A stretch of 64,000 bases of DNA from Skermanella rosea (GTDB lineage Bacteria > Pseudomonadota > Alphaproteobacteria > Azospirillales > Azospirillaceae). The notes under the pieces are model-generated. The model saw nothing but the letters and a program-made list of their open reading frames with translations. It was not told the origin of the DNA and made no database searches. Below, piece after piece: positions 1-64,000 of this stretch. Made by a program: the position numbers and the translations under genes. The stretch spans positions 612,001-676,000 of the forward strand of contig NZ_CP086111.1 in assembly GCF_016806835.2 (NCBI RefSeq), in the 5' to 3' direction. Position 1 is the first letter of the stretch, and every line of letters starts with the position of its first letter.

Positions 1-1004
1 CATGCCCTCCCGGCCGGACGGGGCAGGAAGGCCAGCAGGGCGAGCACGACCAGCGCGCCCGGCACCAGCGCCATCCAGCCGACCGTCACCGACGCGGCGG
101 CCAGGGCCACCAGGCAGGCATTGCCGGCCAGGACCCACAGCACGACCCCGGAGTGGCTGCGGCCGGCCTGGACCGCGCGCTGGTATATATGCTCGCGGTG
201 GGGCTGCCAGATCCGCTTGCCCGCCGCCAGCCGGCGCAGCAGCGTGAAGGTCGCGTCCGCCAGGAAATAGAGCGGAACCAGGAGTGCGGCGGCCCAAGCG
301 CCCGACCCGGCGGCGCCGAGCAGGAGCCAGCCCAGCAGGTAGCCCAGCGGGACGCTGCCCACGTCGCCCATGAAGACCCGGGCCGGATGCCAGTTCCAGC
401 CGAGGAATCCCAGCGCCGCTCCGACCGTCGCCAGCGCCAGCCAGAGCGGCACGAGTCCCAGCCCCGCCATCACCGAGACCAGGGCGAGCCCGGCGCCGAT
501 CGAGGCGGCCTCGCTGCCTGCCAGCCCGTCGATCCCGTCCATGAAGTTGAACAGGTTGACGAACCAGAGCCAGCAGAAGCCCGCCGCCAGCCGGTCCGCC
601 CACAGCGGCAGCCAGCCCTGGAAGACCAGGTCGGGACCGGGCAGCGCCGTCAGCCCCAGGGCCACCGCCGCGATCTGCGCCGCCAGCCGGAACAGGGCCG
701 GGCGGCTGCGCCGGTCGTCCATCCAGGAGACGGCGACCAGCCCGGCGGCGCCCGCCAGCACCGGCCCGATCCGGTCGAACGAGCCGATGATCCAGCCGAT
801 CAGCGCGAAGGCGGGCAGCAGGGTCGCCATGATGCCCCAGCCGCCGCCGCGCGGCGTCGGCACCGTGTGGCTGCTGCGCTCGTTGGGGAGGTCGAGGATG
901 GCGTTCCGGCGCAGATAGTGGAGCACCATGCCGGTCGCCATGTAGGACAGGGCGGCGGTGCCGGCGAGCAGGGCGGTTTCGAACAGGCCAATGGCATCGG
1001 TCAT
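1..1004 (-). CDS. Undecaprenyl-phosphate sugar-1-phosphate transferase, glycosyltransferase family 4 (WecA/WbpL type), 3' end outside window
   Basis: An integral membrane enzyme that moves a sugar-1-phosphate from a UDP-sugar onto undecaprenyl phosphate, the first step of O-antigen or capsule repeat assembly. I translated the minus strand from the ATG at 1004; 334 codons are open up to the window edge, so the C-terminus is missing. The family signatures are plain: DLPNERSSHTVPTPRGGG near residues 37-54, FMGDVGSVPLGYL around residue 210, and HREHIYQRA near residue 265, the last being typical of the WbpL/WbcO branch. The rest is hydrophobic and consistent with about ten membrane segments. It lies 64 nt after the epimerase on the same strand, so the two are probably co-transcribed. 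The sugar used (FucNAc, QuiNAc or GlcNAc) cannot be read from the sequence. Confidence 0.9.
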   Translation of the reverse strand, partial: MTDAIGLFETALLAGTAALSYMATGMVLHYLRRNAILDLPNERSSHTVPTPRGGGWGIMATLLPAFALIGWIIGSFDRIGPVLAGAAGLVAVSWMDDRRSRPALFRLAAQIAAVALGLTALPGPDLVFQGWLPLWADRLAAGFCWLWFVNLFNFMDGIDGLAGSEAASIGAGLALVSVMAGLGLVPLWLALATVGAALGFLGWNWHPARVFMGDVGSVPLGYLLGWLLLGAAGSGAWAAALLVPLYFLADATFTLLRRLAAGKRIWQPHREHIYQRAVQAGRSHSGVVLWVLAGNACLVALAAASVTVGWMALVPGALVVLALLAFLPRPAGRA

Positions 1005-1068
1005 CGGGATATCCGGGCGGAACGCCCCAGCGTGGTCCGGCCGGAACGTCCCGGCTTGGGTAAGGCGA

Positions 1069-2061
1069 TCATGCGATGCCGTGATAGTCCTTGTACCACG
1101 CGACGAACCGGGGAATACCCACTTCTATCGGGATCGCGGGCTCGAAGCCCAGATCGCGGCGGGTCGCGTCGATGTCGGCATAGGTCGCGGGCACGTCGCC
1201 GGCCTGCATCGGCTCCAGGTTCTTCAGGGCGGTGCGGCCCAGCGCCTGCTCGATCACCTCGATGAAGCGGACCAGGCTCTCCGACCTGTGATTGCCCAGG
1301 TTGTAGAGCATGGAGCGTACGCCCCGAGCGTCGGGCGCGGGCGGGCGCCCCAGCGCCGCGACGACCCCGGCCACGATGTCGTCGATATAGGTGAAGTCGC
1401 GCTCCATGCGGCCCTGGTTGAACACCCGGATCGGCCGGCCGGCCATGATCGCGTCGCAGAACAGGTAGGCCGCCATGTCCGGCCGGCCCCAGGGGCCGTA
1501 GACCGTGAAGAAGCGGAGCCCCGTCGCCGGCAGCTTGTGGATGTGGCTGAAGCTGTAGGCGATCAGCTCGCCCGCGCGCTTGGTCGCGGCGTACAGCGAG
1601 ACCGGATGGTCCACCGGGTCGTCGATCGAGAAGGGCAGCTTGGTGTTGGCGCCATAGACGGAGGAGGAGCTGGCATAGACGAAGTGCTCCAGGGAATCCA
1701 GGCTCCGGGCGGCTTCCAGCATGACCACCTGGCCGACCACGTTGGCGTCCGCGTAGGCGTACGGGTTCTCCAGCGAGTAGCGTACACCCGCCTGCGCGGC
1801 GAGATGGACGATGCCGGTGACCGGTCCGGACGATCCCGCCCGCTTCAGCGCCGCGCCGACCGCGTCGCGGTCGGCCACGTCGGCCTGGATGAAGGTGAAG
1901 CCGGTGCGGCCCGCCAGCCGCCCGAGCCGCGCGCGCTTGAGGTCCACGCTGTAATAATCGTTCATGTTGTCGATGCCGACCACCTGATCGCCGCGGGCCA
2001 GCAGCGCCTCGGCGACATGGGAGCCGATGAAGCCGGCGACACCGGTGAGAAAGATCGTCAT
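1069..2061 (-). CDS. NAD-dependent sugar epimerase, UDP-glucuronate 4-epimerase-like
   Basis: A 330-residue extended short-chain dehydrogenase, the usual family length. The Rossmann motif GVAGFIGS lies at residues 7-14, and the catalytic pair Tyr157/Lys161 sits in LYAATKRAGE. The N-terminal stretch GIDNMNDYYSVDLK is characteristic of UDP-glucuronate 4-epimerases (CapI/LpsL type), which convert UDP-glucuronate to UDP-galacturonate. The ATG at 2061 follows a GAGG ribosome site 6 nt upstream. It lies between the flippase and the initiating transferase on the same strand, so the product probably feeds an acidic sugar into the polysaccharide. Another 4-epimerase specificity is possible, since substrate choice depends on few residues. 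Confidence 0.88.
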   Translation of the reverse strand: MTIFLTGVAGFIGSHVAEALLARGDQVVGIDNMNDYYSVDLKRARLGRLAGRTGFTFIQADVADRDAVGAALKRAGSSGPVTGIVHLAAQAGVRYSLENPYAYADANVVGQVVMLEAARSLDSLEHFVYASSSSVYGANTKLPFSIDDPVDHPVSLYAATKRAGELIAYSFSHIHKLPATGLRFFTVYGPWGRPDMAAYLFCDAIMAGRPIRVFNQGRMERDFTYIDDIVAGVVAALGRPPAPDARGVRSMLYNLGNHRSESLVRFIEVIEQALGRTALKNLEPMQAGDVPATYADIDATRRDLGFEPAIPIEVGIPRFVAWYKDYHGIA

Positions 2062-2143
2062 CCAGGACCTCGGTCGAGTTCAGTACGGCCGCTTTATGGC
2101 CCAGCCCACCCGGCAGTGCCAGCGCAACTCGGTCATAGCCCTT

Positions 2144-2182
2144 CCGATTCGGGGCCGTGCGGGTCGAGCTTCCCCGAATCGG
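2144..2182 (-). terminator. Perfect 11-bp hairpin just after the flippase gene
   Basis: CCGATTCGGGG (2144-2154) and CCCCGAATCGG (2172-2182) are exact reverse complements around a 17-nt loop, beginning one base beyond the flippase stop codon. There is no T-run on either strand, so this may be a Rho-associated or RNA-stabilising hairpin rather than a classic intrinsic terminator. Confidence 0.45.
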
Positions 2183-2183
2183 T

Positions 2184-3560
2184 TCAGCCGCCGGTTTCCG
2201 CGTCACGCGGCCCGCCGTCGCGCGGCGCCAGGGCGGCCAGCAGGCGGCGCGGCAGCAGGGGCGGCGGGATGCCGACCCGCTGCCAGGCCATGGCCGCCAT
2301 GGCGATCTGGCTGCCCAGCAGCGACAGGGTGGTCATGGCGGCGGCGCCCTCGATCCCGAAGGCCGGGATCATGACCAGGTTCAGGGCGACGTTGGCCGCC
2401 GCGGCGCAGCCCAGCGCCCGCATCGCCTGCTGCTCGTGCCCCGTCATGGTCAGCATCAGGTGGCTCGGGCCGATCACCGTGCGCAGGCAGATGCCGACCA
2501 TCAGGATACGGGCGGCTCCGGCACCGTCGACGAATTCGGACCCGAACAGCCCGAGGATCCAGGGGGCGAGGACGATCAGCGGGATGCCGATGACCAGCGA
2601 CCCGGCGAGCGTCATCAGGGTCGTCGTCCGCATGAAGGCGGCCAGTTCTGTCCGCTCTCCCCGGGCATAGTGGGCGGCGAACGAGGGGGCGACGATCGCG
2701 CCGACCGCCAGGTACGGGAACAGCACCAGTTCGGCGACGTTGCAGGCGACCACGTAGACGCCGGCGTCGGCGGCCGTCATCAGCCAGCCGATCATCAGCA
2801 CGTCGCTGCGCTGGAGCAGGAGCTGGCTGCCGCCGGTAAGTCCCAGGACGAAGGCCGAGGCGATCCAGTCGCGCCGCCGGAAGACCGCGCGCGGCGCGGG
2901 GGCGGGCAGCACCGCGAGGCGCCGGCGGAGATACAGGATCAGGGTCAGCGCGCTCGCCCCGCCCAGCGCCACGAATCCCATGACGGCCGGCGGCGTCAGC
3001 GTCAGCGACAGGCCGGTCGCGGCTCCGACCAGGAGCAGCACGACGGCGTCGCGTCCGAGTCGTTCCGGCGCGGTGCCCAGCACCACCTGGCCCTGCCCGT
3101 ACAGCACGGCGGCATTGAGCCTCAGCATGGCGAGCAGGGGCAGCACCACGAAGCCGGCCAGGAAGGTGGCGCCGAGCTCCGCCGGGATTCCCGGCTGCCG
3201 GGATATCAGGAACGCGCCGAGCGCCGAGATCCCGATGCTGAGGGCGCCGACCAGGACGGCGGCATGGCGGAGCACGCCGGCGAGCAGGGCCCATTCCTGC
3301 CGGGCCTGGTGCGCCGCGACGTTGCGCATCATCAGCATGTCGTGGCCCATGACGGCCACGTAGACCAGGATGTTGATCCAGGCCATGACGTAGGCGAAAT
3401 GCCCGTAGCCTTCGTGGCCCAGCAGGCGGGCGAGTACGATCTGGAGTAGCAGCGCCTGGGCCATGCCCGCGACGTTCAGCGCCATGACGCTGCCGCCGCC
3501 CCGGGCCAGCCGCATGAACGCCGGGTTCCGCGTGATCAGGAGAGGAAGTCTAAATGCCAC
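2184..3560 (-). CDS. Polysaccharide flippase, Wzx/MATE-type oligosaccharide translocator
   Basis: A 458-residue, strongly hydrophobic protein with about 12-14 predicted membrane segments, the size and layout of Wzx-type flippases that move lipid-linked repeat units across the inner membrane. The N-terminal region (residues 20-60) with an Asn-Val-Ala-Gly segment followed by LLLQIVLARLLGHEGYGHFAYVM split over the first two helices is typical of the polysaccharide biosynthesis protein family. It begins with GTG at 3560; no strong ribosome site is visible. It is divergent from the asparagine synthase gene across a 245-nt spacer. The locus also has an ABC exporter (Wzm/Wzt), so this flippase may serve a second polymer or another lipid-linked sugar. 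Confidence 0.85.
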   Translation of the reverse strand: MAFRLPLLITRNPAFMRLARGGGSVMALNVAGMAQALLLQIVLARLLGHEGYGHFAYVMAWINILVYVAVMGHDMLMMRNVAAHQARQEWALLAGVLRHAAVLVGALSIGISALGAFLISRQPGIPAELGATFLAGFVVLPLLAMLRLNAAVLYGQGQVVLGTAPERLGRDAVVLLLVGAATGLSLTLTPPAVMGFVALGGASALTLILYLRRRLAVLPAPAPRAVFRRRDWIASAFVLGLTGGSQLLLQRSDVLMIGWLMTAADAGVYVVACNVAELVLFPYLAVGAIVAPSFAAHYARGERTELAAFMRTTTLMTLAGSLVIGIPLIVLAPWILGLFGSEFVDGAGAARILMVGICLRTVIGPSHLMLTMTGHEQQAMRALGCAAAANVALNLVMIPAFGIEGAAAMTTLSLLGSQIAMAAMAWQRVGIPPPLLPRRLLAALAPRDGGPRDAETGG

Positions 3561-3805
3561 CGCGATAACCGAAACCTGCGAAAACCGGGACGCGCGCCGC
3601 TGCCGGAAGCTTGACCGGCGGAGAATGCTGTCGCGCGGAGGGGGAAGTCAATGCGGCTGGGCACCTTTTCGATCGTCACCCATAAGGTGGCCCCGCTTAC
3701 CGATGATTGCGCTTGCCCGGAGCGGGCGCGGGCTTCTATTCGAGAACTTATGGTTCTCCTTGAACCATCGTCGTCACGGACAGTCAGGCGGGGAGATCGG
3801 TTCCG

Positions 3806-5803
3806 GTGTGTGGCATCTGCGGTTTCGTCGAACCTTCCGGCCGCCGGGCGCCGGCATCCCTGGTGCGCGCGATGGCGGATGCCCTGGCCCACCGCGGCCC
3901 GGACGGCGACGGCGTCTGGACCGACGAGGAGGCGGGCGTCGCGTTCGGCCATCGGCGGCTCGCGATCGTCGACCTGTCGCCCCTGGGGCGCCAGCCCATG
4001 GAATCGGCCGACGGCCGGCTGGTGCTGACCTTCAACGGGGAGATCTACAACTACCGGGACCTGCGTGCCGAACTGGAAGCCGGCGGGATCCGCCTGCGCG
4101 GCCAGTCCGACACCGAGGTGCTGGTCGAGGCCTGCGCCGCCTGGGGCGTCGGCCCGACGGTGCGGCGGCTGATCGGCATCTTCGCCTTCGCCCTGTGGGA
4201 CAAGGCCGCCCGGCGCCTGACGCTGGTCCGCGACCAACTCGGCGTCAAGCCGCTCTACTGGGGCCGGACCGGGAGCGGGGCCGGGGCCGGGGAAGGCGTG
4301 ATGTTCGCGTCCGAACTGAAGGCGCTGCGGGTGCATCCGGGCTGGTCGCCCGAACTGGACCGCGGCGCGCTGGCCTCCTACCTGCGCTTCAGCTACGTTC
4401 CCGCGCCGCACACGATCTACCGCGGCGTGGCCAAGCTTCCCGCCGGCTCGATGCTGACCTGGGAACCGGGGACCGAGCCCCGCACCGAACGCTACTGGGA
4501 CATGCGGGCGATAGCGCGGGTTCCGCCGCGCGAACGCGATCCGGCGTCGGCGATCGACGCGCTGGAGGCGCTGCTGGGCGACGCCGTCGGCCGGCAGATG
4601 GTCGCCGACGTGCCGCTCGGCGCCTTCCTCTCCGGCGGGATCGACAGCTCGACCGTGGCGGCGCTGATGCAGGCCCGGAGCGGCCGGCCGGTGCGGACCT
4701 TCTCGATAGGGTTCGACGCGGCGGGCTATGACGAGGCGGTCCACGCGAAGGCGGTCGCCGGACACCTGGGCACCGACCACGCCGAGCTCTATGTCGGCCG
4801 CGACCACGCCCGCGACGTGATCCCCCGGCTGCCCGACCTGTTCGACGAGCCTTTCGCCGACAGCTCCCAGATCCCCACATACCTGGTCTCGGAAATGACC
4901 CGCCGCCACGTCACCGTGGCGCTGTCGGGCGACGGCGGCGACGAGCTGTTCGCGGGCTACCACCGCTATTTATGGGCGGACGCGGCGCGCCGGCGGCTGG
5001 ACCGCCTTCCCCGGAGCCTGCGCGGGGTCGCGGCGGCGGCGCTCTCGGGACCGTCGGAAAGTGCCTGGGACCGCGGGTTCGGCCTGCTTCCGCGCGCGTT
5101 CCGGCCGGACCGCGCGGGCGATCGCCTGCACAAGCTGGCGGCGCTGCTCGCGGCGTCGGGACCGGACGAGGTCTATCGTGGCCTGCTGTCCCACTGGGAC
5201 CCGGCGGAGATCGTCAGGGGGGCGGACGAGCCGCGCGGCATCCTGTGGGACGGCTCGGTCGCCGGCGAGATCCCTGACTTTCTCCGGCGCATGCAGTTCC
5301 TCGACACGGTGACCTATCTTCCGGACGACATCCTGGCGAAGGTGGACCGGGCCAGCATGGCGGTCGGGCTGGAGGCGCGGGTGCCGCTGCTCGACCATCG
5401 CGTGGTCGAGTTCGCCGCCGGCCTGCCGGCCTCGCTCAAGGTGCGCGACGGACAGGGCAAGTGGCTGCTCCGCCAGGTGCTCTACCGCCACGTCCCCCGG
5501 GAGCTGGTGGAGCGGCCGAAGATGGGCTTCAGCGTGCCGCTCGGCGACTGGCTGCGCGGCCCCCTGCGCGACTGGGCCGAGGATCTGCTGGACGGGCGGC
5601 GGCTGGACGAGGACGTCGTGCTCGATCCGGGGCCGGTCCGCCGCCGCTGGGCGGAGCACCTGTCGGGCACGCACGACCACGGCGACAGGCTGTGGGGCGT
5701 GCTCATGTTCCAGGCATGGCGGCGGCGCTGGCTCGGCCCTGGCTCCGACCGGGCCGGGGAGGCCGATCCGGCGCCCCGGCCGCATCGGGCGGCAGTCGGG
5801 TGA
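3806..5803 (+). CDS. asnB: Asparagine synthase (glutamine-hydrolysing) family amidotransferase
   Basis: A 665-residue protein with the class II glutamine amidotransferase domain first (about residues 2-200) and the ATP-pyrophosphatase synthetase domain after it. The start is GTG at 3806 because the next codon is the essential Cys2 nucleophile (MCGICGF). The PP-loop FLSGGIDSS lies near residues 274-282, and LSGDGGDELFAGYHRY near residue 375 is also family-typical. The length suits AsnB, but copies inside polysaccharide loci often amidate a sugar acid or an unknown surface substrate rather than making asparagine. The nearby UDP-glucuronate epimerase makes amidation of a uronic acid a reasonable inference. 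Confidence 0.92.
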   Translation: MCGICGFVEPSGRRAPASLVRAMADALAHRGPDGDGVWTDEEAGVAFGHRRLAIVDLSPLGRQPMESADGRLVLTFNGEIYNYRDLRAELEAGGIRLRGQSDTEVLVEACAAWGVGPTVRRLIGIFAFALWDKAARRLTLVRDQLGVKPLYWGRTGSGAGAGEGVMFASELKALRVHPGWSPELDRGALASYLRFSYVPAPHTIYRGVAKLPAGSMLTWEPGTEPRTERYWDMRAIARVPPRERDPASAIDALEALLGDAVGRQMVADVPLGAFLSGGIDSSTVAALMQARSGRPVRTFSIGFDAAGYDEAVHAKAVAGHLGTDHAELYVGRDHARDVIPRLPDLFDEPFADSSQIPTYLVSEMTRRHVTVALSGDGGDELFAGYHRYLWADAARRRLDRLPRSLRGVAAAALSGPSESAWDRGFGLLPRAFRPDRAGDRLHKLAALLAASGPDEVYRGLLSHWDPAEIVRGADEPRGILWDGSVAGEIPDFLRRMQFLDTVTYLPDDILAKVDRASMAVGLEARVPLLDHRVVEFAAGLPASLKVRDGQGKWLLRQVLYRHVPRELVERPKMGFSVPLGDWLRGPLRDWAEDLLDGRRLDEDVVLDPGPVRRRWAEHLSGTHDHGDRLWGVLMFQAWRRRWLGPGSDRAGEADPAPRPHRAAVG

Positions 5804-6119
5804 TCCGGCATCGGGGTGACGGGACAAAGAAAAGGAAATATTCAACCGTCAATCGTTAGCCCAAAAGGACTGCTGCCCATGATGTTCCGGGCTATCCGAA
5901 AAGGCATATTGCGTTTGTTTTTGCCATCATTGCCGCTCAGGGCACTTAGATTAAGCCCCTTTGATAATTGACGGGGTTGGGTACGCTCGTTAGCTATGGC
6001 AGTGATGCCAACCGCTCGGATGTTTCGTTCAATAGGCAGGACTGCCCCGGAGTGGCAGGCATCCAGCAGGTCTGACGTGCGTGGCCAGCCCGTAAGCGAC
6101 GAGAAGAGGGCCTGATTGA
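5804..6119 (+). other. 316-nt spacer without a gene, possible promoter
   Basis: No convincing reading frame. The segment is richer in A and T than its surroundings. A TTGACG hexamer at 5968-5973 lies 17 nt before TAGCTA at 5991-5996, which would make a weak sigma-70-like promoter for the glycosyltransferase downstream. A GAAGAGGG stretch at 6103-6110 is the likely ribosome site of the next gene. Confidence 0.35.
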
Positions 6120-7355
6120 GTGGTCGGCACTGACAAGCGACACATGTCCGACGGCCGGAAGCGGAATCTTCTGCTTTGGTATTGGGGCAGGCGAGGCGGT
6201 GGAGCCCATTATTGCTTGGAAGTTGCCCGTGAACTGTCTCGGCGGGACGAGTTCAACCTGCACCTGTCGGTTTCCCGCAATTGCGATCTCTACCGCGAGA
6301 TCAAGGCGTTGGGGCTCCCGGGGTTCGACGTGGACACCTATTGCGATGTCGGATCGGCGGTCATGGCGCTGTCGCGCCTTCCGCAGGTCAGGCGGCAGTT
6401 CAGGGAATACTTGGAAAAACACGAGATCGACGTCGTCCTGTGCACCATGCAGCACCTGTGGAACCCCTTCATGCTGCCGGCGATCCGCCGGGCCGGCGCG
6501 CGCTACGTCGTGACGATCCACGACGCGGCACTCCATCCGGGCGAGCGGTTCCTGCCGTACCAGTGGTGGCTGGACTGGGAGATCCGCCAGGCCGACGGGT
6601 ACGTGGTGCTGAGCGACCATGTCGGCAGCGTCCTGCGCACTCGCCACCGCACCGCGGCCGACCGGATCGCCGTGGCCCCCTGCGGCCCGTTCAACCAGTT
6701 CATCGACGCCGGGCGGGCCTGCCGGCCGGCGGGCGAGATCCGGGCGCCCCGGCGGCTGCTCTTCTTCGGCCGGATCATCGCCTACAAGGGCCTCGACCTT
6801 CTGCTCGACGCCTACGGCCGGCTCAAGGCCGACCATCCCGACCTCAGCCTGGCCATCTACGGCGACGGCGACATCTCGCCGTACCGGGCCGCCCTGGAAA
6901 GGCTGGCGGACGTGACCGTGGAGAACCGTTACATCGGGGAGGAGGAGTTGCATGGCATCCTGGAGGAGGCCGACCTCGTCGTCCTGCCCTACCGGGAGGC
7001 CAGCCAGTCCGGAGTCCTGGTCCTGGCCGAGGCGGCCGGCCTGCCGGTGGTCGGGACGCCGGCCGGCGCGCTGGTCGAGCAGATCGTCCCCGGCGTCAAC
7101 GGCCTGATCGCGGCCGGCATCAGCGGAGAGGAGCTGGCGGCGTCGATCGGTCGTCTGCTGGACGATCCCGCCCTCTATCACCGCTGCGTCCAGGGCATCG
7201 CCCGGAACGCCGAGGACCGATGGTCGGAAGCCGGCGACCGCATCTCCCGCTTCCTGCTGGGGGCGGGCGCGTCGGCCTCTCCGGCACCCCGTTACAACGC
7301 CGTTCCGGCCCCCGGGACGGAAAGCCGCCTGCCGCTCCGCCGGCAGGCGCGCTGA
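6120..7355 (+). CDS. GT-B glycosyltransferase, family 4
   Basis: A 411-residue cytoplasmic or membrane-associated glycosyltransferase that probably adds one sugar of the surface polysaccharide from a nucleotide donor. The N-terminal half carries a glycine-rich acceptor-side motif (WGRRGGGAHYCLEVARELS). The C-terminal half has the family 4 pattern: LLFFGRIIAYKGLDLLLDAY near residue 220, and VLPYREASQSGVLVLAEAAG near residue 290, a variant of the EX7E donor-binding motif. GTG at 6120 has a good ribosome site; an ATG at 6144 is an alternative without one. It is followed 18 nt later by another glycosyltransferase. Donor and linkage are unknown. Confidence 0.86.
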   Translation: MVGTDKRHMSDGRKRNLLLWYWGRRGGGAHYCLEVARELSRRDEFNLHLSVSRNCDLYREIKALGLPGFDVDTYCDVGSAVMALSRLPQVRRQFREYLEKHEIDVVLCTMQHLWNPFMLPAIRRAGARYVVTIHDAALHPGERFLPYQWWLDWEIRQADGYVVLSDHVGSVLRTRHRTAADRIAVAPCGPFNQFIDAGRACRPAGEIRAPRRLLFFGRIIAYKGLDLLLDAYGRLKADHPDLSLAIYGDGDISPYRAALERLADVTVENRYIGEEELHGILEEADLVVLPYREASQSGVLVLAEAAGLPVVGTPAGALVEQIVPGVNGLIAAGISGEELAASIGRLLDDPALYHRCVQGIARNAEDRWSEAGDRISRFLLGAGASASPAPRYNAVPAPGTESRLPLRRQAR

Positions 7356-7373
7356 CCGCCGGGGAGGCCCGCC

Positions 7374-8600
7374 GTGATGACGGTATCCCCCCGGAAGACC
7401 GTGCGCTCGCTGTGGCGGAGCATGCCGCCGGGCCTGCGCCGGTCGCTGCTGTTCGGCACCACCCGGCTGGCCGCTCCCATCGCACGGCTGCCCGGCCCGC
7501 CGCCGGCCGAACCGGTCGTCGTCGTGGGGCCGATCTCCAGCGCCACCGGCCTCGGGGAAGGGGCGCGGCTCTGCATGCGTGCGCTCCGCGCCCAGGGGCT
7601 GGACGTACGCGGCTTCGACGTCAGCCAGGTCATGCTCGGCGGCGATCCCGCGGAGCCCATCGACCCCGGCGCCGCGGTCGCACCGGGGCCGGGCACCGTG
7701 ATCCTGCACGTCAACGCGCCGCTGGCGCCGCTGGCCCTGCTGATGCTGGGACGGGCGGCGATCAAGGCCAAGCGGATCATCGGCTATTTCGCCTGGGAGC
7801 TGCCCGACCTGCCGGCCGACTGGATCGCCGCCCTGGCGCATGTCCACGAGATCTGGGTTCCCAGCCGGTTCACCGCCGACGCGTTCCGGCGGCACACCGA
7901 CCGTCCGGTGCGGATCGTGGCCCATCCGGTCGCGGCGCCGGGCCGCCTCCGGCCGGCTGGCGATCGGGCCGGCGCGCCCTTCACGGTGCTCACCCCGTTC
8001 AACATGGCGTCCGGCTTCACCCGGAAGAACCCGGTGGCGGCGGTCCAGGCGTTCAAGCTGGCCTTCGGGCCGGCCGACGAGGCGCGGTTGATCCTGAAGA
8101 CGCACCATGTCCCGGCCTATCCGGCCGGCCGCGACCAGCTGGCCGAGGCGATCGACGGCGATCCTCGCATCAGCGTCCTGGATGGCACGCTGGACCGGAC
8201 TGAGCTGGACGCGCTGATCGCCGGCAGCGACGCCGTGATGCTGCTCCACCGGTCCGAGGGATTCGGCCTGCCGCTCGCGGAGGCGATGGGACACGGCGTG
8301 CCGGTCGTCGCCACGAACTGGTCGGGCAACACGGACTTCATGGATTTCGACAATTCCTGCCCGGTTTCCTACTGGCTGGTGCCGGCTGTCGACCCTCAGG
8401 GAAGCTACCACTACGCCGACCAGGTCTGGGCCGAACCCTCGGTGGAGTACGCCGCCCGGCAGTTGCGCCTTCTGGCGGAAAGCCCGGACGCCCGCGTCCG
8501 GCTGGGCGTTGCCGCCACCGCGACGATCCGCCGGCGCTGCTCGTCCGAGACCTATGCCGAGACCCTGGGCTCCCTCCTGCTGACCGGCGCAGAGGTCTAG
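7374..8600 (+). CDS. GT-B glycosyltransferase, family 4
   Basis: A 408-residue retaining-type glycosyltransferase. The N-terminal part contains VVGPISSATGLGEGARLC, the glycine-rich acceptor-side loop seen in mannosyl- and rhamnosyltransferases of this family. The C-terminal donor site is HRSEGFGLPLAEAMGHG near residue 284, a full EX7E motif, followed by VPVVATNWSGNTDFM. GGGGAGG at 7359-7365 is a strong ribosome site for the ATG at 7374; a GTG directly before it could also be used. It belongs with the preceding glycosyltransferase by spacing and the pair is separated from wzm by 225 nt containing a possible promoter. The exact sugar cannot be assigned. Confidence 0.88.
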   Translation: MMTVSPRKTVRSLWRSMPPGLRRSLLFGTTRLAAPIARLPGPPPAEPVVVVGPISSATGLGEGARLCMRALRAQGLDVRGFDVSQVMLGGDPAEPIDPGAAVAPGPGTVILHVNAPLAPLALLMLGRAAIKAKRIIGYFAWELPDLPADWIAALAHVHEIWVPSRFTADAFRRHTDRPVRIVAHPVAAPGRLRPAGDRAGAPFTVLTPFNMASGFTRKNPVAAVQAFKLAFGPADEARLILKTHHVPAYPAGRDQLAEAIDGDPRISVLDGTLDRTELDALIAGSDAVMLLHRSEGFGLPLAEAMGHGVPVVATNWSGNTDFMDFDNSCPVSYWLVPAVDPQGSYHYADQVWAEPSVEYAARQLRLLAESPDARVRLGVAATATIRRRCSSETYAETLGSLLLTGAEV

Positions 8601-8627
8601 GTACCTCCCCCCGATGGTGCAGTGCGC

Positions 8628-8656
8628 TTGACAACAGGAAACCGTTCCGCTCCTAT
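8628..8656 (+). promoter_or_regulatory. Possible sigma-70 promoter for wzm-wzt
   Basis: A consensus TTGACA at 8628-8633 is followed after 17 nt by a poor -10 hexamer, TCCTAT (8651-8656). It lies in the AT-richer gap before wzm. The good -35 and weak -10 suggest an activated or weak promoter; the call rests on these hexamers alone. Confidence 0.4.
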
Positions 8657-8825
8657 TCGCGGCGTGGAATACAGTAAATATTAGTTGATATGTTGTTAAA
8701 CATGCTTGAGTGGAAACCTAGAGAGAGATTTCGAGTTCCAGGCGTGTTGCCGGAAAGTGTGAGGCTGGATTCATGATGGATCTGCCATTTGGCGGAAGCG
8801 GGCTGACTACAATGCGGATTCTCTC

Positions 8826-9641
8826 ATGAATGCTGTGATCACGAAAATTCCCTTTGCGGAACCGCTGTGGCGCTATCGGGCCTTCATCTGGAGCGCAGCC
8901 ACGCGCGAGATGCGCCTGCAGTCGATGAACTCGGTCCTCGGCTGGCTGTGGCCGGTGCTGAACGCGGCGGCCCTCATCCTGCTGTACATGACGCTGTTCG
9001 TCGAGGTGCTGAAAAGCAGGCTGCCGGGTTCCGACGACAGCATGTCCTATGCGATCTACCTGTGCGTCGGCATCATCACCTGGACCTACTTCTCCAACAC
9101 CATCCTGCGCTCGCTGAACATCTTCGGCGAGAACGCCATGCTGCTGAAGAAGGCGGGATTCCCGAAGATCACGCTGCCGATCATCGTGATCGTGTCCCAG
9201 GGCGTCCAGTTCGCGATCATGCTGGGGGTCTTCGCCGTCCTGCTGATCGTGACCGGCCGGATCCCGGGATGGGCCCTGCTGGGCATGATCCCGCTGCTGG
9301 TCCTGCAGCAGGCCATCGCGATCTCGCTCGGCATGCTGCTCGGCACGCTCAACGTCTTCTTCAGGGACGTCGGGCAGGCGATCGGCATCGTGCTGACCTT
9401 CTGGTTCTGGCTGACCCCCATCGTCTATCCGCTGTCGATCCTGCCCCCGGCGGTCGCCTCGTTCGTCACGAACTGGAACCCGATGACCCGGATCATCACC
9501 GGATACCACGACATCGCGCTCAACAACGCCCTGCCGGACCCGGCCGCCTATATCGGCCACGTGGTGCTGGCGGCGGCGCTGTTCGCGCTGGCCTATTTCT
9601 GCTTCAAGCGTCTGTACAGCGCGGTCCAGGACTATCTTTGA
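8826..9641 (+). CDS. wzm: Polysaccharide ABC exporter, permease subunit
   Basis: A 271-residue ABC-2 type inner-membrane permease with about six hydrophobic segments, the usual Wzm size. After a short cytoplasmic stretch (RYRAFIWSAATREMRLQS) comes GWLWPVLNAAALILLYMTLF, the first helix; FWFWLTPIVYPLSILP near residue 195 is the family signature of polysaccharide exporters. It works as a dimer with two Wzt subunits to carry a finished, lipid-linked glycan across the inner membrane. Its TGA overlaps the ATG of the ATPase gene, so the two are translationally coupled. Presence of this pair implies an ABC-dependent O-antigen or capsule rather than only a Wzx/Wzy route. Confidence 0.95.
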   Translation: MNAVITKIPFAEPLWRYRAFIWSAATREMRLQSMNSVLGWLWPVLNAAALILLYMTLFVEVLKSRLPGSDDSMSYAIYLCVGIITWTYFSNTILRSLNIFGENAMLLKKAGFPKITLPIIVIVSQGVQFAIMLGVFAVLLIVTGRIPGWALLGMIPLLVLQQAIAISLGMLLGTLNVFFRDVGQAIGIVLTFWFWLTPIVYPLSILPPAVASFVTNWNPMTRIITGYHDIALNNALPDPAAYIGHVVLAAALFALAYFCFKRLYSAVQDYL

Positions 9642-10927
9642 TGCCCCTGATCAGCATCCGGAACATCACCAAGAAGTACCATACCTTCGCCAGCGACTGG
9701 GACCGCTTCGTCGAGGCGATCACCAACGGCAGGATCCGGCGGCGCCACGAGCACTGGATCCTGAAGGGGGTCTCGCTGGAGGCGGAGCCCGGGGAGTCGA
9801 TCGGCATCATCGGCTACAACGGCGCCGGCAAGAGCACCCTGCTCAAGATCGTCCTGGGAGTCTCGACGCCCGACAGCGGCACCGTCGCGATCAACGGCCG
9901 GGTCGCCGGGCTGCTGGAATTGGGCGTCGGCTTCCATCCCGAATTCACAGGCCGGGAGAACGCGACGATCAGCTGCCAGCTCCTCGGCCTCGACCCGGCG
10001 GAGATCCCGCCGCTGGTCGAGGAGATCAAGCGCTTCTCGGAGCTGGAGGACTATTTCGACGAGCCGATGCGGACATATTCCACCGGCATGCAGATGCGCC
10101 TCGCCTTCAGCGCGTCGACCGCGGTCCGCCCGGAGATCCTGGTGGTCGACGAGGCCCTGGCGGTCGGCGACGCCTATTTCCAGCACAAGTCGATGGCGCG
10201 GATCCGGCGCTTCCGCGAGGCGGGGACGACCCTCTTCCTCGTCTCCCACGATCCGACCGCGATCAAGAACCTGTGCGACCGGGCCCTGATCCTCGAGGAG
10301 GGGGTGGTGATCCGCGACGGCCGGCCGGACGAGGTCCTGGACTACTACCAGGCCATGGTCAACCGGCGGAAGAAGGACGAGGAGATCCGCCAGTTCAGCA
10401 ACGACGGCGTCGTCGTCACCCGCAGCGGCGACGCCCGGATGGAAATCTCCGCCATCCAGATCCTGGACATGGACGGAAGGCCCGGCCGGGTCTTCAAGAC
10501 GGGGGAGACCGCCCGCATCCGGCAGACCATCACCTGCAACGATCCCGACGTCCGGCCCAATGTCGGCATCATGATCCGCGACCGGCTGGGCAACCATATC
10601 TACGGCACCAATACCCATCTGAAGAAGGTCACGATCGACGACCGCTTCGAGGTCGGAACGCGGTTCCACGTGGATTTCGACGTCGAGCTCCGGCTGGGCG
10701 CCGGGTCGTACAACGTCTCCGTAGCCGTGGTCGACGACGCCCTGCACAGCAGCCATCTCGACTGGATCGACCAGGCGGTCGTCTTCCAGGTCATGCCCGA
10801 CGGCGTGCCCGACTACGCGGGCCTGACGCCGCTGCCGGCCCGCCTCTCCTATGGCCGTGGCTCCGGGATCGAATCGGGAGCCGGGGGCGAGCAGCTCGGT
10901 GCCGACCGGGTGGAGGCGGGAGACTGA
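9641..10927 (+). CDS. wzt: Polysaccharide ABC exporter, ATPase subunit with C-terminal sugar-binding domain
   Basis: A 428-residue protein in two parts. Residues 1-245 form the ABC ATPase: Walker A GYNGAGKST at 58-66, signature YSTGMQMRLAFS at 146-157, Walker B ILVVDEA at 166-172 and the switch His203. Residues about 265-405 form a beta-rich domain (starting near SGDARMEISAIQILDMDG) like the carbohydrate-binding domain of Wzt from E. coli O9a, which binds the modified end of a finished chain and licenses export. Wzt proteins without this domain are about 250 residues, so the longer length matters. The ATG overlaps the wzm stop. The next gene encodes a methyltransferase, a plausible source of the end modification. 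Confidence 0.95.
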   Translation: MPLISIRNITKKYHTFASDWDRFVEAITNGRIRRRHEHWILKGVSLEAEPGESIGIIGYNGAGKSTLLKIVLGVSTPDSGTVAINGRVAGLLELGVGFHPEFTGRENATISCQLLGLDPAEIPPLVEEIKRFSELEDYFDEPMRTYSTGMQMRLAFSASTAVRPEILVVDEALAVGDAYFQHKSMARIRRFREAGTTLFLVSHDPTAIKNLCDRALILEEGVVIRDGRPDEVLDYYQAMVNRRKKDEEIRQFSNDGVVVTRSGDARMEISAIQILDMDGRPGRVFKTGETARIRQTITCNDPDVRPNVGIMIRDRLGNHIYGTNTHLKKVTIDDRFEVGTRFHVDFDVELRLGAGSYNVSVAVVDDALHSSHLDWIDQAVVFQVMPDGVPDYAGLTPLPARLSYGRGSGIESGAGGEQLGADRVEAGD

Positions 10928-10940
10928 ACGCCTCGGCGCT

Positions 10941-10975
10941 CCGGCCCCGGGAGCCCCGGCCCCGGGAGCCCCGGC
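10941..10975. repeat. 15-bp tandem repeat, 2.3 copies
   Basis: CCGGCCCCGGGAGCC occurs at 10941-10955 and identically at 10956-10970, followed by CCGGC. It lies in the 109-nt gap between wzt and the FkbM gene. No function is evident; it could vary in copy number by slippage. Confidence 0.85.
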
Positions 10976-11036
10976 GGCGGCGAAGCGCCCCGATCCCGGC
11001 CCTCCGTGACCAATCCGATATCGAGACCCCGAGCCG

Positions 11037-12554
11037 ATGACCTTTATCTCCTACGCCCAGAACTACGAAGACATCATGCTGTTCCGCGCCCTGCGCGGCG
11101 TGGAGCAGGGCTTCTATGTCGATGTCGGCGCCAACAGCCCGGACGAGCATTCCGTGACCCGCGCCTTCTACGAGCGCGGGTGGCGGGGCATCAATATCGA
11201 GCCGGTCCTGGAATTCCACCGGCAGTTGCTGGAGGCGCGTCCGCGCGACGTCAACCTGCCGATCGCCATCGCGGACCGGACCGGGTTCATCGAGTTCCAC
11301 GACGTGGCCGGCACCGGCCTCTCCACGATAAACCCGAAGATCGCCGAAAATCATCGTGCCGCGGGTTATCAGGTCACCAGGCGCAGCGTCGTGGTCGAGA
11401 CGCTCGACGAGGTGTTCCGGAAGTATGTCAGCGGCGAGGTCCATTTCCTCAAGATCGACGTCGAGGGACTTGAGGGGTCGGTCCTGCGGGGGCTTTCCCT
11501 CGAGGAGATCCGGCCCTGGATCATCGTGGTCGAGGCGACGGAAGTCCTGAGCCAGGTGCAGAGCCATGCATCCTGGGAGCCCCGTCTGAAGGAGCGGGGC
11601 TACTCCTTCGTCTATTTCGACGGCCTCAACCGCTTCTACGTGGCGGACGAGCATGCCGATCTGGCCGGTTCCTTCGAGAGCCCGCCCAACGTCTTCGACG
11701 ACTGGATGCGGATCACCGACCGCCAGGCGCACGACCGGGCCAACGTGCTCTCCGCCAAGCTGGAAGAGGAGCGGGAGTCATACAGGAGCGAACTGGAGAT
11801 CCTGAAGGCCCAGGTCGAGGAATGGAAGACCCGGGCCGAGGCCGCCCAGGCCGCCGAAGCCGCCAGGCGCGCGGAGGAAGCGGCTCGCAGGGCCGAGGAC
11901 GAGTCGCGGCGGCTGGAGCTGGAGGCGCGCCTGGGCGAGCTGATGCGTGCTCTCGATGAGGCTGCCGCGGCCGGGGCCCGGGCGTCCGAGCGGGAGGCGA
12001 GGCTGCTCGACCAGATGGCGGACCTGTCCGTCCAGGCCGCCGGATTGAGGACCGGCATCGTGGCCCTGCGGGAAGGAATGGAGAATTCGGTGCAGGCCGA
12101 GACGGCCGCGCTGAGGCACCGGCTGGCCGAGCTGGAGCACGCCTCTTTCCTGGCCAAGCTGGAACTGGACTCGGTCCTGGCCAGCTCCTCCTGGCGCATC
12201 ACGGCGCCGATGCGGGGGGTCAAGATGGCCGCCGCGGCCCTCGCCAGGTCCATGGGGGACGCCGGGGGCTCCCGGCCGGGTCCCTCCCTGGTCAGCCGCG
12301 CGGCCCATTGGTCGGCGCGCCAACCCGTGCTCAAGCGCGCCGCGGTGGCCGTCCTGGCGAGGAGTCCCGCGCTGGAGCGCAAGGTCCGTTCCCTCGTGGC
12401 GCCGCCGCCGGGGGTGCCGGCGACCGCCGTGGCCGACATTCCGCCGCCGCGCCGGCCGGACCGCTCCGGCCCCGCCATCGTCTCCCGAAGCCCGTCCCCG
12501 GCTGAAGCCATCGTCGAAACCGCTTTCCGACGCGCGCTCGCGCGCGCGCGCTGA
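11037..12554 (+). CDS. FkbM-family methyltransferase with long coiled-coil extension
   Basis: A 505-residue protein. Residues 1-200 are an S-adenosylmethionine-dependent FkbM methyltransferase: GFYVDVGANSPDEHSVT (motif I) near residues 24-40, GINIEPVLEFHRQLL next, and VHFLKIDVEGLEGSVLRGL near 138-156. Residues about 230-385 are an almost unbroken charged, alanine-rich heptad region, a strong coiled coil. Then comes SSSWRITAPMRG, a motif often found after coiled coils in large polysaccharide enzymes, and a proline-rich tail. It sits between wzt and a double glycosyltransferase. By analogy with WbdD of E. coli O9a, where a methyltransferase joined to a coiled coil caps the chain and sets its length, this could be the chain terminator. 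That role is inference. No kinase domain is visible. Confidence 0.85.
   Translation: MTFISYAQNYEDIMLFRALRGVEQGFYVDVGANSPDEHSVTRAFYERGWRGINIEPVLEFHRQLLEARPRDVNLPIAIADRTGFIEFHDVAGTGLSTINPKIAENHRAAGYQVTRRSVVVETLDEVFRKYVSGEVHFLKIDVEGLEGSVLRGLSLEEIRPWIIVVEATEVLSQVQSHASWEPRLKERGYSFVYFDGLNRFYVADEHADLAGSFESPPNVFDDWMRITDRQAHDRANVLSAKLEEERESYRSELEILKAQVEEWKTRAEAAQAAEAARRAEEAARRAEDESRRLELEARLGELMRALDEAAAAGARASEREARLLDQMADLSVQAAGLRTGIVALREGMENSVQAETAALRHRLAELEHASFLAKLELDSVLASSSWRITAPMRGVKMAAAALARSMGDAGGSRPGPSLVSRAAHWSARQPVLKRAAVAVLARSPALERKVRSLVAPPPGVPATAVADIPPPRRPDRSGPAIVSRSPSPAEAIVETAFRRALARAR
12531..12551. repeat. Alternating CG tract at the 3' end of the FkbM gene
   Basis: A 21-nt run of alternating C and G, broken by one T, encodes the terminal Ala-Arg residues of the methyltransferase and ends at its TGA. 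Such tracts favour left-handed DNA and replication slippage. It is only 18 nt before the next start codon. Confidence 0.7.
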
Positions 12555-12569
12555 CCGGAAGAAGCCACC

Positions 12570-15500
12570 ATGCGTATCGTCCTGGACCTGCAGTCCCGCC
12601 AATCGCCGAGCCGCGTCCGCGGCATCGGGCGCTACTCCCTGGCCCTGGCGCGCCACCTGGCGACGCTGGCGACCGGCCACGAGGTCATCGTCGCGCTGAA
12701 CGGGGCGCTGCCCGACATGGTCGACGCGGTTCGCGCCGACCTGGACGGATTCGTCCCCGCTGAGCGGATCGTCACCTGGTCCCAGCCCGGCGGCGTCGGA
12801 TCCGTGACCGGGGACAGCCGCTGGCGCGCCCGCGCCGCGGAGCGGCTGCGCGAGCGGTTCCTGGAGTCGCTGCGACCGGATGTCCTGCACGTGTCCAGCC
12901 TCTTCGAGGGGCTGGGCGACGATGTCACCACCTCCATCGGGGAGGTCGCCGCCGACCTGCCGACCGCGGTCACCTTGTACGACCTGATCCCGCTGGTCCG
13001 GCGCGACGTCTACCTGGCCAACCCCGCGGTCGCCGACTGGTACGAGCGCAAGCTGGCGTCGCTGCGGCGGGCCGACCTGTGGCTCGCGATCTCCGACCAT
13101 ACGCGGCGGGAGGGGATCGAGCTGCTTGGCCTGCCGGAGGACCGGGTGCGGTCGATCTCGTCCGCGGTCGACCCGATGTTTCGCCCGGTCGAGCCGGCGG
13201 ACGAGGCGGCCCTGCGGCGGCGCTACGGCCTGGAGAAGCCGTTCGTCCTGTACACGGCGACCATCGAGCCGCACAAGAACGTGGAAGGGCTGTTCACGGC
13301 CTACGGGAAACTGTCGCCGCAGGTGCGCCGATCCCACCGGCTGGCCATCGTCTGCCGGATCGACGACCATAACCTGGCGCGGCTGAACGCCGCCGCCCGC
13401 CGGGCCGGCCTGCGCGACGACGACTACGTCATCACCGGCTACGTTCCGGACGAGGATCTGCTGGCGCTCTATACCATCTGCCGGCTCTACGTCTTTCCGT
13501 CGCTCCACGAGGGCTTCGGCCTGCCGGCCCTGGAGGCGATGGCCTGCGGCGCCCCGGTGATCGCGTCGGACTCGACGAGCCTGCCCGAGGTGGTCGGCCG
13601 CCCGGATGCCCTGTTCGACGCCGCATCGCCCGAGGCCATCGCGGGCGCCATGGAGCGGGCCTTGGGCGACGAAGGCTTCCTCGCGGACCTGCGCCGGCAC
13701 GGCCTCGCCCGCGCGCGCCTGTTCAGCTGGGAGAGCACGGCGCGCAAGGCGCTCGACGCCTTCGAGGAACTGCATGACCGGCGCCGCGAAAGCTCCCGCG
13801 TCGCGGTGCGTGCGCCGCTGCCTCGGCGGCCCCGGCTGGCCTTCGTCTGTCCGCTGAAGCCGGAAGTGAACCGGTTTTCCCGCCATGCCGGCGCGATCCT
13901 GCCGGAACTGGCCCGCTACTACGACATCGAGTGCGTCGTTCGCCAGGACCTGGTCGAGGACGGATTCGCCCGGTCCAACCTGCCGATCCGGTCCGCCTCG
14001 TGGTTCGCCGGGAACGGGGCGCGGTTCGACCGCGTGCTCTACCACCTGGGGAACGATGCCGACCTTCATCCCTGGGTCTCGGACCTGCTCCGACAGTGGC
14101 CCGGCACCGTCGCGCTTCATGACGACCGCCTGGGCGACGCGCTGTCGCTCCTGCCGCCCGCGGAAGGGCGGCCCGACCCCTGGACGGCCGAGCTTTACCG
14201 CTCCCACGGCTGGACGGCGGTGATCGAGCGCCTGCGGGCGGAAGATCCCGAAGCCGTCGTGGTGAAATACCCGTGCCTGGGATCGGTCCTGGAGAGCGCG
14301 GCCGGAATCGTCCGGCCCGATCCGGACCGCAGCCCGGCCCGCATGGCCGAGCTGTATCGCGATGCGCTGGAGGAGCATGCCGGGGACTCCCGCATGGCGC
14401 GCCTGGACCGGCTGGCCGACGACGTCATGGCGATCTCCGCTCCCGATGCTCCCGGTCCCGAAGATTGGGAAAAGGTGCTGGTCTGCGCCGCCGAGAACCT
14501 GCCTCCGGCGGTACCGGTCCGCCAGTTCCTGATCGACGTGTCGGAACTCGTGCAGCGCGACGCCGGCACCGGCATCCAGCGGGTCACGAAGAACATCACC
14601 CTGAAGCTCCTGGAGAACCCGCCGGCCGGTTTCCGGGTCGAGCCGGTCTTCGACGACGGCACCGGGGTGTTCCGCTACGCCCGCGCGCTGACGGCGAAGC
14701 TGATCGGCATGCCCGGCCAGGGCCTTGGCGACGATCTGATCGACACCCGGCCGGGCGACGTGCTGCTCGGCCTGGACCTCGTGGCGCACCAGATCGCCGG
14801 CCGGCAGGAGCTGAACCGCCGCCTGCGGCACCGGGGCGTTCGCGTCTTCTACGTCGTGTACGACCTGCTTCCCGTCCTGCGGCCGCAATGGTTCCCTCCG
14901 TTCCCGCTGTTCCGCACCTGGCTCCAGACGATCTCCCGCGAGGCGGACGGCTTGGTCTGCATCTCGCGATCGGTGGCGCAGCAACTGCTGGACCACCTGC
15001 CGGAACTGGACGTCGAGCGGCTGACGCCGCTGAGGATCGGCCATTTCCATCTCGGCGCGGATATCGACACCAAGGCGGGTAGGGTATCCGACGGGGTGGC
15101 GTCCCTGCTGGAACGGCCGACCCTGAAGTTCCTGGTGGTCGGCACGGTCGAACCCAGGAAGGGGCATGCCCAGTGCCTCGCCGCCTTCGAGGAACTGTGG
15201 GCCGCCGGAGCCGACATCGACCTCGTCCTGGTCGGCAAGCAGGGTTGGATGGTCGAGGAACTGGCCGCCAGGATGCGGGGCCACGTCGAGGCCGGCAGGC
15301 GGCTCCACTGGCTCGACAAGGCCTCGGACGCCGATCTGAACGCGCTCTACGCACAATGCACCGCATTGCTCGGCATGTCGCAGGACGAGGGCTTCGGCCT
15401 TCCGCTGATCGAGGCCGCCAAGCACGGCCAGCCGATCATCGCGCGGGACATCCCGGTTTTCCGGGAGATCGCCGGCGATCATGCGACGTATTTCTCCGGG

Positions 15501-15794
15501 ACGGAGGGGCGTGATTTCGCGGAGGCTTTGTCCGCCTGGATCGAGCGCCATCGTCGTGGCGACGTGCCGAATACCGGGAACATGCCCTGGCTGACCTGGG
15601 CGCGTGCGGCGGAGCAACTCGTCGATGCCGTCCTGCACGACCGGTGGGACGCCATTTGGCAACCGGGTCCGACCGATCCGCAACGGCGGGCGGGTGGCCG
15701 GGAACATGAACGGTCCTGCGCCGATACCGCCGGCGGAACGGCCATGGCGGACGGCGACGAGCCGGAGCCGTCCCGCTTGGCACGGCGCGCCTGA
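12570..15794 (+). CDS. Double glycosyltransferase (two GT-B family 4 modules)
   Basis: A 1074-residue protein, about two and a half times a single family 4 enzyme. Module one (residues 1-410) begins DLQSRQSPSRVRGIGRYS, has TATIEPHKNVEGLFTAYG near 230 and the EX7E site HEGFGLPALEAMACG near 312. A middle segment (420-640) looks like a further N-terminal half-domain. Module two (650-1040) begins FLIDVSELVQRDAGTGIQR, has VVGTVEPRKGHAQCLAAFEE near 855 and a second EX7E site DEGFGLPLIEAAKHG near 938. Such fusions polymerise or alternate linkages in mannan and rhamnan O-antigens (WbdA- or WbpY/WbpX-like). Its position beside wzm/wzt and gmd/rmd supports a 6-deoxyhexose donor. The ATG at 12570 follows GGAAGAAG. 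Confidence 0.88.
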   Translation: MRIVLDLQSRQSPSRVRGIGRYSLALARHLATLATGHEVIVALNGALPDMVDAVRADLDGFVPAERIVTWSQPGGVGSVTGDSRWRARAAERLRERFLESLRPDVLHVSSLFEGLGDDVTTSIGEVAADLPTAVTLYDLIPLVRRDVYLANPAVADWYERKLASLRRADLWLAISDHTRREGIELLGLPEDRVRSISSAVDPMFRPVEPADEAALRRRYGLEKPFVLYTATIEPHKNVEGLFTAYGKLSPQVRRSHRLAIVCRIDDHNLARLNAAARRAGLRDDDYVITGYVPDEDLLALYTICRLYVFPSLHEGFGLPALEAMACGAPVIASDSTSLPEVVGRPDALFDAASPEAIAGAMERALGDEGFLADLRRHGLARARLFSWESTARKALDAFEELHDRRRESSRVAVRAPLPRRPRLAFVCPLKPEVNRFSRHAGAILPELARYYDIECVVRQDLVEDGFARSNLPIRSASWFAGNGARFDRVLYHLGNDADLHPWVSDLLRQWPGTVALHDDRLGDALSLLPPAEGRPDPWTAELYRSHGWTAVIERLRAEDPEAVVVKYPCLGSVLESAAGIVRPDPDRSPARMAELYRDALEEHAGDSRMARLDRLADDVMAISAPDAPGPEDWEKVLVCAAENLPPAVPVRQFLIDVSELVQRDAGTGIQRVTKNITLKLLENPPAGFRVEPVFDDGTGVFRYARALTAKLIGMPGQGLGDDLIDTRPGDVLLGLDLVAHQIAGRQELNRRLRHRGVRVFYVVYDLLPVLRPQWFPPFPLFRTWLQTISREADGLVCISRSVAQQLLDHLPELDVERLTPLRIGHFHLGADIDTKAGRVSDGVASLLERPTLKFLVVGTVEPRKGHAQCLAAFEELWAAGADIDLVLVGKQGWMVEELAARMRGHVEAGRRLHWLDKASDADLNALYAQCTALLGMSQDEGFGLPLIEAAKHGQPIIARDIPVFREIAGDHATYFSGTEGRDFAEALSAWIERHRRGDVPNTGNMPWLTWARAAEQLVDAVLHDRWDAIWQPGPTDPQRRAGGREHERSCADTAGGTAMADGDEPEPSRLARRA

Positions 15795-17147
<1,353 letters not shown>

Positions 17148-17155
17148 GACGGGCC

Positions 17156-18163
17156 GTGTCTTCGGAAGAAACGCCGCTCAAGGTGCTGGTGACGGGGGGA
17201 ACCGGCTTCGTGGGCCGTCACCTCATCGCCGCGCTGGACAGGACGCTGGCGGACGGGAGCGAGATCGTCGCCGGCACTTCCCGGCCGGGCGCCGATCCGG
17301 CGGGCGCGGGGATTCCGTCCGGCCGCATTCCGGTCCGCCTGACAGGGATGGACGTCACCGACGCGGCGCAGGTAAGCTCCGTCGTCCGTGCCGAACAGCC
17401 GACCCATATGGTGCATCTCGCGGCGATCGCGGCCGTGACGGCGGCCACCCGGGACCCCCGCTTCGCGTGGGGCGTCAATCTCGGCGGCACGTTGAACGTC
17501 GCGCTGGCGGTCGCCGACGAATGCCCGTCGTGCCGCATCCTGTTCAGCAGCAGCTCGGAGATCTACGGCGCCAGCTTCAAGGCCGGCGTGCCCCTGGACG
17601 AGGGGGCGCTGCTTCAGCCGGCCAACCCCTATGCCGCCAGCAAGGCGGCGGCCGACCTGATGCTCGGGCAGATGGCGCTCCAGGGAGTCGCCGTCACCCG
17701 GGTCCGGCCGTTCAACCATACCGGCCCCGGCCAGGGCGAGCAGTTCGCCATCCCATCGTTCGCCGCCCAGATCGCGCGGATCGAGCTTGGACAGCAGGAG
17801 CCCGTCATCCGCGTCGGTTGGCTGGATGCCGTCCGGGACTTCCTCGATGTCGGCGACGTGGTCGACGGCTATGTCCGGATCATCCGGTCGGCCGATCGGC
17901 TGCCGCCCGGATGCATCATCAACCTCGCCTCGGGAACCGGCAGGCGGATCGGCGATCTGCTGGACAGGCTCGTGTCCATGTCGACGGTGCCGATCGAACT
18001 GGTACAGGATCCCGCCCGGTTCCGCGCCAGCGATACGCCCTCGGTCGTCGGCGACAGCAGCCGGGCCCGGGAGCTGCTGGGCTGGAAACCGGAGCGCGAC
18101 ATGGACGATACCCTGCGTTCGGTTCTGGACTACTGGCGGACGCGCCTGGGCCCGAGGGGCTGA
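17156..18163 (+). CDS. rmd: GDP-6-deoxy-D-mannose reductase-like (GDP-D-rhamnose forming) SDR
   Basis: A 335-residue extended SDR enzyme. The Rossmann motif GGTGFVGRHL is at residues 14-23 (G14, G17, G20), the SSSSEIYGA catalytic serine region near 129-137, and the Tyr159/Lys163 pair in NPYAASKAAADL. RVRPFNHTGPGQ near residue 182 is strongly characteristic of Rmd-type reductases, which reduce the Gmd product at C4 to GDP-D-rhamnose. Direct coupling to gmd (8-nt gap) supports this. GTG at 17156 is the start. A related 4-epimerase/reductase outcome such as GDP-6-deoxytalose cannot be excluded. Confidence 0.88.
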   Translation: MSSEETPLKVLVTGGTGFVGRHLIAALDRTLADGSEIVAGTSRPGADPAGAGIPSGRIPVRLTGMDVTDAAQVSSVVRAEQPTHMVHLAAIAAVTAATRDPRFAWGVNLGGTLNVALAVADECPSCRILFSSSSEIYGASFKAGVPLDEGALLQPANPYAASKAAADLMLGQMALQGVAVTRVRPFNHTGPGQGEQFAIPSFAAQIARIELGQQEPVIRVGWLDAVRDFLDVGDVVDGYVRIIRSADRLPPGCIINLASGTGRRIGDLLDRLVSMSTVPIELVQDPARFRASDTPSVVGDSSRARELLGWKPERDMDDTLRSVLDYWRTRLGPRG

Positions 18164-18235
18164 CCGGCTTGGCCCTTGCCGGACCCTCGATCGGGGCCTT
18201 GCAGGCCCCGGGTCCTGCAAGGGCCAAGCCGTCAG
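18160..18235. terminator. Large bidirectional hairpin joining two convergent stop codons
   Basis: The arms at 18160-18179 and 18217-18235 pair over 19 bp with one bulged base; inside, GGACCC (18181-18186) pairs with GGGTCC (18210-18215) and GGGGCC with GGCCCC. The left arm contains the TGA of rmd and the right arm contains the TGA of the convergent IalB-like gene. No T-run follows, so termination may need Rho or rely on stem strength. Confidence 0.7.
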
Positions 18236-19602
18236 CGGGCCGCGGTGGCGACTTGGCGGATCACGGACGCCAGCTGGTCGCGAGCCTTCTCCGCCATGGC
18301 CTTCCCGGCCGTGTCGCTCTCATGGATGAAGGTCGTGAAGATCCGTGCCCTGTTCATGTAATAGACATGGCGGAATTCCGTCGTCCGCTCCGGCAGGACG
18401 CAGGCGGCCTCTCCAACCCGCAGGGTGATCTCGCGCAGCTGCTCGACCGGTCCCAGCGACGACCTGAATTCTCCTGAACAGCTGTTCTTCAGCACTTCGA
18501 CATAGGACTCGGTCAATTCCGCAAGGCTGCGGTTGTCGATGATGCTGACCTCGCGGATGCCGCCGAACACTTGGCCGTACTTCCAGGCGAATGTCGCCGG
18601 CCTCTGGTCGGGCGCGACCCGGTCCAGCGAAACCGGGACGATCCCGGCCATGCCGGCGGCGGAAAGCAGGTTGACCAGCGCGTCGGGCAGAGTGGGTCCC
18701 AGGATCGGCGGAGCGGCGGTTGGCGCCGGGACGGGGTCCGGAGCGGTCCCCGCGGGCGGAGCCGGCATCGGCGGCACCGAGGCGAGGTTCGCCGCGGGGG
18801 GCTCGCCGGCGGGGGGCGGAACCGGCTGAGGCACCGCTTCCGCACTCCTGCCATCCCCCGGTGCCGGCCCGGGTGCCGGCGGCGTGGCCGTCGCGGCGGC
18901 CGGGGTCCCGGGCGGCTCCGCGGGCGGATCCGCCTGGACCGCGGCCGGCGGGGGCTCGGGTACCGGGATCGCCGCTTCCGCCGGGGCGGGAGCCTCCGGC
19001 GCGTCGGCGGCCGGGCCGGGAAGCGGGGCCGGCGGGGCTTCGGCGATCGTCAGGGGTTTCGCCGCCGTCCTGCCGTTGGACTGGACGCAAGTGTTCAGGT
19101 TGGCGAGCGCGGCGCCGCTACCGCGCAGGCTGAGCGACAGCTTCACGTCCGGATTGTCGATGGCCAGCGTGTTGCCCCGGCGGATCGCCTCGAAGAAGGA
19201 GGCGTCCTTCCCGAGTGAAACCGCCAGGGCGGATGGCCTCGTGACCAGGCCCGATCCCTGCCGCGTTCCGCGCTGGTCGATCGTCAGTGTCGTCGGCAGC
19301 AGGGATTTCGGGTTCAGCCGGGATTCGGGCAGGCCGACGATCACGACGACCTCGTCGGCCTTGTTCTTCGCGATCAGCAGGGCATGCCCGTTGTCGTACC
19401 GGGTGCCCGCGGCGCAGTAGTCGAACTCGCCGCTTTCCCGGGACACGGCCGTGACCGCCCAGTCCTCGATCGGGGACGAGACCGCGGTCCTTTTGGCGGC
19501 GGGTTTCTCGGCCGCCTTCTCGACGGCCCAAGCGGAACCCGGCGGCAGGGCTGGGCCGAGCGCCAGTCCAAGGCCGACGGTCCACAGCATCCAGTGGTTC
19601 AT
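18232..19602 (-). CDS. Secreted IalB-like protein with proline/alanine-rich linker
   Basis: A 456-residue exported protein when started at the ATG at 19602, which gives a clean signal peptide (MNHWMLWTVGLGLALGPALP, cut near AWA) and has a GGGA ribosome site; an ATG seven codons upstream has neither. Residues 30-155 resemble invasion-associated locus B domains: WAVTAVSRE, a Cys-Ala-Ala segment, LLIAKNKADEVVVIVGLP, and a closing TC. About residues 175-300 are low-complexity Pro/Ala/Glu. The last 150 residues form a separate domain with two or three cysteines that I do not recognise. It is convergent with rmd and downstream of the lipoprotein hydrolase. A cell-envelope role is likely; nothing more specific can be supported. 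Confidence 0.7.
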   Translation of the reverse strand: MNHWMLWTVGLGLALGPALPPGSAWAVEKAAEKPAAKRTAVSSPIEDWAVTAVSRESGEFDYCAAGTRYDNGHALLIAKNKADEVVVIVGLPESRLNPKSLLPTTLTIDQRGTRQGSGLVTRPSALAVSLGKDASFFEAIRRGNTLAIDNPDVKLSLSLRGSGAALANLNTCVQSNGRTAAKPLTIAEAPPAPLPGPAADAPEAPAPAEAAIPVPEPPPAAVQADPPAEPPGTPAAATATPPAPGPAPGDGRSAEAVPQPVPPPAGEPPAANLASVPPMPAPPAGTAPDPVPAPTAAPPILGPTLPDALVNLLSAAGMAGIVPVSLDRVAPDQRPATFAWKYGQVFGGIREVSIIDNRSLAELTESYVEVLKNSCSGEFRSSLGPVEQLREITLRVGEAACVLPERTTEFRHVYYMNRARIFTTFIHESDTAGKAMAEKARDQLASVIRQVATAAR

Positions 19603-19636
19603 GAAGGTTTTCCCAGATGTCATCGCTGTTCACAAG

Positions 19637-20560
19637 TCATCGAGTCGGAGCCGGCCGGGGCGGCACGGCCGTGCAGTCCGGAACCTCCCGGAGGACCGCC
19701 GGCCATTCCTCCAGCCAACCCTTGTCATGGCTGGCGCCGGCGACCTGCAGGATTCGCAGGCAGGCATCTGGCGCCGCGCGCCGGGCGTAGCTGTCGGCGA
19801 CCAGCCGGGGCACGACGCCGTCCCGCGCGCCGACCAGGTGCAGTTGCGGCAAGGCACCCAGGCGGCGCGCCGAGTCGGACGGGTCGAGCGAGCCGGACAG
19901 GGGCGAGATCCGGTGGTGGGAAGTCCACGCCGCCGTGGCGAGGTTTCCCGCGACGCTGACCACGGCGGCCACGTCGGACCGCCGGGCCGCCAGCAGGACG
20001 ACGGCGCCGCCGCCACCCGAATACCCGATCAGCACGAGCCGATGGGGCGGAGTGGGGAGCGCCCGGTCGATCGCGCCGTCCAGCGCCGCTATCACCGGTT
20101 CGGCGAGGCGCCGCGAGGTCCAGAACGTCGACTCGCACGAGTCGCGGGAGCCCGCCGGCCGGAATTGGCATGGCCGCCCCAGGTACAGGACGTTGGGTCC
20201 GCCATCCAGCGCGGCGAGCCGCAGCGCCATCGGGTTGAGCGGCGTCGGGTCGGATGACGGGTCGGTAGGCGACGACCAGGCATAGCCGTCGCCCTCGACA
20301 TACACATGAACGGGGGCGCCCGGCTGGTCGAAGCGCGACCAGACGGCGATGTCGAACCCGCCGGAGCGCAGGGTGGACCTGGTTAATCCGCCCCCTGCGG
20401 CGATTTCGGCGGCCGCGGACCCGCGTTCGGCCGGGCTGGCCGTGCATCCGGCCGCGAGAAGGGACGCCAGGAGGAGCGCCAGCCCGCGGCGCCCCCGCGG
20501 CATTCGCGGTGGCGGCCGGCCGGGCGCGGCGGCGCTGCGATCAGTCGCGGCGCAGTTCAT
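19637..20560 (-). CDS. Predicted lipoprotein alpha/beta hydrolase
   Basis: A protein of up to 307 residues with a lipoprotein signal: a basic segment (MPRGRRG), a hydrophobic core and the lipobox LLAAGC, so it is probably attached to the inner or outer membrane and faces the periplasm. The catalytic part has VYVEGDGYAW near residue 88, IGYSGGGGAVVLLAARR near 195 (nucleophile elbow G-Y-S-G-G), an Asp in VGARDGVVP near 262 and a His in AGASHDKGW near 286, together a full Ser-Asp-His triad. The ATG at 20560 overlaps the end of the ligase gene by 20 nt; a second ATG at 20503 gives a more usual signal peptide. Possible work: deacylation or depolymerisation of surface glycan; substrate unknown. Confidence 0.75.
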   Translation of the reverse strand: MNCAATDRSAAAPGRPPPRMPRGRRGLALLLASLLAAGCTASPAERGSAAAEIAAGGGLTRSTLRSGGFDIAVWSRFDQPGAPVHVYVEGDGYAWSSPTDPSSDPTPLNPMALRLAALDGGPNVLYLGRPCQFRPAGSRDSCESTFWTSRRLAEPVIAALDGAIDRALPTPPHRLVLIGYSGGGGAVVLLAARRSDVAAVVSVAGNLATAAWTSHHRISPLSGSLDPSDSARRLGALPQLHLVGARDGVVPRLVADSYARRAAPDACLRILQVAGASHDKGWLEEWPAVLREVPDCTAVPPRPAPTR

Positions 20561-22643
20561 GGAGCTTGTTCCGGATCTCGGGTGTCAGGGGTATGACTCG
20601 CTCTACGCCCGCTTCCACGGCGCGCAGCAACCGGGCCTGTCCCAGGTTGCCCCACTCGGCGGTCGGTGCCATGGCGATGCCGGTGAACCACAGGGCGACC
20701 GGATCGTCGGGGTTGCGCAGCAGCAGTTCGTTGCCGACGCGGATCGCGACCGGGGCGTTGTTCGACGTCACCAGCAGGTCGAGGAAGGGGACGGACAGAT
20801 CGACCCGGCCGGGCAGCTGGTCGAGCAGGGCGAACAGCTTCTGGCTCCAGGCGGGAACTTCCCACTCGCGCAGGCGGTCGAGCCGGGGATCGCCCATCTT
20901 GGTCGCCAGCTCGTCGCGCATGATCAGCGTCAGCGACTTCAGCCGGGTGCTCGACGGCAGGTCCGCGGCGTGGCGGTCCACCGCCCGGAGCAGGGTCTCG
21001 AACCAGAAGACCTCGCTTTCCGTCAGCGGCTGCCCGTTCTGCCCCTTGGCGGCCAGTTCGTGCGTCAGGTCCAGCGCGATCCACCACAGGTGCGAGCCGC
21101 CCTGCCCGTGGTCCCACAGCAGGAAGGGCGGGGCGTCGGACGCCGGCGGCCGGCCGGACCTGATCACGGCGAGCAGCCGGTCCGACTCGGCGGCAACCCG
21201 GATCGCGAGAGCCGATCCGGCGGTGAGGGTCACGGCGACGATCAGCGCGATGCCGACGGCCAAGCGGCGCGTCATCGCGGTGCCGGACGGGCTCCGCCGC
21301 CTCACGCCGCCGGCGGTCGCGGCGAAGGCGACCGCCTGGAACGGAACCGCGACCGGCAGGGTGAACCAGGCCGCCAGGAGCCCGGCGATCGCCACCCAGA
21401 CGGCGCACAGCAGCGCGCGGGACCGGCGGCGGGCGCATAGGATCGCCGTGACCGGCAGGGCCGCCATCAGGACGCCGCCGGGAAGTCCCGCCGACAGGGT
21501 CGCCTCCAGGTAGGTGTTGTGGGTGTGGAAGGCGCCGCCGCCGGTATTTCCGAGGGACTGCTGCCAGGTCTCGGTGACCGCGCGGACGTCGCGCACCCGG
21601 TTCAGGAAGCTGTAGAGGACGTCGTTGAACGAGCCCCAGCCGGCGCCGTGCACCAGCAGCATCGGGTCGGACCGGAGCGCCTCGAGCGCCACCAGGATCA
21701 TCTCGGTGCGCGACAGCGGCGACTCGAGCCCCTTGGCGGTGCCGAGCCAGTACATTCCCGCCGGGACCGCCACGGTCAGGGCGAGCGCCGCCACGGCGGC
21801 GAGGACGCGCCAGGAACGCCCGGTCCCGATCGCCCGGGCCAGGATCAGCATGGCGGGGATCGCCGCCGCGGCGATGCCGATCGCGGTCTTGTTCTGCGAC
21901 GTCGCGACGATCGCGCCGCCAAGCGCCAGGGCGGCGGCCATCCGCAGGGGGCCGGGGCCGGACAGTGCGGGGCCGGCGACCCGCCCGAGTCGGCGGGCCA
22001 GCGGCGCCGGCCACCGGAGGCTCTTGTCGCTCGCCACGATGGCTATCACGGACAGCCCCAGCAGCGCCGCGAACTCCGGCCAGACCACCGGGCGCCAGGG
22101 CGAGCCGATCGGCTCGCTGACATTGAGGGCCAGCAGGATCACGCCGGAGACCGCCGCCGAGCCGACGATGGCCTGACGGACCCGCCGGCGCTGCCACACC
22201 GCCAGGGTCAACGCCGTCAGGGCGGCGAGGGACGCGTACCACAGGACCCCTTCGCCGGTCTGTGGCGGTCCCATCGCCGACCGCACCGGGAGCGGCGCCG
22301 CCAGCGACGCCGCGGCCGACCAGAGTGCCAGGGCTGAGGTCGCCAGGGTCAGGGGATGGGTGAGGGCGGCCGTCACCGGGTACCGCAGGGCGGCCATCAG
22401 CGCGAGGCACAGTGTCGCGGCGGCCGCGCAGGCGAACAGCGCCGCGATCACCGGCTCCGACTGGTACCACACGCCCAGCGCGAATGGCTTCAGCGCGGGC
22501 ACGAAGATGAAGAACGACGCCGACACGATCGCTCCGCCCGTGGCCGTCAGCCAGGACGGCGCCGCGCCGGCGGATCGTTCCGCCGGTACCGCGGCGGGGC
22601 TCACGGTCGAAGACCCGTCCGACACGGGGGAGTTGGCTGGCAC
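20541..22643 (-). CDS. O-antigen ligase/polymerase-like membrane protein (WaaL/Wzy family) with C-terminal extension
   Basis: A 700-residue protein. Residues 30-460 hold about 12 hydrophobic segments, and a large periplasmic loop contains HGAGWGSFNDVL and later THNTYLEATLSAGLPGG, the region of the Wzc-ligase fold with the conserved H-x-N-x-Y-x-E pattern of O-antigen ligases. The last 200 residues are hydrophilic and helical, with ELLLRNPDDPVALWFTGIAM suggesting TPR-like packing, a layout also seen in Wzy_C/ligase proteins that glycosylate or polymerise. The GTG at 22643 has GAGGATAAA upstream. Expected role: joining finished polymer to lipid A-core, or polymerisation of the Wzx product. It cannot be decided which from sequence. 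Confidence 0.82.
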   Translation of the reverse strand: MPANSPVSDGSSTVSPAAVPAERSAGAAPSWLTATGGAIVSASFFIFVPALKPFALGVWYQSEPVIAALFACAAAATLCLALMAALRYPVTAALTHPLTLATSALALWSAAASLAAPLPVRSAMGPPQTGEGVLWYASLAALTALTLAVWQRRRVRQAIVGSAAVSGVILLALNVSEPIGSPWRPVVWPEFAALLGLSVIAIVASDKSLRWPAPLARRLGRVAGPALSGPGPLRMAAALALGGAIVATSQNKTAIGIAAAAIPAMLILARAIGTGRSWRVLAAVAALALTVAVPAGMYWLGTAKGLESPLSRTEMILVALEALRSDPMLLVHGAGWGSFNDVLYSFLNRVRDVRAVTETWQQSLGNTGGGAFHTHNTYLEATLSAGLPGGVLMAALPVTAILCARRRSRALLCAVWVAIAGLLAAWFTLPVAVPFQAVAFAATAGGVRRRSPSGTAMTRRLAVGIALIVAVTLTAGSALAIRVAAESDRLLAVIRSGRPPASDAPPFLLWDHGQGGSHLWWIALDLTHELAAKGQNGQPLTESEVFWFETLLRAVDRHAADLPSSTRLKSLTLIMRDELATKMGDPRLDRLREWEVPAWSQKLFALLDQLPGRVDLSVPFLDLLVTSNNAPVAIRVGNELLLRNPDDPVALWFTGIAMAPTAEWGNLGQARLLRAVEAGVERVIPLTPEIRNKLHELRRD

Positions 22644-23066
22644 CCGGATTTATCCTCTCAGCGACCCCTGAAGGGCCGGTCATGACGCGGTCCACGCCGC
22701 CGACGCGGGGCGGTCCCCGGACCGTGCCCGGCCGCCGTCACGGACGGGGCGCGACCGGGTCCGGCGGGATTCCGCGGGGGCTGCTTGGCCGAGCGCCACT
22801 ATCACCGCGAGTATTTAATGTTGCCTTAACGCTGATGCGGTCGAATTGGGGAAGGAATGACAGCGCTGGTGCGGTGTCCGGGATGGCGCATATCCTGATA
22901 ATCAGCTGTCTGGTGTGTCTTTGGTGCCATAAACCTGAACAGGTGCATTACGACGCACGTGATACGATTATCGGTACTTGATCCTTCTCCCCAGATTGTT
23001 TACTCATGACGGTACGCAGTTCGAAATTTGCAGAACTTTGCCGCATTCGCCGCAGGGGGCACATTT
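22644..23066. other. 423-nt divergent spacer before the autotransporter
   Basis: No convincing gene. The first half is GC-rich, the second AT-richer. An imperfect dyad ACCTGAACAGGT (5-bp arms ACCTG/CAGGT) lies at 22933-22944 and could be an operator. TTGATC at 22978-22983 is 17 nt before TACTCA at 23001-23006, only a weak promoter match. AGGGGG at 23054-23059 is the autotransporter ribosome site. Confidence 0.35.
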
Positions 23067-25646
23067 ATGTTGATCAATAGACGTCATAGGCAGCAGGCGG
23101 TACTGCTTGCAACCACATCGGTGTTCGCGTTCAGCGCAGTATTCTCGGGCGTCGGCAGCGCCTATGCTCAGGTCCGGTCGGTCACGCCGGTCGCGACGGT
23201 CCGGACGGCCACCAACGTCGCCGCCAACCAGACGATCGTCGGCACTGCGGACAAGCCCGTGGCGATCGAACTGATCGGCGGCGGCTCGGTCGAGAACAGG
23301 GGCACCATCCGCGGCTTCGCGAACAGTTCCGCCGTCGTCGTCACCGGCGTCGCCTCCGCCGCGACCAAGATCGACAACTACGGCACGATCGAGGCGAGCA
23401 AGGCCCCCGGCAACACGGCGCGCGACGTCGCCGCGATCTATCTCGCCAGCCGGGCCGACATCATCAACCGCCCGACGGGCGTGATCCGGGGCACCGGTGG
23501 CGCCGACGGCATCATCGTCGCGAACGACGTCGCCAATGGGGACGTGGGCGGGTCGACGATCACCAACGAAGGGCTGATCTCCAGCGACAGCGGCAACGCG
23601 ATCTCCGTCTACGGGGCGATGCGCAGCATCACCAACAGCGGCACGATCATCTCCCAGACCGGCACCGCCATTTATCTCGGCGCGAACGGCTCGATCTCCG
23701 ACGGGATCACCAACAGCGGCACGATCCAGGGCGGCCCGAACGACGGTTCCGGCATGGCGATCGACGCCTCGCTCAGCTCGGCCCGCCTGGTCGTCACCAA
23801 CTCCGGCACGATCGTCGGCAAGGTCATGTTCGGGTCGGGCAACGACGAGCTGCGCCTGCTCGGCGGCAGCATCACCGGCAACGTCAGCGGCGGCGCCGGC
23901 ACCAACACCGTGAACGCGCTGAGCGGGACCTCCACGCTCAACGGCAGCATCACGGGCTTCAGCGCCTTCACCATCGCCTCGGGCGCCAAGGTCAACCAGA
24001 ACGGCTCCATCGCCGCGACCACGGTGACCAACTCCGGCACCCTGGACGTCGGCAGCGCCACCCGCACGATCACCGGCAACTACGTCCAGACCTCGACCGG
24101 CACCCTGGCCGTCACGATCACCGACGCCGCCCAGGGCAAGCTCTCGGTCAGCGGAACGGCCAGCGTGGATGGCAAGGTCGCGCCGAACACCGGGTCGCGG
24201 ACCGCCACGGTCGCTCCCGGCACGTCCCTGACGGTCCTCGAATCGACCGGCACGCTGACCCTCGCGTCGACCGCCGGCGTCGACAACACCAACGCGATCG
24301 AAAAGTTCGTACTGTCCCAGTCGGGCAACCAGCTCCGGATCACCCGCGAGGCCGGCATCTCTCCCGACGCGCCGGTCCAGAAGGCGATCGACGCGATCAA
24401 GTCCGGCACGGTCTCGACCGGCGGCAACGCCTCGGTCGCTTCGACCACAGTCGCTCTCGAAAGGGCGCTCACCACGATCGTGGACCTGCCCGGCGGCTTG
24501 TCGCAGCGGATCACCACCGTCGGATCGACGACGTCGCTCGGCAACATCCTGTCGATCTTCCAGAGCTCGACGGTCACGATCAACGGCACCCCGGTCCAGC
24601 TGTCCCAGACCCAGGTCAACGACATCGTCTCCCAGTTCGTCAGGGAGCTGACGCCTGATTTCAGCATCTCCGCGACGGGCTCCACCGTCACCAACGCGAT
24701 CGGGGCGGCGTCCACGACGACGGTCAGCACCCGTCTCGCGTCCATGCGCGGAGCGGACAGCCAGACCGGCATGGCCGCCGGCGACATGGTCGGCCGCGGC
24801 ATCGAGATGTGGGCCCAGCCTTACCTGTCCACCTTCACGCAGGATCTGAAGGACGGCGTTTCCGGCTTCCAGGCCGACAGCCGCGGCCTGACGATCGGTG
24901 CGGATACCGTGGTCGCCGACAACCTGCGCATCGGCCTGGCGGTCGGCTATGCGAACACCGACATCGACGGCAAGGACGCTTCCGCCGGCGATAGTTCGGA
25001 TATCGACAGCTACCAGGCGACGCTGTACGCCAGCTACAACCCGGCTCCGTGGTATGTGGACTTCCAGTTGGGTTATGGCTTCAACAAGAACGACCAGACC
25101 CGCAAGTTCGCCGTCACCCAGGCCTCCAGCGGCTTCTCGACGATCGAAAACCTGACGGCGGACTTCGACTCCTCCGCCTACCGGGCCCGTATCGGCGGCG
25201 GTTTGACGAAGAGCCTCAACGGCTTCGAACTGACGCCCAACCTGTTCCTCCAGTACACCTACTCCGACACCGACTCCTACAAGGAGACGGGTTCGAACGG
25301 CGTGTCGATGGCTTCCTCGGACAACACGTCGTTCCAGGCCGGCATCGGCTTGCGGATCGCCTATCCCGTGGCGATCGAAGGCGGGCGCCTGATCCCCGAA
25401 CTGCGCATCGGCTACACGCGTGAGTTCAACGACGACGCTCCGTCCAACAACTTCACCATGGTCAACCTTCCCGAACTCGCCTCGACGATCAAGGGGGCCA
25501 AGCCGAGCCAGGACATCTACAATGTCGGCGTCGGCCTGACCTTCCTGTCGAACGACAAGCTGACCATCTCCGGCAACTACGACTACCAGGGCACCGACTC
25601 GAGCGACGGCCACGTCGGCTACCTGCGCCTCCGCTACAAGTTCTGA
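23067..25646 (+). CDS. Autotransporter with beta-helical passenger and C-terminal outer-membrane barrel
   Basis: An 859-residue type V secreted protein. The ATG at 23067 has an AGGGGG ribosome site and a long signal peptide ending GSAYAQ. The passenger (residues 35-450) contains many copies of a short pattern like ITNSGTI (also VENRGTI, IDNYGTI, ITNEGLI, VTNSGTL), the usual sign of a right-handed beta-helix in adhesin-like passengers. The barrel occupies the last 280 residues, beginning near GRGIEMWAQPYLSTF and ending YLRLRYKF, with the terminal Phe needed for outer-membrane insertion. Serine-protease motifs are absent, so adhesion or aggregation is more likely. It is followed at once by a strong terminator. 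Confidence 0.93.
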   Translation: MLINRRHRQQAVLLATTSVFAFSAVFSGVGSAYAQVRSVTPVATVRTATNVAANQTIVGTADKPVAIELIGGGSVENRGTIRGFANSSAVVVTGVASAATKIDNYGTIEASKAPGNTARDVAAIYLASRADIINRPTGVIRGTGGADGIIVANDVANGDVGGSTITNEGLISSDSGNAISVYGAMRSITNSGTIISQTGTAIYLGANGSISDGITNSGTIQGGPNDGSGMAIDASLSSARLVVTNSGTIVGKVMFGSGNDELRLLGGSITGNVSGGAGTNTVNALSGTSTLNGSITGFSAFTIASGAKVNQNGSIAATTVTNSGTLDVGSATRTITGNYVQTSTGTLAVTITDAAQGKLSVSGTASVDGKVAPNTGSRTATVAPGTSLTVLESTGTLTLASTAGVDNTNAIEKFVLSQSGNQLRITREAGISPDAPVQKAIDAIKSGTVSTGGNASVASTTVALERALTTIVDLPGGLSQRITTVGSTTSLGNILSIFQSSTVTINGTPVQLSQTQVNDIVSQFVRELTPDFSISATGSTVTNAIGAASTTTVSTRLASMRGADSQTGMAAGDMVGRGIEMWAQPYLSTFTQDLKDGVSGFQADSRGLTIGADTVVADNLRIGLAVGYANTDIDGKDASAGDSSDIDSYQATLYASYNPAPWYVDFQLGYGFNKNDQTRKFAVTQASSGFSTIENLTADFDSSAYRARIGGGLTKSLNGFELTPNLFLQYTYSDTDSYKETGSNGVSMASSDNTSFQAGIGLRIAYPVAIEGGRLIPELRIGYTREFNDDAPSNNFTMVNLPELASTIKGAKPSQDIYNVGVGLTFLSNDKLTISGNYDYQGTDSSDGHVGYLRLRYKF

Positions 25647-25670
25647 TGCGGACGCTTATCTGAGCAGCGG

Positions 25671-25710
25671 CAGGGGCTCCATCCTCCGGGATGGGGCCCC
25701 TGTTGTTTTT
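25671..25710 (+). terminator. Intrinsic terminator after the autotransporter gene
   Basis: A 14-bp stem (25671-25684 with 25689-25702, one G-T pair) and a 4-nt loop TCCG are followed by TTGTTTTT at 25703-25710. It starts 24 nt after the autotransporter stop and is the clearest factor-independent terminator in the window. Confidence 0.93.
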
Positions 25711-25736
25711 GCGCCCAGCATCGAGGTGATGTGCCC

Positions 25737-28220
25737 ATGACCGGCATCAGGTCCGACGGGACCGGAGCGCTCGTCCTGCTCTCCGGCGCGATGCGGCTCG
25801 GAGCGCTGGCCGCCGCTGTCCTGCTGTCCCTCCCGGCCCTCGCGCAACCCCGGGACGAGACTGCCTCGCGGGAGCGCCTGGAACGGGCCGTGCTCGCGAA
25901 AGCCGCAGGCATCGACGCGCTCCTTGTCCCGGCCAACCTTCTTGAAACCGAAGCGTTCGACGTTCCGGACAGTGTCCAGCCCCTGCTGGCGGACCTGCTT
26001 CGAAGGCCGATCGAGACCGCGACCGGCGGCGCAGATCTCGCCGACCGGGTCATCCGGCGGCTGGGCCTGGAGAACGCGGCGGACCTGCTGGGGTCTTGGG
26101 GCCGTCGCGACGCCGCCGAACCCGGGCGATCCGGACTCCGGGAGCGACTCGCGGACTATGGGCGGACCGTGGCGGACCTGCTGGCGGAGCTTCCCGAAGC
26201 GCCGGCCTGCTGCGACGTCCCTGCCATCCTCGCCGATCTCCACGCCGGCGGACCGGGGGCCGCCGCCCTGGCGGCCGTGGGAGGCCCCGCGACCGGCGAG
26301 GCCGCCCGGCGACTGGCCCCGCGACTCGCCGCCGCCCTGGCGACGCTGGTCGGCGACGTGGCCGGGCTGCCAGCCGAAGCGGCCGGCGGCGGCTTCGTCC
26401 TGGACGGCGCCGAAGGGCGCATTCTGGTCGGCCGAACCGGCGACGACCGCCACCGGATCGAGCCCGGCACGATCCTGGTCGTCGATCCCGGCGGCAACGA
26501 CAGCTACGAATTCGCCGGCCCGGTGACGGGTGATCGGTTCACGGGCGGCCAGTTGACGGTCGTCGACCTCAAGGGCGACGACCGCTATGTCGGCGATCCC
26601 CTGGCGATCCGGTCGTTCGTCGCCCTCGCGGACCTCGACGGCGACGACATCCACGAGGGCGGCATCGGGACCCAGGCCGCCGCCCTCGGGGGTGTCGCCC
26701 TCCTGATCGACCGCGCCGGAAACGACCGCTACGAAGCGGAAAGCTTCGGGCAGGCCGCCGCGGCCTTGGGAGCAGCCGTGCTGATCGACGGGGCGGGGGA
26801 CGACTCGCGCGGGATCGGCGACCGCGGGCAGGGATTCGGGCAGGTCGGGGGAACGGCGCTCCTGTGGGATCTCGGCGGCAATGATCTCAACCGCGCGGCC
26901 GGGCCGAACGATACCGTCGGCCGCGACGCGCGGCTCAGCCAGGCCCAGGGCATGGGGACCGGGATCAGGGCCAGCCACGGGGGCGGCATCGGCGTCCTGC
27001 GGGACGACTCGGGGGACGACGCCTACGTGCTGGAGATGTTCGGGCAGGGCGCCGGCTACTTCACCGGCATCGGCGTGCTGGCGGACGGGGCGGGGAACGA
27101 CCGCTACGAAGGGGTCCGCTACGTCCAGGGTGCCGGGGTCCATGGCGGGATCGGACTGCTGGCGGAGCGGAGCGGAAACGACGCCTATGCCGCCCGCCAC
27201 GGCGTCGGGCAGGGCATGGGCCTGGACATGGCGCTGGGCGCCCTCCAGGACGATGGCGGCGACGACGCCTACGAGGCCGGCAGCCTGGCCCAGGGGGCTG
27301 GAACGGCGAACGGCACCGGGGTCCTGCTGGACGGCGGGGGCGACGACCGCTTCTCCCTCGCCGCCGAAGGCTGGGGGCGCGACCATGCCGCACGCGGTCT
27401 TCCGGGGCTCTCTTTCCTGGTCGGTGCCGGCCCGGAGGACCGCTTCCTGCGGAACGGCGAGGCCGTGGCGGCCGACCTCGGCCGTGCCGACGGACCGGCC
27501 GGCGGTCCGCCCTACCGGTTCGACCCTCCCGGCGACTATGCGTGTCCCGCGACCGCGCCGCCCGCCCCGGCCCCCGGCGAGGGGGAGGACCTGACGGCGC
27601 TGATCCGGCGCAGCGCCCCGATGCAGGGCGACGGGGATGAGGCGCTGGCGGCGTGGGCCGCCCTGGGCGGACTGCTTCCCGGCGGAATGCCGGCCCTGCT
27701 CCGGGCTGCGCCCGACCGCGACTTCGCGACCGGCTTCGCCCTGCTGCAGGCGGTCCGCTGCCACCTGCTGGCCGCCGGCCCGGAGTACCGGGCGGCGGCA
27801 TGGTTCGGGGTGCTGGAGGATCTGGATGCCCGCCGCCCCGTCAGCCAGCCCTGGCTTCACGCCCGTCTCGCCGGTCTTGCGAGACCGATGGACGGCGAGT
27901 CGGTCCGGGCCGGCGCCGAACGGCTGGCGGCGCATCCCGCCTGCTCGGCTCGGGTCGGCGCCGTGGAGCTGGCAGGCGGCGCCGTCGCGGCGGAGGCGCC
28001 GCCGCCGGCGTGGCTGGCGGACCTGCTTTCCGCCATGCTCCGCGACCTTCGGGAGCGTCCCGCCGCAGCCCGTTGCCTGCGCCTCGCCGCCGCGATCCTG
28101 CGCCTCGCCGACCGGGTCGGCGATCCCGCCATCAAGGAACGGGCCGCGGATCTGGCCGCGGTCCTGCCGCCCTTCCTGGCCGACCCCGCGATCCGCGCCT
28201 TCCTCCGGCCGCCGCCCTGA
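25737..28220 (+). CDS. Exported protein of unknown function with twelve GND/GDD repeats
   Basis: I do not recognise this family. The protein is 827 residues from the ATG at 25737 (GAGGTGA ribosome site, 7 nt away) and has a hydrophobic export segment ending ALPALAQ-like near residue 38. Residues about 230-540 carry twelve copies of G-N/D-D followed mostly by x-Tyr, spaced roughly 25-40 residues, in a frame such as GVALLIDRAGNDRYE then FGQ and GAG. This suggests a beta-solenoid with acidic turns that may bind calcium, but it does not fit RTX nonapeptides. Residues 570-827 are helical and alanine-rich. It lies just behind the autotransporter terminator and is convergent with a sulfatase-like gene. 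A cell-surface or periplasmic role is inferred. Confidence 0.75.
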   Translation: MTGIRSDGTGALVLLSGAMRLGALAAAVLLSLPALAQPRDETASRERLERAVLAKAAGIDALLVPANLLETEAFDVPDSVQPLLADLLRRPIETATGGADLADRVIRRLGLENAADLLGSWGRRDAAEPGRSGLRERLADYGRTVADLLAELPEAPACCDVPAILADLHAGGPGAAALAAVGGPATGEAARRLAPRLAAALATLVGDVAGLPAEAAGGGFVLDGAEGRILVGRTGDDRHRIEPGTILVVDPGGNDSYEFAGPVTGDRFTGGQLTVVDLKGDDRYVGDPLAIRSFVALADLDGDDIHEGGIGTQAAALGGVALLIDRAGNDRYEAESFGQAAAALGAAVLIDGAGDDSRGIGDRGQGFGQVGGTALLWDLGGNDLNRAAGPNDTVGRDARLSQAQGMGTGIRASHGGGIGVLRDDSGDDAYVLEMFGQGAGYFTGIGVLADGAGNDRYEGVRYVQGAGVHGGIGLLAERSGNDAYAARHGVGQGMGLDMALGALQDDGGDDAYEAGSLAQGAGTANGTGVLLDGGGDDRFSLAAEGWGRDHAARGLPGLSFLVGAGPEDRFLRNGEAVAADLGRADGPAGGPPYRFDPPGDYACPATAPPAPAPGEGEDLTALIRRSAPMQGDGDEALAAWAALGGLLPGGMPALLRAAPDRDFATGFALLQAVRCHLLAAGPEYRAAAWFGVLEDLDARRPVSQPWLHARLAGLARPMDGESVRAGAERLAAHPACSARVGAVELAGGAVAAEAPPPAWLADLLSAMLRDLRERPAAARCLRLAAAILRLADRVGDPAIKERAADLAAVLPPFLADPAIRAFLRPPP

Positions 28221-28229
28221 GGGGGGCGC

Positions 28230-29855
28230 CTATGGAACGGGGGTCATGACCAGCCAGTCGCTCCACCGGTCGCCGCGGCCCGCCAGGCCGACGCGCATCC
28301 GGACCTTGCCATAGGGCAGGATGAAGGTCTTCCAGTAGGCGGCGTCGACCGGCCCGAACTCCCGCAGGACACCCTTGACCTCCAGTTCCCCCTTCAGGCT
28401 GAGCAGGCCCTCGCCGGCCTCGTACTGGATGACATAGTCGGACGCCGGCTCGCCGGTCCATTCCATGCGGAAGCCCCCGGACACCTGCTGGTGGGCCACG
28501 GTCCCGCTGGCTGCCGGCACCCGCCAGACCGGCGCCGCGCCGTCGCCGGCGGGGCTGGCCGCCGACGGCCTGACGATCCGGCGCGCCGCGAAGGCCGATT
28601 CGAGCGGCGCCGACAGCCGCTCCACGGTATCGGGGTGAAGGGCGGCCAAGTCGTCCAGTTCTCCGGGGTCCGAGCGGAGATCGTAGAGCCGGCGGGAAAC
28701 CACCGCGCCGTCCCGATGGTCCAGGTGCAGCTTCCATCCGCCCTCGGCGATGGCGGTGCGATAGTCGCGGACCGTGTCCGGGTCGGGCTCCTGGAAGCCG
28801 GCCCTGCTGGTCAGCGCCATCCAGGGCCGGTCGGGGGCGATCGGGCCGGCCAGGAGGTCGCGCCCCGCCAGCGGCAGTTCCGCCGCGACTCCCAGCCGCC
28901 GCATCACCGTCGGCATGATGTCGAGATGGTCGGTCGCCGCCTCGACGACGCGCCCGCCACCCCCGGGCACCCAGAGGAACAGGGGGATCCGGGTCACCTC
29001 CTCATGGAGGTGGCCGTCATGGGTGGTCGAGGCATGGCCGACATGGCCGCGCTCCAGGTGTTCGTCGCCATGGTCGGCGGTCACCACCAGGATGGTGTCG
29101 CGGTCGAGGCCGCTTGCCTTGAAAAAGCTCCAGAACCGGCCGAACCAGGCGTCGAACTCCCGGTAGGTCCCCGCATGCAGGGCGGCGATCGCGGGGCGGT
29201 CGGCCGGCTCGAAGGCGACCGTGCCGGTCCGGATGGTCGGCCGCGTCATCACGGCCTCCATGCGTTCCCGGGCGGTCTGGTCGCCGGCGGGCAGCAGAGC
29301 CCCCAGGTCCGGCATGAAGGCGGCGGACGGTCGGTACGGCAGGTGGGTCGGCAGGTAGTGGTGCCACAGGACGAACGGCGTCGCGGCGCCGGCCTGGCGT
29401 TCCAGCCAGGGCACCGGTTCCTCGCCCGGCTCGATCGCCAGCCCCAGGCCGCGGAAGGTGTCGATCTGCATGAAGCTCTGCAGCCCGGTCACCCGCCATC
29501 CCAAGTCCGACAGCGTCTCCAGCGGCACTTTCCACTCCGGCGGCACGGCTTGGCGCTGAGCGTGCACTCCCTGCGCGAACGGGTCGGTCCCGGTCAGCAC
29601 CGAGATCACGTTGGGTGCCGTCCAGGCCGAGATGGTCCGGTGGCCGGTGAAACGGATGCCCGACTCGGCGGCGGCGAGCAGGTTCGGCGTGACGTCCGGC
29701 CGGACGAAGTCGGCGCGGAAGCTCTCCACGGTCAGGATCACGACGTTCAGCCGCTTCGGCTGTCCGGTGCGAAGCCACGCGGCATAGCCGGCCGCTCCCA
29801 GCGCCAGGGCGAGGACGGCGACGGCGAGGCTAGTTGAAAACGAGCGGCGCGACAT
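28230..29855 (-). CDS. Sulfatase-superfamily hydrolase/transferase, non-cysteine active site
   Basis: A 541-residue protein with an N-terminal membrane anchor or signal segment (residues 7-28), placing the catalytic domain in the periplasm. The alkaline-phosphatase-like fold is shown by LTVESFRADF (41-50), TPNLLAAAESGIRF, and VTADHGDEH near 258 with GHASTTHDGHLHEE after it. Where formylglycine sulfatases have C/S-x-P-x-R, this protein has TAPN at 79-82, so Thr79 is the likely nucleophile, as in phosphoethanolamine and lipoteichoic-acid transferases. It may therefore move a phospho-group rather than cleave sulfate. A C-terminal domain of about 100 residues is unassigned. Its start overlaps the VanZ-like gene by 26 nt, so the two form an operon. 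Confidence 0.85.
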   Translation of the reverse strand: MSRRSFSTSLAVAVLALALGAAGYAAWLRTGQPKRLNVVILTVESFRADFVRPDVTPNLLAAAESGIRFTGHRTISAWTAPNVISVLTGTDPFAQGVHAQRQAVPPEWKVPLETLSDLGWRVTGLQSFMQIDTFRGLGLAIEPGEEPVPWLERQAGAATPFVLWHHYLPTHLPYRPSAAFMPDLGALLPAGDQTARERMEAVMTRPTIRTGTVAFEPADRPAIAALHAGTYREFDAWFGRFWSFFKASGLDRDTILVVTADHGDEHLERGHVGHASTTHDGHLHEEVTRIPLFLWVPGGGGRVVEAATDHLDIMPTVMRRLGVAAELPLAGRDLLAGPIAPDRPWMALTSRAGFQEPDPDTVRDYRTAIAEGGWKLHLDHRDGAVVSRRLYDLRSDPGELDDLAALHPDTVERLSAPLESAFAARRIVRPSAASPAGDGAAPVWRVPAASGTVAHQQVSGGFRMEWTGEPASDYVIQYEAGEGLLSLKGELEVKGVLREFGPVDAAYWKTFILPYGKVRMRVGLAGRGDRWSDWLVMTPVP

Positions 29856-30651
29856 GGGGCATCACCGGGTAAAGGGCCAGGGGAAGGGTGATCCAGGCGA
29901 GCGCCGTGGCGGCGTGCCGGACCGCCGGGCCGGCCGCCGTCGCGCGGCCCGCCGCCAGCAGGGCCAGGCCGGTTGCCACGACGGGCAGCCCGAGCCAGAC
30001 CGGCGGCGGAGTCCCGCGATGATCGACCAGTTGCAGCACCAGGAACAGGACGGCGCCGGCCAGCGCCGCGGCCGCCGCCGCGGTCCGGCGGTCCGGGCGG
30101 AACGGCACCGCCGGCCCCGTCCACAGCCCGATGCCGGCGGCCAGCAGGGCTCCGGCCGCTCCCGACACGCCGTTCACCGCCATGTCGCGCAGCCCATAGG
30201 TCCGGTTCGGGTGGAGACCCTGGAGCATCTCGTCATGGATGCCGAAAAGCAGGGTGAACAGCACGGCGGTGCCGGTCAGGGCGGCGCCGCCGATTGGGTC
30301 GGACAGCGCCCTGCGCAGGACCAGCGCCAGCAGCAGATATTGCGGCACATGGATGCGCTTGGCCGGAAAGGCGGGGTCGGTGATCAGCAGCCCGAGGGCG
30401 ATCAGGGCTGCGGCGGCCATGACGGCGCCGGGCCGCAGCCCGATCCGGCCGCGCCCGCGGACCAGCCACGGGATGCAGCCCAGGGCGCCCAGAAGTGCCG
30501 CGAAGGGAACCAGGCCGGCACGCTCGCCGCCGAGGGAACCGACCAGCATCCCCCAGATTTCGAAGGTATTGACATAGAGGACGACGAGCAGCGCGGCGGC
30601 GGGATAAAGGTACCGCCCGGCCGGGAGTCTCCGGGGAGATTCAGTTGACAT
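29830..30651 (-). CDS. VanZ-like membrane protein
   Basis: A 273-residue membrane protein from the ATG at 30651, with about eight hydrophobic segments. KRIHVPQYLLLALVLRRAL followed by a Gly-Ile-His-Asp-Glu segment and GLRDMAVNGVSGAAGALL is the VanZ family core (His/Glu on the membrane face, Asp-Asn in the next helix). VanZ-type proteins affect envelope properties, and the first was found with teicoplanin resistance; biochemical activity is unknown. No clear ribosome site is seen at 30651; ATGs at 30696 and 30723 would add 15 and 24 residues. It is divergent from a methyltransferase and upstream of the sulfatase-like gene, which suggests joint work on an envelope polymer. Confidence 0.82.
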   Translation of the reverse strand: MSTESPRRLPAGRYLYPAAALLVVLYVNTFEIWGMLVGSLGGERAGLVPFAALLGALGCIPWLVRGRGRIGLRPGAVMAAAALIALGLLITDPAFPAKRIHVPQYLLLALVLRRALSDPIGGAALTGTAVLFTLLFGIHDEMLQGLHPNRTYGLRDMAVNGVSGAAGALLAAGIGLWTGPAVPFRPDRRTAAAAAALAGAVLFLVLQLVDHRGTPPPVWLGLPVVATGLALLAAGRATAAGPAVRHAATALAWITLPLALYPVMPHVAPLVFN

Positions 30652-30814
30652 ATCCGAGTATTCGGCGGGCCGGAAATGAATTAACCCCTCGTTCATGAAA
30701 ACAGGGGTAACTGCGCAAAGCAATGCCGGATGGTTTAAAGTCCGATCGCCCGGTACTCAACAGGATCTTTGTGACGATTTCCGGGCGGCCGTCCATGACA
30801 GTATACTGAACTCC

Positions 30815-31546
30815 ATGTCCTATGCCGATCTGACCTATCGTTCGCACAACCCGCTGAAGCGCCTCGTCCAGGGCCATCGCTACCATGCGATGCTCGGGCA
30901 GGTAGCGCCGGGGGCCGATGTCCGCGTGCTGGATTACGGCTGCGGCGACGGCTTCTTCCTCAGCCTGCTCCAGGAGCGGGGGGTGGGGCCGGACCGGCTG
31001 ACCGGTTACGAACCCTTCGCGTCCATGGCGGCCCAATTCGGGGCGGCCCAGTTCGGGGCGGCCCGGTTCGGAGTGGGAGGGCGTCCCCGGCTGGTCGAAC
31101 ACCCGTCCGGACTCGGCGGCCTGGCGGGGGAGCGGTTTTCCCACATCTTCTGCATGGAGGTGCTGGAGCATCTGGACGACCCGGAACTGGCGGAGGCGCT
31201 CGACCGGATCGCTGCGCTCGCCAGCCCCGCGACCCGGATCATCGTGACCGTCCCGTCGGAACTGGGGCCGGCGGGCGCGGTCAAATGCGTCTTCCGGGCC
31301 ATGGCGGGAACGGAACGGGTCGATCCCGGGACCGTTCGGTCCGTGCTGGCAGGGCGGCCGCCGTCCCGCCTGGTCAGCGATACCCCCGAGGGACGCTATA
31401 TCTATTCCCATATCGGCTTCGACCATCGGCGGGTGGAGGCGGAGCTGGCTCGGCGGTTCCGGGTCGAGCGGCGCTTCGGCATACCGTTCCGGCTCCTGCC
31501 CCTGTCGGTCAACAACGAGGTCGCCTTCATCTGCCGCCCGTGCTGA
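30815..31546 (+). CDS. Class I SAM-dependent methyltransferase
   Basis: A 243-residue methyltransferase of the UbiG/type 11 kind. Motif I is VLDYGCGDGFFLSLL near residues 38-52, an acidic residue ends the next strand (GYEPF), and FSHIFCMEVLEHLDDPE near residue 108 is the post-motif II signature. The ATG at 30815 is preferred because the frame upstream lacks family similarity and looks like spacer; the ribosome site is weak. An internal 15-bp triplication adds the repeated AAQFG segment near residues 72-86. It is followed 12 nt later by an SDR gene. The substrate, perhaps a sugar or lipid, is unknown. Confidence 0.82.
   Translation: MSYADLTYRSHNPLKRLVQGHRYHAMLGQVAPGADVRVLDYGCGDGFFLSLLQERGVGPDRLTGYEPFASMAAQFGAAQFGAARFGVGGRPRLVEHPSGLGGLAGERFSHIFCMEVLEHLDDPELAEALDRIAALASPATRIIVTVPSELGPAGAVKCVFRAMAGTERVDPGTVRSVLAGRPPSRLVSDTPEGRYIYSHIGFDHRRVEAELARRFRVERRFGIPFRLLPLSVNNEVAFICRPC
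31028..31072 (+). repeat. 15-bp coding tandem repeat, three copies
   Basis: Units at 31028-31042, 31043-31057 and 31058-31072 share the pattern GCGGCCCARTTCGGG with one to three changes, encoding AAQFG, AAQFG and AARFG in the methyltransferase. In-frame units allow length change without frameshift. Confidence 0.85.
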
Positions 31547-31558
31547 GGAGACGCCGCC

Positions 31559-32476
31559 ATGGATGATCCGGAGCTTTCCCCCGCCGCCCCGCCGGCGCCG
31601 CCGGTGCTGGTGCTCGGCGCGAGCAGCCTCGTCGGGCCGTACCTGCTCGACCGGCTGGCCGCCCGCGGGCGCACCGGCACATGCGCCGGGAGACGTCCTC
31701 CGCCGGGCGGAACCATGGCGGCCCCGGGCTTTCCCTGGCTCCGGCTGGACGTGGCCGATCCCTCCGGCTGGGCGGTGGAGCCGGGCGCCGCCGTGCTGTC
31801 GCTGATGCCGTTGTGGCTCCTGCCGCCGCTTCTGCCCCGCCTCGCCGCAGCGGCGCAGATCGTGGCGCTCGGCTCGACCAGCGTGCTGGCCAAGTCCGGC
31901 AGCGCCGACCCGGAGGAGCGCGCGGTGGCGCAGCGCCTCGCGGAGGCCGAGAGCGGGATCGCGGCGTTCTGCGCCCAGGCCGGCATTCCCTGGACCATCC
32001 TGCGCCCGACGCTGATCCATGACGGGCTCCGCGACGCCAACGTGACCGCCATCGCGCGATTCGTCCTGCGGTTCGGCTTCTTTCCCGTCGGCATGCCGGC
32101 CCGCGGCCTGCGCCAGCCGATCCATGCCGACGATGTCGCCGGCGCCCTCGTGGCGGCGCTCGGCAACGGGCTCGTGGCGGGACGGTCGATCGACCTGCCG
32201 GGCGGCGAGACCCTGACCTATCGCGAGATGGTCCGGCGCATCTTCGTGGCGCTCGACCGGCCGGTCCGCATCGTGCCGCTGCCCGCCGGCCTGCTCGCCC
32301 GGGGCATCTCCGCCGCCCGCCGGGTGACCGGCGTAGCCTACAGCCCGGCGCTGTTCGCGCGGATGAACCAGGACCTGGCGTTCGACGGCGCCGACGCGGC
32401 GCGGCTGCTGGGCTATGCCGCCCAGCCTTTCCGCCCCCGCTTCTCGGCCTCGCCGCCGGACTCGGCCGCCCGCTGA
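31559..32476 (+). CDS. NAD(P)-binding SDR protein (NmrA/epimerase-like)
   Basis: A 305-residue Rossmann protein. VLVLGASSLVGPYLLDRL at residues 16-33 carries the GxSxxxG-type nucleotide loop, VALGSTSVLAKSG follows near 101, and IPWTILRPTLIHDG near 145 plus QPIHADDVAGALVAAL near 187 are typical of atypical extended SDRs. The Tyr-x-x-x-Lys pair is not found at its usual place, so it may bind cofactor without classical SDR catalysis. A GAGGAGA ribosome site precedes the ATG. Its last 64 nt overlap the convergent glycosyltransferase gene. It probably forms an operon with the methyltransferase. Substrate unknown. Confidence 0.78.
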   Translation: MDDPELSPAAPPAPPVLVLGASSLVGPYLLDRLAARGRTGTCAGRRPPPGGTMAAPGFPWLRLDVADPSGWAVEPGAAVLSLMPLWLLPPLLPRLAAAAQIVALGSTSVLAKSGSADPEERAVAQRLAEAESGIAAFCAQAGIPWTILRPTLIHDGLRDANVTAIARFVLRFGFFPVGMPARGLRQPIHADDVAGALVAALGNGLVAGRSIDLPGGETLTYREMVRRIFVALDRPVRIVPLPAGLLARGISAARRVTGVAYSPALFARMNQDLAFDGADAARLLGYAAQPFRPRFSASPPDSAAR

Positions 32477-33495
32477 GCCGCCCGCCCGAACCGGAGCAGC
32501 CCGGCGATCCCGCGGACGACGCCTCTCCGGGCCAGGCTGGACAGGCGCAGCAGGAAATATCCCCAGACCAGGAGGTTGACGAACCCCAGGAAGAAGCCGG
32601 GATACAGCCCGGTGAAGTTCTTGCGGAAATACTGGGTGAAGCCGCGCGCCTTGCACCACTCGATCCGGACGACCGATGCGTCGCTCGTGCTCCTGTAATG
32701 GATCAGGCTGACCTGCGGGACGAACAGGACCGTGCCTCCCCTGCGGGACATCGCGAAGCACAGGTCCAGGTCCTCCACGTGGAGGAAGTAGCGCTCGTCC
32801 ATGCCGCCCAGCGTCAGGTAGTCCTCCAGGGGCATCAGCATGCAGGCGCCACTGACCGCGGGAACCGCGGTGACCGTCTCCGGCAGCGGTTGGTCGTGCT
32901 GGTTCAGCCGCCGGAAATACGGATGGTTGGGAGCCATCCGGTCCAGCCGCAAGGCTTCCACCAGGGTCAGCCAGGGCGTCGGCAGCTCGCGCCGGGAGCC
33001 GCGCTGGTCGGTTCCGTCGGGATTGACGATCCGGCATCCCGCGACCCAGGGCCGGGGCGCCGGCCTGGTCAGCCGGATCATCTCGGCGAGCGCCCCGGGC
33101 TGGAGCACGCAGTCGGGGTTCAGCAGCAGCAGGTACTCGCCGCGGGCCCCGCGGGCTCCCAGGTTGCAGGCGGCGGCATAGCCGATGTTGCCGTGGCCGG
33201 TGACCACCCGGAACCGCAGGTCCTGGGCGGCGCGGGCCACCAGCGCGGCGGTCACGGCGGCGGGATTGCCGTTATCCACCAGGAGCAGCTCGATCCCGAC
33301 GTCCTGCGACAGGACGGCCGCGATCGCCTCGTCCAGGACCGGGCCGGTGTGATAGCTGACCATGACGATCGTGACGTTCGGCTGTCCCTGCCGCGCCGGG
33401 CGCGGAGCGTCCTTTTCCGGCCCTGCCGCGTCGAAATTGTCGTCAGGCCCCGCCGGCCGCCGCCGCTTCGAATCGAGATAAACGATCTTGTTCAT
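32413..33495 (-). CDS. Glycosyltransferase family 2, rhamnosyltransferase-like
   Basis: A 360-residue GT-A enzyme resembling WbbL-type rhamnosyltransferases. VTIVMVSYHTGPVLDEAI near residue 41 starts the nucleotide-binding half, LLLVDNG and HGNIGYAAACNLGARGARG follow, and LLLNPDCVLQPGAL holds the D-x-D-like metal site. SGACMLMPLEDYLTLGGMDE and YFLHVEDLDLCFAMSRRGG (catalytic acidic pair) match the family. A C-terminal hydrophobic segment (YPGFFLGFVNLLVWGYFLL) may anchor it to the membrane. It lies before a second GT2 gene on the same strand and near rfbB/rfbD, so dTDP-L-rhamnose is a plausible donor, but that is inference from location. Confidence 0.87.
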   Translation of the reverse strand: MNKIVYLDSKRRRPAGPDDNFDAAGPEKDAPRPARQGQPNVTIVMVSYHTGPVLDEAIAAVLSQDVGIELLLVDNGNPAAVTAALVARAAQDLRFRVVTGHGNIGYAAACNLGARGARGEYLLLLNPDCVLQPGALAEMIRLTRPAPRPWVAGCRIVNPDGTDQRGSRRELPTPWLTLVEALRLDRMAPNHPYFRRLNQHDQPLPETVTAVPAVSGACMLMPLEDYLTLGGMDERYFLHVEDLDLCFAMSRRGGTVLFVPQVSLIHYRSTSDASVVRIEWCKARGFTQYFRKNFTGLYPGFFLGFVNLLVWGYFLLRLSSLARRGVVRGIAGLLRFGRAAQRAAESGGEAEKRGRKGWAA

Positions 33496-33557
33496 TCAAA
33501 TGGACCTTCATGTATCAATAGCGTGCTTGGATCCGGGCAATTCCGGTGGAAATCACT

Positions 33558-34592
33558 TCATCGGGGCAGCGGGCCGGCGGCCCGGCGGTGCGGGCTGTCC
33601 AGGAGGCGGGCGCGCCGGGCCAGGAGCCCCGCGACGGACCAGTCGACCGCGCGTGCCACGCCGGCGGCGGACAGCCGGCGCCGGGCCTGGATCGCGCGCC
33701 GCTCGGCCAGCACCGGTCCGATATGGCGGACCGCGTCGCGCAGGCCGCGCAGCATCGGCCCGGCTTGGCCCTGGACCGCGCCCCTGGCCAGCAGCAGGCC
33801 GTTCACGGCGAGATGGACGGGAAGCAGCCCGATCAGCAGCGGGGCCGGCATGTTCTTGACGAACATCCAGACCCGGTTGCGGGTGCTGTGATACGTGGCG
33901 AAGCCGCTGCGCTGGCCGGTGATCGCCGAGCCGACATGGAGGACCCGGGCGGAGGTGACCTGGACGCAGCGCTCACCCGCCAGCCGAAGCCGGAATCCCA
34001 GGTCCACGTCCTCGCAATAGCAGAAGAAACCCTCGTCGAACCCTCCCGCCGCCAGGAAGGCGTCGCGGCGGTACAGGGCCGCCGCGGCGCACGGCGCGAA
34101 GACTTCGCCTTCCGGGGGCAGTTCCGATACCGGCGCGCCGTGGTGCCCGCGCCAGACCAGGCCGCTGGCATGATAGACATCGCCGGCGCCGTCGAGCCGG
34201 CCGGGGGACTCGGCGTCGATCTGCGTCGACCCGAACATCGCGATGTCGGGATGGCGGACGGTCGCGTCCGCCAGGGCCTCCAGCCACCCCGGTTCGGGGA
34301 AGGCGTCGGGGTTGAGCAGCGCGATCCAGGGCTCCCGCGTCAGGCCGGCCGCCAGGTTGTTGGCCGCCGCGAAGCCGAGATTGGCTCCCGGCGCGATCAG
34401 CCGGACCCGCCCCGCGAGCGGGCCGGACAGGGTCTCCAGGAAGGCGGCGGAGCCGTCGGTCGAGAGGTTGTCCACGACGACCACGTCGCGCGGCAGCACC
34501 GTCTGGGCCGCGAGGCTGTCGATGCAGCGGCTCAGCAGGGCCCCGCCGTTGTGGTTGACGACGATTACGCAGACGGGAGCTTCGGTCGTCAC
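33558..34592 (-). CDS. Glycosyltransferase family 2
   Basis: A 344-residue GT-A enzyme starting with GTG at 34592. It begins VCVIVVNHNGGALLSRCIDS, then VVVVDNLSTDGSA, NLGFAAANNLAAG and ALLNPDAFPEPGWLEAL (metal-binding region), and FFCYCEDVDLGFRLRLAG carries the E-D-x-D catalytic pattern. The C-terminal 100 residues contain a hydrophobic stretch followed by a basic tail, common in rhamnosyltransferase-like proteins. It is upstream of the other GT2 gene with a 62-nt gap, so both probably share a transcript. Donor and acceptor cannot be assigned. Confidence 0.87.
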   Translation of the reverse strand: MTTEAPVCVIVVNHNGGALLSRCIDSLAAQTVLPRDVVVVDNLSTDGSAAFLETLSGPLAGRVRLIAPGANLGFAAANNLAAGLTREPWIALLNPDAFPEPGWLEALADATVRHPDIAMFGSTQIDAESPGRLDGAGDVYHASGLVWRGHHGAPVSELPPEGEVFAPCAAAALYRRDAFLAAGGFDEGFFCYCEDVDLGFRLRLAGERCVQVTSARVLHVGSAITGQRSGFATYHSTRNRVWMFVKNMPAPLLIGLLPVHLAVNGLLLARGAVQGQAGPMLRGLRDAVRHIGPVLAERRAIQARRRLSAAGVARAVDWSVAGLLARRARLLDSPHRRAAGPLPR

Positions 34593-35018
34593 GGTGAAGG
34601 GGCCTCGCTTCCGCCGTTTTGCTGGTCGCGGGAAGAGCTACCACGAAAGGTTTATTCTAAAAGGGTAATCGGCACCACAACAACACCAAAATCCGCATAT
34701 TGCTGGGACATCTTCCAGCCTTCAGGGACAGGGCGCCGGCCAGCATCCCGCAGGGGTGGCGAAATTACCCCGTTATGAGGAGACGTTCCCGCGCTGGATG
34801 TGCCTGCTCCCGTGAGGGTGGCAAATCGTAGTTAACGAACGGTTCACACTTTGGTGGTAGTCAATCTATGCCTTCCGGCGGAGCGTCCTCCGCCGAACGT
34901 TGGGGACAGGGCGATGCCAGCGACGATCCCGGTATTTTTGCCGCACCGCGTGACCGGTTCTTAATCCCGTCATGACAATCATGGGGAAGCTTCACCAACC
35001 AGGATCCGGAACAGAGCC
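34593..35018. other. 426-nt divergent spacer between a GT2 gene and rfbB
   Basis: No gene is supported. The segment has lower GC content than its flanks, especially 34640-34700 and 34810-34870, as expected for a divergent promoter region. I could not pick a hexamer pair with confidence. No FNR-like or sigma-54-like site was seen. Confidence 0.4.
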
Positions 35019-36104
35019 ATGAAGATCATCATCACCGGTGCCGCAGGCTTCATCGGTTCGGCCGTCGCGCGGCATCTTCTGCGGGACACGAACGCGTCGA
35101 TCGTGTGCCTGGACAAGATGACCTACGCGGCCCATCCCGATACCCTGGCGCCGATCATCGACGGCGTGCGCGCGGTGTTCGAGCCGGTGGACATCTGCGA
35201 CCGGGCCGAGGTCGAGCGCGTCTTCCGGGAACACCGGCCCGACGCGGTCATGCACCTGGCCGCCGAAAGCCACGTCGACCGGTCGATCGAGATCCCCGGC
35301 GTCTTCATCGAGACCAACGTGGTCGGCACCTATGTGCTGCTCGAGGCGGCGCGCCGCCACTGGTCGGACCTGACCGGGGAGCGGCGCGAGAGCTTCCGGT
35401 TCCACCATGTCTCCACCGACGAGGTCTACGGCTCGCTGGGGCCGACCGGCAAGTTCACCGAGGAGACGCCCTACGCGCCCAGCTCGCCCTATTCGGCGAG
35501 CAAGGCCTCGGCCGACCATATCGTCCAGGCCTGGCACCATACCCACGGCCTTCCGGTCGTCATGAGCAACTGCTCGAACAACTACGGCCCCTACCAGTTT
35601 CCCGAGAAGCTGATCCCGCTGATGATCCTCAACGCGCTGGAGGGCAAGCCGCTGCCGGTCTACGGCGCCGGGGCCAATGTCCGCGATTGGCTGTACGTCG
35701 AGGACCACGCGGCGGCGCTGGTGCGGATCCTCACCGCGGGACGGGTGGGGCAGAAATACAATGTCGGCGGCGATGCCGAGCGCAGCAACCTTGAGGTCGT
35801 GCACGCCATCTGCGACACGCTCGACGCGATGCTGCCGCGCGAGCGGCCCCGCCGCGACCTGATCACCCATGTGGCCGACCGGCCGGGCCATGATCTCCGC
35901 TACGCGATCGACGCGACGAAGATCCGCCGCGAACTGGGATGGGAACCGTCGGTGACCTTCGAGGCCGGCCTGCGCCGGACCATCGAATGGTACCTGGACA
36001 ACCAGTCCTGGTGGCAGCCGCTCCGCTCCGCCGTCTATGGCGGGCAGCGCCTCGGTCTCGGCGCCCTCGAAACCACCCGCACGCTGGAGGTTGTCGCCTC
36101 GTGA
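35019..36104 (+). CDS. rfbB: dTDP-glucose 4,6-dehydratase
   Basis: Second enzyme of dTDP-L-rhamnose synthesis, turning dTDP-glucose into the 4-keto-6-deoxy sugar. At 361 residues it has the normal length. [10 protein letters not shown] (7-16) binds [22 protein letters not shown] and [13 protein letters not shown] (catalytic Thr-Asp-Glu) are diagnostic, and the Tyr158/Lys162 pair lies in [32 protein letters not shown] completes the signature. ATG at 35019 follows an AGG-containing stretch. Its TGA overlaps the rfbD start. Partner genes rfbA and rfbC are not in the window. Confidence 0.97.
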
Positions 36105-37045
36105 CGAAGACCATCGAAAATTCCGCATCCCCCAGGACGCTGCTGGTGTTCGGCCACCACGGGCAGGTCGCGACGGCGCTTCGCGAAGCGGTTCCGCCCG
36201 CCGGCTGGAGCATCCGGACGATCGGCCGCGACGGCGTCGACATCGTCGACCGCGCGGGCGTCGAGCGGGCCGTCCGGGAGAGCGGCGCCGCGCTGGTGAT
36301 CAATGCCGCCGCCTATACCGCCGTCGACCGCGCCGAGAGCGAGCCCGACCAGGCCTTCGCCGTCAACCGCGACGGCGCCGCCCATGTCGCGCTGGCCTGC
36401 GCCCGGGCCGGCCTGCCGCTGATCCACCTCTCGACCGATTATGTCTTCGACGGCAAGGCGGCAGGCCACGCCTACCGCGAGACCGACCCGATCAACCCGC
36501 TCAGCGCCTACGGCGTCAGCAAGGCCGCCGGGGAGCAGGCGGTGCGGGCCGTCGGCGCCCGCCATGCGATCGTCCGGACGTCCTGGGTCTACGGCCCGCA
36601 CGGCCACAACTTCGTCCGGACCATGCTGCGTATGGGCGACGAGCGGCCGGAGTTGGGCATCGTGGATGACCAGGTCGGCTGCCCGACCGCGGCCGCCGAC
36701 ATCGCCGCCGCCCTGATCGCGATGGCGGCCCGCATCCTCTCCGAGCCGGCCCCCGCGGAGGCGGGGCTGTTCGGCACCTTCCACTTTGCCGGGGCGGCCC
36801 GCATGAGCTGGTACCGCTTCGCCCGCGAGGTCTTCTCGCTGGCCGCCCGCCACGGGCGCGGCACCCCGGGGCTGCGGCCGATCGCGTCGCAGGACTATCC
36901 CACCCCGGCGGTGCGCCCGGTCAACTCGGTGCTTGACTGCTCCCGCCTGTCGGCGGTCTACGGCATATCCAGCCCGCCGCTCCGCTCCAGCCTGGAAACC
37001 TGCGTCGCCCGCCTGTGCGAAGCCCGGATGGAAGTGGCGGCCTGA
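36101..37045 (+). CDS. rfbD: dTDP-4-dehydrorhamnose reductase
   Basis: Last enzyme of dTDP-L-rhamnose synthesis, reducing dTDP-4-dehydro-L-rhamnose with NAD(P)H. The protein is 314 residues from the GTG at 36101, which overlaps the rfbB stop as GTGA; longer frames run back through rfbB in another frame and are rejected. [16 protein letters not shown] (14-29) is the nucleotide loop, [20 protein letters not shown] is the family signature, LSTDYVFDG follows, and Tyr137/Lys141 lie in [28 protein letters not shown] is also typical. Its own epimerase partner (RfbC) must be encoded elsewhere. Confidence 0.96.
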
Positions 37046-37053
37046 CCGGGTCC

Positions 37054-37101
37054 GGAGGGCGCGCGTCTCGCGCGTCCTGGGCGGCGAAACACCGCCCCTC
37101 C
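37054..37101. repeat. 48-bp GC-rich palindromic repeat, copy 1
   Basis: Begins GGAGGG and ends CCCTCC, with an internal GGGCGG/CCGCCC hairpin. It matches the element at 43768-43815 at 36 of 48 positions with no gaps. It lies in the 70-nt gap between convergent rfbD and the beta-glucan synthase gene, where it may act as a two-way terminator. Confidence 0.75.
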
Positions 37102-37115
37102 GGGAGAACCCTCCT

Positions 37116-39725
37116 TCAGTCGCCCGCTTCGGCCTCGGCGACCTGAGGCGGGGCGTTGCGGCGGCGGCGCAGGCGCAGTGCCGGCAGGACGTTGATCATC
37201 GACGTCGCCAGGGCCGCCAGGTAGGGCAGCGACTGCACGGCCAGCAGGCCGGCCCACAGGAAGGCGTCCCGGTTCTCGTGACCGAACGCCGCCACGATCG
37301 CCGCCGCGGCCAGCCACAGGCCCAGCATCAGCCCGATCTCCTCCCGCGCGTGCAACAGCCCCTGCACGATCGCCGGCTGGTTCTCGCATTTGGGCGTCCG
37401 GACGAAAGGCCGGCCGGAGGTGAACATCCCTTGCCAGATCGCCCGCCCGACCGTGTGGGTCAGCGCCATGCCCGCCACCGCGGCGCCGATCTTCTGCGGC
37501 CAGGTGCAGCGGACCCGGGCCTCGTAGAGCCACAGGCTGCACACGATCTTGAAGCCGAACACCGACAGGGTCGGCACCATGAAGACGGTCGGCGGGAACT
37601 CGAAATATTTCGGGAAGGCCAGCAGCCCCAGCGACCAGAACACCGCCGCCGCCGCGAACATCATGTGCGCCGCGTCGGCGAACCAGGGCAGCCAGCCGGT
37701 CAGGAAATGGTAGCGCTGGGCCGTCGTCAGCGTGCGGCTGCCCGGCATCATCTCCCGCCAGTGCCGCTTCAGGATCTGCACCGCGCCGTAGGCCCACCGG
37801 AAGCGCTGGGTCTTGTAGGCGGCGAAGCTGTCCGGCACGAGCCCCCGGCCGAAGCTGTCCGGCATGTAGACCGCCTCGTACCCGGCCTCGAACAGGCGCA
37901 GCCCCAGCTCCGCGTCCTCGGTGATGCACCACTCGCCCCAGCGGCCGACCTCGACCAGGGCCGACTTGCGGATCAGCGTCATGGTGCCGTGCTGGATGAT
38001 GGCGTTGCGCTCGTTGCGCTGGATCATGCCGATCTTGAAGAAGCCCTGGTACTCCCAGTTGCACATGGCCTGGAAGGTGTCGTGGCCCCAGTCGCGATAG
38101 TCCTGCGGCGACTGGACGAACCCGACCTCGGCCCGCTGGAAATAGGGCACGGTCGCCGACAGCCAGTCCGGGGCCACCTGGTAGTCGCTGTCGATCACCG
38201 CGACGATCTCGGCGTCGGGCGCCGTGTGGTCCAGCCCGAAATTCAGGGCGCCCGCCTTGTAGCCCGGCCATTTCGGCAGGTGGAAGAAGCGGAAGCGGTC
38301 GCCCAGCTGGTGGCAGAAGGCCTCGACCGGCCGCCACACGGCCTCGTCACGGGTATTGTTGTCGATGATCAGCACTTCGAAATTCGGGTAGTCCAGCTTC
38401 GCCAGCGCGTTCAGCGTCTGCATCACCATGTGCGGCGGCTCGTTGTAGCACGGCACGTGGATCGACACCTTGGGCGCGTCGGGACCGGGCGTCCCCCGGG
38501 CCGGCTCGAACCGGCGGCGCCAGCGCTCGGTCCAGACCACTTCGGTCAGCTCCAGCCCGTCGAACAGCATCACCGCCAGCAGCACGACCTGGCAGGCAAG
38601 CAGCACCGCCCAGGCGATCTCGGTGGTCACCGCCATGCCGAACGACATCGCCGAGGCGCCGGTCCAGACCAGGATCGAGGCGCTGGCCTGGATCAATGCC
38701 GCGTAGAAGAACTGGCCGCTCGGCTTCAGGTCGGACCGGCGGAACACGAACCACAGGGTCGGCAGGAATGCCATGGCGATCGCGGCGGCGCACAGCACCG
38801 GCCAGTCCGGCACCTCCAGGATCCCGCCCGACAGCGGGAACTTGGGCTGCCGCATCGCGTCCCACATGCCCCAGTTGGCGCCCGCCGTGCCCTCCAGCGT
38901 CCGCTTCCACGGCTGGTCGAACGCCTCCATCACGTAATAGTCCAGCCGCTCGCGCGCGGCGACATTGAAGAAGGTGCGCAGGAACTTGGCTTGGTTGACC
39001 AGCGAGGCCTCGGCGCCGCGCCGCCACGGGCCGTCGCTGGGCCAGCCGATCTCGCCGATCAGGATGTGCTTGCCGGGGTATTTCCGCTTCAGCTCGTCGT
39101 AGCGGAACAGGGCGTACTCGACGGCGCCCTCGGCCGGCACGCCTTCCCAGTAGGGCAGGATATGGACGGTGATGTAGTCCACCGCGGCGACCAGTTCCGG
39201 ATGGTCCAGCCAGACGTGCCACGGCTCGGCGGTCGAGACCGGCACGTCCACCTGCCGCTTGACCCGCTCGATGTTGGCGATCTGCTGGGGCACCGTCACG
39301 TCGGTGCGCAGGATCGCCTCGTTGCCGACCAGCACGCGGCGGACATTGTCATGGTGCCGGGTCACGCGCACGAGGCTGGCGATCTCCGCCTCGTCCACTT
39401 CCGGTATGCCCTGGATCCAGGCGCCCTGAGTGACGGTCAGGCCATGGCGGCGGGCCGCCTGGGGGATCAGGTCGGCGCCGTTCAGCGAGCTGTAGCTACG
39501 CACGCTCTTGACGTGGCCCGACAGCGCCGAGATATCGCGCTCGATGTCGCCGGGGCCGGGATGGCGGCCCTCGATCGGGTTCTGGTCTACCTGATAGGGG
39601 CTGAGCGCCACGCCGTTGATCAGGCCGGCCCAGGGCCGCTCGTCCTCGGGCCGGTTCGCCAGCGCCCAGGCGCCGAGATTGCCCAGCATGACGAGCATGA
39701 GTACGAGAATCGCTGATGTGCGCAT
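37116..39725 (-). CDS. NdvB-like beta-glucan synthase: GH17 domain fused to membrane GT2
   Basis: An 869-residue inner-membrane protein. After a first membrane helix, residues 30-300 form a periplasmic family 17 glycoside hydrolase: acid/base Glu136 in VLVGNEAIL and nucleophile Glu225 in LIGEIGWPSDG are both present. Helices near 310-390 lead to a cytoplasmic GT2 domain with VSIHVPCYNEPPHMVMQTLN, DSDYQV, TEDAELG and QRFRWAYG, the D-D-D-QxxRW set of processive synthases; further helices end the protein. The length and order match Pseudomonas aeruginosa NdvB and the Bradyrhizobium NdvB/NdvC pair that make beta-1,3/1,6-glucans. Likely product: cyclic or branched periplasmic glucan. It is convergent with rfbD. 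Confidence 0.9.
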   Translation of the reverse strand: MRTSAILVLMLVMLGNLGAWALANRPEDERPWAGLINGVALSPYQVDQNPIEGRHPGPGDIERDISALSGHVKSVRSYSSLNGADLIPQAARRHGLTVTQGAWIQGIPEVDEAEIASLVRVTRHHDNVRRVLVGNEAILRTDVTVPQQIANIERVKRQVDVPVSTAEPWHVWLDHPELVAAVDYITVHILPYWEGVPAEGAVEYALFRYDELKRKYPGKHILIGEIGWPSDGPWRRGAEASLVNQAKFLRTFFNVAARERLDYYVMEAFDQPWKRTLEGTAGANWGMWDAMRQPKFPLSGGILEVPDWPVLCAAAIAMAFLPTLWFVFRRSDLKPSGQFFYAALIQASASILVWTGASAMSFGMAVTTEIAWAVLLACQVVLLAVMLFDGLELTEVVWTERWRRRFEPARGTPGPDAPKVSIHVPCYNEPPHMVMQTLNALAKLDYPNFEVLIIDNNTRDEAVWRPVEAFCHQLGDRFRFFHLPKWPGYKAGALNFGLDHTAPDAEIVAVIDSDYQVAPDWLSATVPYFQRAEVGFVQSPQDYRDWGHDTFQAMCNWEYQGFFKIGMIQRNERNAIIQHGTMTLIRKSALVEVGRWGEWCITEDAELGLRLFEAGYEAVYMPDSFGRGLVPDSFAAYKTQRFRWAYGAVQILKRHWREMMPGSRTLTTAQRYHFLTGWLPWFADAAHMMFAAAAVFWSLGLLAFPKYFEFPPTVFMVPTLSVFGFKIVCSLWLYEARVRCTWPQKIGAAVAGMALTHTVGRAIWQGMFTSGRPFVRTPKCENQPAIVQGLLHAREEIGLMLGLWLAAAAIVAAFGHENRDAFLWAGLLAVQSLPYLAALATSMINVLPALRLRRRRNAPPQVAEAEAGD

Positions 39726-40100
39726 GTATCGTCGGCTTTCCGTTATTCTTCTTGCTCGCCGACACGTGGCGCGGCGCCGCCATAGGACAGGATCTTTGAC
39801 CTATTGCACCAGAACGCACGAAGCCCATGGCGCCGGAGCCGGGTCGGGACCCCGATGCCATCTGCCGGCGGGGACTCTCCCTGCGGGAGTCGTCCCCGGC
39901 ATTCCTCAACCATCGCGAAATGATAGATTCCACAACCCGTCTCGCGGGTGCGATGCGGCATTTTATCTGCTTAATGTTTAACTTAGGCTACAATGCTCCC
40001 CATAAGCCCGTAAACGTGCCCCGTCGCCGAAGCCATGGGACAAACATGGGCCGGCGCCCGTTATTCCGTTCGACGACGAGGGGGAAGGAAGAATCCGATC
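39726..40100. other. 375-nt divergent spacer between the glucan synthase and HIT genes
   Basis: No gene is supported; short frames here lack ribosome sites and family features. A GC-rich imperfect hairpin lies at about 39871-39900 (GGGGAC pairing with GTCCCC). The stretch 39950-39990 is AT-richer and could hold the promoter of the HIT gene. GGGGAAGGAAG at 40081-40091 is that gene's ribosome site. Confidence 0.4.
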
Positions 40101-40505
40101 ATGTTCAAGCTCCACGACAGGCTGGCCGCCGACACCGTGCTGGTGCATCCGCTGACCCTGTGCCAGCTGCTCTGCATGAACAACCGGGTCTGGCCCTGGC
40201 TGATCCTGGTGCCGGCGCGACCCGACGTGACGGAGCTGCACCACCTGCCGGCCGGCGACCGCGCCGTCCTGATGGAGGAGATCGCCCAGGCGTCGGCGCT
40301 GCTCGACGGGATGTTCCGGCCGGACAAGCTGAACGTCGCCGCGATCGGCAACGTCGTGCCGCAGCTCCATGTCCATGTGGTGGCGCGGCGCCGCGACGAC
40401 CCGGCTTGGCCGAACCCGGTCTGGGGCAGCGGCATCGCCGAACCCTACGCGCCGGCCGACCTGGACGCGCTGGTGCTGCGCCTGCGCGACTCGCTGAGGA
40501 CCTGA
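40101..40505 (+). CDS. HIT-domain protein
   Basis: A 134-residue member of the histidine triad superfamily, small nucleotide hydrolases or transferases acting on adenylated or diadenosine substrates. The core NVVPQLHVHVVARRRDD has His90 and His92 of the H-x-H pattern; the third position of a full triad is not His, so it is of the shortened type common in proteobacteria, where PNPVWG follows. The ATG at 40101 has the ribosome site GGGGAAGGAAG, whereas a frame starting at 40035 covers spacer. It is convergent with the NADH dehydrogenase gene 22 nt away. Confidence 0.9.
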   Translation: MFKLHDRLAADTVLVHPLTLCQLLCMNNRVWPWLILVPARPDVTELHHLPAGDRAVLMEEIAQASALLDGMFRPDKLNVAAIGNVVPQLHVHVVARRRDDPAWPNPVWGSGIAEPYAPADLDALVLRLRDSLRT

Positions 40506-40527
40506 CCGGCGGAAACGGCCGGGGGCG

Positions 40528-41889
40528 TCACTCCGCCGCGCTCGTCTGCCGGCGGTTTTCCCGTACCCGGGCCTTGCGTTCCCCGGTGATCAGCCGGGCG
40601 CCCCGCTGATAAGTGACGTAGGCGACCAGCCACTGCATCGTGACGAGCAGCCGGTTGCGGAAGCCGATCAGCAGATAGACGTGGACGACCCCCCACAGCA
40701 GCCAGGCGACGAAGCCCTTCAGCTTCGTCTTGCCGAAGTCGGCGACCGCCGAATTGCGGCCGATGGTCGCCAGGTTGCCCCGGTTCTTGAACCGGAAGGG
40801 CGGCATCGGCGCGCCCCGGGTCAGATGGGCGTACAGGTGCCCGCCGACATGCTCGCCCTGCTGCTTGGCGACCTGCGCCAATCCCGGCAGCGGCTGGCCG
40901 TCGTCGTGCATCGCCAGGGCGGTGTCGCCCAGCACGAAGATGTCGGCATGCCCGGGAACGGCGAGGTCGTCCCCCACCTTGACCCGGCCGGCCTTGTCGG
41001 TCTCGACCCCCAGCCACGTCCCGGCGGGCGATGCCCTGACGCCGGCGCCCCAGACGATGGTCCCGGCCGGCACGACCCTTCCCCCGACGGTGACTCCCTC
41101 CGCGGTCACGTCCTCGACCGGCGTATCCACCATCACGGTGACGCCCAGTTCCGTCAGCGCCCGGTGGGCGTATTCGGACAGCTCGGGCGGGAACGCCGGC
41201 AGCACGCGGGGACCGGCCTCGACCAGGATCACGCGCGCCGTCTCGGGGTTGATGTTGCGGAAGTCGCGGGCCAGCGTGTGGCGCGACAGCTCGGCGATCG
41301 CGCCGGCCATCTCGACCCCGGTCGGGCCGGCGCCGACGATCACGGTGGTCATCAGGCTCTGCTGCCTGGCCGGATCGGGGCAGATCTCCGCCTGCTCGAA
41401 CGACATCAGCACCCGGCCGCGGATCTGCCGGGCGTCCTCGATCGTCTTGAGGCCGGTGGCGTGCTTTTCCCACTCGTCATGGCCGAAGTAGCTGTGGGTC
41501 GATCCGGTCGCCACGATCAGCCGGTCGTAGGGAACGGCGGAGCCGTCGGCCAGGGCCACCGTCTTCGACTCCTTGTCGATCCCGACGACCTCGCCCAGCA
41601 TCACCTCGATATTGGCATGGTGGCTGACGATCCGGCGGATCGGCTCGGCGATGTCCGCCGGGGACAGGGCGGCGCTGGCGACCTGGTAGAGCAGCGGAAC
41701 GAACAGGTGGTAATTGCGCCGGTCGATCAGGGTGACGTCGACCTCCTTCCCGCCCAGCTCGTTGGCGGCGGCCAGTCCTGCGAAGCCCGCGCCGATGATG
41801 ACCACGTGCGGGCGTCCCGCCCGATGGTCCTCATGCCGGCCGGAGCGGGCGGCGGTCGGCAGGTCTGCGGCTTCCTTGGCGGCAGTCAT
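40528..41889 (-). CDS. ndh: Type II NADH:quinone oxidoreductase
   Basis: A 453-residue FAD flavoprotein that passes electrons from NADH to quinone without pumping protons, bound to the inner face of the membrane. VVIIGAGFAGLAAANELG near residue 29 is the FAD site and TVIVGAGPTGVEMAGAIAEL near 181 the NADH site; IFVLGDTALA near 310 is the second FAD motif, and KQQGEHVGGHLYA near 336 holds the quinone-site Gln. The C-terminal amphipathic and hydrophobic region (FVAWLLWGVVHVYLLIGF) is the membrane anchor. I chose the ATG at 41889, which has GAGGACG upstream, over one 30 nt earlier. Confidence 0.92.
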   Translation of the reverse strand: MTAAKEAADLPTAARSGRHEDHRAGRPHVVIIGAGFAGLAAANELGGKEVDVTLIDRRNYHLFVPLLYQVASAALSPADIAEPIRRIVSHHANIEVMLGEVVGIDKESKTVALADGSAVPYDRLIVATGSTHSYFGHDEWEKHATGLKTIEDARQIRGRVLMSFEQAEICPDPARQQSLMTTVIVGAGPTGVEMAGAIAELSRHTLARDFRNINPETARVILVEAGPRVLPAFPPELSEYAHRALTELGVTVMVDTPVEDVTAEGVTVGGRVVPAGTIVWGAGVRASPAGTWLGVETDKAGRVKVGDDLAVPGHADIFVLGDTALAMHDDGQPLPGLAQVAKQQGEHVGGHLYAHLTRGAPMPPFRFKNRGNLATIGRNSAVADFGKTKLKGFVAWLLWGVVHVYLLIGFRNRLLVTMQWLVAYVTYQRGARLITGERKARVRENRRQTSAAE

Positions 41890-42056
41890 CGCTTCGTCCT
41901 CGCGGCGTTCGGGAACCATGCCGTTTCAAATGGCCCCGGTGCGAAAGGGTTCCCTGTCCGCCGCGCGTTCCGCCCTCCGGTCAGCACTCCAATGGACACC
42001 TTGGCATCGGACTCCATCGGGCCACCTTGTGAAGACAGGAACACGAGGAGGACGGG

Positions 42057-42608
42057 ATGAAGAGATCGCGAAGAATAAAGCTTACGATGCTCGGCGCCTC
42101 GGCCATCGTGCTGACCGCCTGCGAAGAACGCATCGAAACGCAGGTATACGAGACGGTCGAGCAATGTCTGGCGAACGTCGAGGAACATCCGGACGACTGT
42201 CGCCGCGACTTCGAAAGCGCAAGGGCGCTCCACGCCGAAACTGCGCCGCGCTACACGTCGCGGGCCGACTGCGAGGCCGAGTTCGGCGACGGCCGGTGCG
42301 AGGCGGGTCCCGCCGGCCAGCAGGCCGAGGCCGGCCAGGGCGGATCCTTCTTCATGCCGGTCATGATGGGCTACATGCTGGGCAACGCCCTGGGCCGGAC
42401 CGGCGTGGCGGCCCAGCCCCTCTACCGCCCGCTGGTCAACGGGACGCCGGGATCGTTCCGGACGCCGGGCAACGTCGATGTCGGGTCCTCCGTGGGGCGG
42501 ACCAGCGTCCGGCCGTCGGCGGTCAATGCTCCCGTCGCGAACGCCGGGCAGGCGATCAGCCGCGGCGGCTTCGGCGCGCGGGGTGCCGCCACGGGTACGG
42601 GCGGCTGA
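42057..42608 (+). CDS. DUF1190-type lipoprotein (YgiB-like)
   Basis: A 183-residue predicted lipoprotein: MKRSRRIKL, a hydrophobic core and the lipobox VLTAC. The first half contains four further cysteines in C-x-x-x motifs (QCLANVEEHPDDCRRDF, DCEAEFGDGRCE), as in DUF1190 proteins; the second half is Gly/Ala/Ser-rich with FMPVMMGYMLGNALGRTG. It is followed after 4 nt by a glutathionylspermidine-synthase-like gene, the same pairing as ygiB-ygiC of E. coli. The conserved pairing suggests a shared envelope-linked task, but the function of neither protein is established. A GAGGA site precedes the ATG. Confidence 0.85.
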   Translation: MKRSRRIKLTMLGASAIVLTACEERIETQVYETVEQCLANVEEHPDDCRRDFESARALHAETAPRYTSRADCEAEFGDGRCEAGPAGQQAEAGQGGSFFMPVMMGYMLGNALGRTGVAAQPLYRPLVNGTPGSFRTPGNVDVGSSVGRTSVRPSAVNAPVANAGQAISRGGFGARGAATGTGG

Positions 42609-42612
42609 TCCC

Positions 42613-43755
42613 GTGGACCGGATCGGCCTCGCGCCCCGGCCCGACTGGCGGGACACGGCCGCCGAGGCGGGCTTCACCTTCCACTCCGAGAACGGTCCCT
42701 ACTGGGACGAGACCGCGGCCTACCGCTTCACCCTGGCCCAGGTCGAGGAAATCGAGGAAGCCACCGAAGCGCTGGAGGCCCTGTGCTACCAGGTGGTCGA
42801 CCGCGCCGTCGGTGACCCCGCCGTCCTGGACCGCCTTGCCATACCGCGCGGGTTCCACGACCTGGTCCGGCGGAGCTGGACCGACCGGGAGCGCAACCTC
42901 TACGGCCGGTTCGACTTCAGCTACGACGGCGGGAGCCCGCCGAAGCTGCTCGAATACAATGCCGACACGCCGACCTCGCTCTACGAGGCCGCCGTCTTCC
43001 AGTGGGTGTGGCTGGAGCAGATGATCGGCCGCGGCGCCCTGCCCAGGGGCTCGGACCAGTTCAACTCCCTCCACGAGCGGCTCGTGGAAGCCTGGCGGGG
43101 CGTGGGCGTGGCCGGCAGCCGCCTGCACCTCGCCGGCGTGATGGACGCCGAGGAGGACCGGGTCACCGTGGCTTACCTCGCCGACTGCGCGCAGCAGGCC
43201 GGCTTCGCCACGGAGATGATGGACGTCGCGGAGATCGGGGTGACCGCCACGGGGGATTTCGTCGACCTGCGGGACCGTCCGATCACGACGCTGTTCAAGC
43301 TCTATCCCTGGGAGTTCATGGTCCGGGAACAGTACGGCACCAGCCTGCTCCGGAGGACCACCCGGATCATCGAGCCGGCCTGGAAGATGATCCTCTCCAA
43401 CAAGGGCCTGCTGGCGCTGCTGTGGGAGATGTTCCCCGGCCATCCCAACCTGCTTCCCTCCTTCTTCGACGGGAGCGGACACGGCCTGACGCAGCCATAC
43501 GTCCGCAAGCCGCTGCTGTCCCGCGAGGGCGCCAACGTGGAGATCGTCGGCCTGCTCGGCGCCGAGGGCGGACCCTACGGCGCCGAGGGTTACGTGGTCC
43601 AGCAATACGCCCCGCTGCCCCGCTTCGACGGGAACTATCCCGTGGTCGGATCCTGGGTGGTCGCCGGCCAGCCCGCCGGCATGGGCATCCGGGAGGACAC
43701 CTCCCCGGTGACCCGCAACACCAGCCGCTTCGTCCCGCACTTCATCCAGGGTTAG
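42613..43755 (+). CDS. Glutathionylspermidine synthase family ATP-grasp protein (YgiC-like)
   Basis: A 380-residue ATP-grasp ligase similar to the C-terminal synthetase domain of glutathionylspermidine synthase. GTG at 42613 starts just after the lipoprotein gene; longer frames run back through that gene. YGRFDFSYDGGSPPKLLEYN (split from NADTPTSL) is the family signature with its substrate- and ATP-binding residues; TLFKLYPWEFM, ILSNKGLLALLWEMFPGHPN and RKPLLSREGANV follow in the usual order, with ATP and magnesium ligands near the C-terminus. Stand-alone proteins of this kind lack the amidase domain and, in E. coli, do not make glutathionylspermidine, so the substrate is open, probably a peptide-amine ligation. 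Confidence 0.9.
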   Translation: MDRIGLAPRPDWRDTAAEAGFTFHSENGPYWDETAAYRFTLAQVEEIEEATEALEALCYQVVDRAVGDPAVLDRLAIPRGFHDLVRRSWTDRERNLYGRFDFSYDGGSPPKLLEYNADTPTSLYEAAVFQWVWLEQMIGRGALPRGSDQFNSLHERLVEAWRGVGVAGSRLHLAGVMDAEEDRVTVAYLADCAQQAGFATEMMDVAEIGVTATGDFVDLRDRPITTLFKLYPWEFMVREQYGTSLLRRTTRIIEPAWKMILSNKGLLALLWEMFPGHPNLLPSFFDGSGHGLTQPYVRKPLLSREGANVEIVGLLGAEGGPYGAEGYVVQQYAPLPRFDGNYPVVGSWVVAGQPAGMGIREDTSPVTRNTSRFVPHFIQG

Positions 43756-43767
43756 CGCCGAGCCACG

Positions 43768-43815
43768 GGAGGGTGCGCGTGCCGCGCACCTTGGGCGGCG
43801 GGACGCGCACCCTCC
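43768..43815. repeat. 48-bp GC-rich palindromic repeat, copy 2
   Basis: Its ends are exact 13-bp inverted arms, GGAGGGTGCGCGT (43768-43780) and ACGCGCACCCTCC (43803-43815). It aligns without gaps to copy 1 at 37054-37101. Like copy 1 it lies between convergent genes, here the YgiC-like gene and the ferredoxin gene. Confidence 0.8.
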
Positions 43816-43834
43816 GCAAAGGCCGGCCGTTCCC

Positions 43835-45880
43835 TTACGCCTTGTAGTCCTCCGTCGTGATGGTCGGCGGACGCTCCGGGCCCGCATAGGGGTCTAGCGC
43901 CGTTTCCGTCTGGGCGATCACCCGGCAGTCGCCGCACATGTAGATGCGGTCGATCAGCGCCTTGTTGCCGAACATCCAATGCTTGCCGGCCAGCTTCTCG
44001 GCGATCCGGTCGATCGACGCCTTGGTGCCGAACGCGGTGCCGCAGCGGATGCAGTGGCAGGGTTCCTCCTGCTTCACCATCACGGGGGACCGCGCCGCGT
44101 CGGTGAAGTCGAGCCGCGGTTTCAGCCGGATCACCTTCTCGGGGCAGGTGTTCTGGCACAGCCCGCACTGGACGCAGGCATCCTCGGTGAAGCTCAGCAT
44201 CGGCCGGTCCGCGTTGTCCGACAGGGCGCCGGTCGGGCAGGCGGAGACGCAGGCGAGGCAGAGCGTGCAGCCCTCCACGTCGATGTCGAGGGTGCCGAAC
44301 GGCGCCCCCGCCGCCAGCGGCAGGACCGGCACCGGTTCCGGGGCGACGCCGTGGAGCTTTCGCAGCACCAGCCGCGACAGGCCCTTCTTGTCGCCCAGCG
44401 CCAGGAAGTTCTCCGGCTCGGCCCCCGGGCGCCGCGGCATGCCGTACAGCTCGGTGGTGAGCAGGTCGGGGTCGTCGGCCTCGATCAGCCCGACCCGGCC
44501 GGAGCCGAAGCCCAGGCCGGACAGCACCGTCTCCGCCAAGCCCATGTTGCGGGCGAGCGGCAGCAGGTCCTCGCGCGGGCGGGCGGGGACCAGCACCCGC
44601 AGCTCGGCGGCACCGTAGGCGAAGCTTGCCGCCAGCGCCTCGATGCCGAGCTGGGTGACCGAATTGACCGCGAAGGGGATAACCCGCGCCGGCAGGCCGG
44701 CGCCGAAGCGGGCCGCCAGGTCGATCAGGGGGTCGCCGTGGTCGCCGTCATGGACCAGCACGACCGCGTCGCGCCCGCCCGCGCGATGGTATGTCATCAG
44801 CAGGGTGCGCAGCCGCTCCAGCAGCGGCTCCGGCGCGGGCAGGGCATATGTGGCGGCCCCGGTCGGGCAGACCGCCGCGCAGGAGCCGCAGCCGGCGCAG
44901 ACATAGGGGTCGATCGCCACGTGCTCGCCGGCCGGCGCGATGGCCCCGGTCGGGCAGACCTCCAGGCAGCGGGTGCAGCCGGTCTTGCGCGAGCGGGAAT
45001 GGGCGCACAGCTCCGCCCGGTAATCCACGTAGCGCGGCTTGTCGAACTCGCCCACCAGGTCGGCGGCCTTGAACACCGCCTTCTGGACCTCCGCCGGGCT
45101 GCCGGGGTCGGGCCGCAGGTAGCCGTCGCGCTTGCCGTGGGCCGGGAAAAGCGGCGTGCCGCCGGTCAGGTCGATGATGATGTCGCAGGTGGACTTGGCG
45201 CCCCGCCGCGCCGGGCCGAACGCCAACGCCTGGCGCGACGAGGGCAGCGGGACCGCGTAGTCGTCCACCTCGATCTCGAACGCGCCGAGATGCCCCGTCG
45301 CCCGCGTGATGGTGCCCTTCAGGATCGGGAACTCCGCGGTGCGCGGCGGGATGACGCCGCCCGGCCGGGTCAGCATCACCGTGATGTCCAGCCGGTCCGA
45401 CAGCTGCCGGGCGACCTCGATCGCCTGCTCGTCGCGGCCATAGATCAGGGCGACGCCTTCCGACTTCAGCTCGACCGATCCGGCGGGCGGCAGGTCGAGC
45501 GCCGCCTCGGCGATCAGCGCCGCGATCTTCGGGTGGGCGTCGGCCGCCTCGTCCGACCAGCCGGCGCGCTCGCGGATATTGAAGAACCCGACCCGCGCGT
45601 CGGGCCGGGCGTCCTCGCGCTGCTCGTCGAACAGCGGCGCCTCCTGGGTGCAGGCGACCAGCACGGGACCGGACGCCTCGCCCAGCGCCGTGGTGAAGCG
45701 GTCCAGCTCGGCGCGGCACAGCTGGGTCGCGACGGGGGGCGCCGCGCCGGGGGACGCGCCGCACGCTCTGGCCAGTTTCTCGCCGTCCAGGGGCATCGTG
45801 CCCTCGCAATTGCATACGAGGACGGTGCGGCCGTTTACATCCATCGGGCCGGTCACGCGATCAAAGGAGAGAGGTTTCAT
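43835..45880 (-). CDS. Multi-cluster 4Fe-4S ferredoxin-type protein of the formate dehydrogenase locus
   Basis: A 681-residue cytoplasmic iron-sulfur protein. Two ferredoxin pairs are visible: CTRCLEVCPTGA and CAGCGSCAAVCPTGA near residues 305-345, then CTLCLACVSACPTGA and CVQCGLCQNTCPEKV near 545-585, enough for four [4Fe-4S] clusters. Further cysteine pairs (CHCIRC, CGDC) near the C-terminus may bind metal. The N-terminal 250 residues start with VLVCNCEGTMPL and include a Rossmann-like segment. Proteins of this kind occur beside membrane-bound formate dehydrogenase genes in alphaproteobacteria and may move electrons during cofactor assembly or turnover. It is divergent from the accessory operon by 62 nt. 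Exact role unknown. Confidence 0.85.
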   Translation of the reverse strand: MKPLSFDRVTGPMDVNGRTVLVCNCEGTMPLDGEKLARACGASPGAAPPVATQLCRAELDRFTTALGEASGPVLVACTQEAPLFDEQREDARPDARVGFFNIRERAGWSDEAADAHPKIAALIAEAALDLPPAGSVELKSEGVALIYGRDEQAIEVARQLSDRLDITVMLTRPGGVIPPRTAEFPILKGTITRATGHLGAFEIEVDDYAVPLPSSRQALAFGPARRGAKSTCDIIIDLTGGTPLFPAHGKRDGYLRPDPGSPAEVQKAVFKAADLVGEFDKPRYVDYRAELCAHSRSRKTGCTRCLEVCPTGAIAPAGEHVAIDPYVCAGCGSCAAVCPTGAATYALPAPEPLLERLRTLLMTYHRAGGRDAVVLVHDGDHGDPLIDLAARFGAGLPARVIPFAVNSVTQLGIEALAASFAYGAAELRVLVPARPREDLLPLARNMGLAETVLSGLGFGSGRVGLIEADDPDLLTTELYGMPRRPGAEPENFLALGDKKGLSRLVLRKLHGVAPEPVPVLPLAAGAPFGTLDIDVEGCTLCLACVSACPTGALSDNADRPMLSFTEDACVQCGLCQNTCPEKVIRLKPRLDFTDAARSPVMVKQEEPCHCIRCGTAFGTKASIDRIAEKLAGKHWMFGNKALIDRIYMCGDCRVIAQTETALDPYAGPERPPTITTEDYKA

Positions 45881-45942
45881 TGCGATCCTAGGGGAATGCC
45901 CCGATATTTGCGATAGCTTGCCATCTTCATGAGAGTGCCGCC

Positions 45943-46701
45943 TTGGCGTCCGATATTATCTCAAACTCCGCGCCGGATCCCGAGCTTCCTCCGATTTATC
46001 ATTCGGTAACCATACAACGGGGCAGTGCCTTCGCCCGCGCCCTGGCGGACGCCGCGGCGGGGGCGGAGGCCGGCACGCTGGTCTGGACCCGGCGGGAGGA
46101 CCGGCTGGACGCCGCCGTCGTGCTCGAACCGAACGAGCCGCTGGCGCGCTCCCTGCCGGTCTCCTACGTGGCGCTGCTCGGCCTGGGCGACGCGCTGGGC
46201 GCCCTGGGGCCGCCCAACATCCCGGTCACCTTCGGCTGGCCCGACCGGATCGAGGTGAACGGCGCCACGGTCGGCGGCGTCCGCCTGGCCGCGGCGGAGA
46301 CCCGGAGCGCGGAAGCCATTCCCGATTGGCTGGTACTGGGTATCTCGATCCAGGTCCATGGTTTTCCCGACGACGACAGCCCCGGCCTGCACCCGGACCG
46401 CACCGCCCTCCACGAGGAGGGATTCGGCGAGGTCGAGGCGCTACCGTTGCTGGAGAGCTTCAGCAGGCACTTCCTTGCCTGGATGAACAGTTGGCAGGAG
46501 GATGGGTTCGATCAAGTGCGGCATGCCTGGTTGAGCCGCGCCACCGGCTTCGACGACGTGATTTCGCTGGAGGTGGACGGCGTCCGCCTGTCCGGCGGCT
46601 TCAGCGGCCTCGACGAGTCCGGCGGGCTGCTGCTGGGGCAGGAGGACGGCATCCGCCACGTGGCGCTGGACCGGGTCCTGCGGGAACCGACATGGTCATG
46701 A
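45943..46701 (+). CDS. Biotin/lipoate-protein ligase-like protein (DUF4444 type)
   Basis: A 252-residue protein with a ligase-like core: LVWTRREDRLDAAVVLEPNEPL, SYVALLGLGDALGAL and FGWPDRIEVNGATVGGVRL echo the biotin/lipoate ligase fold, while the last 60 residues (ISLEVDGVRLSGGFSGLDESG) match the small C-terminal domain known as DUF4444. The canonical biotin-ligase GRGRxG loop is absent, so an unusual substrate or no ligase activity is possible. The start appears to be TTG at 45943 with a weak GAGAG site; no in-frame ATG or GTG is near. It opens the accessory run before formate dehydrogenase and may help cofactor attachment or maturation, which is inference from location. Confidence 0.8.
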   Translation: MASDIISNSAPDPELPPIYHSVTIQRGSAFARALADAAAGAEAGTLVWTRREDRLDAAVVLEPNEPLARSLPVSYVALLGLGDALGALGPPNIPVTFGWPDRIEVNGATVGGVRLAAAETRSAEAIPDWLVLGISIQVHGFPDDDSPGLHPDRTALHEEGFGEVEALPLLESFSRHFLAWMNSWQEDGFDQVRHAWLSRATGFDDVISLEVDGVRLSGGFSGLDESGGLLLGQEDGIRHVALDRVLREPTWS

Positions 46702-47204
46702 CCCGGTTGCCGCGGACCATCCGGCTCGACGCCTCCGATGCGGCGATCTTCGAGCGCGCGGCCGAACCGGGCGAATGGGCGGTGCCCGGCGCCTTCATGT
46801 TCGTCCATGCCGATCCGGCCGTGCTGAAGGGCAAGGCCCGGCAGGCCTTCGCCAACGGCTTTCTGGGAACATCCAGCTTCGGCTGGTCCACCCTGGTGGC
46901 GGTCGGCGAGGCGGACGAGGCCGAGGCGGCGGCCGTGGTCGAGGCGCTGGCCGACCGCTTCGTCGCGGAGTTCGGCGCGCCAGACCGGGCTTCCGCCCTG
47001 GCCGCCGCGCGCGAGGAGGTGGAGTTCGCCGCCGGGCTGTGCGGGCATCCGGTCAACACGCTGCTGGCGGTCAGCCGGGAGTTCGGGCCCGACGGCGACA
47101 TCCGCGAGAGCTTCCGGGTGATCGAGCCCAGGACGGAGAAACCCCATGCGCCGATCTGGACCATCGTTCCGGACGGCATACCGGATCAGGAAGAGGGAAA
47201 CTGA
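46692..47204 (+). CDS. DUF6505-type protein of the formate dehydrogenase locus
   Basis: A 170-residue soluble protein without signal or membrane segments. It starts at the ATG at 46692, overlapping the end of the ligase-like gene by 10 nt; a second ATG at 46698 is possible. The sequence LPRTIRLDASDAAIFERAAE, a central GTSSFGWSTLVAV and RESFRVIEPRTEKPHAPIW are what I recall for the uncharacterised DUF6505 group, which travels with formate dehydrogenase genes. Two short helical stretches rich in Ala/Glu lie in the middle. No catalytic motif is evident. Tight packing with its neighbours suggests a shared transcript. Confidence 0.8.
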   Translation: MVMTRLPRTIRLDASDAAIFERAAEPGEWAVPGAFMFVHADPAVLKGKARQAFANGFLGTSSFGWSTLVAVGEADEAEAAAVVEALADRFVAEFGAPDRASALAAAREEVEFAAGLCGHPVNTLLAVSREFGPDGDIRESFRVIEPRTEKPHAPIWTIVPDGIPDQEEGN

Positions 47205-47205
47205 C

Positions 47206-48231
47206 TTGACCGCCGATTTCTGGCTGAGTTCCGGCCATCACCTGCTCGACCGCACGCCCGAGGGCCGGCTGGAGGTCACCGACGATTTCCTGCGCGCCTA
47301 TCTCGCGCGGCCGGAGATCCGCCCGGTGGAGGAGTCCTGCGCTGCCGAGCTGGCGCTGCACCGGTCCCTGCTCGCCAACCCCCGGGCGGAAGTGCCGCCC
47401 GAGCGGCTGGCCTCGCTGGGCGATCCCGATGCGCGCGAGAACTACGCGGTCTGGCTGGGCTTCCGCGACACCCTCGCGGCCCATTCCACCCTGGAGGAGG
47501 GCTATCTGGCGCTGGTCCGCGGCGGCACCGGGCGGGTGCCCGCGCTGTTCATCGACCAGCTCGTCCACCTGATCCTGCGCACGATGCTGGACGGCTGCGG
47601 GGACCCGATGCGCGTGCGGGCGGCCGAGCTGCTGTTCCGGCCGCAGCGGGTCAACATCCAGGACGGCGCGGTCCTGGTGGCCGACGAGGAGACCGTGGAC
47701 CAGCGCACCCGCGACGGCGGCTTCGGTTCGCTCGGCCGGCTGCTGTCGGAGAACGGCACCGCCGTGCGCGGAGTCGACCTCGACGTCATGACCGAGGCCA
47801 ACGCCGGCCTCTACTGGGAGCGCAGCGACCGCTTCGACATGGTGCTTGAGGTAGGCTTCCCGAAGCCCGGCCTGGACGCGCTGTGCCGCGTGCTGGAGCA
47901 GTGGGTCCGCCACCTGCTGGGCGTCGGCGTCCGCATCCACCCGGTCCAGCAGATCCGGGACGAGCGCTGGGTCTGGCATGTCGGCCTGGACGGCGAGGCG
48001 ACCGCGATCATGAACGCGCTCTACAACGGGGAGGAGGTGGACGATGCGACCATGGCCCGCGTGCTGGCCCTGTTCCGGCTGGAGTTCGAGGACCCCGCCG
48101 CCATGCTCCCCCGCGTCGCCGGCCGGCCGGTCTACATGGCGATGGCGATGACCGGAGACCGCAAGCTCCGCTTGAAACCGCAGAACCTGCTGGTCAATCT
48201 CCCCTTGGCGGAAGGAGGGCGGGGAGCATGA
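47206..48231 (+). CDS. DUF6352-type protein of the formate dehydrogenase locus
   Basis: A 341-residue soluble protein starting with TTG at 47206, one base after the stop of the previous gene; AAGAGGGAAA upstream is a good ribosome site, which supports the TTG. It begins TADFWLSSGHHLLDRTPEGR and contains ENYAVWLGFRDTLAAHSTLE, PALFIDQLVHLILRTMLDG and WVWHVGLDGEATAIMNALYNG split over the C-terminal third. I recognise it as the DUF6352 group, of unknown function, always in this neighbourhood. Mostly helical; no metal-binding cysteine motif is seen. Its TGA overlaps the next ATG. Confidence 0.8.
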   Translation: MTADFWLSSGHHLLDRTPEGRLEVTDDFLRAYLARPEIRPVEESCAAELALHRSLLANPRAEVPPERLASLGDPDARENYAVWLGFRDTLAAHSTLEEGYLALVRGGTGRVPALFIDQLVHLILRTMLDGCGDPMRVRAAELLFRPQRVNIQDGAVLVADEETVDQRTRDGGFGSLGRLLSENGTAVRGVDLDVMTEANAGLYWERSDRFDMVLEVGFPKPGLDALCRVLEQWVRHLLGVGVRIHPVQQIRDERWVWHVGLDGEATAIMNALYNGEEVDDATMARVLALFRLEFEDPAAMLPRVAGRPVYMAMAMTGDRKLRLKPQNLLVNLPLAEGGRGA

Positions 48232-48788
48232 ACACCGAAACGAAGTCCGGAACCCCCCTGCCGAGCGACCGGATGACGGTCGGCGTGGTCGTGGATCATC
48301 GCCGGATCGACCATCCCTGGCAATCCCACCGCTGGCAGCCGGTCGCCGTGCTGCCCGGCGCGCCGGCGGCGCCCGCCTGGACCGTCCTCGGCCAGGGGGA
48401 GGGCTGGGTCCGCTACCTGGCCGGCACGGCCGAGCTCGCCCTTTATCCCGGCGAGACCGAAACCTACGTCTACAACCTGGAAAGCCCCGAACCCGCGATC
48501 TACGTCGTTCTGCGCAAGAGCGACGACGAGCGCGGCGTCCGGCTGCTCGGCGCCACCGTCGACCCCGGCGAGGCCCATGCCCACGCCGACACCGGCGACG
48601 ATCTGGTCGAGGCCCTGCCGCTGCCCGGCATCGTCCGCGACTGGATGGCGGCTTTCGTCGCGGTCCACCATGTCCCCCGCACGAAATGGAAGCGCAAGCG
48701 CGATCGCGTCGATCCCGAGGCCATGGCGATCCGGGTGCCGGGGCAGGGGCGGTTCGAAAGCTCGGAAGAGGACGACGATGACGAGTGA
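48228..48788 (+). CDS. DUF3305-type protein of the formate dehydrogenase locus
   Basis: A 186-residue soluble protein. The opening [19 protein letters not shown] and [10 protein letters not shown], then [20 protein letters not shown] and [20 protein letters not shown], are characteristic of DUF3305. The C-terminus is acidic (EEDDDDE). ATG at 48228 overlaps the stop of the preceding gene (ATGA) and has GGGGAG upstream, so translation is coupled. It also overlaps the next gene by 11 nt. Proteins of this family are found beside DUF3306 and formate dehydrogenase genes; the function is unknown. Confidence 0.85.
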
Positions 48789-49434
48789 TCGCGAGGAAGG
48801 CTTTCTCGGCCGCTGGGCGCGGCTGAAGAAGCGGTCGGCGGTGCCGGAGGCCGAGCCGGCCCCCGATCCCGTGCCGGCGGAGAACGCCGCCCAATCTACC
48901 GCCCAGGACACCGGGCCGGCCGCGCCGGAGGAGCCGTTCGATCCGGCGTCGCTGCCCGCCCTCGACACCCTGGACTCGGCCAGCGACTACACCGCCTTCC
49001 TGAAGCCCGGCGTCCCGCGCGAGCTGCGGACCCTGGCGCTCCGGCGCGCCTGGGTGACCGATCCGGCGATCACCGGCTACAAGACGCTGGCCGACTACGA
49101 CTGGGACTTCAACGCGCCGGGCTACGGCGCGCTGAGGGTGACCGACGATGTCGCCGACTTGGCGCGGCGGGCGTTCGGACTGCTCGACCCGGAGAAGAAG
49201 CCCGCTCCCGGACCGCAGCCCGAGCCGGAGCCTGAACCGGAATCCGAAGCCGCCCCCGTCCTGACCGCCGGGACCGCGCCCGAGCCGCTGCCCGTGCTGG
49301 AGCCCGAGCCGCCGCCCATGCCCGAGCCCGGGCCGCCGCCCATGCCCGAGCCCGGGCCGCCGCCCATGCCTGAACCTGAGCCTGAACCGTCACCGGCCCG
49401 CCGACGCCGCCATGGCGGCGCCGTGCCGTCGTAG
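48778..49434 (+). CDS. DUF3306-type protein with Pro/Glu-rich tail
   Basis: A 218-residue protein. [13 protein letters not shown] at the start and [20 protein letters not shown] with [19 protein letters not shown], then [14 protein letters not shown], are the DUF3306 hallmarks. From about residue 140 the sequence is Pro/Glu-rich and contains a repeated MPEPGPPP unit, and the protein ends in a basic RRRRHGG segment. It is coupled to the DUF3305 gene by an 11-nt overlap. The tail is longer than I would expect for the family and is likely disordered. A 176-nt gap with a promoter follows, so this gene probably ends the first accessory transcript. Confidence 0.85.
49318..49377 (+). repeat. 24-bp coding tandem repeat, 2.5 copies
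   Basis: Identical 24-bp units at 49318-49341 and 49342-49365, plus a partial third, encode MPEPGPPP repeats in the DUF3306-type protein. Units keep the reading frame. Confidence 0.88.
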
Positions 49435-49453
49435 GCCGGCCTTCCCTTCGCTA

Positions 49454-49482
49454 TTGCCGAACCTTTACAATTTTTATACATT
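49454..49482 (+). promoter_or_regulatory. Sigma-70-like promoter ahead of torD and the formate dehydrogenase genes
   Basis: TTGCCG at 49454-49459 and TACATT at 49477-49482 are separated by 17 nt within an AT-rich patch. It would start transcription near 49489, about 120 nt before the torD start, and give torD-fdh a transcript separate from the upstream accessory genes. Confidence 0.55.
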
Positions 49483-49554
49483 TAGCGCAGTCTCGAAAGG
49501 ATGAGTCGGCGTAGCTTTGTTGCGCCGCGGTATATTCATTCGGGAAGCGGGCGG

Positions 49555-49572
49555 AAAGATTTTTTAATCTTT
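49555..49572 (+). promoter_or_regulatory. AT-rich inverted repeat in the torD leader
   Basis: AAAGATT (49555-49561) and AATCTTT (49566-49572) are perfect inverted arms around TTTT, followed by TTCTCC. It could be a weak intrinsic terminator/attenuator or a protein-binding dyad. It stands out from the GC-rich surroundings and sits 38 nt before the torD start. Confidence 0.45.
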
Positions 49573-49610
49573 TCTCCTTAATATGATTGGTAACTGACTC
49601 CGGTGATGAC

Positions 49611-50201
49611 TTGAGCGCTGACATCGACGAAGGTGACCTGTTGCGGGCGCAGTGCTACGGCCTGCTCGCCCAACTTCTGGTCGGGCCTCCGGCGCAGGAC
49701 CTCCTGACGCGCGTGGCGGCGCTTCGGGGGGACGACACGGCTTTCGGCAAGGCCCTGTCCCGGCTGGCCTCGGCCGCCGCCGAAAGCGATGCGGCCATTG
49801 CCGAGCGGGAGTATTTCGCGCTCTTCATCGGCGTCGCGCGGGGTGAGCTGGTGCCTTACGCCTCCTACTACCTGACGGGTTTCCTCAACGAGAAGCCGCT
49901 GGCCCGCCTGCGCGCCGACATGCAGGGCTTCGGCATCGCCCGCCGGGCCGACGTGTCGGAGCCGGAGGACCATATCGCCTCCGTCTGCGAGATGATGGCC
50001 GGCCTGATCCTGGGCAGCTTCGGCGCGCCGGCCGATCTGGCCACCCAGCGCCGCTTCTACGACCGGCATCTCGCCCCGTGGGCCGCGCGCTTCTTCGGGG
50101 ACGTGGAAAACGCGCAGTCGGCGGTGCTGTACCGCCCCGTGGGAGAGATCGGCCGGCTCTTCATCGCGATCGAGACCGAAGCCTTCACCATGTCCACCTG
50201 A
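49611..50201 (+). CDS. TorD/DmsD-family chaperone for the formate dehydrogenase
   Basis: A 196-residue all-helical cytoplasmic chaperone that binds a molybdoenzyme precursor, and often its Tat signal, until cofactor loading is complete. RAQCYGLLAQLLVGPP, EREYFALFIGVARGELVPY, and the signature EPEDHIASVCEMMAGLI near residue 115 (E-P-x-D-H) identify the family. The likely start is TTG at 49611 behind GGTGAT; a second TTG at 49587 would add eight residues but has no ribosome site. No ATG or GTG in frame is available. It is followed by a Tat peptide gene and the catalytic subunit, so its client is almost certainly that enzyme. Confidence 0.9.
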   Translation: MSADIDEGDLLRAQCYGLLAQLLVGPPAQDLLTRVAALRGDDTAFGKALSRLASAAAESDAAIAEREYFALFIGVARGELVPYASYYLTGFLNEKPLARLRADMQGFGIARRADVSEPEDHIASVCEMMAGLILGSFGAPADLATQRRFYDRHLAPWAARFFGDVENAQSAVLYRPVGEIGRLFIAIETEAFTMST

Positions 50202-50326
50202 TTTTTTGAAGTCCAGGCCGATCAAGTCAGAGTACCGGCCAGATATAGCCAGTTAGTCCCAAATAAAAAGAAAATGGCAGGCAGTTGGAGCATGACGCTG
50301 AACATTCGACACGAAGGAGCATGGGG

Positions 50327-50527
50327 ATGAGCGCCAAGGGCAAGGCGGATGGACTGGAACGCCGCGAGTTCCTGCGGGTGATGGGGGTGGGCGCCGCCGG
50401 TGCCGCCGCCGCTCCGCTCCTCGCCGCCGGGACGGCCGAAGCCGCGGAAACGCCGGAGCAGCGCGTCAAGCAGCGCTACCGCGAGACCGACCACGTCAAG
50501 AAATATTACGAAACCAATCGGTTCTGA
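50327..50527 (+). CDS. Small Tat-signal protein of the formate dehydrogenase region
   Basis: A 66-residue protein consisting of a twin-arginine signal (ERREFLRVMGVGAAG, arginines near residues 11-12), an Ala-rich hydrophobic stretch and a short basic tail ending HVKKYYETNRF. Such peptides are a known family next to formate dehydrogenase alpha genes (called FdhX or formate-region Tat target in annotation systems), with no proven function. I chose the ATG at 50327 because AAGGAG lies 7 nt upstream; the ATG at 50321 is too close to it. It is 13 nt before the alpha subunit gene. Confidence 0.9.
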   Translation: MSAKGKADGLERREFLRVMGVGAAGAAAAPLLAAGTAEAAETPEQRVKQRYRETDHVKKYYETNRF

Positions 50528-50540
50528 CGGGAGCCACGCC

Positions 50541-53453
50541 ATGTTGGTCAAGAGAGGTTCAGCAAAGGCGTCGGGTCCGCAGTCGGCCGGAACGCGCCGG
50601 TCCGGCATGCTGTCGGCAGCGGCGGGCGCGTTGGCGCAGGCGCCGGTCGACCGCCGCACCTTCCTCAAGCGCTCCGGCCTGGCGGCCGGCGGGCTCGCCG
50701 CGGCCGGCACGCTGTCGTTCGGCACGGTCCGCAGAGCCGAGGCAGGCCCGACCACGCCGGGCGTCGAGATCGTCCGCAAGAAGAGCATCTGCACCCATTG
50801 CTCGGTCGGCTGCACCGTCACCGCCGAGGTGCAGAACGGCGTCTGGGTCGGCCAGGAGCCGTCCTGGGACAGCCCGATCAATCTCGGCACCCACTGCGCC
50901 AAGGGCGCCTCGGTGCGCGAGCTGGTCCATGGCGACCGCCGCCTGAAATACCCGATGAAGCTGGAGAACGGAGAGTGGAAGCGCCTCTCCTGGACCCAGG
51001 CGATCGACGAGATCGGGGCCAAGCTGCTGGAGATCCGCGAGAAGGCCGGACCTGAATCGGTGTTCTGGCTGGGCTCGGCCAAGTTCTCCAACGAGGGCGC
51101 CTACCTGTTCCGCAAGATGGCGGCGTTCTGGGGCACCAACACGGTCGACCACCAGGCGCGCATCTGCCACAGCACCACGGTCGCGGGCGTCGCGAACACG
51201 TGGGGCTACGGCGCCATGACCAACAGCTACAACGACATCCACAACGCCAAGGCGATCCTGATCATCGGCGGCAACCCGGCCGAGGCCCATCCCGTGTCGC
51301 TGCAGCACGTGCTGCGCGGGAAGGAGATCAACCGGGCCCACATGATCGTGGTCGATCCGCGCTTCACCCGCACGGCGGCGCACGCGACGGAATATGTGCG
51401 GCTGCGCCCCGGCACGGACATCCCGCTGGTCTGGGGCATGCTCTGGCACATCTTCGAGAACGGCTGGGAAGACAAGGACTACATCGCCAAGCGCGTGTTC
51501 GGCATGGACAAGATCCGCGCCGAAGTGAAGAAGTGGGACCCGGCGGAGGTCGAGCGGGTCACCGGCGTGCCCGGCGCGCAGGTCCGCAAGGTCGCCGAGA
51601 TCATGGCGAAGAACCGGCCGTCCACGCTGATCTGGTGCATGGGCGTCACCCAGCACACCGTCGGCACCGCCAACGTCCGGGCGCTCAGCATCCTCCAGCT
51701 GGCGCTGGGCAACATCGGCGTCGAGGGGGGCGGGGCCAACATCTTCCGCGGCCACTGCAACGTGCAGGGCGCCACCGACTTCGGCCTCGACGTCACCTCC
51801 CTGCCGGCCTACTACGGCCTGACCGAAGGCGCCTGGAAGCACTGGAGCCGGGTCTGGGGCGTCGACTACGAGTGGATGAAGGGCCGCTTCGTCTCCCAGA
51901 AGTTCATGGAAGCGAAGGGCATCCCGACCACCCGCTGGTTCGACGCCGTGCTGGCCAAGCCGGACGAGATCGAGCAGCCGGCTCCCGTCAAGGCCATGAT
52001 GGTGTTCGGCCACGGCGGCAACACCGTGACCCGCATGCCGGAGATGCGGAAGGGGCTGGAGGCGCTGGACCTGCTGGTCGTCGCCGACCCGCACCCGACC
52101 ACCTTCGCCTCCGTCAGCGGCCGCAAGGACGGGACATACCTGCTGCCGATCTGCACCCAGTTCGAGGCCGAGGGCTCGCGCACCGCGTCCAACCGCTCGA
52201 TCCAGTGGGGCGACCGGGTCGTCGATCCGATCTTCGAGTCGAAGAACGACTACGACGTCATGTACGCGCTGGCCACCCGCCTCGGCTTCGCCGACGAGAT
52301 GTTCAAGCGCATCAAGGTCGTGAACGGCGTGCCCGACCCCGAGGACATCCTGCGGGAGATCAACTACGGCTCACTGTCCACCGGCTACTCCGGCCAGTCG
52401 CCGGAGCGCCTGAAGCTCCACATGGAGCACCAGGCCGACTTCGACCGGACCACGCTGAAGGCCTCCACCGGCCCGTGCGCCGGCGAGTATTACGGCCTGC
52501 CCTGGCCCTGCTGGGGCACGCCGGAGATGAAGCACCCCGGCACCCACGTCCTGTACGACACCTCCAAGCACGTGCTGGAGGGCGGCGGCACCTTCCGCGC
52601 CCGCTTCGGGGTGGAGAAGGACGGCGCCACCCTGCTGGCCGAGGGCTCCTGGTCCAAGGGGTCGGAGATCGAGGACGGCTATCCCGAGTTCACCTACGGG
52701 ATGCTGAAGAAGCTGGGCTGGAACGCCGACCTGACCGACGCGGAGCGGGCGACCATCGAGAAGATCGGCGGCGCCAACCCCGACGGCGTGAGCTGGGCGA
52801 CGGACCTTTCCTGCGGCATCATCCGGGTGGCGCTCAAGCACGGCTGCTCGCCGTTCGGCAACGCCAAGGCCCGGGCGGTCGCCTGGAACCTGCCGGACCC
52901 GGTGCCGGTCCACCGCGAGCCGATCTACACCTCGCGGCGCGACCTGGTCGAAAAATACCCGACCCTGGACGACCGCCGCGACTTCCGCCTGGCCCACCTG
53001 GGCAAGACGGTGCAGGCCCGCGACGTCACCAAGGACTTCCCGATCATCCTGACCTCCGGCCGGCTGGTCGAGTACGAGGGCGGCGGCGAGGAGACCCGGT
53101 CCAACAAGTGGCTGGCCGAGCTCCAGCAGGAGATGTTCGTCGAGGTCAACACCCAGGACGCGGCGCGCCTGGGCGTCAAGGACGGCGCCATGGTCTGGGT
53201 CCACGGCCCGGAAGGCAACGGCAAGGCCAAGGTCAAGGCGCTGGTCACCGACCGCGTCGGCCCGGGCGTCGCCTTCATGCCCTTCCACTTCGCGGGCTTC
53301 TGGGACGGCGAGAGCCAGCGCGCAGCCTATCCGCCGGGCACCGACCCGATCGTGCTCGGCCACTCGGTGAATGCTCTGACGACCTACGGGTACGACCCGG
53401 TCACCTACATGCAGGAGACCAAGTGCACCCTGTGTCGGATTGTTGCGGCGTAA
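50541..53453 (+). CDS. fdhA: Formate dehydrogenase, catalytic alpha subunit (cysteine type, Tat-exported)
   Basis: A 970-residue molybdenum or tungsten bis-MGD enzyme that oxidises formate to carbon dioxide. A Tat motif (DRRTFLKRSG, Arg38-Arg39) after a long basic leader sends it, folded, to the periplasm. CTHCSVGC (84-91) with Cys119 in THCAKG binds a [4Fe-4S] cluster. The active-site pair is Cys209-His210 in ICHSTTVAGVANTWGYGA; the codon at 51165 is TGC, so no selenocysteine is used. The C-terminal molybdopterin-binding domain includes SGRLVEYEGGGEETRSN. It is followed by the beta and gamma subunits, giving the membrane-bound, quinone-reducing FdhABC type. GGGAG precedes the ATG. Confidence 0.97.
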   Translation: MLVKRGSAKASGPQSAGTRRSGMLSAAAGALAQAPVDRRTFLKRSGLAAGGLAAAGTLSFGTVRRAEAGPTTPGVEIVRKKSICTHCSVGCTVTAEVQNGVWVGQEPSWDSPINLGTHCAKGASVRELVHGDRRLKYPMKLENGEWKRLSWTQAIDEIGAKLLEIREKAGPESVFWLGSAKFSNEGAYLFRKMAAFWGTNTVDHQARICHSTTVAGVANTWGYGAMTNSYNDIHNAKAILIIGGNPAEAHPVSLQHVLRGKEINRAHMIVVDPRFTRTAAHATEYVRLRPGTDIPLVWGMLWHIFENGWEDKDYIAKRVFGMDKIRAEVKKWDPAEVERVTGVPGAQVRKVAEIMAKNRPSTLIWCMGVTQHTVGTANVRALSILQLALGNIGVEGGGANIFRGHCNVQGATDFGLDVTSLPAYYGLTEGAWKHWSRVWGVDYEWMKGRFVSQKFMEAKGIPTTRWFDAVLAKPDEIEQPAPVKAMMVFGHGGNTVTRMPEMRKGLEALDLLVVADPHPTTFASVSGRKDGTYLLPICTQFEAEGSRTASNRSIQWGDRVVDPIFESKNDYDVMYALATRLGFADEMFKRIKVVNGVPDPEDILREINYGSLSTGYSGQSPERLKLHMEHQADFDRTTLKASTGPCAGEYYGLPWPCWGTPEMKHPGTHVLYDTSKHVLEGGGTFRARFGVEKDGATLLAEGSWSKGSEIEDGYPEFTYGMLKKLGWNADLTDAERATIEKIGGANPDGVSWATDLSCGIIRVALKHGCSPFGNAKARAVAWNLPDPVPVHREPIYTSRRDLVEKYPTLDDRRDFRLAHLGKTVQARDVTKDFPIILTSGRLVEYEGGGEETRSNKWLAELQQEMFVEVNTQDAARLGVKDGAMVWVHGPEGNGKAKVKALVTDRVGPGVAFMPFHFAGFWDGESQRAAYPPGTDPIVLGHSVNALTTYGYDPVTYMQETKCTLCRIVAA

Positions 53454-53469
53454 GGCGGGGATCAAGGCA

Positions 53470-54066
53470 ATGGCAAGAATGAAGTTCCTGTGCGACGCCG
53501 AACGCTGCATCGAATGCAACGCCTGCGTCACGGCCTGCAAGAACGAGCACGAGGTGCCCTGGGGCATCAACCGCCGGCGCGTCGTCACCCTCAACGACGG
53601 CAAGCCGGGCGAGCGGTCGATCTCCATGGCCTGCATGCACTGCACCGACGCGCCCTGCATGGCGGTGTGCCCGGTGGACTGCTTCTACAAGACCGCCGAG
53701 GGCGTGGTCCTGCACTCCAAGGACCTGTGCATCGGCTGCGGCTACTGCTTCTACGCCTGTCCGTTCGGGGCGCCGCAGTACCCGCAGGTCGGCAACTTCG
53801 GCAGCCGCGGCAAGATGGACAAGTGCACCTTCTGCGCCGGCGGCCCGGAGGACGACGTCACCCCGGCGGAGTACCGGAAATACGGCTCCAACCGCCTCGC
53901 CGAGGGCAAGCTGCCGCTCTGCGCGGAGATGTGCTCGACCAAGGCGCTGCTGGCCGGCGACGGCGACATCATCGCCGACATCTACAAGGAACGCGTCGTC
54001 CGGCGCGGTTACGGCTCCGGTGCCTGGGGCTGGTCGACCGCGTACAAGGACAAGGCGAGCGCCTAG
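53470..54066 (+). CDS. fdhB: Formate dehydrogenase, iron-sulfur beta subunit
   Basis: A 198-residue electron-transfer subunit with sixteen cysteines for four [4Fe-4S] clusters, carrying electrons from the alpha subunit to the cytochrome. The groups are CIECNACVTACKNEH, CMHCTDAPCMAVCPVDC, CIGCGYCFYACPFGA and CTFC with LCAEMC. The ATG at 53470 is chosen because MARMKFLCDAERC is the family start; the frame upstream belongs to spacer. It has no Tat signal and no C-terminal membrane helix, so it is presumably exported with the alpha subunit. 16 nt separate it from alpha and 20 nt from gamma. Confidence 0.96.
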   Translation: MARMKFLCDAERCIECNACVTACKNEHEVPWGINRRRVVTLNDGKPGERSISMACMHCTDAPCMAVCPVDCFYKTAEGVVLHSKDLCIGCGYCFYACPFGAPQYPQVGNFGSRGKMDKCTFCAGGPEDDVTPAEYRKYGSNRLAEGKLPLCAEMCSTKALLAGDGDIIADIYKERVVRRGYGSGAWGWSTAYKDKASA

Positions 54067-54086
54067 GACCGGCTGGAGGAACGATC

Positions 54087-55130
54087 ATGTCCATGATGAA
54101 TCTCGGGCGCGTCCTGCGCCTCGCCGCGCTGACGCTCCTGCTGCTGGTCCCGGCGGTCGGGGCGCACGCCCAGACCCCGACCGGCGCGACCCCGGTCCCG
54201 CCGGGGCCGAACGCCCTGACCGGGCCGGACATCAGCAACGAGCAGCTGCTGTTCCAGCAGCTCCAGGGCGGCTTCCAGGGGCGCGTCAGCATCCCCGACC
54301 AGAAGTCGGCCACGCTGATCCAGCCGGAAGGCCGCGACTGGCGGGAGTTCCGCCAGGGTACCCTGAAGACCATCGCGGCGGTGGTGCTGCTGGGCAGCAT
54401 CGCCGGATTGGTGATCTTCTACATGGTCCGCGGCAAGATCCGGATCGACGCCGGGCCGTCCCGCTTCCGGGTGCGGCGGTTCAACGGGCTGGAGCGGTTC
54501 GCCCACTGGATCACGGCCGTCAGCTTCCTGGTGCTGGCGCTGACCGGGCTCAACCTCGTGTTCGGCCGCTACATTCTGATCCCGCTGCTGGGACCGGAGG
54601 CGTTCACCACCCTCACCGTCTACGGCAAGCTGGCGCATAACTTCGTCAGCTTCCCGTTCGTGCTCGGCATCGTGCTGATGCTGCTGGTCTGGGTCCGCCA
54701 CAACATCCCCGACGCCACCGACCTCGCCTGGGTCAAGGCGGCCGGCGGCCTGTTCTCCAAGGGCAAGCACCCGGCGGCGAAGAAGTTCAACGCCGGTCAG
54801 AAGATGATCTTCTGGCTGGTCGTGGCGGGCGGCGGCGTCGTGGCGGCCAGCGGCTACGTTCTGCTGTTCCCCTTCTACGTGACCGACGTCGCCGGCATGC
54901 AGCTCGCCCATCTGGTCCACGCCGTGCTGTCGGTGCTGCTGATCGCCGGCATCATCGGGCACATCTATATCGGCTCGGTCGGCATGGAAGGCGCCTTCGA
55001 CGCCATGGGCAGCGGCGAGGTGGACGTCAACTGGGCGCGGGAACACCACAGCCTTTGGCTGGAGGAGGAGGCCCGCAAGGGCCGTGCGCCGCCGGCTCCC
55101 GGCGTCGGGTACCGGGCGCCGGCGGAGTAA
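54087..55130 (+). CDS. fdhC: Formate dehydrogenase, cytochrome b gamma subunit
   Basis: A 347-residue membrane subunit that passes electrons to quinone. It has a cleavable signal peptide (VPAVGAHAQ), a short periplasmic stretch, one helix near residue 100, then the four-helix cytochrome b core: FNGLERFAHWITAVSFLVLA (first heme His), LAHNFVSFPFVLGIVLMLL (second), a third helix near 245 and MQLAHLVHAVLSVLLIAGII with HIYIGS near the end. The extra N-terminal region makes it longer than FdnI (about 217 residues) and is seen in this alphaproteobacterial type. GGAGGA precedes the ATG. It closes the operon, with a convergent gene 8 nt beyond. Confidence 0.94.
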   Translation: MSMMNLGRVLRLAALTLLLLVPAVGAHAQTPTGATPVPPGPNALTGPDISNEQLLFQQLQGGFQGRVSIPDQKSATLIQPEGRDWREFRQGTLKTIAAVVLLGSIAGLVIFYMVRGKIRIDAGPSRFRVRRFNGLERFAHWITAVSFLVLALTGLNLVFGRYILIPLLGPEAFTTLTVYGKLAHNFVSFPFVLGIVLMLLVWVRHNIPDATDLAWVKAAGGLFSKGKHPAAKKFNAGQKMIFWLVVAGGGVVAASGYVLLFPFYVTDVAGMQLAHLVHAVLSVLLIAGIIGHIYIGSVGMEGAFDAMGSGEVDVNWAREHHSLWLEEEARKGRAPPAPGVGYRAPAE

Positions 55131-55138
55131 CGCCGGAC

Positions 55139-56742
<1,604 letters not shown>

Positions 56743-56746
<4 letters not shown>

Positions 56747-57267
56747 GAAGTCACCTGCGCTTCCGGTTCTGTTTTTCCGTCCGGGGCAGCGTAGGCAGGC
56801 GTCGGGGCGCTGGCAAGCAATCCGAACAGCCGGTCGGCGTCGGCCCTGGCGATCGGCGGGATCGGCGTGGACCAGTCGGGCAGGGCGAACAGCGGCCAGG
56901 AAGGCTCGACCCGGAACCCGTCCCGGAAGAAGACGTCATGGCCGCCGGCCTGCTCGTGCCGCCAGCCTCCCGCCGCCTCGCACAGCGGCGGCAGGACGAT
57001 GGTCCGCAGCGCCTCGGCGTAGTCGCGGCCTGGGGCGGAGCGGACCTGGAGCCCGATGAACAGCCCGACCGCGGCAAGGACGGGGGCGGCGGACCAGAGC
57101 AGCGGGTGGCCGACCCACGCGGCGATGCCCAGCCAGCCCAGGCACAGGGTCCCGAACGCCAGGGCGCGCCGCCGCAGGCGGATAGCGTGATGCCGGCGGG
57201 CATCCTCCAGCGGCATCAGGTGCGGCGCGATGCGCGCGGCGAACATGTCGTGGAAATCGCTTGGCAT
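56743..57267 (-). CDS. Small two-helix membrane protein of unknown function
   Basis: A 174-residue protein from the ATG at 57267, which has GGAAAG 5 nt upstream; ATGs at 57282 and 57315 would lengthen it. A basic segment (HHAIRLRRRALAFG) leads into two closely spaced hydrophobic helices at about residues 33-70, followed by a cytoplasmic or periplasmic domain (YAEALRTIVLPPLCEAAGGW, FFRDGFRVEPSW). The layout resembles DUF3137-type proteins but I am not sure of that. It is translationally coupled to the thiamine diphosphate enzyme and divergent from mcl. No catalytic motif is seen. Confidence 0.68.
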
Positions 57268-57462
57268 GGTACTTTCCGCCATTATGGTGCGGCTGCGAAG
57301 AAACGTAGTATCCATCGGCAGCGTGCCCGGCGGAATATCGCGCCTTCCGTACCGCACGCCATACCTGCCGCTTTCCGGACCTGGGAAGACGGCTCCGATA
57401 CCGCGACGGCGCGGCGACCCGGTCGCCCGACCGCGCGGCGACACTGTGATGGGGGAACAGCA

Positions 57463-58440
57463 ATGAGCTTCAAGATCGTCGAACAGGCTCCGGCCCGGCT
57501 CAACCGCAGCGAACTGGCGGTTCCCGGGAGCAGCCCGAAGTTGTTCGAGAAGGCCGCCAAATCGGCCGCCGACGTCATCTTCCTGGACCTGGAGGATGCC
57601 GTGGCGCCTGACGACAAGCCGCAGGCCCGCAAGAACATCGTCGAGGCGATCAACGACATCGACTGGGGCAACAAGACCCTGTCGGTCCGCATCAACGGCC
57701 TCGACACCCATTACATGTACCGCGACGTGGTCGAAGTGCTGGAGCAGTGCGGCGACCGGCTCGACCTGATCATGATCCCCAAGGTCGGCACCGCCGCCGA
57801 CGTCTACGCGGTCGACATGCTGGTCACCCAGATCGAGGCCGCCAAGGGCCGCCGGAAGCGGATCGGCTTCGAGCTGATCATCGAGACCGCGCTCGGCATG
57901 GCCAACATCGACGAGATCGCGACCGCGTCGAAGCGCAACGAGAGCCTGCATTTCGGCGTCGCCGACTATGCCGCCTCGACCAAGGCGCAGACCACCGGCA
58001 TCGGCGGCCCCAACCCGTCCTACGGCGTGCTGACCGACAAGGACGGCGACAAGCCGCGCGACTATCACTGGGGCGACATGTGGCATTATGCCACCGCGCG
58101 CATGGTGGTCGCGGCCCGCGCCGCCGGCCTGCGCCCGGTCGACGGCCCGTTCGGCGACTTCTCCGACGCCGACGGCTACAAGGCCCAGGGCCGGCGCGCC
58201 GCCGTGCTGGGCTGCGAGGGCAAGTGGGCCATCCACCCCTCCCAGATCCCCCTGGCGAACGAGGTGTTCAGCCCGTCCGAGGCCGAGATCACCAAGGCCA
58301 AGCGCATCCTGGAAGCGATGGAGCAGGCCCAGAAGGAAGGCCGGGGCGCCGTGGCCCTGGACGGCCGCCTGATCGACATCGCGTCGATCCGCCAGGCGGA
58401 GGTGATGGTCAAGAAGGCCGAGCAGATCGCCGGCTCGTAA
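57463..58440 (+). CDS. mcl: L-malyl-CoA/beta-methylmalyl-CoA lyase
   Basis: A 325-residue CoA-ester lyase of the HpcH/citrate lyase beta family, cleaving malyl-CoA to acetyl-CoA and glyoxylate and methylmalyl-CoA to propionyl-CoA and glyoxylate, a step of the ethylmalonyl-CoA pathway and of glyoxylate handling. LNRSELAVPGSSPKLFEKAA, VIFLDLEDAVAPDDK (magnesium ligands), RINGLDTHYMYRDV, IMIPKVGTAADVY, FELIIETALGMANIDEIA and GCEGKWAIHPSQIPLANEVF are all typical of Mcl1. The ATG at 57463 has a GGGGGAAC stretch upstream. It stands alone, divergent from the small membrane gene, and is followed by a strong hairpin. Confidence 0.94.
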   Translation: MSFKIVEQAPARLNRSELAVPGSSPKLFEKAAKSAADVIFLDLEDAVAPDDKPQARKNIVEAINDIDWGNKTLSVRINGLDTHYMYRDVVEVLEQCGDRLDLIMIPKVGTAADVYAVDMLVTQIEAAKGRRKRIGFELIIETALGMANIDEIATASKRNESLHFGVADYAASTKAQTTGIGGPNPSYGVLTDKDGDKPRDYHWGDMWHYATARMVVAARAAGLRPVDGPFGDFSDADGYKAQGRRAAVLGCEGKWAIHPSQIPLANEVFSPSEAEITKAKRILEAMEQAQKEGRGAVALDGRLIDIASIRQAEVMVKKAEQIAGS

Positions 58441-58447
58441 GCGCATG

Positions 58448-58475
58448 CCGGCGGCGCCCGCCCGGGTGCCGCCGG
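58448..58475. terminator. GC-rich hairpin between convergent mcl and GNAT genes
   Basis: A 12-bp stem (58448-58459 with 58464-58475, one G-T pair) and a 4-nt loop lie 7 nt after the mcl stop. No T-run follows in either direction, so its termination role is likely but unproven. Confidence 0.55.
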
Positions 58476-58497
58476 AACGCCGCTCCCGGCGAAACCC

Positions 58498-59034
58498 TCA
58501 GCCTTCGGGTCCCGGGCGGTTCGAGGGCGGGAGAGCGAGGAACATGCGCCGCTCCGGTCCCAGCAGGGATCGGAAGCCGAAAGCCGCATAGAAGCGACGG
58601 GCCGCTTCATCGATGGGATCGACGGCAATGACCGTCATGGCCACGGTCTGCGCGGCCAGCATGGTCTTCTTGACTGCGTCGGCGAGCAGCAGGCTGCCGA
58701 GACCCCGCCGTGCGACGATCTGATCGACTGCCAGCCGTCCGACCAGGGCTGCGGGGACAGGATATTTCGGCAGGCGTTTCGTCATGTCGGGCGGTAGATC
58801 GCCGGCCGCTATGGTCGCCGCGCTCAAGGTATAATAGCCGAGGATGCGGTCCGGATGCTCAGCGGACACCGCCACGAAAACGCGCGCCGTGACCCGCCGC
58901 ATGTCCTGCGATGCCTGCTGCCGGATGTAGCGGTCCAGCGGATCCACGCCGCAGGCGAAGGCCCCCCGGTCGTGACCCTGTCCCAGCGCTTCGATTCGCA
59001 ATGATCCTGCCGGCCAGGGGGCGACCGGGTTCAC
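58498..59034 (-). CDS. tacT: GNAT acetyltransferase toxin (TacT/AtaT type)
   Basis: A 178-residue GNAT protein. GTG at 59034 overlaps the antitoxin stop (GTGA), so the pair is translationally coupled; frames running further upstream lie inside the antitoxin gene. HDRGAFACGVDPLDRYIRQQ, VFVAVSAEHPDRILGYYTLS, and the acetyl-CoA loop VARRGLGSLLLADAVKKT (R-R-x-G-x-G-like) are typical; the Tyr of RRFYAAFGF is the usual general acid. Relatives acetylate the amino group of charged tRNAs and stop translation. Which tRNA is affected cannot be predicted. Confidence 0.92.
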   Translation of the reverse strand: MNPVAPWPAGSLRIEALGQGHDRGAFACGVDPLDRYIRQQASQDMRRVTARVFVAVSAEHPDRILGYYTLSAATIAAGDLPPDMTKRLPKYPVPAALVGRLAVDQIVARRGLGSLLLADAVKKTMLAAQTVAMTVIAVDPIDEAARRFYAAFGFRSLLGPERRMFLALPPSNRPGPEG

Positions 59035-59312
59035 GGGCGCAGAATCCGCCCATGTTCGGCAAGCGCACGCCGCAGCCGCTCGTTCGGCTCGGGGGGATCG
59101 AGCAGCAAGTCCTGGAAGCGCGCCCATTCTTCGGCGGTAAGGGCGATCATCTCGTGCTCACGCACGACGGTTTCCGCTTTCTGCAAAGCCACGTCGATGA
59201 CGAAATCCGTCAGCGTCTTGTCAAGATAAGCGGCGGCGCGCTCCAATTTCTGCTTGGATTGGGGGCTGAGTCGAAGACTGACGCGATCCTGGCGCTGGGC
59301 GACGCGTGGCAT
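59031..59312 (-). CDS. tacA: DUF1778 antitoxin (TacA type, ribbon-helix-helix)
   Basis: A 93-residue antitoxin. The N-terminus (QRQDRVSLRLSPQSKQKLER then AAAYLDKTLTDFVID) is a ribbon-helix-helix DNA-binding unit, and the C-terminal tail (ALTAEEWARFQDLLLDPPEP, ending HGRILRP) is the segment that wraps the GNAT toxin in known complexes. The order antitoxin then toxin with a 4-nt overlap is standard. The promoter upstream has a palindrome between its -35 and -10 boxes, as expected for repression by the TA complex. Such modules may stabilise genomic regions or tune growth; no plasmid or phage gene is nearby. Confidence 0.93.
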   Translation of the reverse strand: MPRVAQRQDRVSLRLSPQSKQKLERAAAYLDKTLTDFVIDVALQKAETVVREHEMIALTAEEWARFQDLLLDPPEPNERLRRALAEHGRILRP

Positions 59313-59342
59313 GAAGGCTTCTCCGGAAAGTGCCGCCGGGAG

Positions 59343-59371
59343 ATTGTACGCCTATTAGGCGCACGCGGCAA
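59343..59371 (-). promoter_or_regulatory. Autoregulated promoter of the toxin-antitoxin operon
   Basis: On the minus strand TTGCCG (59371-59366) and TACAAT (59348-59343) are separated by exactly 17 nt. The spacer contains the perfect 13-nt dyad CGCCTATTAGGCG at 59349-59361, a probable operator for the ribbon-helix-helix antitoxin. Transcription would start near 59336, about 25 nt before the antitoxin ATG. The core CCTATTAG recurs at 59409-59416. Confidence 0.75.
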
Positions 59372-59408
59372 GGATCATCCACTTGGTAGCAAACTAACCT
59401 TTCTGCGT

Positions 59409-59416
59409 CCTATTAG
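59409..59416. promoter_or_regulatory. Second CCTATTAG half-operator
   Basis: CCTATTAG at 59409-59416 repeats the centre of the palindrome 58 bp away. It lies near where a promoter for the divergent accA gene would be, so toxin-antitoxin binding could also touch accA expression. The match is only eight bases. Confidence 0.4.
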
Positions 59417-59485
59417 CGCTGGCTAGCCTATGGGTCGTGTGGTAGGGAAACCGGTCATTTTCCCAGCCCGTCGTGAAATACCTTC

Positions 59486-60442
59486 ATGCAGACGTTTCTT
59501 GAATTTGAAAAGCCGATCGCGGAACTCGAAGGCAAGATCGAGGAGCTGCGGCACCTGACCGATACCGGCGACATCAACATCGCCGAGGAAGTCTCCAAGC
59601 TCCAGGCCAAGGTCGACAAGCTGCTGCGTCAGACCTATGCCAAGCTGGCGCCGGCGCAGAAAGTCCAGGTGGCCCGCCATCCCAACCGGCCGCACTGCAT
59701 GGATTACATCGACAGTCTGGTCCAGGATTTCACGCCGCTCGCCGGCGACCGGGGGTTCGCGGAGGACCGCGCCGTCATCGGCGGCATCGGGAGGTTCCGG
59801 GGCCGTTCCGTCATGGTGATCGGCCAGGAGAAGGGGCACGACACCGAAAGCCGCGTCCGGCACAATTTCGGCATGGCCAAGCCGGAAGGCTACCGCAAGG
59901 CGATCCGCCTGATGGAGCTTGCCGACCGCTTCAAGCTGCCGGTCATCACCCTGGTCGATACCGCGGGGGCCTACCCCGGCGTCGGCGCCGAGGAGCGGGG
60001 CCAGGCCGAGGCCATCGCCAAGTCGATCGACACCTGCCTGAGGCTGAAGGTGCCGATGGTCGCCACGGTGATCGGCGAGGGCGGCTCCGGCGGGGCCATC
60101 GCGCTGGCCGCCGCCGACCGGGTCATGATGCTTGAGCACGCCATCTATTCGGTCATCTCGCCGGAAGGCTGCGCCTCGATCCTGTGGCGGACCAACACGG
60201 CGGCGGCGGAGGCCGCGGCGGCGCTCAGGCTGACCGCCCAGGACCTCAAGGACCTCGGCGTGATCGACCGCGTGATCGCGGAGCCGATCGGCGGCGCCCA
60301 CCGCGACCGGGACGAGATCATGACCGCGGTCGGCAACGCCATCGAGGATTGCCTGGATGAACTCCGCGGCCTGGAAGGCGGCGCCCTGCGCCTCAAGCGG
60401 CGCGACAAGTTCCTGGAGATGGGCCAGAAAGGCCTGTCCTGA
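59486..60442 (+). CDS. accA: Acetyl-CoA carboxylase, carboxyltransferase alpha subunit
   Basis: A 318-residue subunit that, with AccD, transfers the carboxyl group from carboxybiotin to acetyl-CoA to form malonyl-CoA, the first step of fatty acid synthesis. The N-terminal helical region [19 protein letters not shown] is typical. [79 protein letters not shown] and [17 protein letters not shown] make up the crotonase-like core. The ATG at 59486 gives the normal length. It is divergent from the toxin-antitoxin operon with a 173-nt gap. accD is not in the window. Confidence 0.98.
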
Positions 60443-60446
60443 CGCG

Positions 60447-60968
60447 ATGCCCGGGCCGGTGCTAGACCGTCGCCACCTGATCTCGGCGGCCGGGGTCGTC
60501 TTCGGGACGGCCCTGGCCTGGGGCGGCCTCGCGCTCTTCTGGCCCGGACCCGCGGCCGGCTCCGGCCCTGCGGCCGACGGGTCGGCCTCCGCCGCCGGCT
60601 TGCTGGTCTGGCCAGCGCTCCTGCTGCTCCTGATGGTCCTCACGGTCGCCCTGGCCCGGTTCGCCACCGCCGCGTTCGATCCCCTGACGGATCCCGAAAG
60701 CCGGTTCCAGCGGCGCGCCCAGCGGGCCCTGTCCAACTCGGTCGAGCAGACCGCGGTCTTCGTGCCGGCGATGCTCTCCGCCGCGGCGCTGGCCGCTCCC
60801 GGGGATATCCGCCTCGCCGGCGTCATGACCGGGCTGTTCTGCGTGTCCCGCCTGTTGTTCTGGATCGGGTACCTGATCCATCCCTACCTGCGGGCACCGG
60901 GAATGATCATGACGCTCAACGTCAATGCCGCTATCGTCGGCTATGCAGTCTACCGGGCGCTGGGGTAA
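60447..60968 (+). CDS. MAPEG-family membrane protein
   Basis: A 173-residue integral membrane protein with four hydrophobic segments, the size and layout of MAPEG proteins (membrane-associated eicosanoid and glutathione metabolism). RRAQRALSNSVEQTAVFVPA near residue 85 is the diagnostic R-A-x-x-N-x-x-E stretch, and FCVSRLLFWIGYLIHPYLRA matches the last two helices. Bacterial members may be glutathione transferases or peroxidases; the true substrate is unknown. The ATG at 60447 is 4 nt after accA, so co-transcription is likely, although the two roles are not obviously linked. Confidence 0.85.
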   Translation: MPGPVLDRRHLISAAGVVFGTALAWGGLALFWPGPAAGSGPAADGSASAAGLLVWPALLLLLMVLTVALARFATAAFDPLTDPESRFQRRAQRALSNSVEQTAVFVPAMLSAAALAAPGDIRLAGVMTGLFCVSRLLFWIGYLIHPYLRAPGMIMTLNVNAAIVGYAVYRALG

Positions 60969-61018
60969 GCGGAACTCCGCGAGGCGGACCATAAGCAACG
61001 AACCGGAGGAAACGTCCC

Positions 61019-61546
61019 ATGGATGCCGAAACCCTCAAGGCCGTCCAGGCTCCCTTGAAGCAGCGATACCGCGACGTGCCGGACAGCGCGGTCATCACCC
61101 TGAAGGCCGAAGGCACCGTCGGGGCCGAGGGCGTGACCTGCAAGGTCGATACCGGCCGGGCGCTGGTCGAGGCCGGTCTTCATCCCGCCGCCGGCGGCGA
61201 CGGAACTGCGGCCTGTTCGGGCGACATGCTGCTGGAGGCGCTGGTCGCCTGCGCCGGCGTGACCCTGCGGGCGGTCGCCACGGCGCTGGACATCGATCTG
61301 CGCGGCGGTACCGTGCGGGCCGAAGGCGACCTGGACATGCGGGGCACCCTGGGTGTCTCGAAGGAGGCGCCGGTGGGCTTCCGCTCCATCCGCATGACCT
61401 TCGACCTGGATACCGACGCCGACGACGAGAAGCTCGCCAGCCTGCTCAAGCTGACGGAGCGGTATTGCGTGATCTATCAGACACTGCGCAACCCGCCTGC
61501 CGCCGAAGCCAGGATCGTCCGGAACAGCGACCATCCGGCCCGGTAG
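61019..61546 (+). CDS. OsmC/Ohr-family protein
   Basis: A 175-residue protein of the OsmC superfamily, thiol peroxidases or related redox proteins that protect against organic hydroperoxides. CSGDMLLEALVACAGVTLRA near residues 66-85 places two cysteines (about 66 and 78) at the family positions, the first shifted relative to the classic peroxidatic Cys, so peroxidase activity is plausible but unproven. FDLDTDADDEKLASLLKLTE and RYCVIYQTLRNP complete the fold. GGAGGAAA is the ribosome site. It follows the MAPEG gene by 50 nt and is convergent with the stress protein gene. Confidence 0.88.
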   Translation: MDAETLKAVQAPLKQRYRDVPDSAVITLKAEGTVGAEGVTCKVDTGRALVEAGLHPAAGGDGTAACSGDMLLEALVACAGVTLRAVATALDIDLRGGTVRAEGDLDMRGTLGVSKEAPVGFRSIRMTFDLDTDADDEKLASLLKLTERYCVIYQTLRNPPAAEARIVRNSDHPAR

Positions 61547-61606
61547 TCACCGGTTCGATCAGGAGAGGCTCTTCCGGCAGGGCTCCGATCCTCTCACCGT
61601 CATGAC

Positions 61607-61678
61607 CGGGCTTGACCCGGTCATCCACGCCCGAACTTCATCGACCTGGTTCGCGCGTGGATGCGCGGGTCAAGCCCG
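61607..61678. repeat. Intergenic inverted repeat, alphaproteobacterial 'GGGCTTGACCCGG' type
   Basis: A 12-bp arm (61607-61618) pairs perfectly with 61667-61678, and an inner 9-bp arm (61622-61630) pairs with 61655-61663, leaving a 24-nt loop and 3-nt symmetric interior loops. The core GGGCTTGACCCGGTCATCCACG is a dispersed palindromic element I recall from many alphaproteobacterial genomes; only one copy is in this window. It lies between convergent osmC and the stress-protein gene. Confidence 0.8.
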
Positions 61679-61733
61679 CGCACGACGAAAGAGGGGCGCC
61701 GCGTAGGGCGGGTAGAGCAGGGCGGCACCCGGC

Positions 61734-62234
61734 CTACATGTTGATCTTCTTGTTGTCGCCGGGATGAGGCGGCTCGCCGGTCAGCTTGGCCTTCACGTAG
61801 CCGTAGGCATGGACCATCGCGCTGGACGGGCTGTCCCAGTATTCGGCCTTCGTCACGTGGACGCGGAGCAGGGCGATGTTCGGATCGTCCTTGCCCTTCG
61901 GGAACCAGGCGGCGAGGGGCTCGCTCCAGAGTTCCTCGATCTTCCCCTTGTCCCGGACGAGCTGGGCCGTGCCGGAGATCGAGACATAGTTCTGGTCGTC
62001 GGGATCGGCGTAGCTCAAGTTGACTTCATGGTGCTGGTTGACTTCATCCACCTTGTGGGAATTGGCACCGGTGAAGAACCAGAGATCGCCATCGAATTCG
62101 GATTGCTGGGCGACCATAGGACGGCTGCGGAGGGTACCGTCATCATCGATGGTGGTCATCATCGTGAAGCGGATGTCCTTGATCATCCCCCAGAGCTTCT
62201 TGATGTCGTCTGAATTCTGGGCGCTGGTAGCCAT
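61734..62234 (-). CDS. General-stress-type pyridoxamine 5'-phosphate oxidase-fold protein
   Basis: A 166-residue split-barrel flavin-binding protein like Bacillus GS26-type stress proteins. KKLWGMIKDIRFTMMTTIDD and GTLRSRPMVAQQSEFDGDLW are the family opening, then FFTGANSHKVDEVNQHHEVN and NLSYADPDDQNYVSISGTAQ; the C-terminus contains LRVHVTKAEYWDSPSS. Such proteins bind FMN, FAD or F420; a specific reaction is not known. The ATG at 62234 has GGAGAGAG upstream; a frame start 33 nt earlier lacks one. It lies 85 nt downstream of the FNR-controlled 134-residue gene and probably shares its transcript. Confidence 0.9.
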   Translation of the reverse strand: MATSAQNSDDIKKLWGMIKDIRFTMMTTIDDDGTLRSRPMVAQQSEFDGDLWFFTGANSHKVDEVNQHHEVNLSYADPDDQNYVSISGTAQLVRDKGKIEELWSEPLAAWFPKGKDDPNIALLRVHVTKAEYWDSPSSAMVHAYGYVKAKLTGEPPHPGDNKKINM

Positions 62235-62319
62235 CGTGGCTCTCTCCGTTCCAATTGAGTATTGCACTTCAACAGGAGGAGAGCCGCGGTGTTCCCGACA
62301 TCCGCCGTGCGGCGGCGGA

Positions 62320-62724
62320 TCAGAGCATCAGCGTGGGGAACGCCAGCAGCACGCCCAGCGCCGCGATCCCCAGCAGGGCGGTGGCGCAGTGGCCGTAGTC
62401 GCCCGCCAGGGGCGCCAGGGAGAACTCGACGCCGGCCCGCTTCAGCGCCTGCCGGGCGTACTTCTCGGGCTCCGGGCAGCGTACGCCGTCGATCCGGAAC
62501 TTCGTCAGCATGTCGGAGAGGTCCTGGACGGCGGTCTCGCCGGGCAGGGCCATCAGCCGGCGGGCGGTCGAGACGGGTTCGCGGCCGCAGGCCTCCAGGG
62601 CGGAGCGCAGCGTGATCGGCCGGTTCGTGACGCGGGAATTGCCGATCCGGTGGGCGAGGAGCTTGCCGATGACGTCTTCGGACTGACGGGAAACTCCGGA
62701 AACACACGGGAAGAACGCGCGCAT
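62320..62724 (-). CDS. Unknown 134-residue protein with C-terminal membrane helix, FNR-type promoter
   Basis: I do not recognise this protein. GGAGGT lies 7 nt before the ATG at 62724, an excellent ribosome site. The sequence has a basic, helical N-terminal half (SEDVIGKLLAHRIGNSRVTN), then ETAVQDLSDMLTKFRIDGVR, a central RQALKRAGVEF segment, and a hydrophobic tail HCATALLGIAALGVLLAFPT that would anchor it in the membrane. Four Cys and three His residues do not form a known motif. Upstream is an FNR/FixK box placed exactly for class II activation, so the gene is expected to be turned on at low oxygen. It precedes the flavin-fold stress protein gene on the same strand. Confidence 0.72.
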   Translation of the reverse strand: MRAFFPCVSGVSRQSEDVIGKLLAHRIGNSRVTNRPITLRSALEACGREPVSTARRLMALPGETAVQDLSDMLTKFRIDGVRCPEPEKYARQALKRAGVEFSLAPLAGDYGHCATALLGIAALGVLLAFPTLML

Positions 62725-62765
62725 GAACCTGACCTCCGCTTGAGTGCATATGACCTATGGCGGAG

Positions 62766-62807
62766 ATTGTGCGGCGCACAGACCGGTGCGACGTTGATCC
62801 ATGTCAA
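62766..62807 (-). promoter_or_regulatory. FNR/FixK-type box and class II promoter
   Basis: TTGATCCATGTCAA (62794-62807, plus strand; reverse TTGACATGGATCAA) fits TTGA-N6-TCAA exactly. On the minus strand CACAAT at 62771-62766 can serve as -10, giving a start at 62759 and placing the box centre at -41.5, the position of FNR/FixK class II sites. It points to the 134-residue gene starting at 62724. Confidence 0.78.
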
Positions 62808-62908
62808 GTTTTTGGAAAATCGTCGCAGGGGGCTTCAGTTACATTTTAGACTGTATGTCCAGACCCCCGGGGCTCCCCGTTCGAGGTGCCCCGGGCATAT
62901 CCGGCTGT

Positions 62909-64000
62909 TCAGGCGACCCGCCCGTGGCAGTGCTTGTACTTCTTGCCGGACCCGCAGGGGCACAGGGCGTTGCGCGGCGTACGCGGGTCGATCTCGGCTT
63001 CGGAGCCGACCGACGCGGGGGCCACGCGCCGTACCATCCCGTCCGGCAGGGCCGCGTCGGCCGGAACGGCGTCGGCGGCGGCAAGCGCCGGGTCCTGGCG
63101 TGACTCGACGCCCTCGAACGGCGGCGGCTCCATGTCCTCGGGGTGGTTCACCCGCATCTCGACATAGGACAGCACGGTGGTGACCGTCTCGCGCAGGTGC
63201 GACAGCATCCCCTCGAACAGTTCGAAGGCTTCGCGCTTGTATTCGTTCAGCGGGTCGCGCTGGGCGTAGGCGCGCAGGTTGATGCCCTGGCGCAGATGGT
63301 CCAGGTGCAGCAGATGCTCCTTCCAGGCTTGGTCGAGCAGCTGGAGCAGCAGGCTCTTCTCGGCCGCCCGCATCAGTTCGGGACCGTAATTGGCCGCCTT
63401 CTGCGCCATCTTCTCGTCGGAGGCGCGGCGCACCCGGTCCTCGATCTCCGCCTCGGCGATGCCCTCTTCCTTGGCCCAGTCATGTACCGGCAGGTCCAGG
63501 TTCAGGACCCGGCGGATCTCCTCGTGCAGGCCGTCGATGTTCCACTGCTCGGCATAGGCATTCGCCGGGATGGCCTTCTTGACCATCTCCTCGATCACCT
63601 CGTGGCGCATGTCCTCGATGGTGCCGCCGATCTCCGGCGCGTCCATGATCTCGCGGCGCTGCTCGTAGACGACCTTCCGCTGGTCGTTCATCACGTTGTC
63701 GTACTTGAGCAGGTTCTTGCGGATCTCGAAGTTGTGCGCCTCGACCTTCTGCTGCGCCTTCTCCAGGGCCTTGTTGATCCAGCTGTGGACGATCGCCTCG
63801 CCCTCCTTCAGGCCCAGGCGCTGGAGCATGCCGTCCATGCGCTCGGACCCGAAGATCCGCATCAGGTCGTCGTCCAGGCTGAGGAAGAACTTGGAGGCGC
63901 CGGGGTCGCCCTGGCGGCCCGACCGGCCGCGCAGCTGGTTGTCGATGCGCCGGCTCTCGTGCCGCTCGGTGCCGATCACGAACAGGCCGCCGGCCTCCTT
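62909..64000 (-). CDS. secA: Preprotein translocase ATPase SecA, C-terminal part (5' end outside window)
   Basis: The last 363 residues of SecA, the cytoplasmic motor that drives unfolded proteins through SecYEG. The piece opens inside the second nucleotide-binding fold with [20 protein letters not shown] then [19 protein letters not shown], followed by the helical scaffold ([33 protein letters not shown]), the helical wing region and [20 protein letters not shown]. The end carries the zinc-binding SEC-C motif [17 protein letters not shown] that recruits SecB. The frame is open to base 64000. The 184-nt gap that follows holds the FNR-type promoter of the next gene. Confidence 0.98.

Follow-up and report, generated by a model that had tools for sequence, protein, structure and literature searches.

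A coiled-coil FkbM methyltransferase as a probable chain terminator for an ABC-exported surface polymer in Skermanella rosea

An O8-like locus around an FkbM gene

In a 64,000-nucleotide stretch of DNA from the soil bacterium Skermanella rosea (contig NZ_CP086111.1, positions 612,001 to 676,000; here the window), a gene for an FkbM methyltransferase with a long helical extension lies among genes for the export of a surface polymer. The locus raises the question whether such a protein can do the job of WbdD, the ruler prototype of Escherichia coli O9a, and the original prediction was that it may do so, which would be a different architecture for chain-length control. We consider it probable, at roughly three chances in four, that this protein of 505 aa terminates the chains of an ABC-exported and probably D-rhamnose-containing polymer, and that it works like the WbdD of E. 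coli O8 with an FkbM head. This reading, made from sequence and by analogy, draws on the gene order of O8, the identities of Wzt and WbdA, a shared tail profile, an association with one kind of Wzt, an exchange of heads in a related genome and the residues of the Wzt pocket. The locus, in which every frame is open, has the following parts:

6120..7355, + strand: GT4 glycosyltransferase (PF13692 E 3.3e-23, PF00534 E 1.6e-19)
7374..8600, + strand: second GT4-like glycosyltransferase (PF20706 E 9.7e-11, PF13692 E 8.7e-10)
8826..9641, + strand: Wzm, ABC-2 permease (PF01061 E 2.9e-18)
9641..10927, + strand: Wzt of 428 aa, ATPase with C-terminal cap-binding domain (PF00005, ABC_tran; PF14524, Wzt_C)
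11037-12554, + strand: the whole FkbM protein, 505 aa (PF05050, TIGR01444)
11037..11702, + strand: FkbM methyltransferase head, residues 1-222 (PF05050 at 29-191)
11712..12182, + strand: long helical spacer, probable coiled coil, residues 226-382 (AlphaFold2 helices, windowed heptad test)
12189..12215, + strand: SWRITAPMR motif, residues 385-393, opening the shared tail module (motif match)
12216..12551, + strand: basic helical tail (charge, hydrophobic moments, profile match to O8 WbdD)
12570..15794, + strand: double GT4 polymerase, WbdA-like (two PF00534 stretches)
16167..17147, + strand: GDP-mannose 4,6-dehydratase, gmd (TIGR01472, 426.6 bits, cut-off 415)
17156..18163, + strand: NAD-dependent epimerase/reductase, RMD-like (PF16363 E 3.3e-50)

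The FkbM gene thus sits between wzm/wzt, with the cap-binding domain on Wzt, and a WbdA-like double glycosyltransferase, which is the order of E. coli O8. In the O8 loci (L104, L106) wzm and wzt are followed by a 425-aa methyltransferase and a 1213-aa glycosyltransferase; the O8-family names of wzm and wzt are those of the RefSeq record, and WbdD and WbdA were assigned here by position. The window Wzm is 48% identical to that of O8 over 225 columns and the window Wzt 44% over 403 columns, and the N-terminal half of the polymerase is homologous as well (residues 1-401 of the double glycosyltransferase, 43% identity to O8 WbdA, E 2.9e-81). Of the flanking genes, the GT4 at 6120..7355, which is kept in four further Skermanella genomes, is possibly an adapter enzyme. 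The epimerase/reductase beside gmd scores under all listed NCBIfam equivalog cut-offs and may provide the GDP-D-rhamnose step. Wzy-dependent assembly was rejected for this gene set because Wzm/Wzt and the WbdA-like polymerase are adjacent.

Head, helical spacer and basic tail

Membership of the head in the FkbM family is clear from PF05050 (residues 29-191, E 5.8e-30, 105.1 bits against a cut-off of 22.7) and TIGR01444 (66.5 bits against 37.7). PF05050 is the sole Pfam family in the protein at E<=0.01, so that the original statement that it carries no kinase holds, and a kinase elsewhere in the 505 residues was rejected on the same search. AlphaFold2, run with a 16-row alignment (mean pLDDT 72.9), predicts a methyltransferase fold up to about residue 203, and columns of the SAM motif and others in the head, such as D29, G31, D141 and E143, are invariant across 15 homologues. 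The head was also said to be unrelated to the catalytic part of WbdD, and at the level of families this is borne out: hhalign of the FkbM and WbdD-type head alignments pairs 37 columns around the SAM-binding motif with a probability of 0.5% (E 0.12), a blastp comparison with O8 WbdD gives no match at E<=0.01 for the window protein, and by the sequence of its head the protein lies outside the WbdD family. A sequence search of the PDB with the window protein likewise gave no match at E<=0.01, and the Foldseek matches were class I methyltransferases of a generic kind (best E 3.2e-4), with WbdD absent among the best 50 rows.

The head was described as joined to some 150 residues of coiled coil, and 147 residues of the spacer are indeed predicted to be helical. 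AlphaFold2 places one helix at 226-313 (pLDDT mostly 81-88) and a second at 324-382 (pLDDT about 58-76), separated by a weak break at 315-322, and shorter helices follow residue 382. The evidence for a heptad repeat is moderate. A Fourier test of the whole region fell short of significance (p 0.17-0.74 at period 3.5); a test in 28-residue windows, run after that null result, gave p=0.008 at period 3.5 for the window protein, and among 17 proteins, which include the window protein and near relatives, p<0.05 was reached by 11 at 3.5, by two at 3.667 and by none at 3.2 or 4.0. Differences in spacer length among near orthologues are multiples of seven in four of seven cases (binomial P 0.010, a post hoc choice). 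In the PDB, the profile of the A2 alignment matched 15 entries weakly over the spacer, most of them coiled-coil or helical proteins (best E 0.036). Taken with the conservation of the operon, the heptad tests and the whole-heptad length differences make the spacer more than a chance observation.

Behind the spacer lies the part that the protein shares with WbdD. The counterpart of SWRITAPMR in O8 WbdD is SWRITQPLR, and the motif occurs in other proteins with WbdD heads too. The first 80 residues from the motif carry a net charge of +11, with modest hydrophobic moments (0.27-0.61), and a profile of motif and tail, for which no proteins but those with FkbM heads were used, picks out O8 WbdD from 3880 ORFs at E 3.1e-8, with zero matches in the reversed ORFs. 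The tail is a candidate region for docking to the membrane and the polymerase; the module is also present in proteins bearing neither type of head and is thus not specific to terminators.

These features bear on the novelty that had been claimed. O8 WbdD, described as methyltransferase-only (PMC3482155), likewise consists of an N-terminal methyltransferase without a kinase, a coiled coil, the SWRITxPLR motif and a basic tail, and it stands in the same gene order; what differs in the window protein is the head. To speak of a different architecture for chain-length control thus overstates what the locus presents, whereas the core of the proposal, a terminator acting with a cap-reading Wzt and a double glycosyltransferase, is supported by context. 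The novelty is further reduced because control of O-chain length by an FkbM methyltransferase has already been suggested for O-antigen clusters of Ochrobactrum (PMC10888714). The suggestion there came from a gel pattern and from finding the gene in a related strain, and the paper's text mentions neither Wzt nor an ABC transporter. O9a WbdD shares the methyltransferase, the long coiled coil and the C-terminal docking region (PMC3482155, PMC5082667), but it has a kinase, which Pfam at E<=0.01 does not detect in the window protein, writes a methyl-phosphate cap and is a demonstrated trimer. The terminators of Klebsiella O4, O7 and O12 (ORF7-O4, ORF6-O7, WbbB) also reside on coiled-coil proteins that go with an ABC transporter, but are Kdo transferases or a methyltransferase-kinase, and have no FkbM head (PMC11231755).

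The Wzt pocket and its neighbouring methyltransferases

The gene in front of the FkbM gene had been read as a Wzt with a C-terminal sugar-binding domain, and it is one: ABC_tran matches at residues 41-173 and Wzt_C (PF14524) at 260-389 (about 10418-10807, E 5.9e-31). The closest solved Wzt over the full length, cap domain included, is that of Aquifex aeolicus (8dku_A, residues 6-405, E 6.1e-79), whose polymer consists of D-rhamnose and D-mannose with 3-O-methyl caps (PMC9445017). The cap domain alone still matches the A. aeolicus domain at E 1.3e-8, and against the PDB it finds, at E<=10, the A. aeolicus chains and one chance chain. In A. aeolicus numbering the pocket keeps Arg304, Asn313, Ala348, His355 and Trp362, with Val in place of His350 and Ala in place of Val380. 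By its sequence the window Wzt is a cap-binding Wzt of the A. aeolicus and O8 kind; since residue 350 differs from both, the same cap cannot be assumed.

Coiled-coil methyltransferases and Wzts of this kind go together. In a table of 48 FkbM-subfamily ORFs, 16 have spacer, motif and full tail, and 15 of these are close to a Wzt that bears the C-terminal domain, as are 4 of the 32 others (Fisher 5e-8). Sorting was by a motif-and-length rule, because the tail profile had been built from proteins beside Wzts; the table omits L040, which is the same place as L036, a frame truncated at the edge of L050 and, on account of internal stop codons, the place at L074. Among generic FkbM loci none of 11 has a Wzt nearby. 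Seen from the transporter, in a family sample 13 of 14 cap-domain Wzts adjoin an FkbM or WbdD-type coiled-coil methyltransferase, the fourteenth having a cut-off FkbM start. None of the 13 Wzts of other kinds that were retrieved adjoins one. For the FkbM subfamily overall there is no fixed link to ABC export: no Wzt lies in the stretch of 23 of the 48 ORFs, and six have a Wzt without the domain. Some of the stretches run up against a contig end, which restricts the view of the neighbours at L037, L061, L063 and L065, among others. At L035 the FkbM coiled-coil protein is paired with a Wzt of another C-terminal type, and the motif as defined is absent from four FkbM-family proteins beside cap-domain Wzts (L025, L035, L068, L070).

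Proposed termination, chain length and exchange of heads

If the protein terminates chains as proposed, its tail after SWRITAPMR would lie at the inner membrane and recruit the double glycosyltransferase, as the shared tail and the gene order suggest. By analogy with O9a, the spacer of about 150 residues would hold the methyltransferase away from the polymerase so that only chains of sufficient length reach the head, which would O-methylate the non-reducing terminal sugar and stop elongation. The C-terminal domain of Wzt would then bind the methylated end and license export, as in Aquifex and O8.

Instead of ending the chain, the enzyme might methylate internal or side sugars or a precursor, with the spacer as a scaffold between methyltransferase and glycosyltransferase, and with length set in some other way, such as by the ratio of transporter to polymerase. 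Heads of the subfamily do occur without a spacer, or fused to glycosyltransferases with no cap-domain Wzt near (L041, L053, L060, L072), and spacers beside cap-domain Wzts range from 46 to 209 residues. However, the full-length form is strongly linked to such Wzts, pocket residues for a methylated end are retained, and gene order, tail and polymerase are all O8-like, and we regard decoration as unlikely. Rather more room should be left for a terminator that is not a ruler, with chains ended by methylation at random and a spacer that serves only to keep the head close to the membrane complex, although we still doubt it. Ruler action is extrapolated here from O9a and O12 (PMC11231755, PMC5082667), and the low predicted confidence at 315-322 leaves room for a spacer that is not a single stiff rod; on the other side, four of seven differences in length come to whole heptads, which a role for register would predict, a weak and post hoc argument. 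That the locus is decaying or silent and makes no polymer seems very improbable: in another Skermanella genome (G080) wzm and almost the whole of wzt are gone and a neighbouring glycosyltransferase is frameshifted, but the frames of the window locus are all open, and identity to a third genome (G079) is 95-99% for Wzt and 90% for the head.

With termination as the preferred reading, the relatives of the locus show how heads are distributed. Three further Skermanella genomes (L026-L028) keep the operon, one of them with a deletion of the transporter. In Skermanella G081 Wzm and Wzt are kept, and the places of the FkbM gene and the double glycosyltransferase are taken by a coiled-coil protein whose head is WbdD-type and by another multi-glycosyltransferase. 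FkbM and WbdD-type heads therefore interchange on related transporters, once within Skermanella, which offers a natural comparison between the two types of head with an almost unchanged transporter. We suggest, tentatively, that terminators are exchangeable cartridges on a shared scaffold of coiled coil and tail, and that the cap which FkbM heads write departs from 3-O-methyl (it might carry its methyl at O-2, or be a di-O-methyl sugar) and is read by a pocket with Val or Thr at 350. Were this true, the chemistry of the export cap could change with ruler, polymerase dock and transporter left intact, and one pocket residue might report the cap that is read, making cap chemistry predictable from Wzt sequence at many unstudied O-antigen loci. 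A 2019 census by Mann, Kimber and Whitfield is said to predict new termination chemistries, and Jayaraman and others reportedly described wzm, wzt, an O-methyltransferase and a bifunctional glycosyltransferase in Pseudomonas syringae in 2020. In a literature search that left most subscription papers outside its coverage, no title or abstract among the matches listed mentions an FkbM coiled-coil terminator.

Residue 350, which contacts the C2 hydroxyl of the cap in A. aeolicus, gives a hint of such a change. It is His in O8, where the head is WbdD-type (Methyltransf_23-like) and the polymer mannose-based, as it is in A. aeolicus, and Val in the window beside an FkbM head; overall, 13 of 15 WbdD-type heads have a neighbouring Wzt with His at this position, against none of 19 FkbM heads (raw Fisher 1.8e-7), where the two sets include close relatives and, because the loci were found through the window's head and Wzt or as kin of O8, are not a random sample. 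Of the 19, L035 was left out of the Fisher table and the tree because the pocket is absent. After allowing for kinship the pattern is not significant: the Wzt tree provides three independent pairs on supported branches (median p 0.5), of which, in most pairings, two go in the same direction, none in the opposite one and one shows no difference, so that the matched change of head and residue is a lead and not a result. The exceptions among WbdD-type heads are L075 (Val) and L114 (Ser); L119 and L120, with WbdD-type heads 3.2 and 4.6 kb distant, stand outside the 15 and both have Ser. In pocket-bearing Wzts without a nearby head the residue is His (L107), Ser (L109-L111) or Val (L121, L122).

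A probable coiled-coil FkbM protein in an ABC-exporter operon

Judged from sequence, the most likely functional reading of the 505-aa FkbM protein is that of a coiled-coil capping terminator, and the system to which it belongs represents a known machine in variant form. The window lies at C1:612001-676000 of a 7.76-Mb genome, most likely of Skermanella: S. aerolata, at 60% identity in its best segment, is the nearest named relative among the records compared, from which those closest to the window may be missing. In the operon, two GT4 genes precede the following:

8826-9641, wzm
9641-10927, wzt
11037-12554, FkbM protein, 505 aa
12570-15794, double GT4, 1074 aa
16167-17147, gmd, scoring above the equivalog cut-off
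after gmd, the last gene listed: RMD-like reductase

Given gmd and the RMD-like reductase, for which we infer the reductase step, GDP-D-rhamnose is likely to be the building block of the polymer.

The AlphaFold2 model of the FkbM protein has a methyltransferase fold followed by long helices at residues 226-313 and 324-382, separated by a low-confidence break, then a helix across the SWRITAPMR motif and short helices. PF05050 (residues 29-191) is the sole Pfam match at E<=0.01, and FkbM and WbdD-type heads align over 37 columns only, around the SAM-binding motif. The original prediction of a kinase-free FkbM head, unrelated to the catalytic part of WbdD, is upheld; the roughly 150 residues of coiled coil that it joins to this head are modelled as long helix. 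Its proposal of a new way of length control is not, because the machine is known: coiled-coil terminators working with cap-reading Wzts form an established class (PMC11231755, PMC3482155, PMC5082667), and the O8 terminator is already described as a methyltransferase only (PMC3482155). A role of FkbM in controlling O-chain length has been suggested for Ochrobactrum by authors who cite their own earlier work (PMC10888714), and a wzm-wzt operon of P. syringae takes its name from transport, extension and termination (PMC12608077). What was less expected is that unrelated heads are exchanged on one common scaffold, possibly with a matching change in the Wzt cap pocket.

Conservation within the protein is lowest in the spacer. 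The heptad periodicity of the spacer is significant in a windowed test, as in 11 of the 17 proteins tested overall, and not significant in a whole-region test. If the two helices ran on without a break, the 147 helical residues would span about 220 Å (1.5 Å per residue), near the roughly 200 Å quoted for O9a WbdD (PMC5082667).

Several neighbouring genes were also noted. A flippase-like protein (2184-3560, - strand; Polysacc_synt match at cut-off) and an asparagine-synthase-like amidotransferase (3806-5803) lie next to the ABC locus, which may therefore contain components of a different polysaccharide system. The protein at 20541-22643 (- strand), with a weak, sub-threshold match to the O-antigen ligase domain Wzy_C (E 4.4e-6), is possibly a ligase for the polymer of the ABC locus or for another polymer. 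An autotransporter with a repetitive passenger (beta-domain E 1.4e-57) lies at 23028-25646.

A tail module shared with E. coli O8

The gene order of the E. coli O8 locus (wzm, wzt, a 425-aa methyltransferase and a 1213-aa glycosyltransferase) corresponds to that of the window. The Wzts are 44% identical over 403 columns, residues 1-401 of the double GT share 43% identity with the O8 glycosyltransferase, and the coiled coil of the O8 methyltransferase ends in NSRSWRITQPLRWL. A motif-plus-tail profile built from 14 FkbM-head proteins only, searched against 3880 ORFs, matched the O8 methyltransferase (E 3.1e-8) and WbdD-head proteins in four stretches around homologous loci (L113, 2.2e-11; L118, 4.4e-10; L114, 3.0e-8; L108, 1.5e-5), with zero matches among the reversed ORFs. 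The module is also present in proteins having neither head, which suggests a tail of general use in assembly. The SWR motif occurs in six of eight WbdD-type proteins with an N-terminal head and in none of the seven with a C-terminal head. This reversed polarity, coiled coil first and head last, accounts for 7/15 WbdD-type cases, among them:

L075, 11141-12952, reversed-polarity coiled-coil methyltransferase
L076, 7420-9075, reversed-polarity coiled-coil methyltransferase
L089, 7948-9285, reversed-polarity coiled-coil methyltransferase

Head exchange and the Wzt cap pocket

Our family sample comprised 81 genomes with 50 Wzt places at E<=1e-60, 14 of which match through the cap-binding domain. 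Nine of these 14 adjoin an FkbM coiled-coil gene, and a tenth (L038) adjoins the start of an FkbM gene that is cut off by the contig end. The other four have as neighbour a coiled-coil protein whose head is WbdD-type (L075, L076, L089, L090); neither head was found within 5.5 kb of the 13 Wzts examined out of the 36 others. Skermanella genome G081 retains Wzm (88%) and Wzt (NBD 91%, CBM 81%) of the window type. Where the window has its FkbM gene and double GT, G081 has a 603-aa coiled-coil protein bearing a C-terminal Methyltransf_23 head, a different 1167-aa multi-GT and an extra C-methyltransferase-like gene. The window's own genome (G000) has three cap-domain Wzts, of which two are paired with FkbM heads and the third with a WbdD-type head; those outside the window belong to two further Wzm/Wzt loci:

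L029, G000:C1:1247500-1266500, cap-binding domain, FkbM coiled-coil protein
L076, G000:C1:5373500-5393400, cap-binding domain, WbdD-type head at the C-terminal end

On the Wzt tree seven changes of head type are needed, at least three of them forced by well-supported branches; with residue 350 masked the number is five.

The A. aeolicus Wzt domain binds 3-O-methyl mannose, with the methyl held by Leu300, Thr346, Ala348 and Trp362 and the sugar bound by Asn313 and by His350, the latter at the C2 hydroxyl (PMC9445017). In the window Wzt, Ala348, Trp362 and Asn313 are kept, Leu300 and Thr346 correspond to Met and Ser, and His350 is replaced by Val. Arg304, Asn313, His355 and Trp362 are all kept in 18/19 Wzts by FkbM heads and 14/15 by WbdD-type heads, the complete set being found in 0/13 control Wzts. 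In those 18 FkbM-side Wzts, position 350 holds Val 14 times and Thr four times; the outlier, L035, has Ala there. Beside WbdD-type heads it is His in 13/15, the exceptions being L114 (Ser) and L075, where Val is found as in the FkbM sisters despite the WbdD-type head. This difference by head type is a strong raw association that depends on a small number of independent changes (3 supported pairs, p 0.5), and it suggests that FkbM caps may differ at C2. NoeI, an FkbM relative, methylates fucose at O-2.

Distribution, possible decay and fusion of the FkbM form

Loci that combine Wzm, a Wzt carrying the C-terminal domain, a coiled-coil FkbM protein and a large GT also occur in Skermanella (two paralogous loci), Azospirillum, Rhodanobacter sp. 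T12-5, Pantoea agglomerans, Marivivens, Peteryoungia and two Rhizobium plasmids. Sixteen of 48 FkbM-subfamily ORFs are full-length, in that they combine a spacer and the motif with a tail of 80-180 aa. A Wzt with the C-terminal domain lies in the same stretch for 15 of these 16 (the one without, L037, is at a contig end) and for 4 of the remaining 32, and no Wzt was found near 11 generic FkbM loci; it would therefore be the full-length form, and not the FkbM head alone, that predicts capping.

Skermanella genome G080 has lost about 2.2 kb, comprising wzm and all of wzt except a 57-base matched remnant near the wzt 3' end (L028 8700-8990; remnant 8773-8829). A single further Wzt-like match in that genome (E<=1e-30) is limited to residues 41-240. 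The adjacent GT is frameshifted, the spacer shortened and the motif altered, with open frames kept for FkbM and the double GT, a state that would fit a pathway in decay and is no proof of function.

FkbM-GT fusions (L041, L060, L070, L072) occur among the subfamily ORFs that are not full-length; they link the head to polymerase modules without always linking it to a cap-domain transporter. Very long proteins of 1517, over 1445 and about 1600 aa (L041 9001-13554, L036 2-4336, L053 5513-10414) have the same FkbM head first and glycosyltransferase domains after, and no Wzt was found in these stretches. On a Rhodovastum atsumiense plasmid (L042 9034-13588), a pair formed by FkbM and a glycosyltransferase has flagellin and FlgI genes about 7 kb away and no Wzt, so that the pair may act on another substrate.
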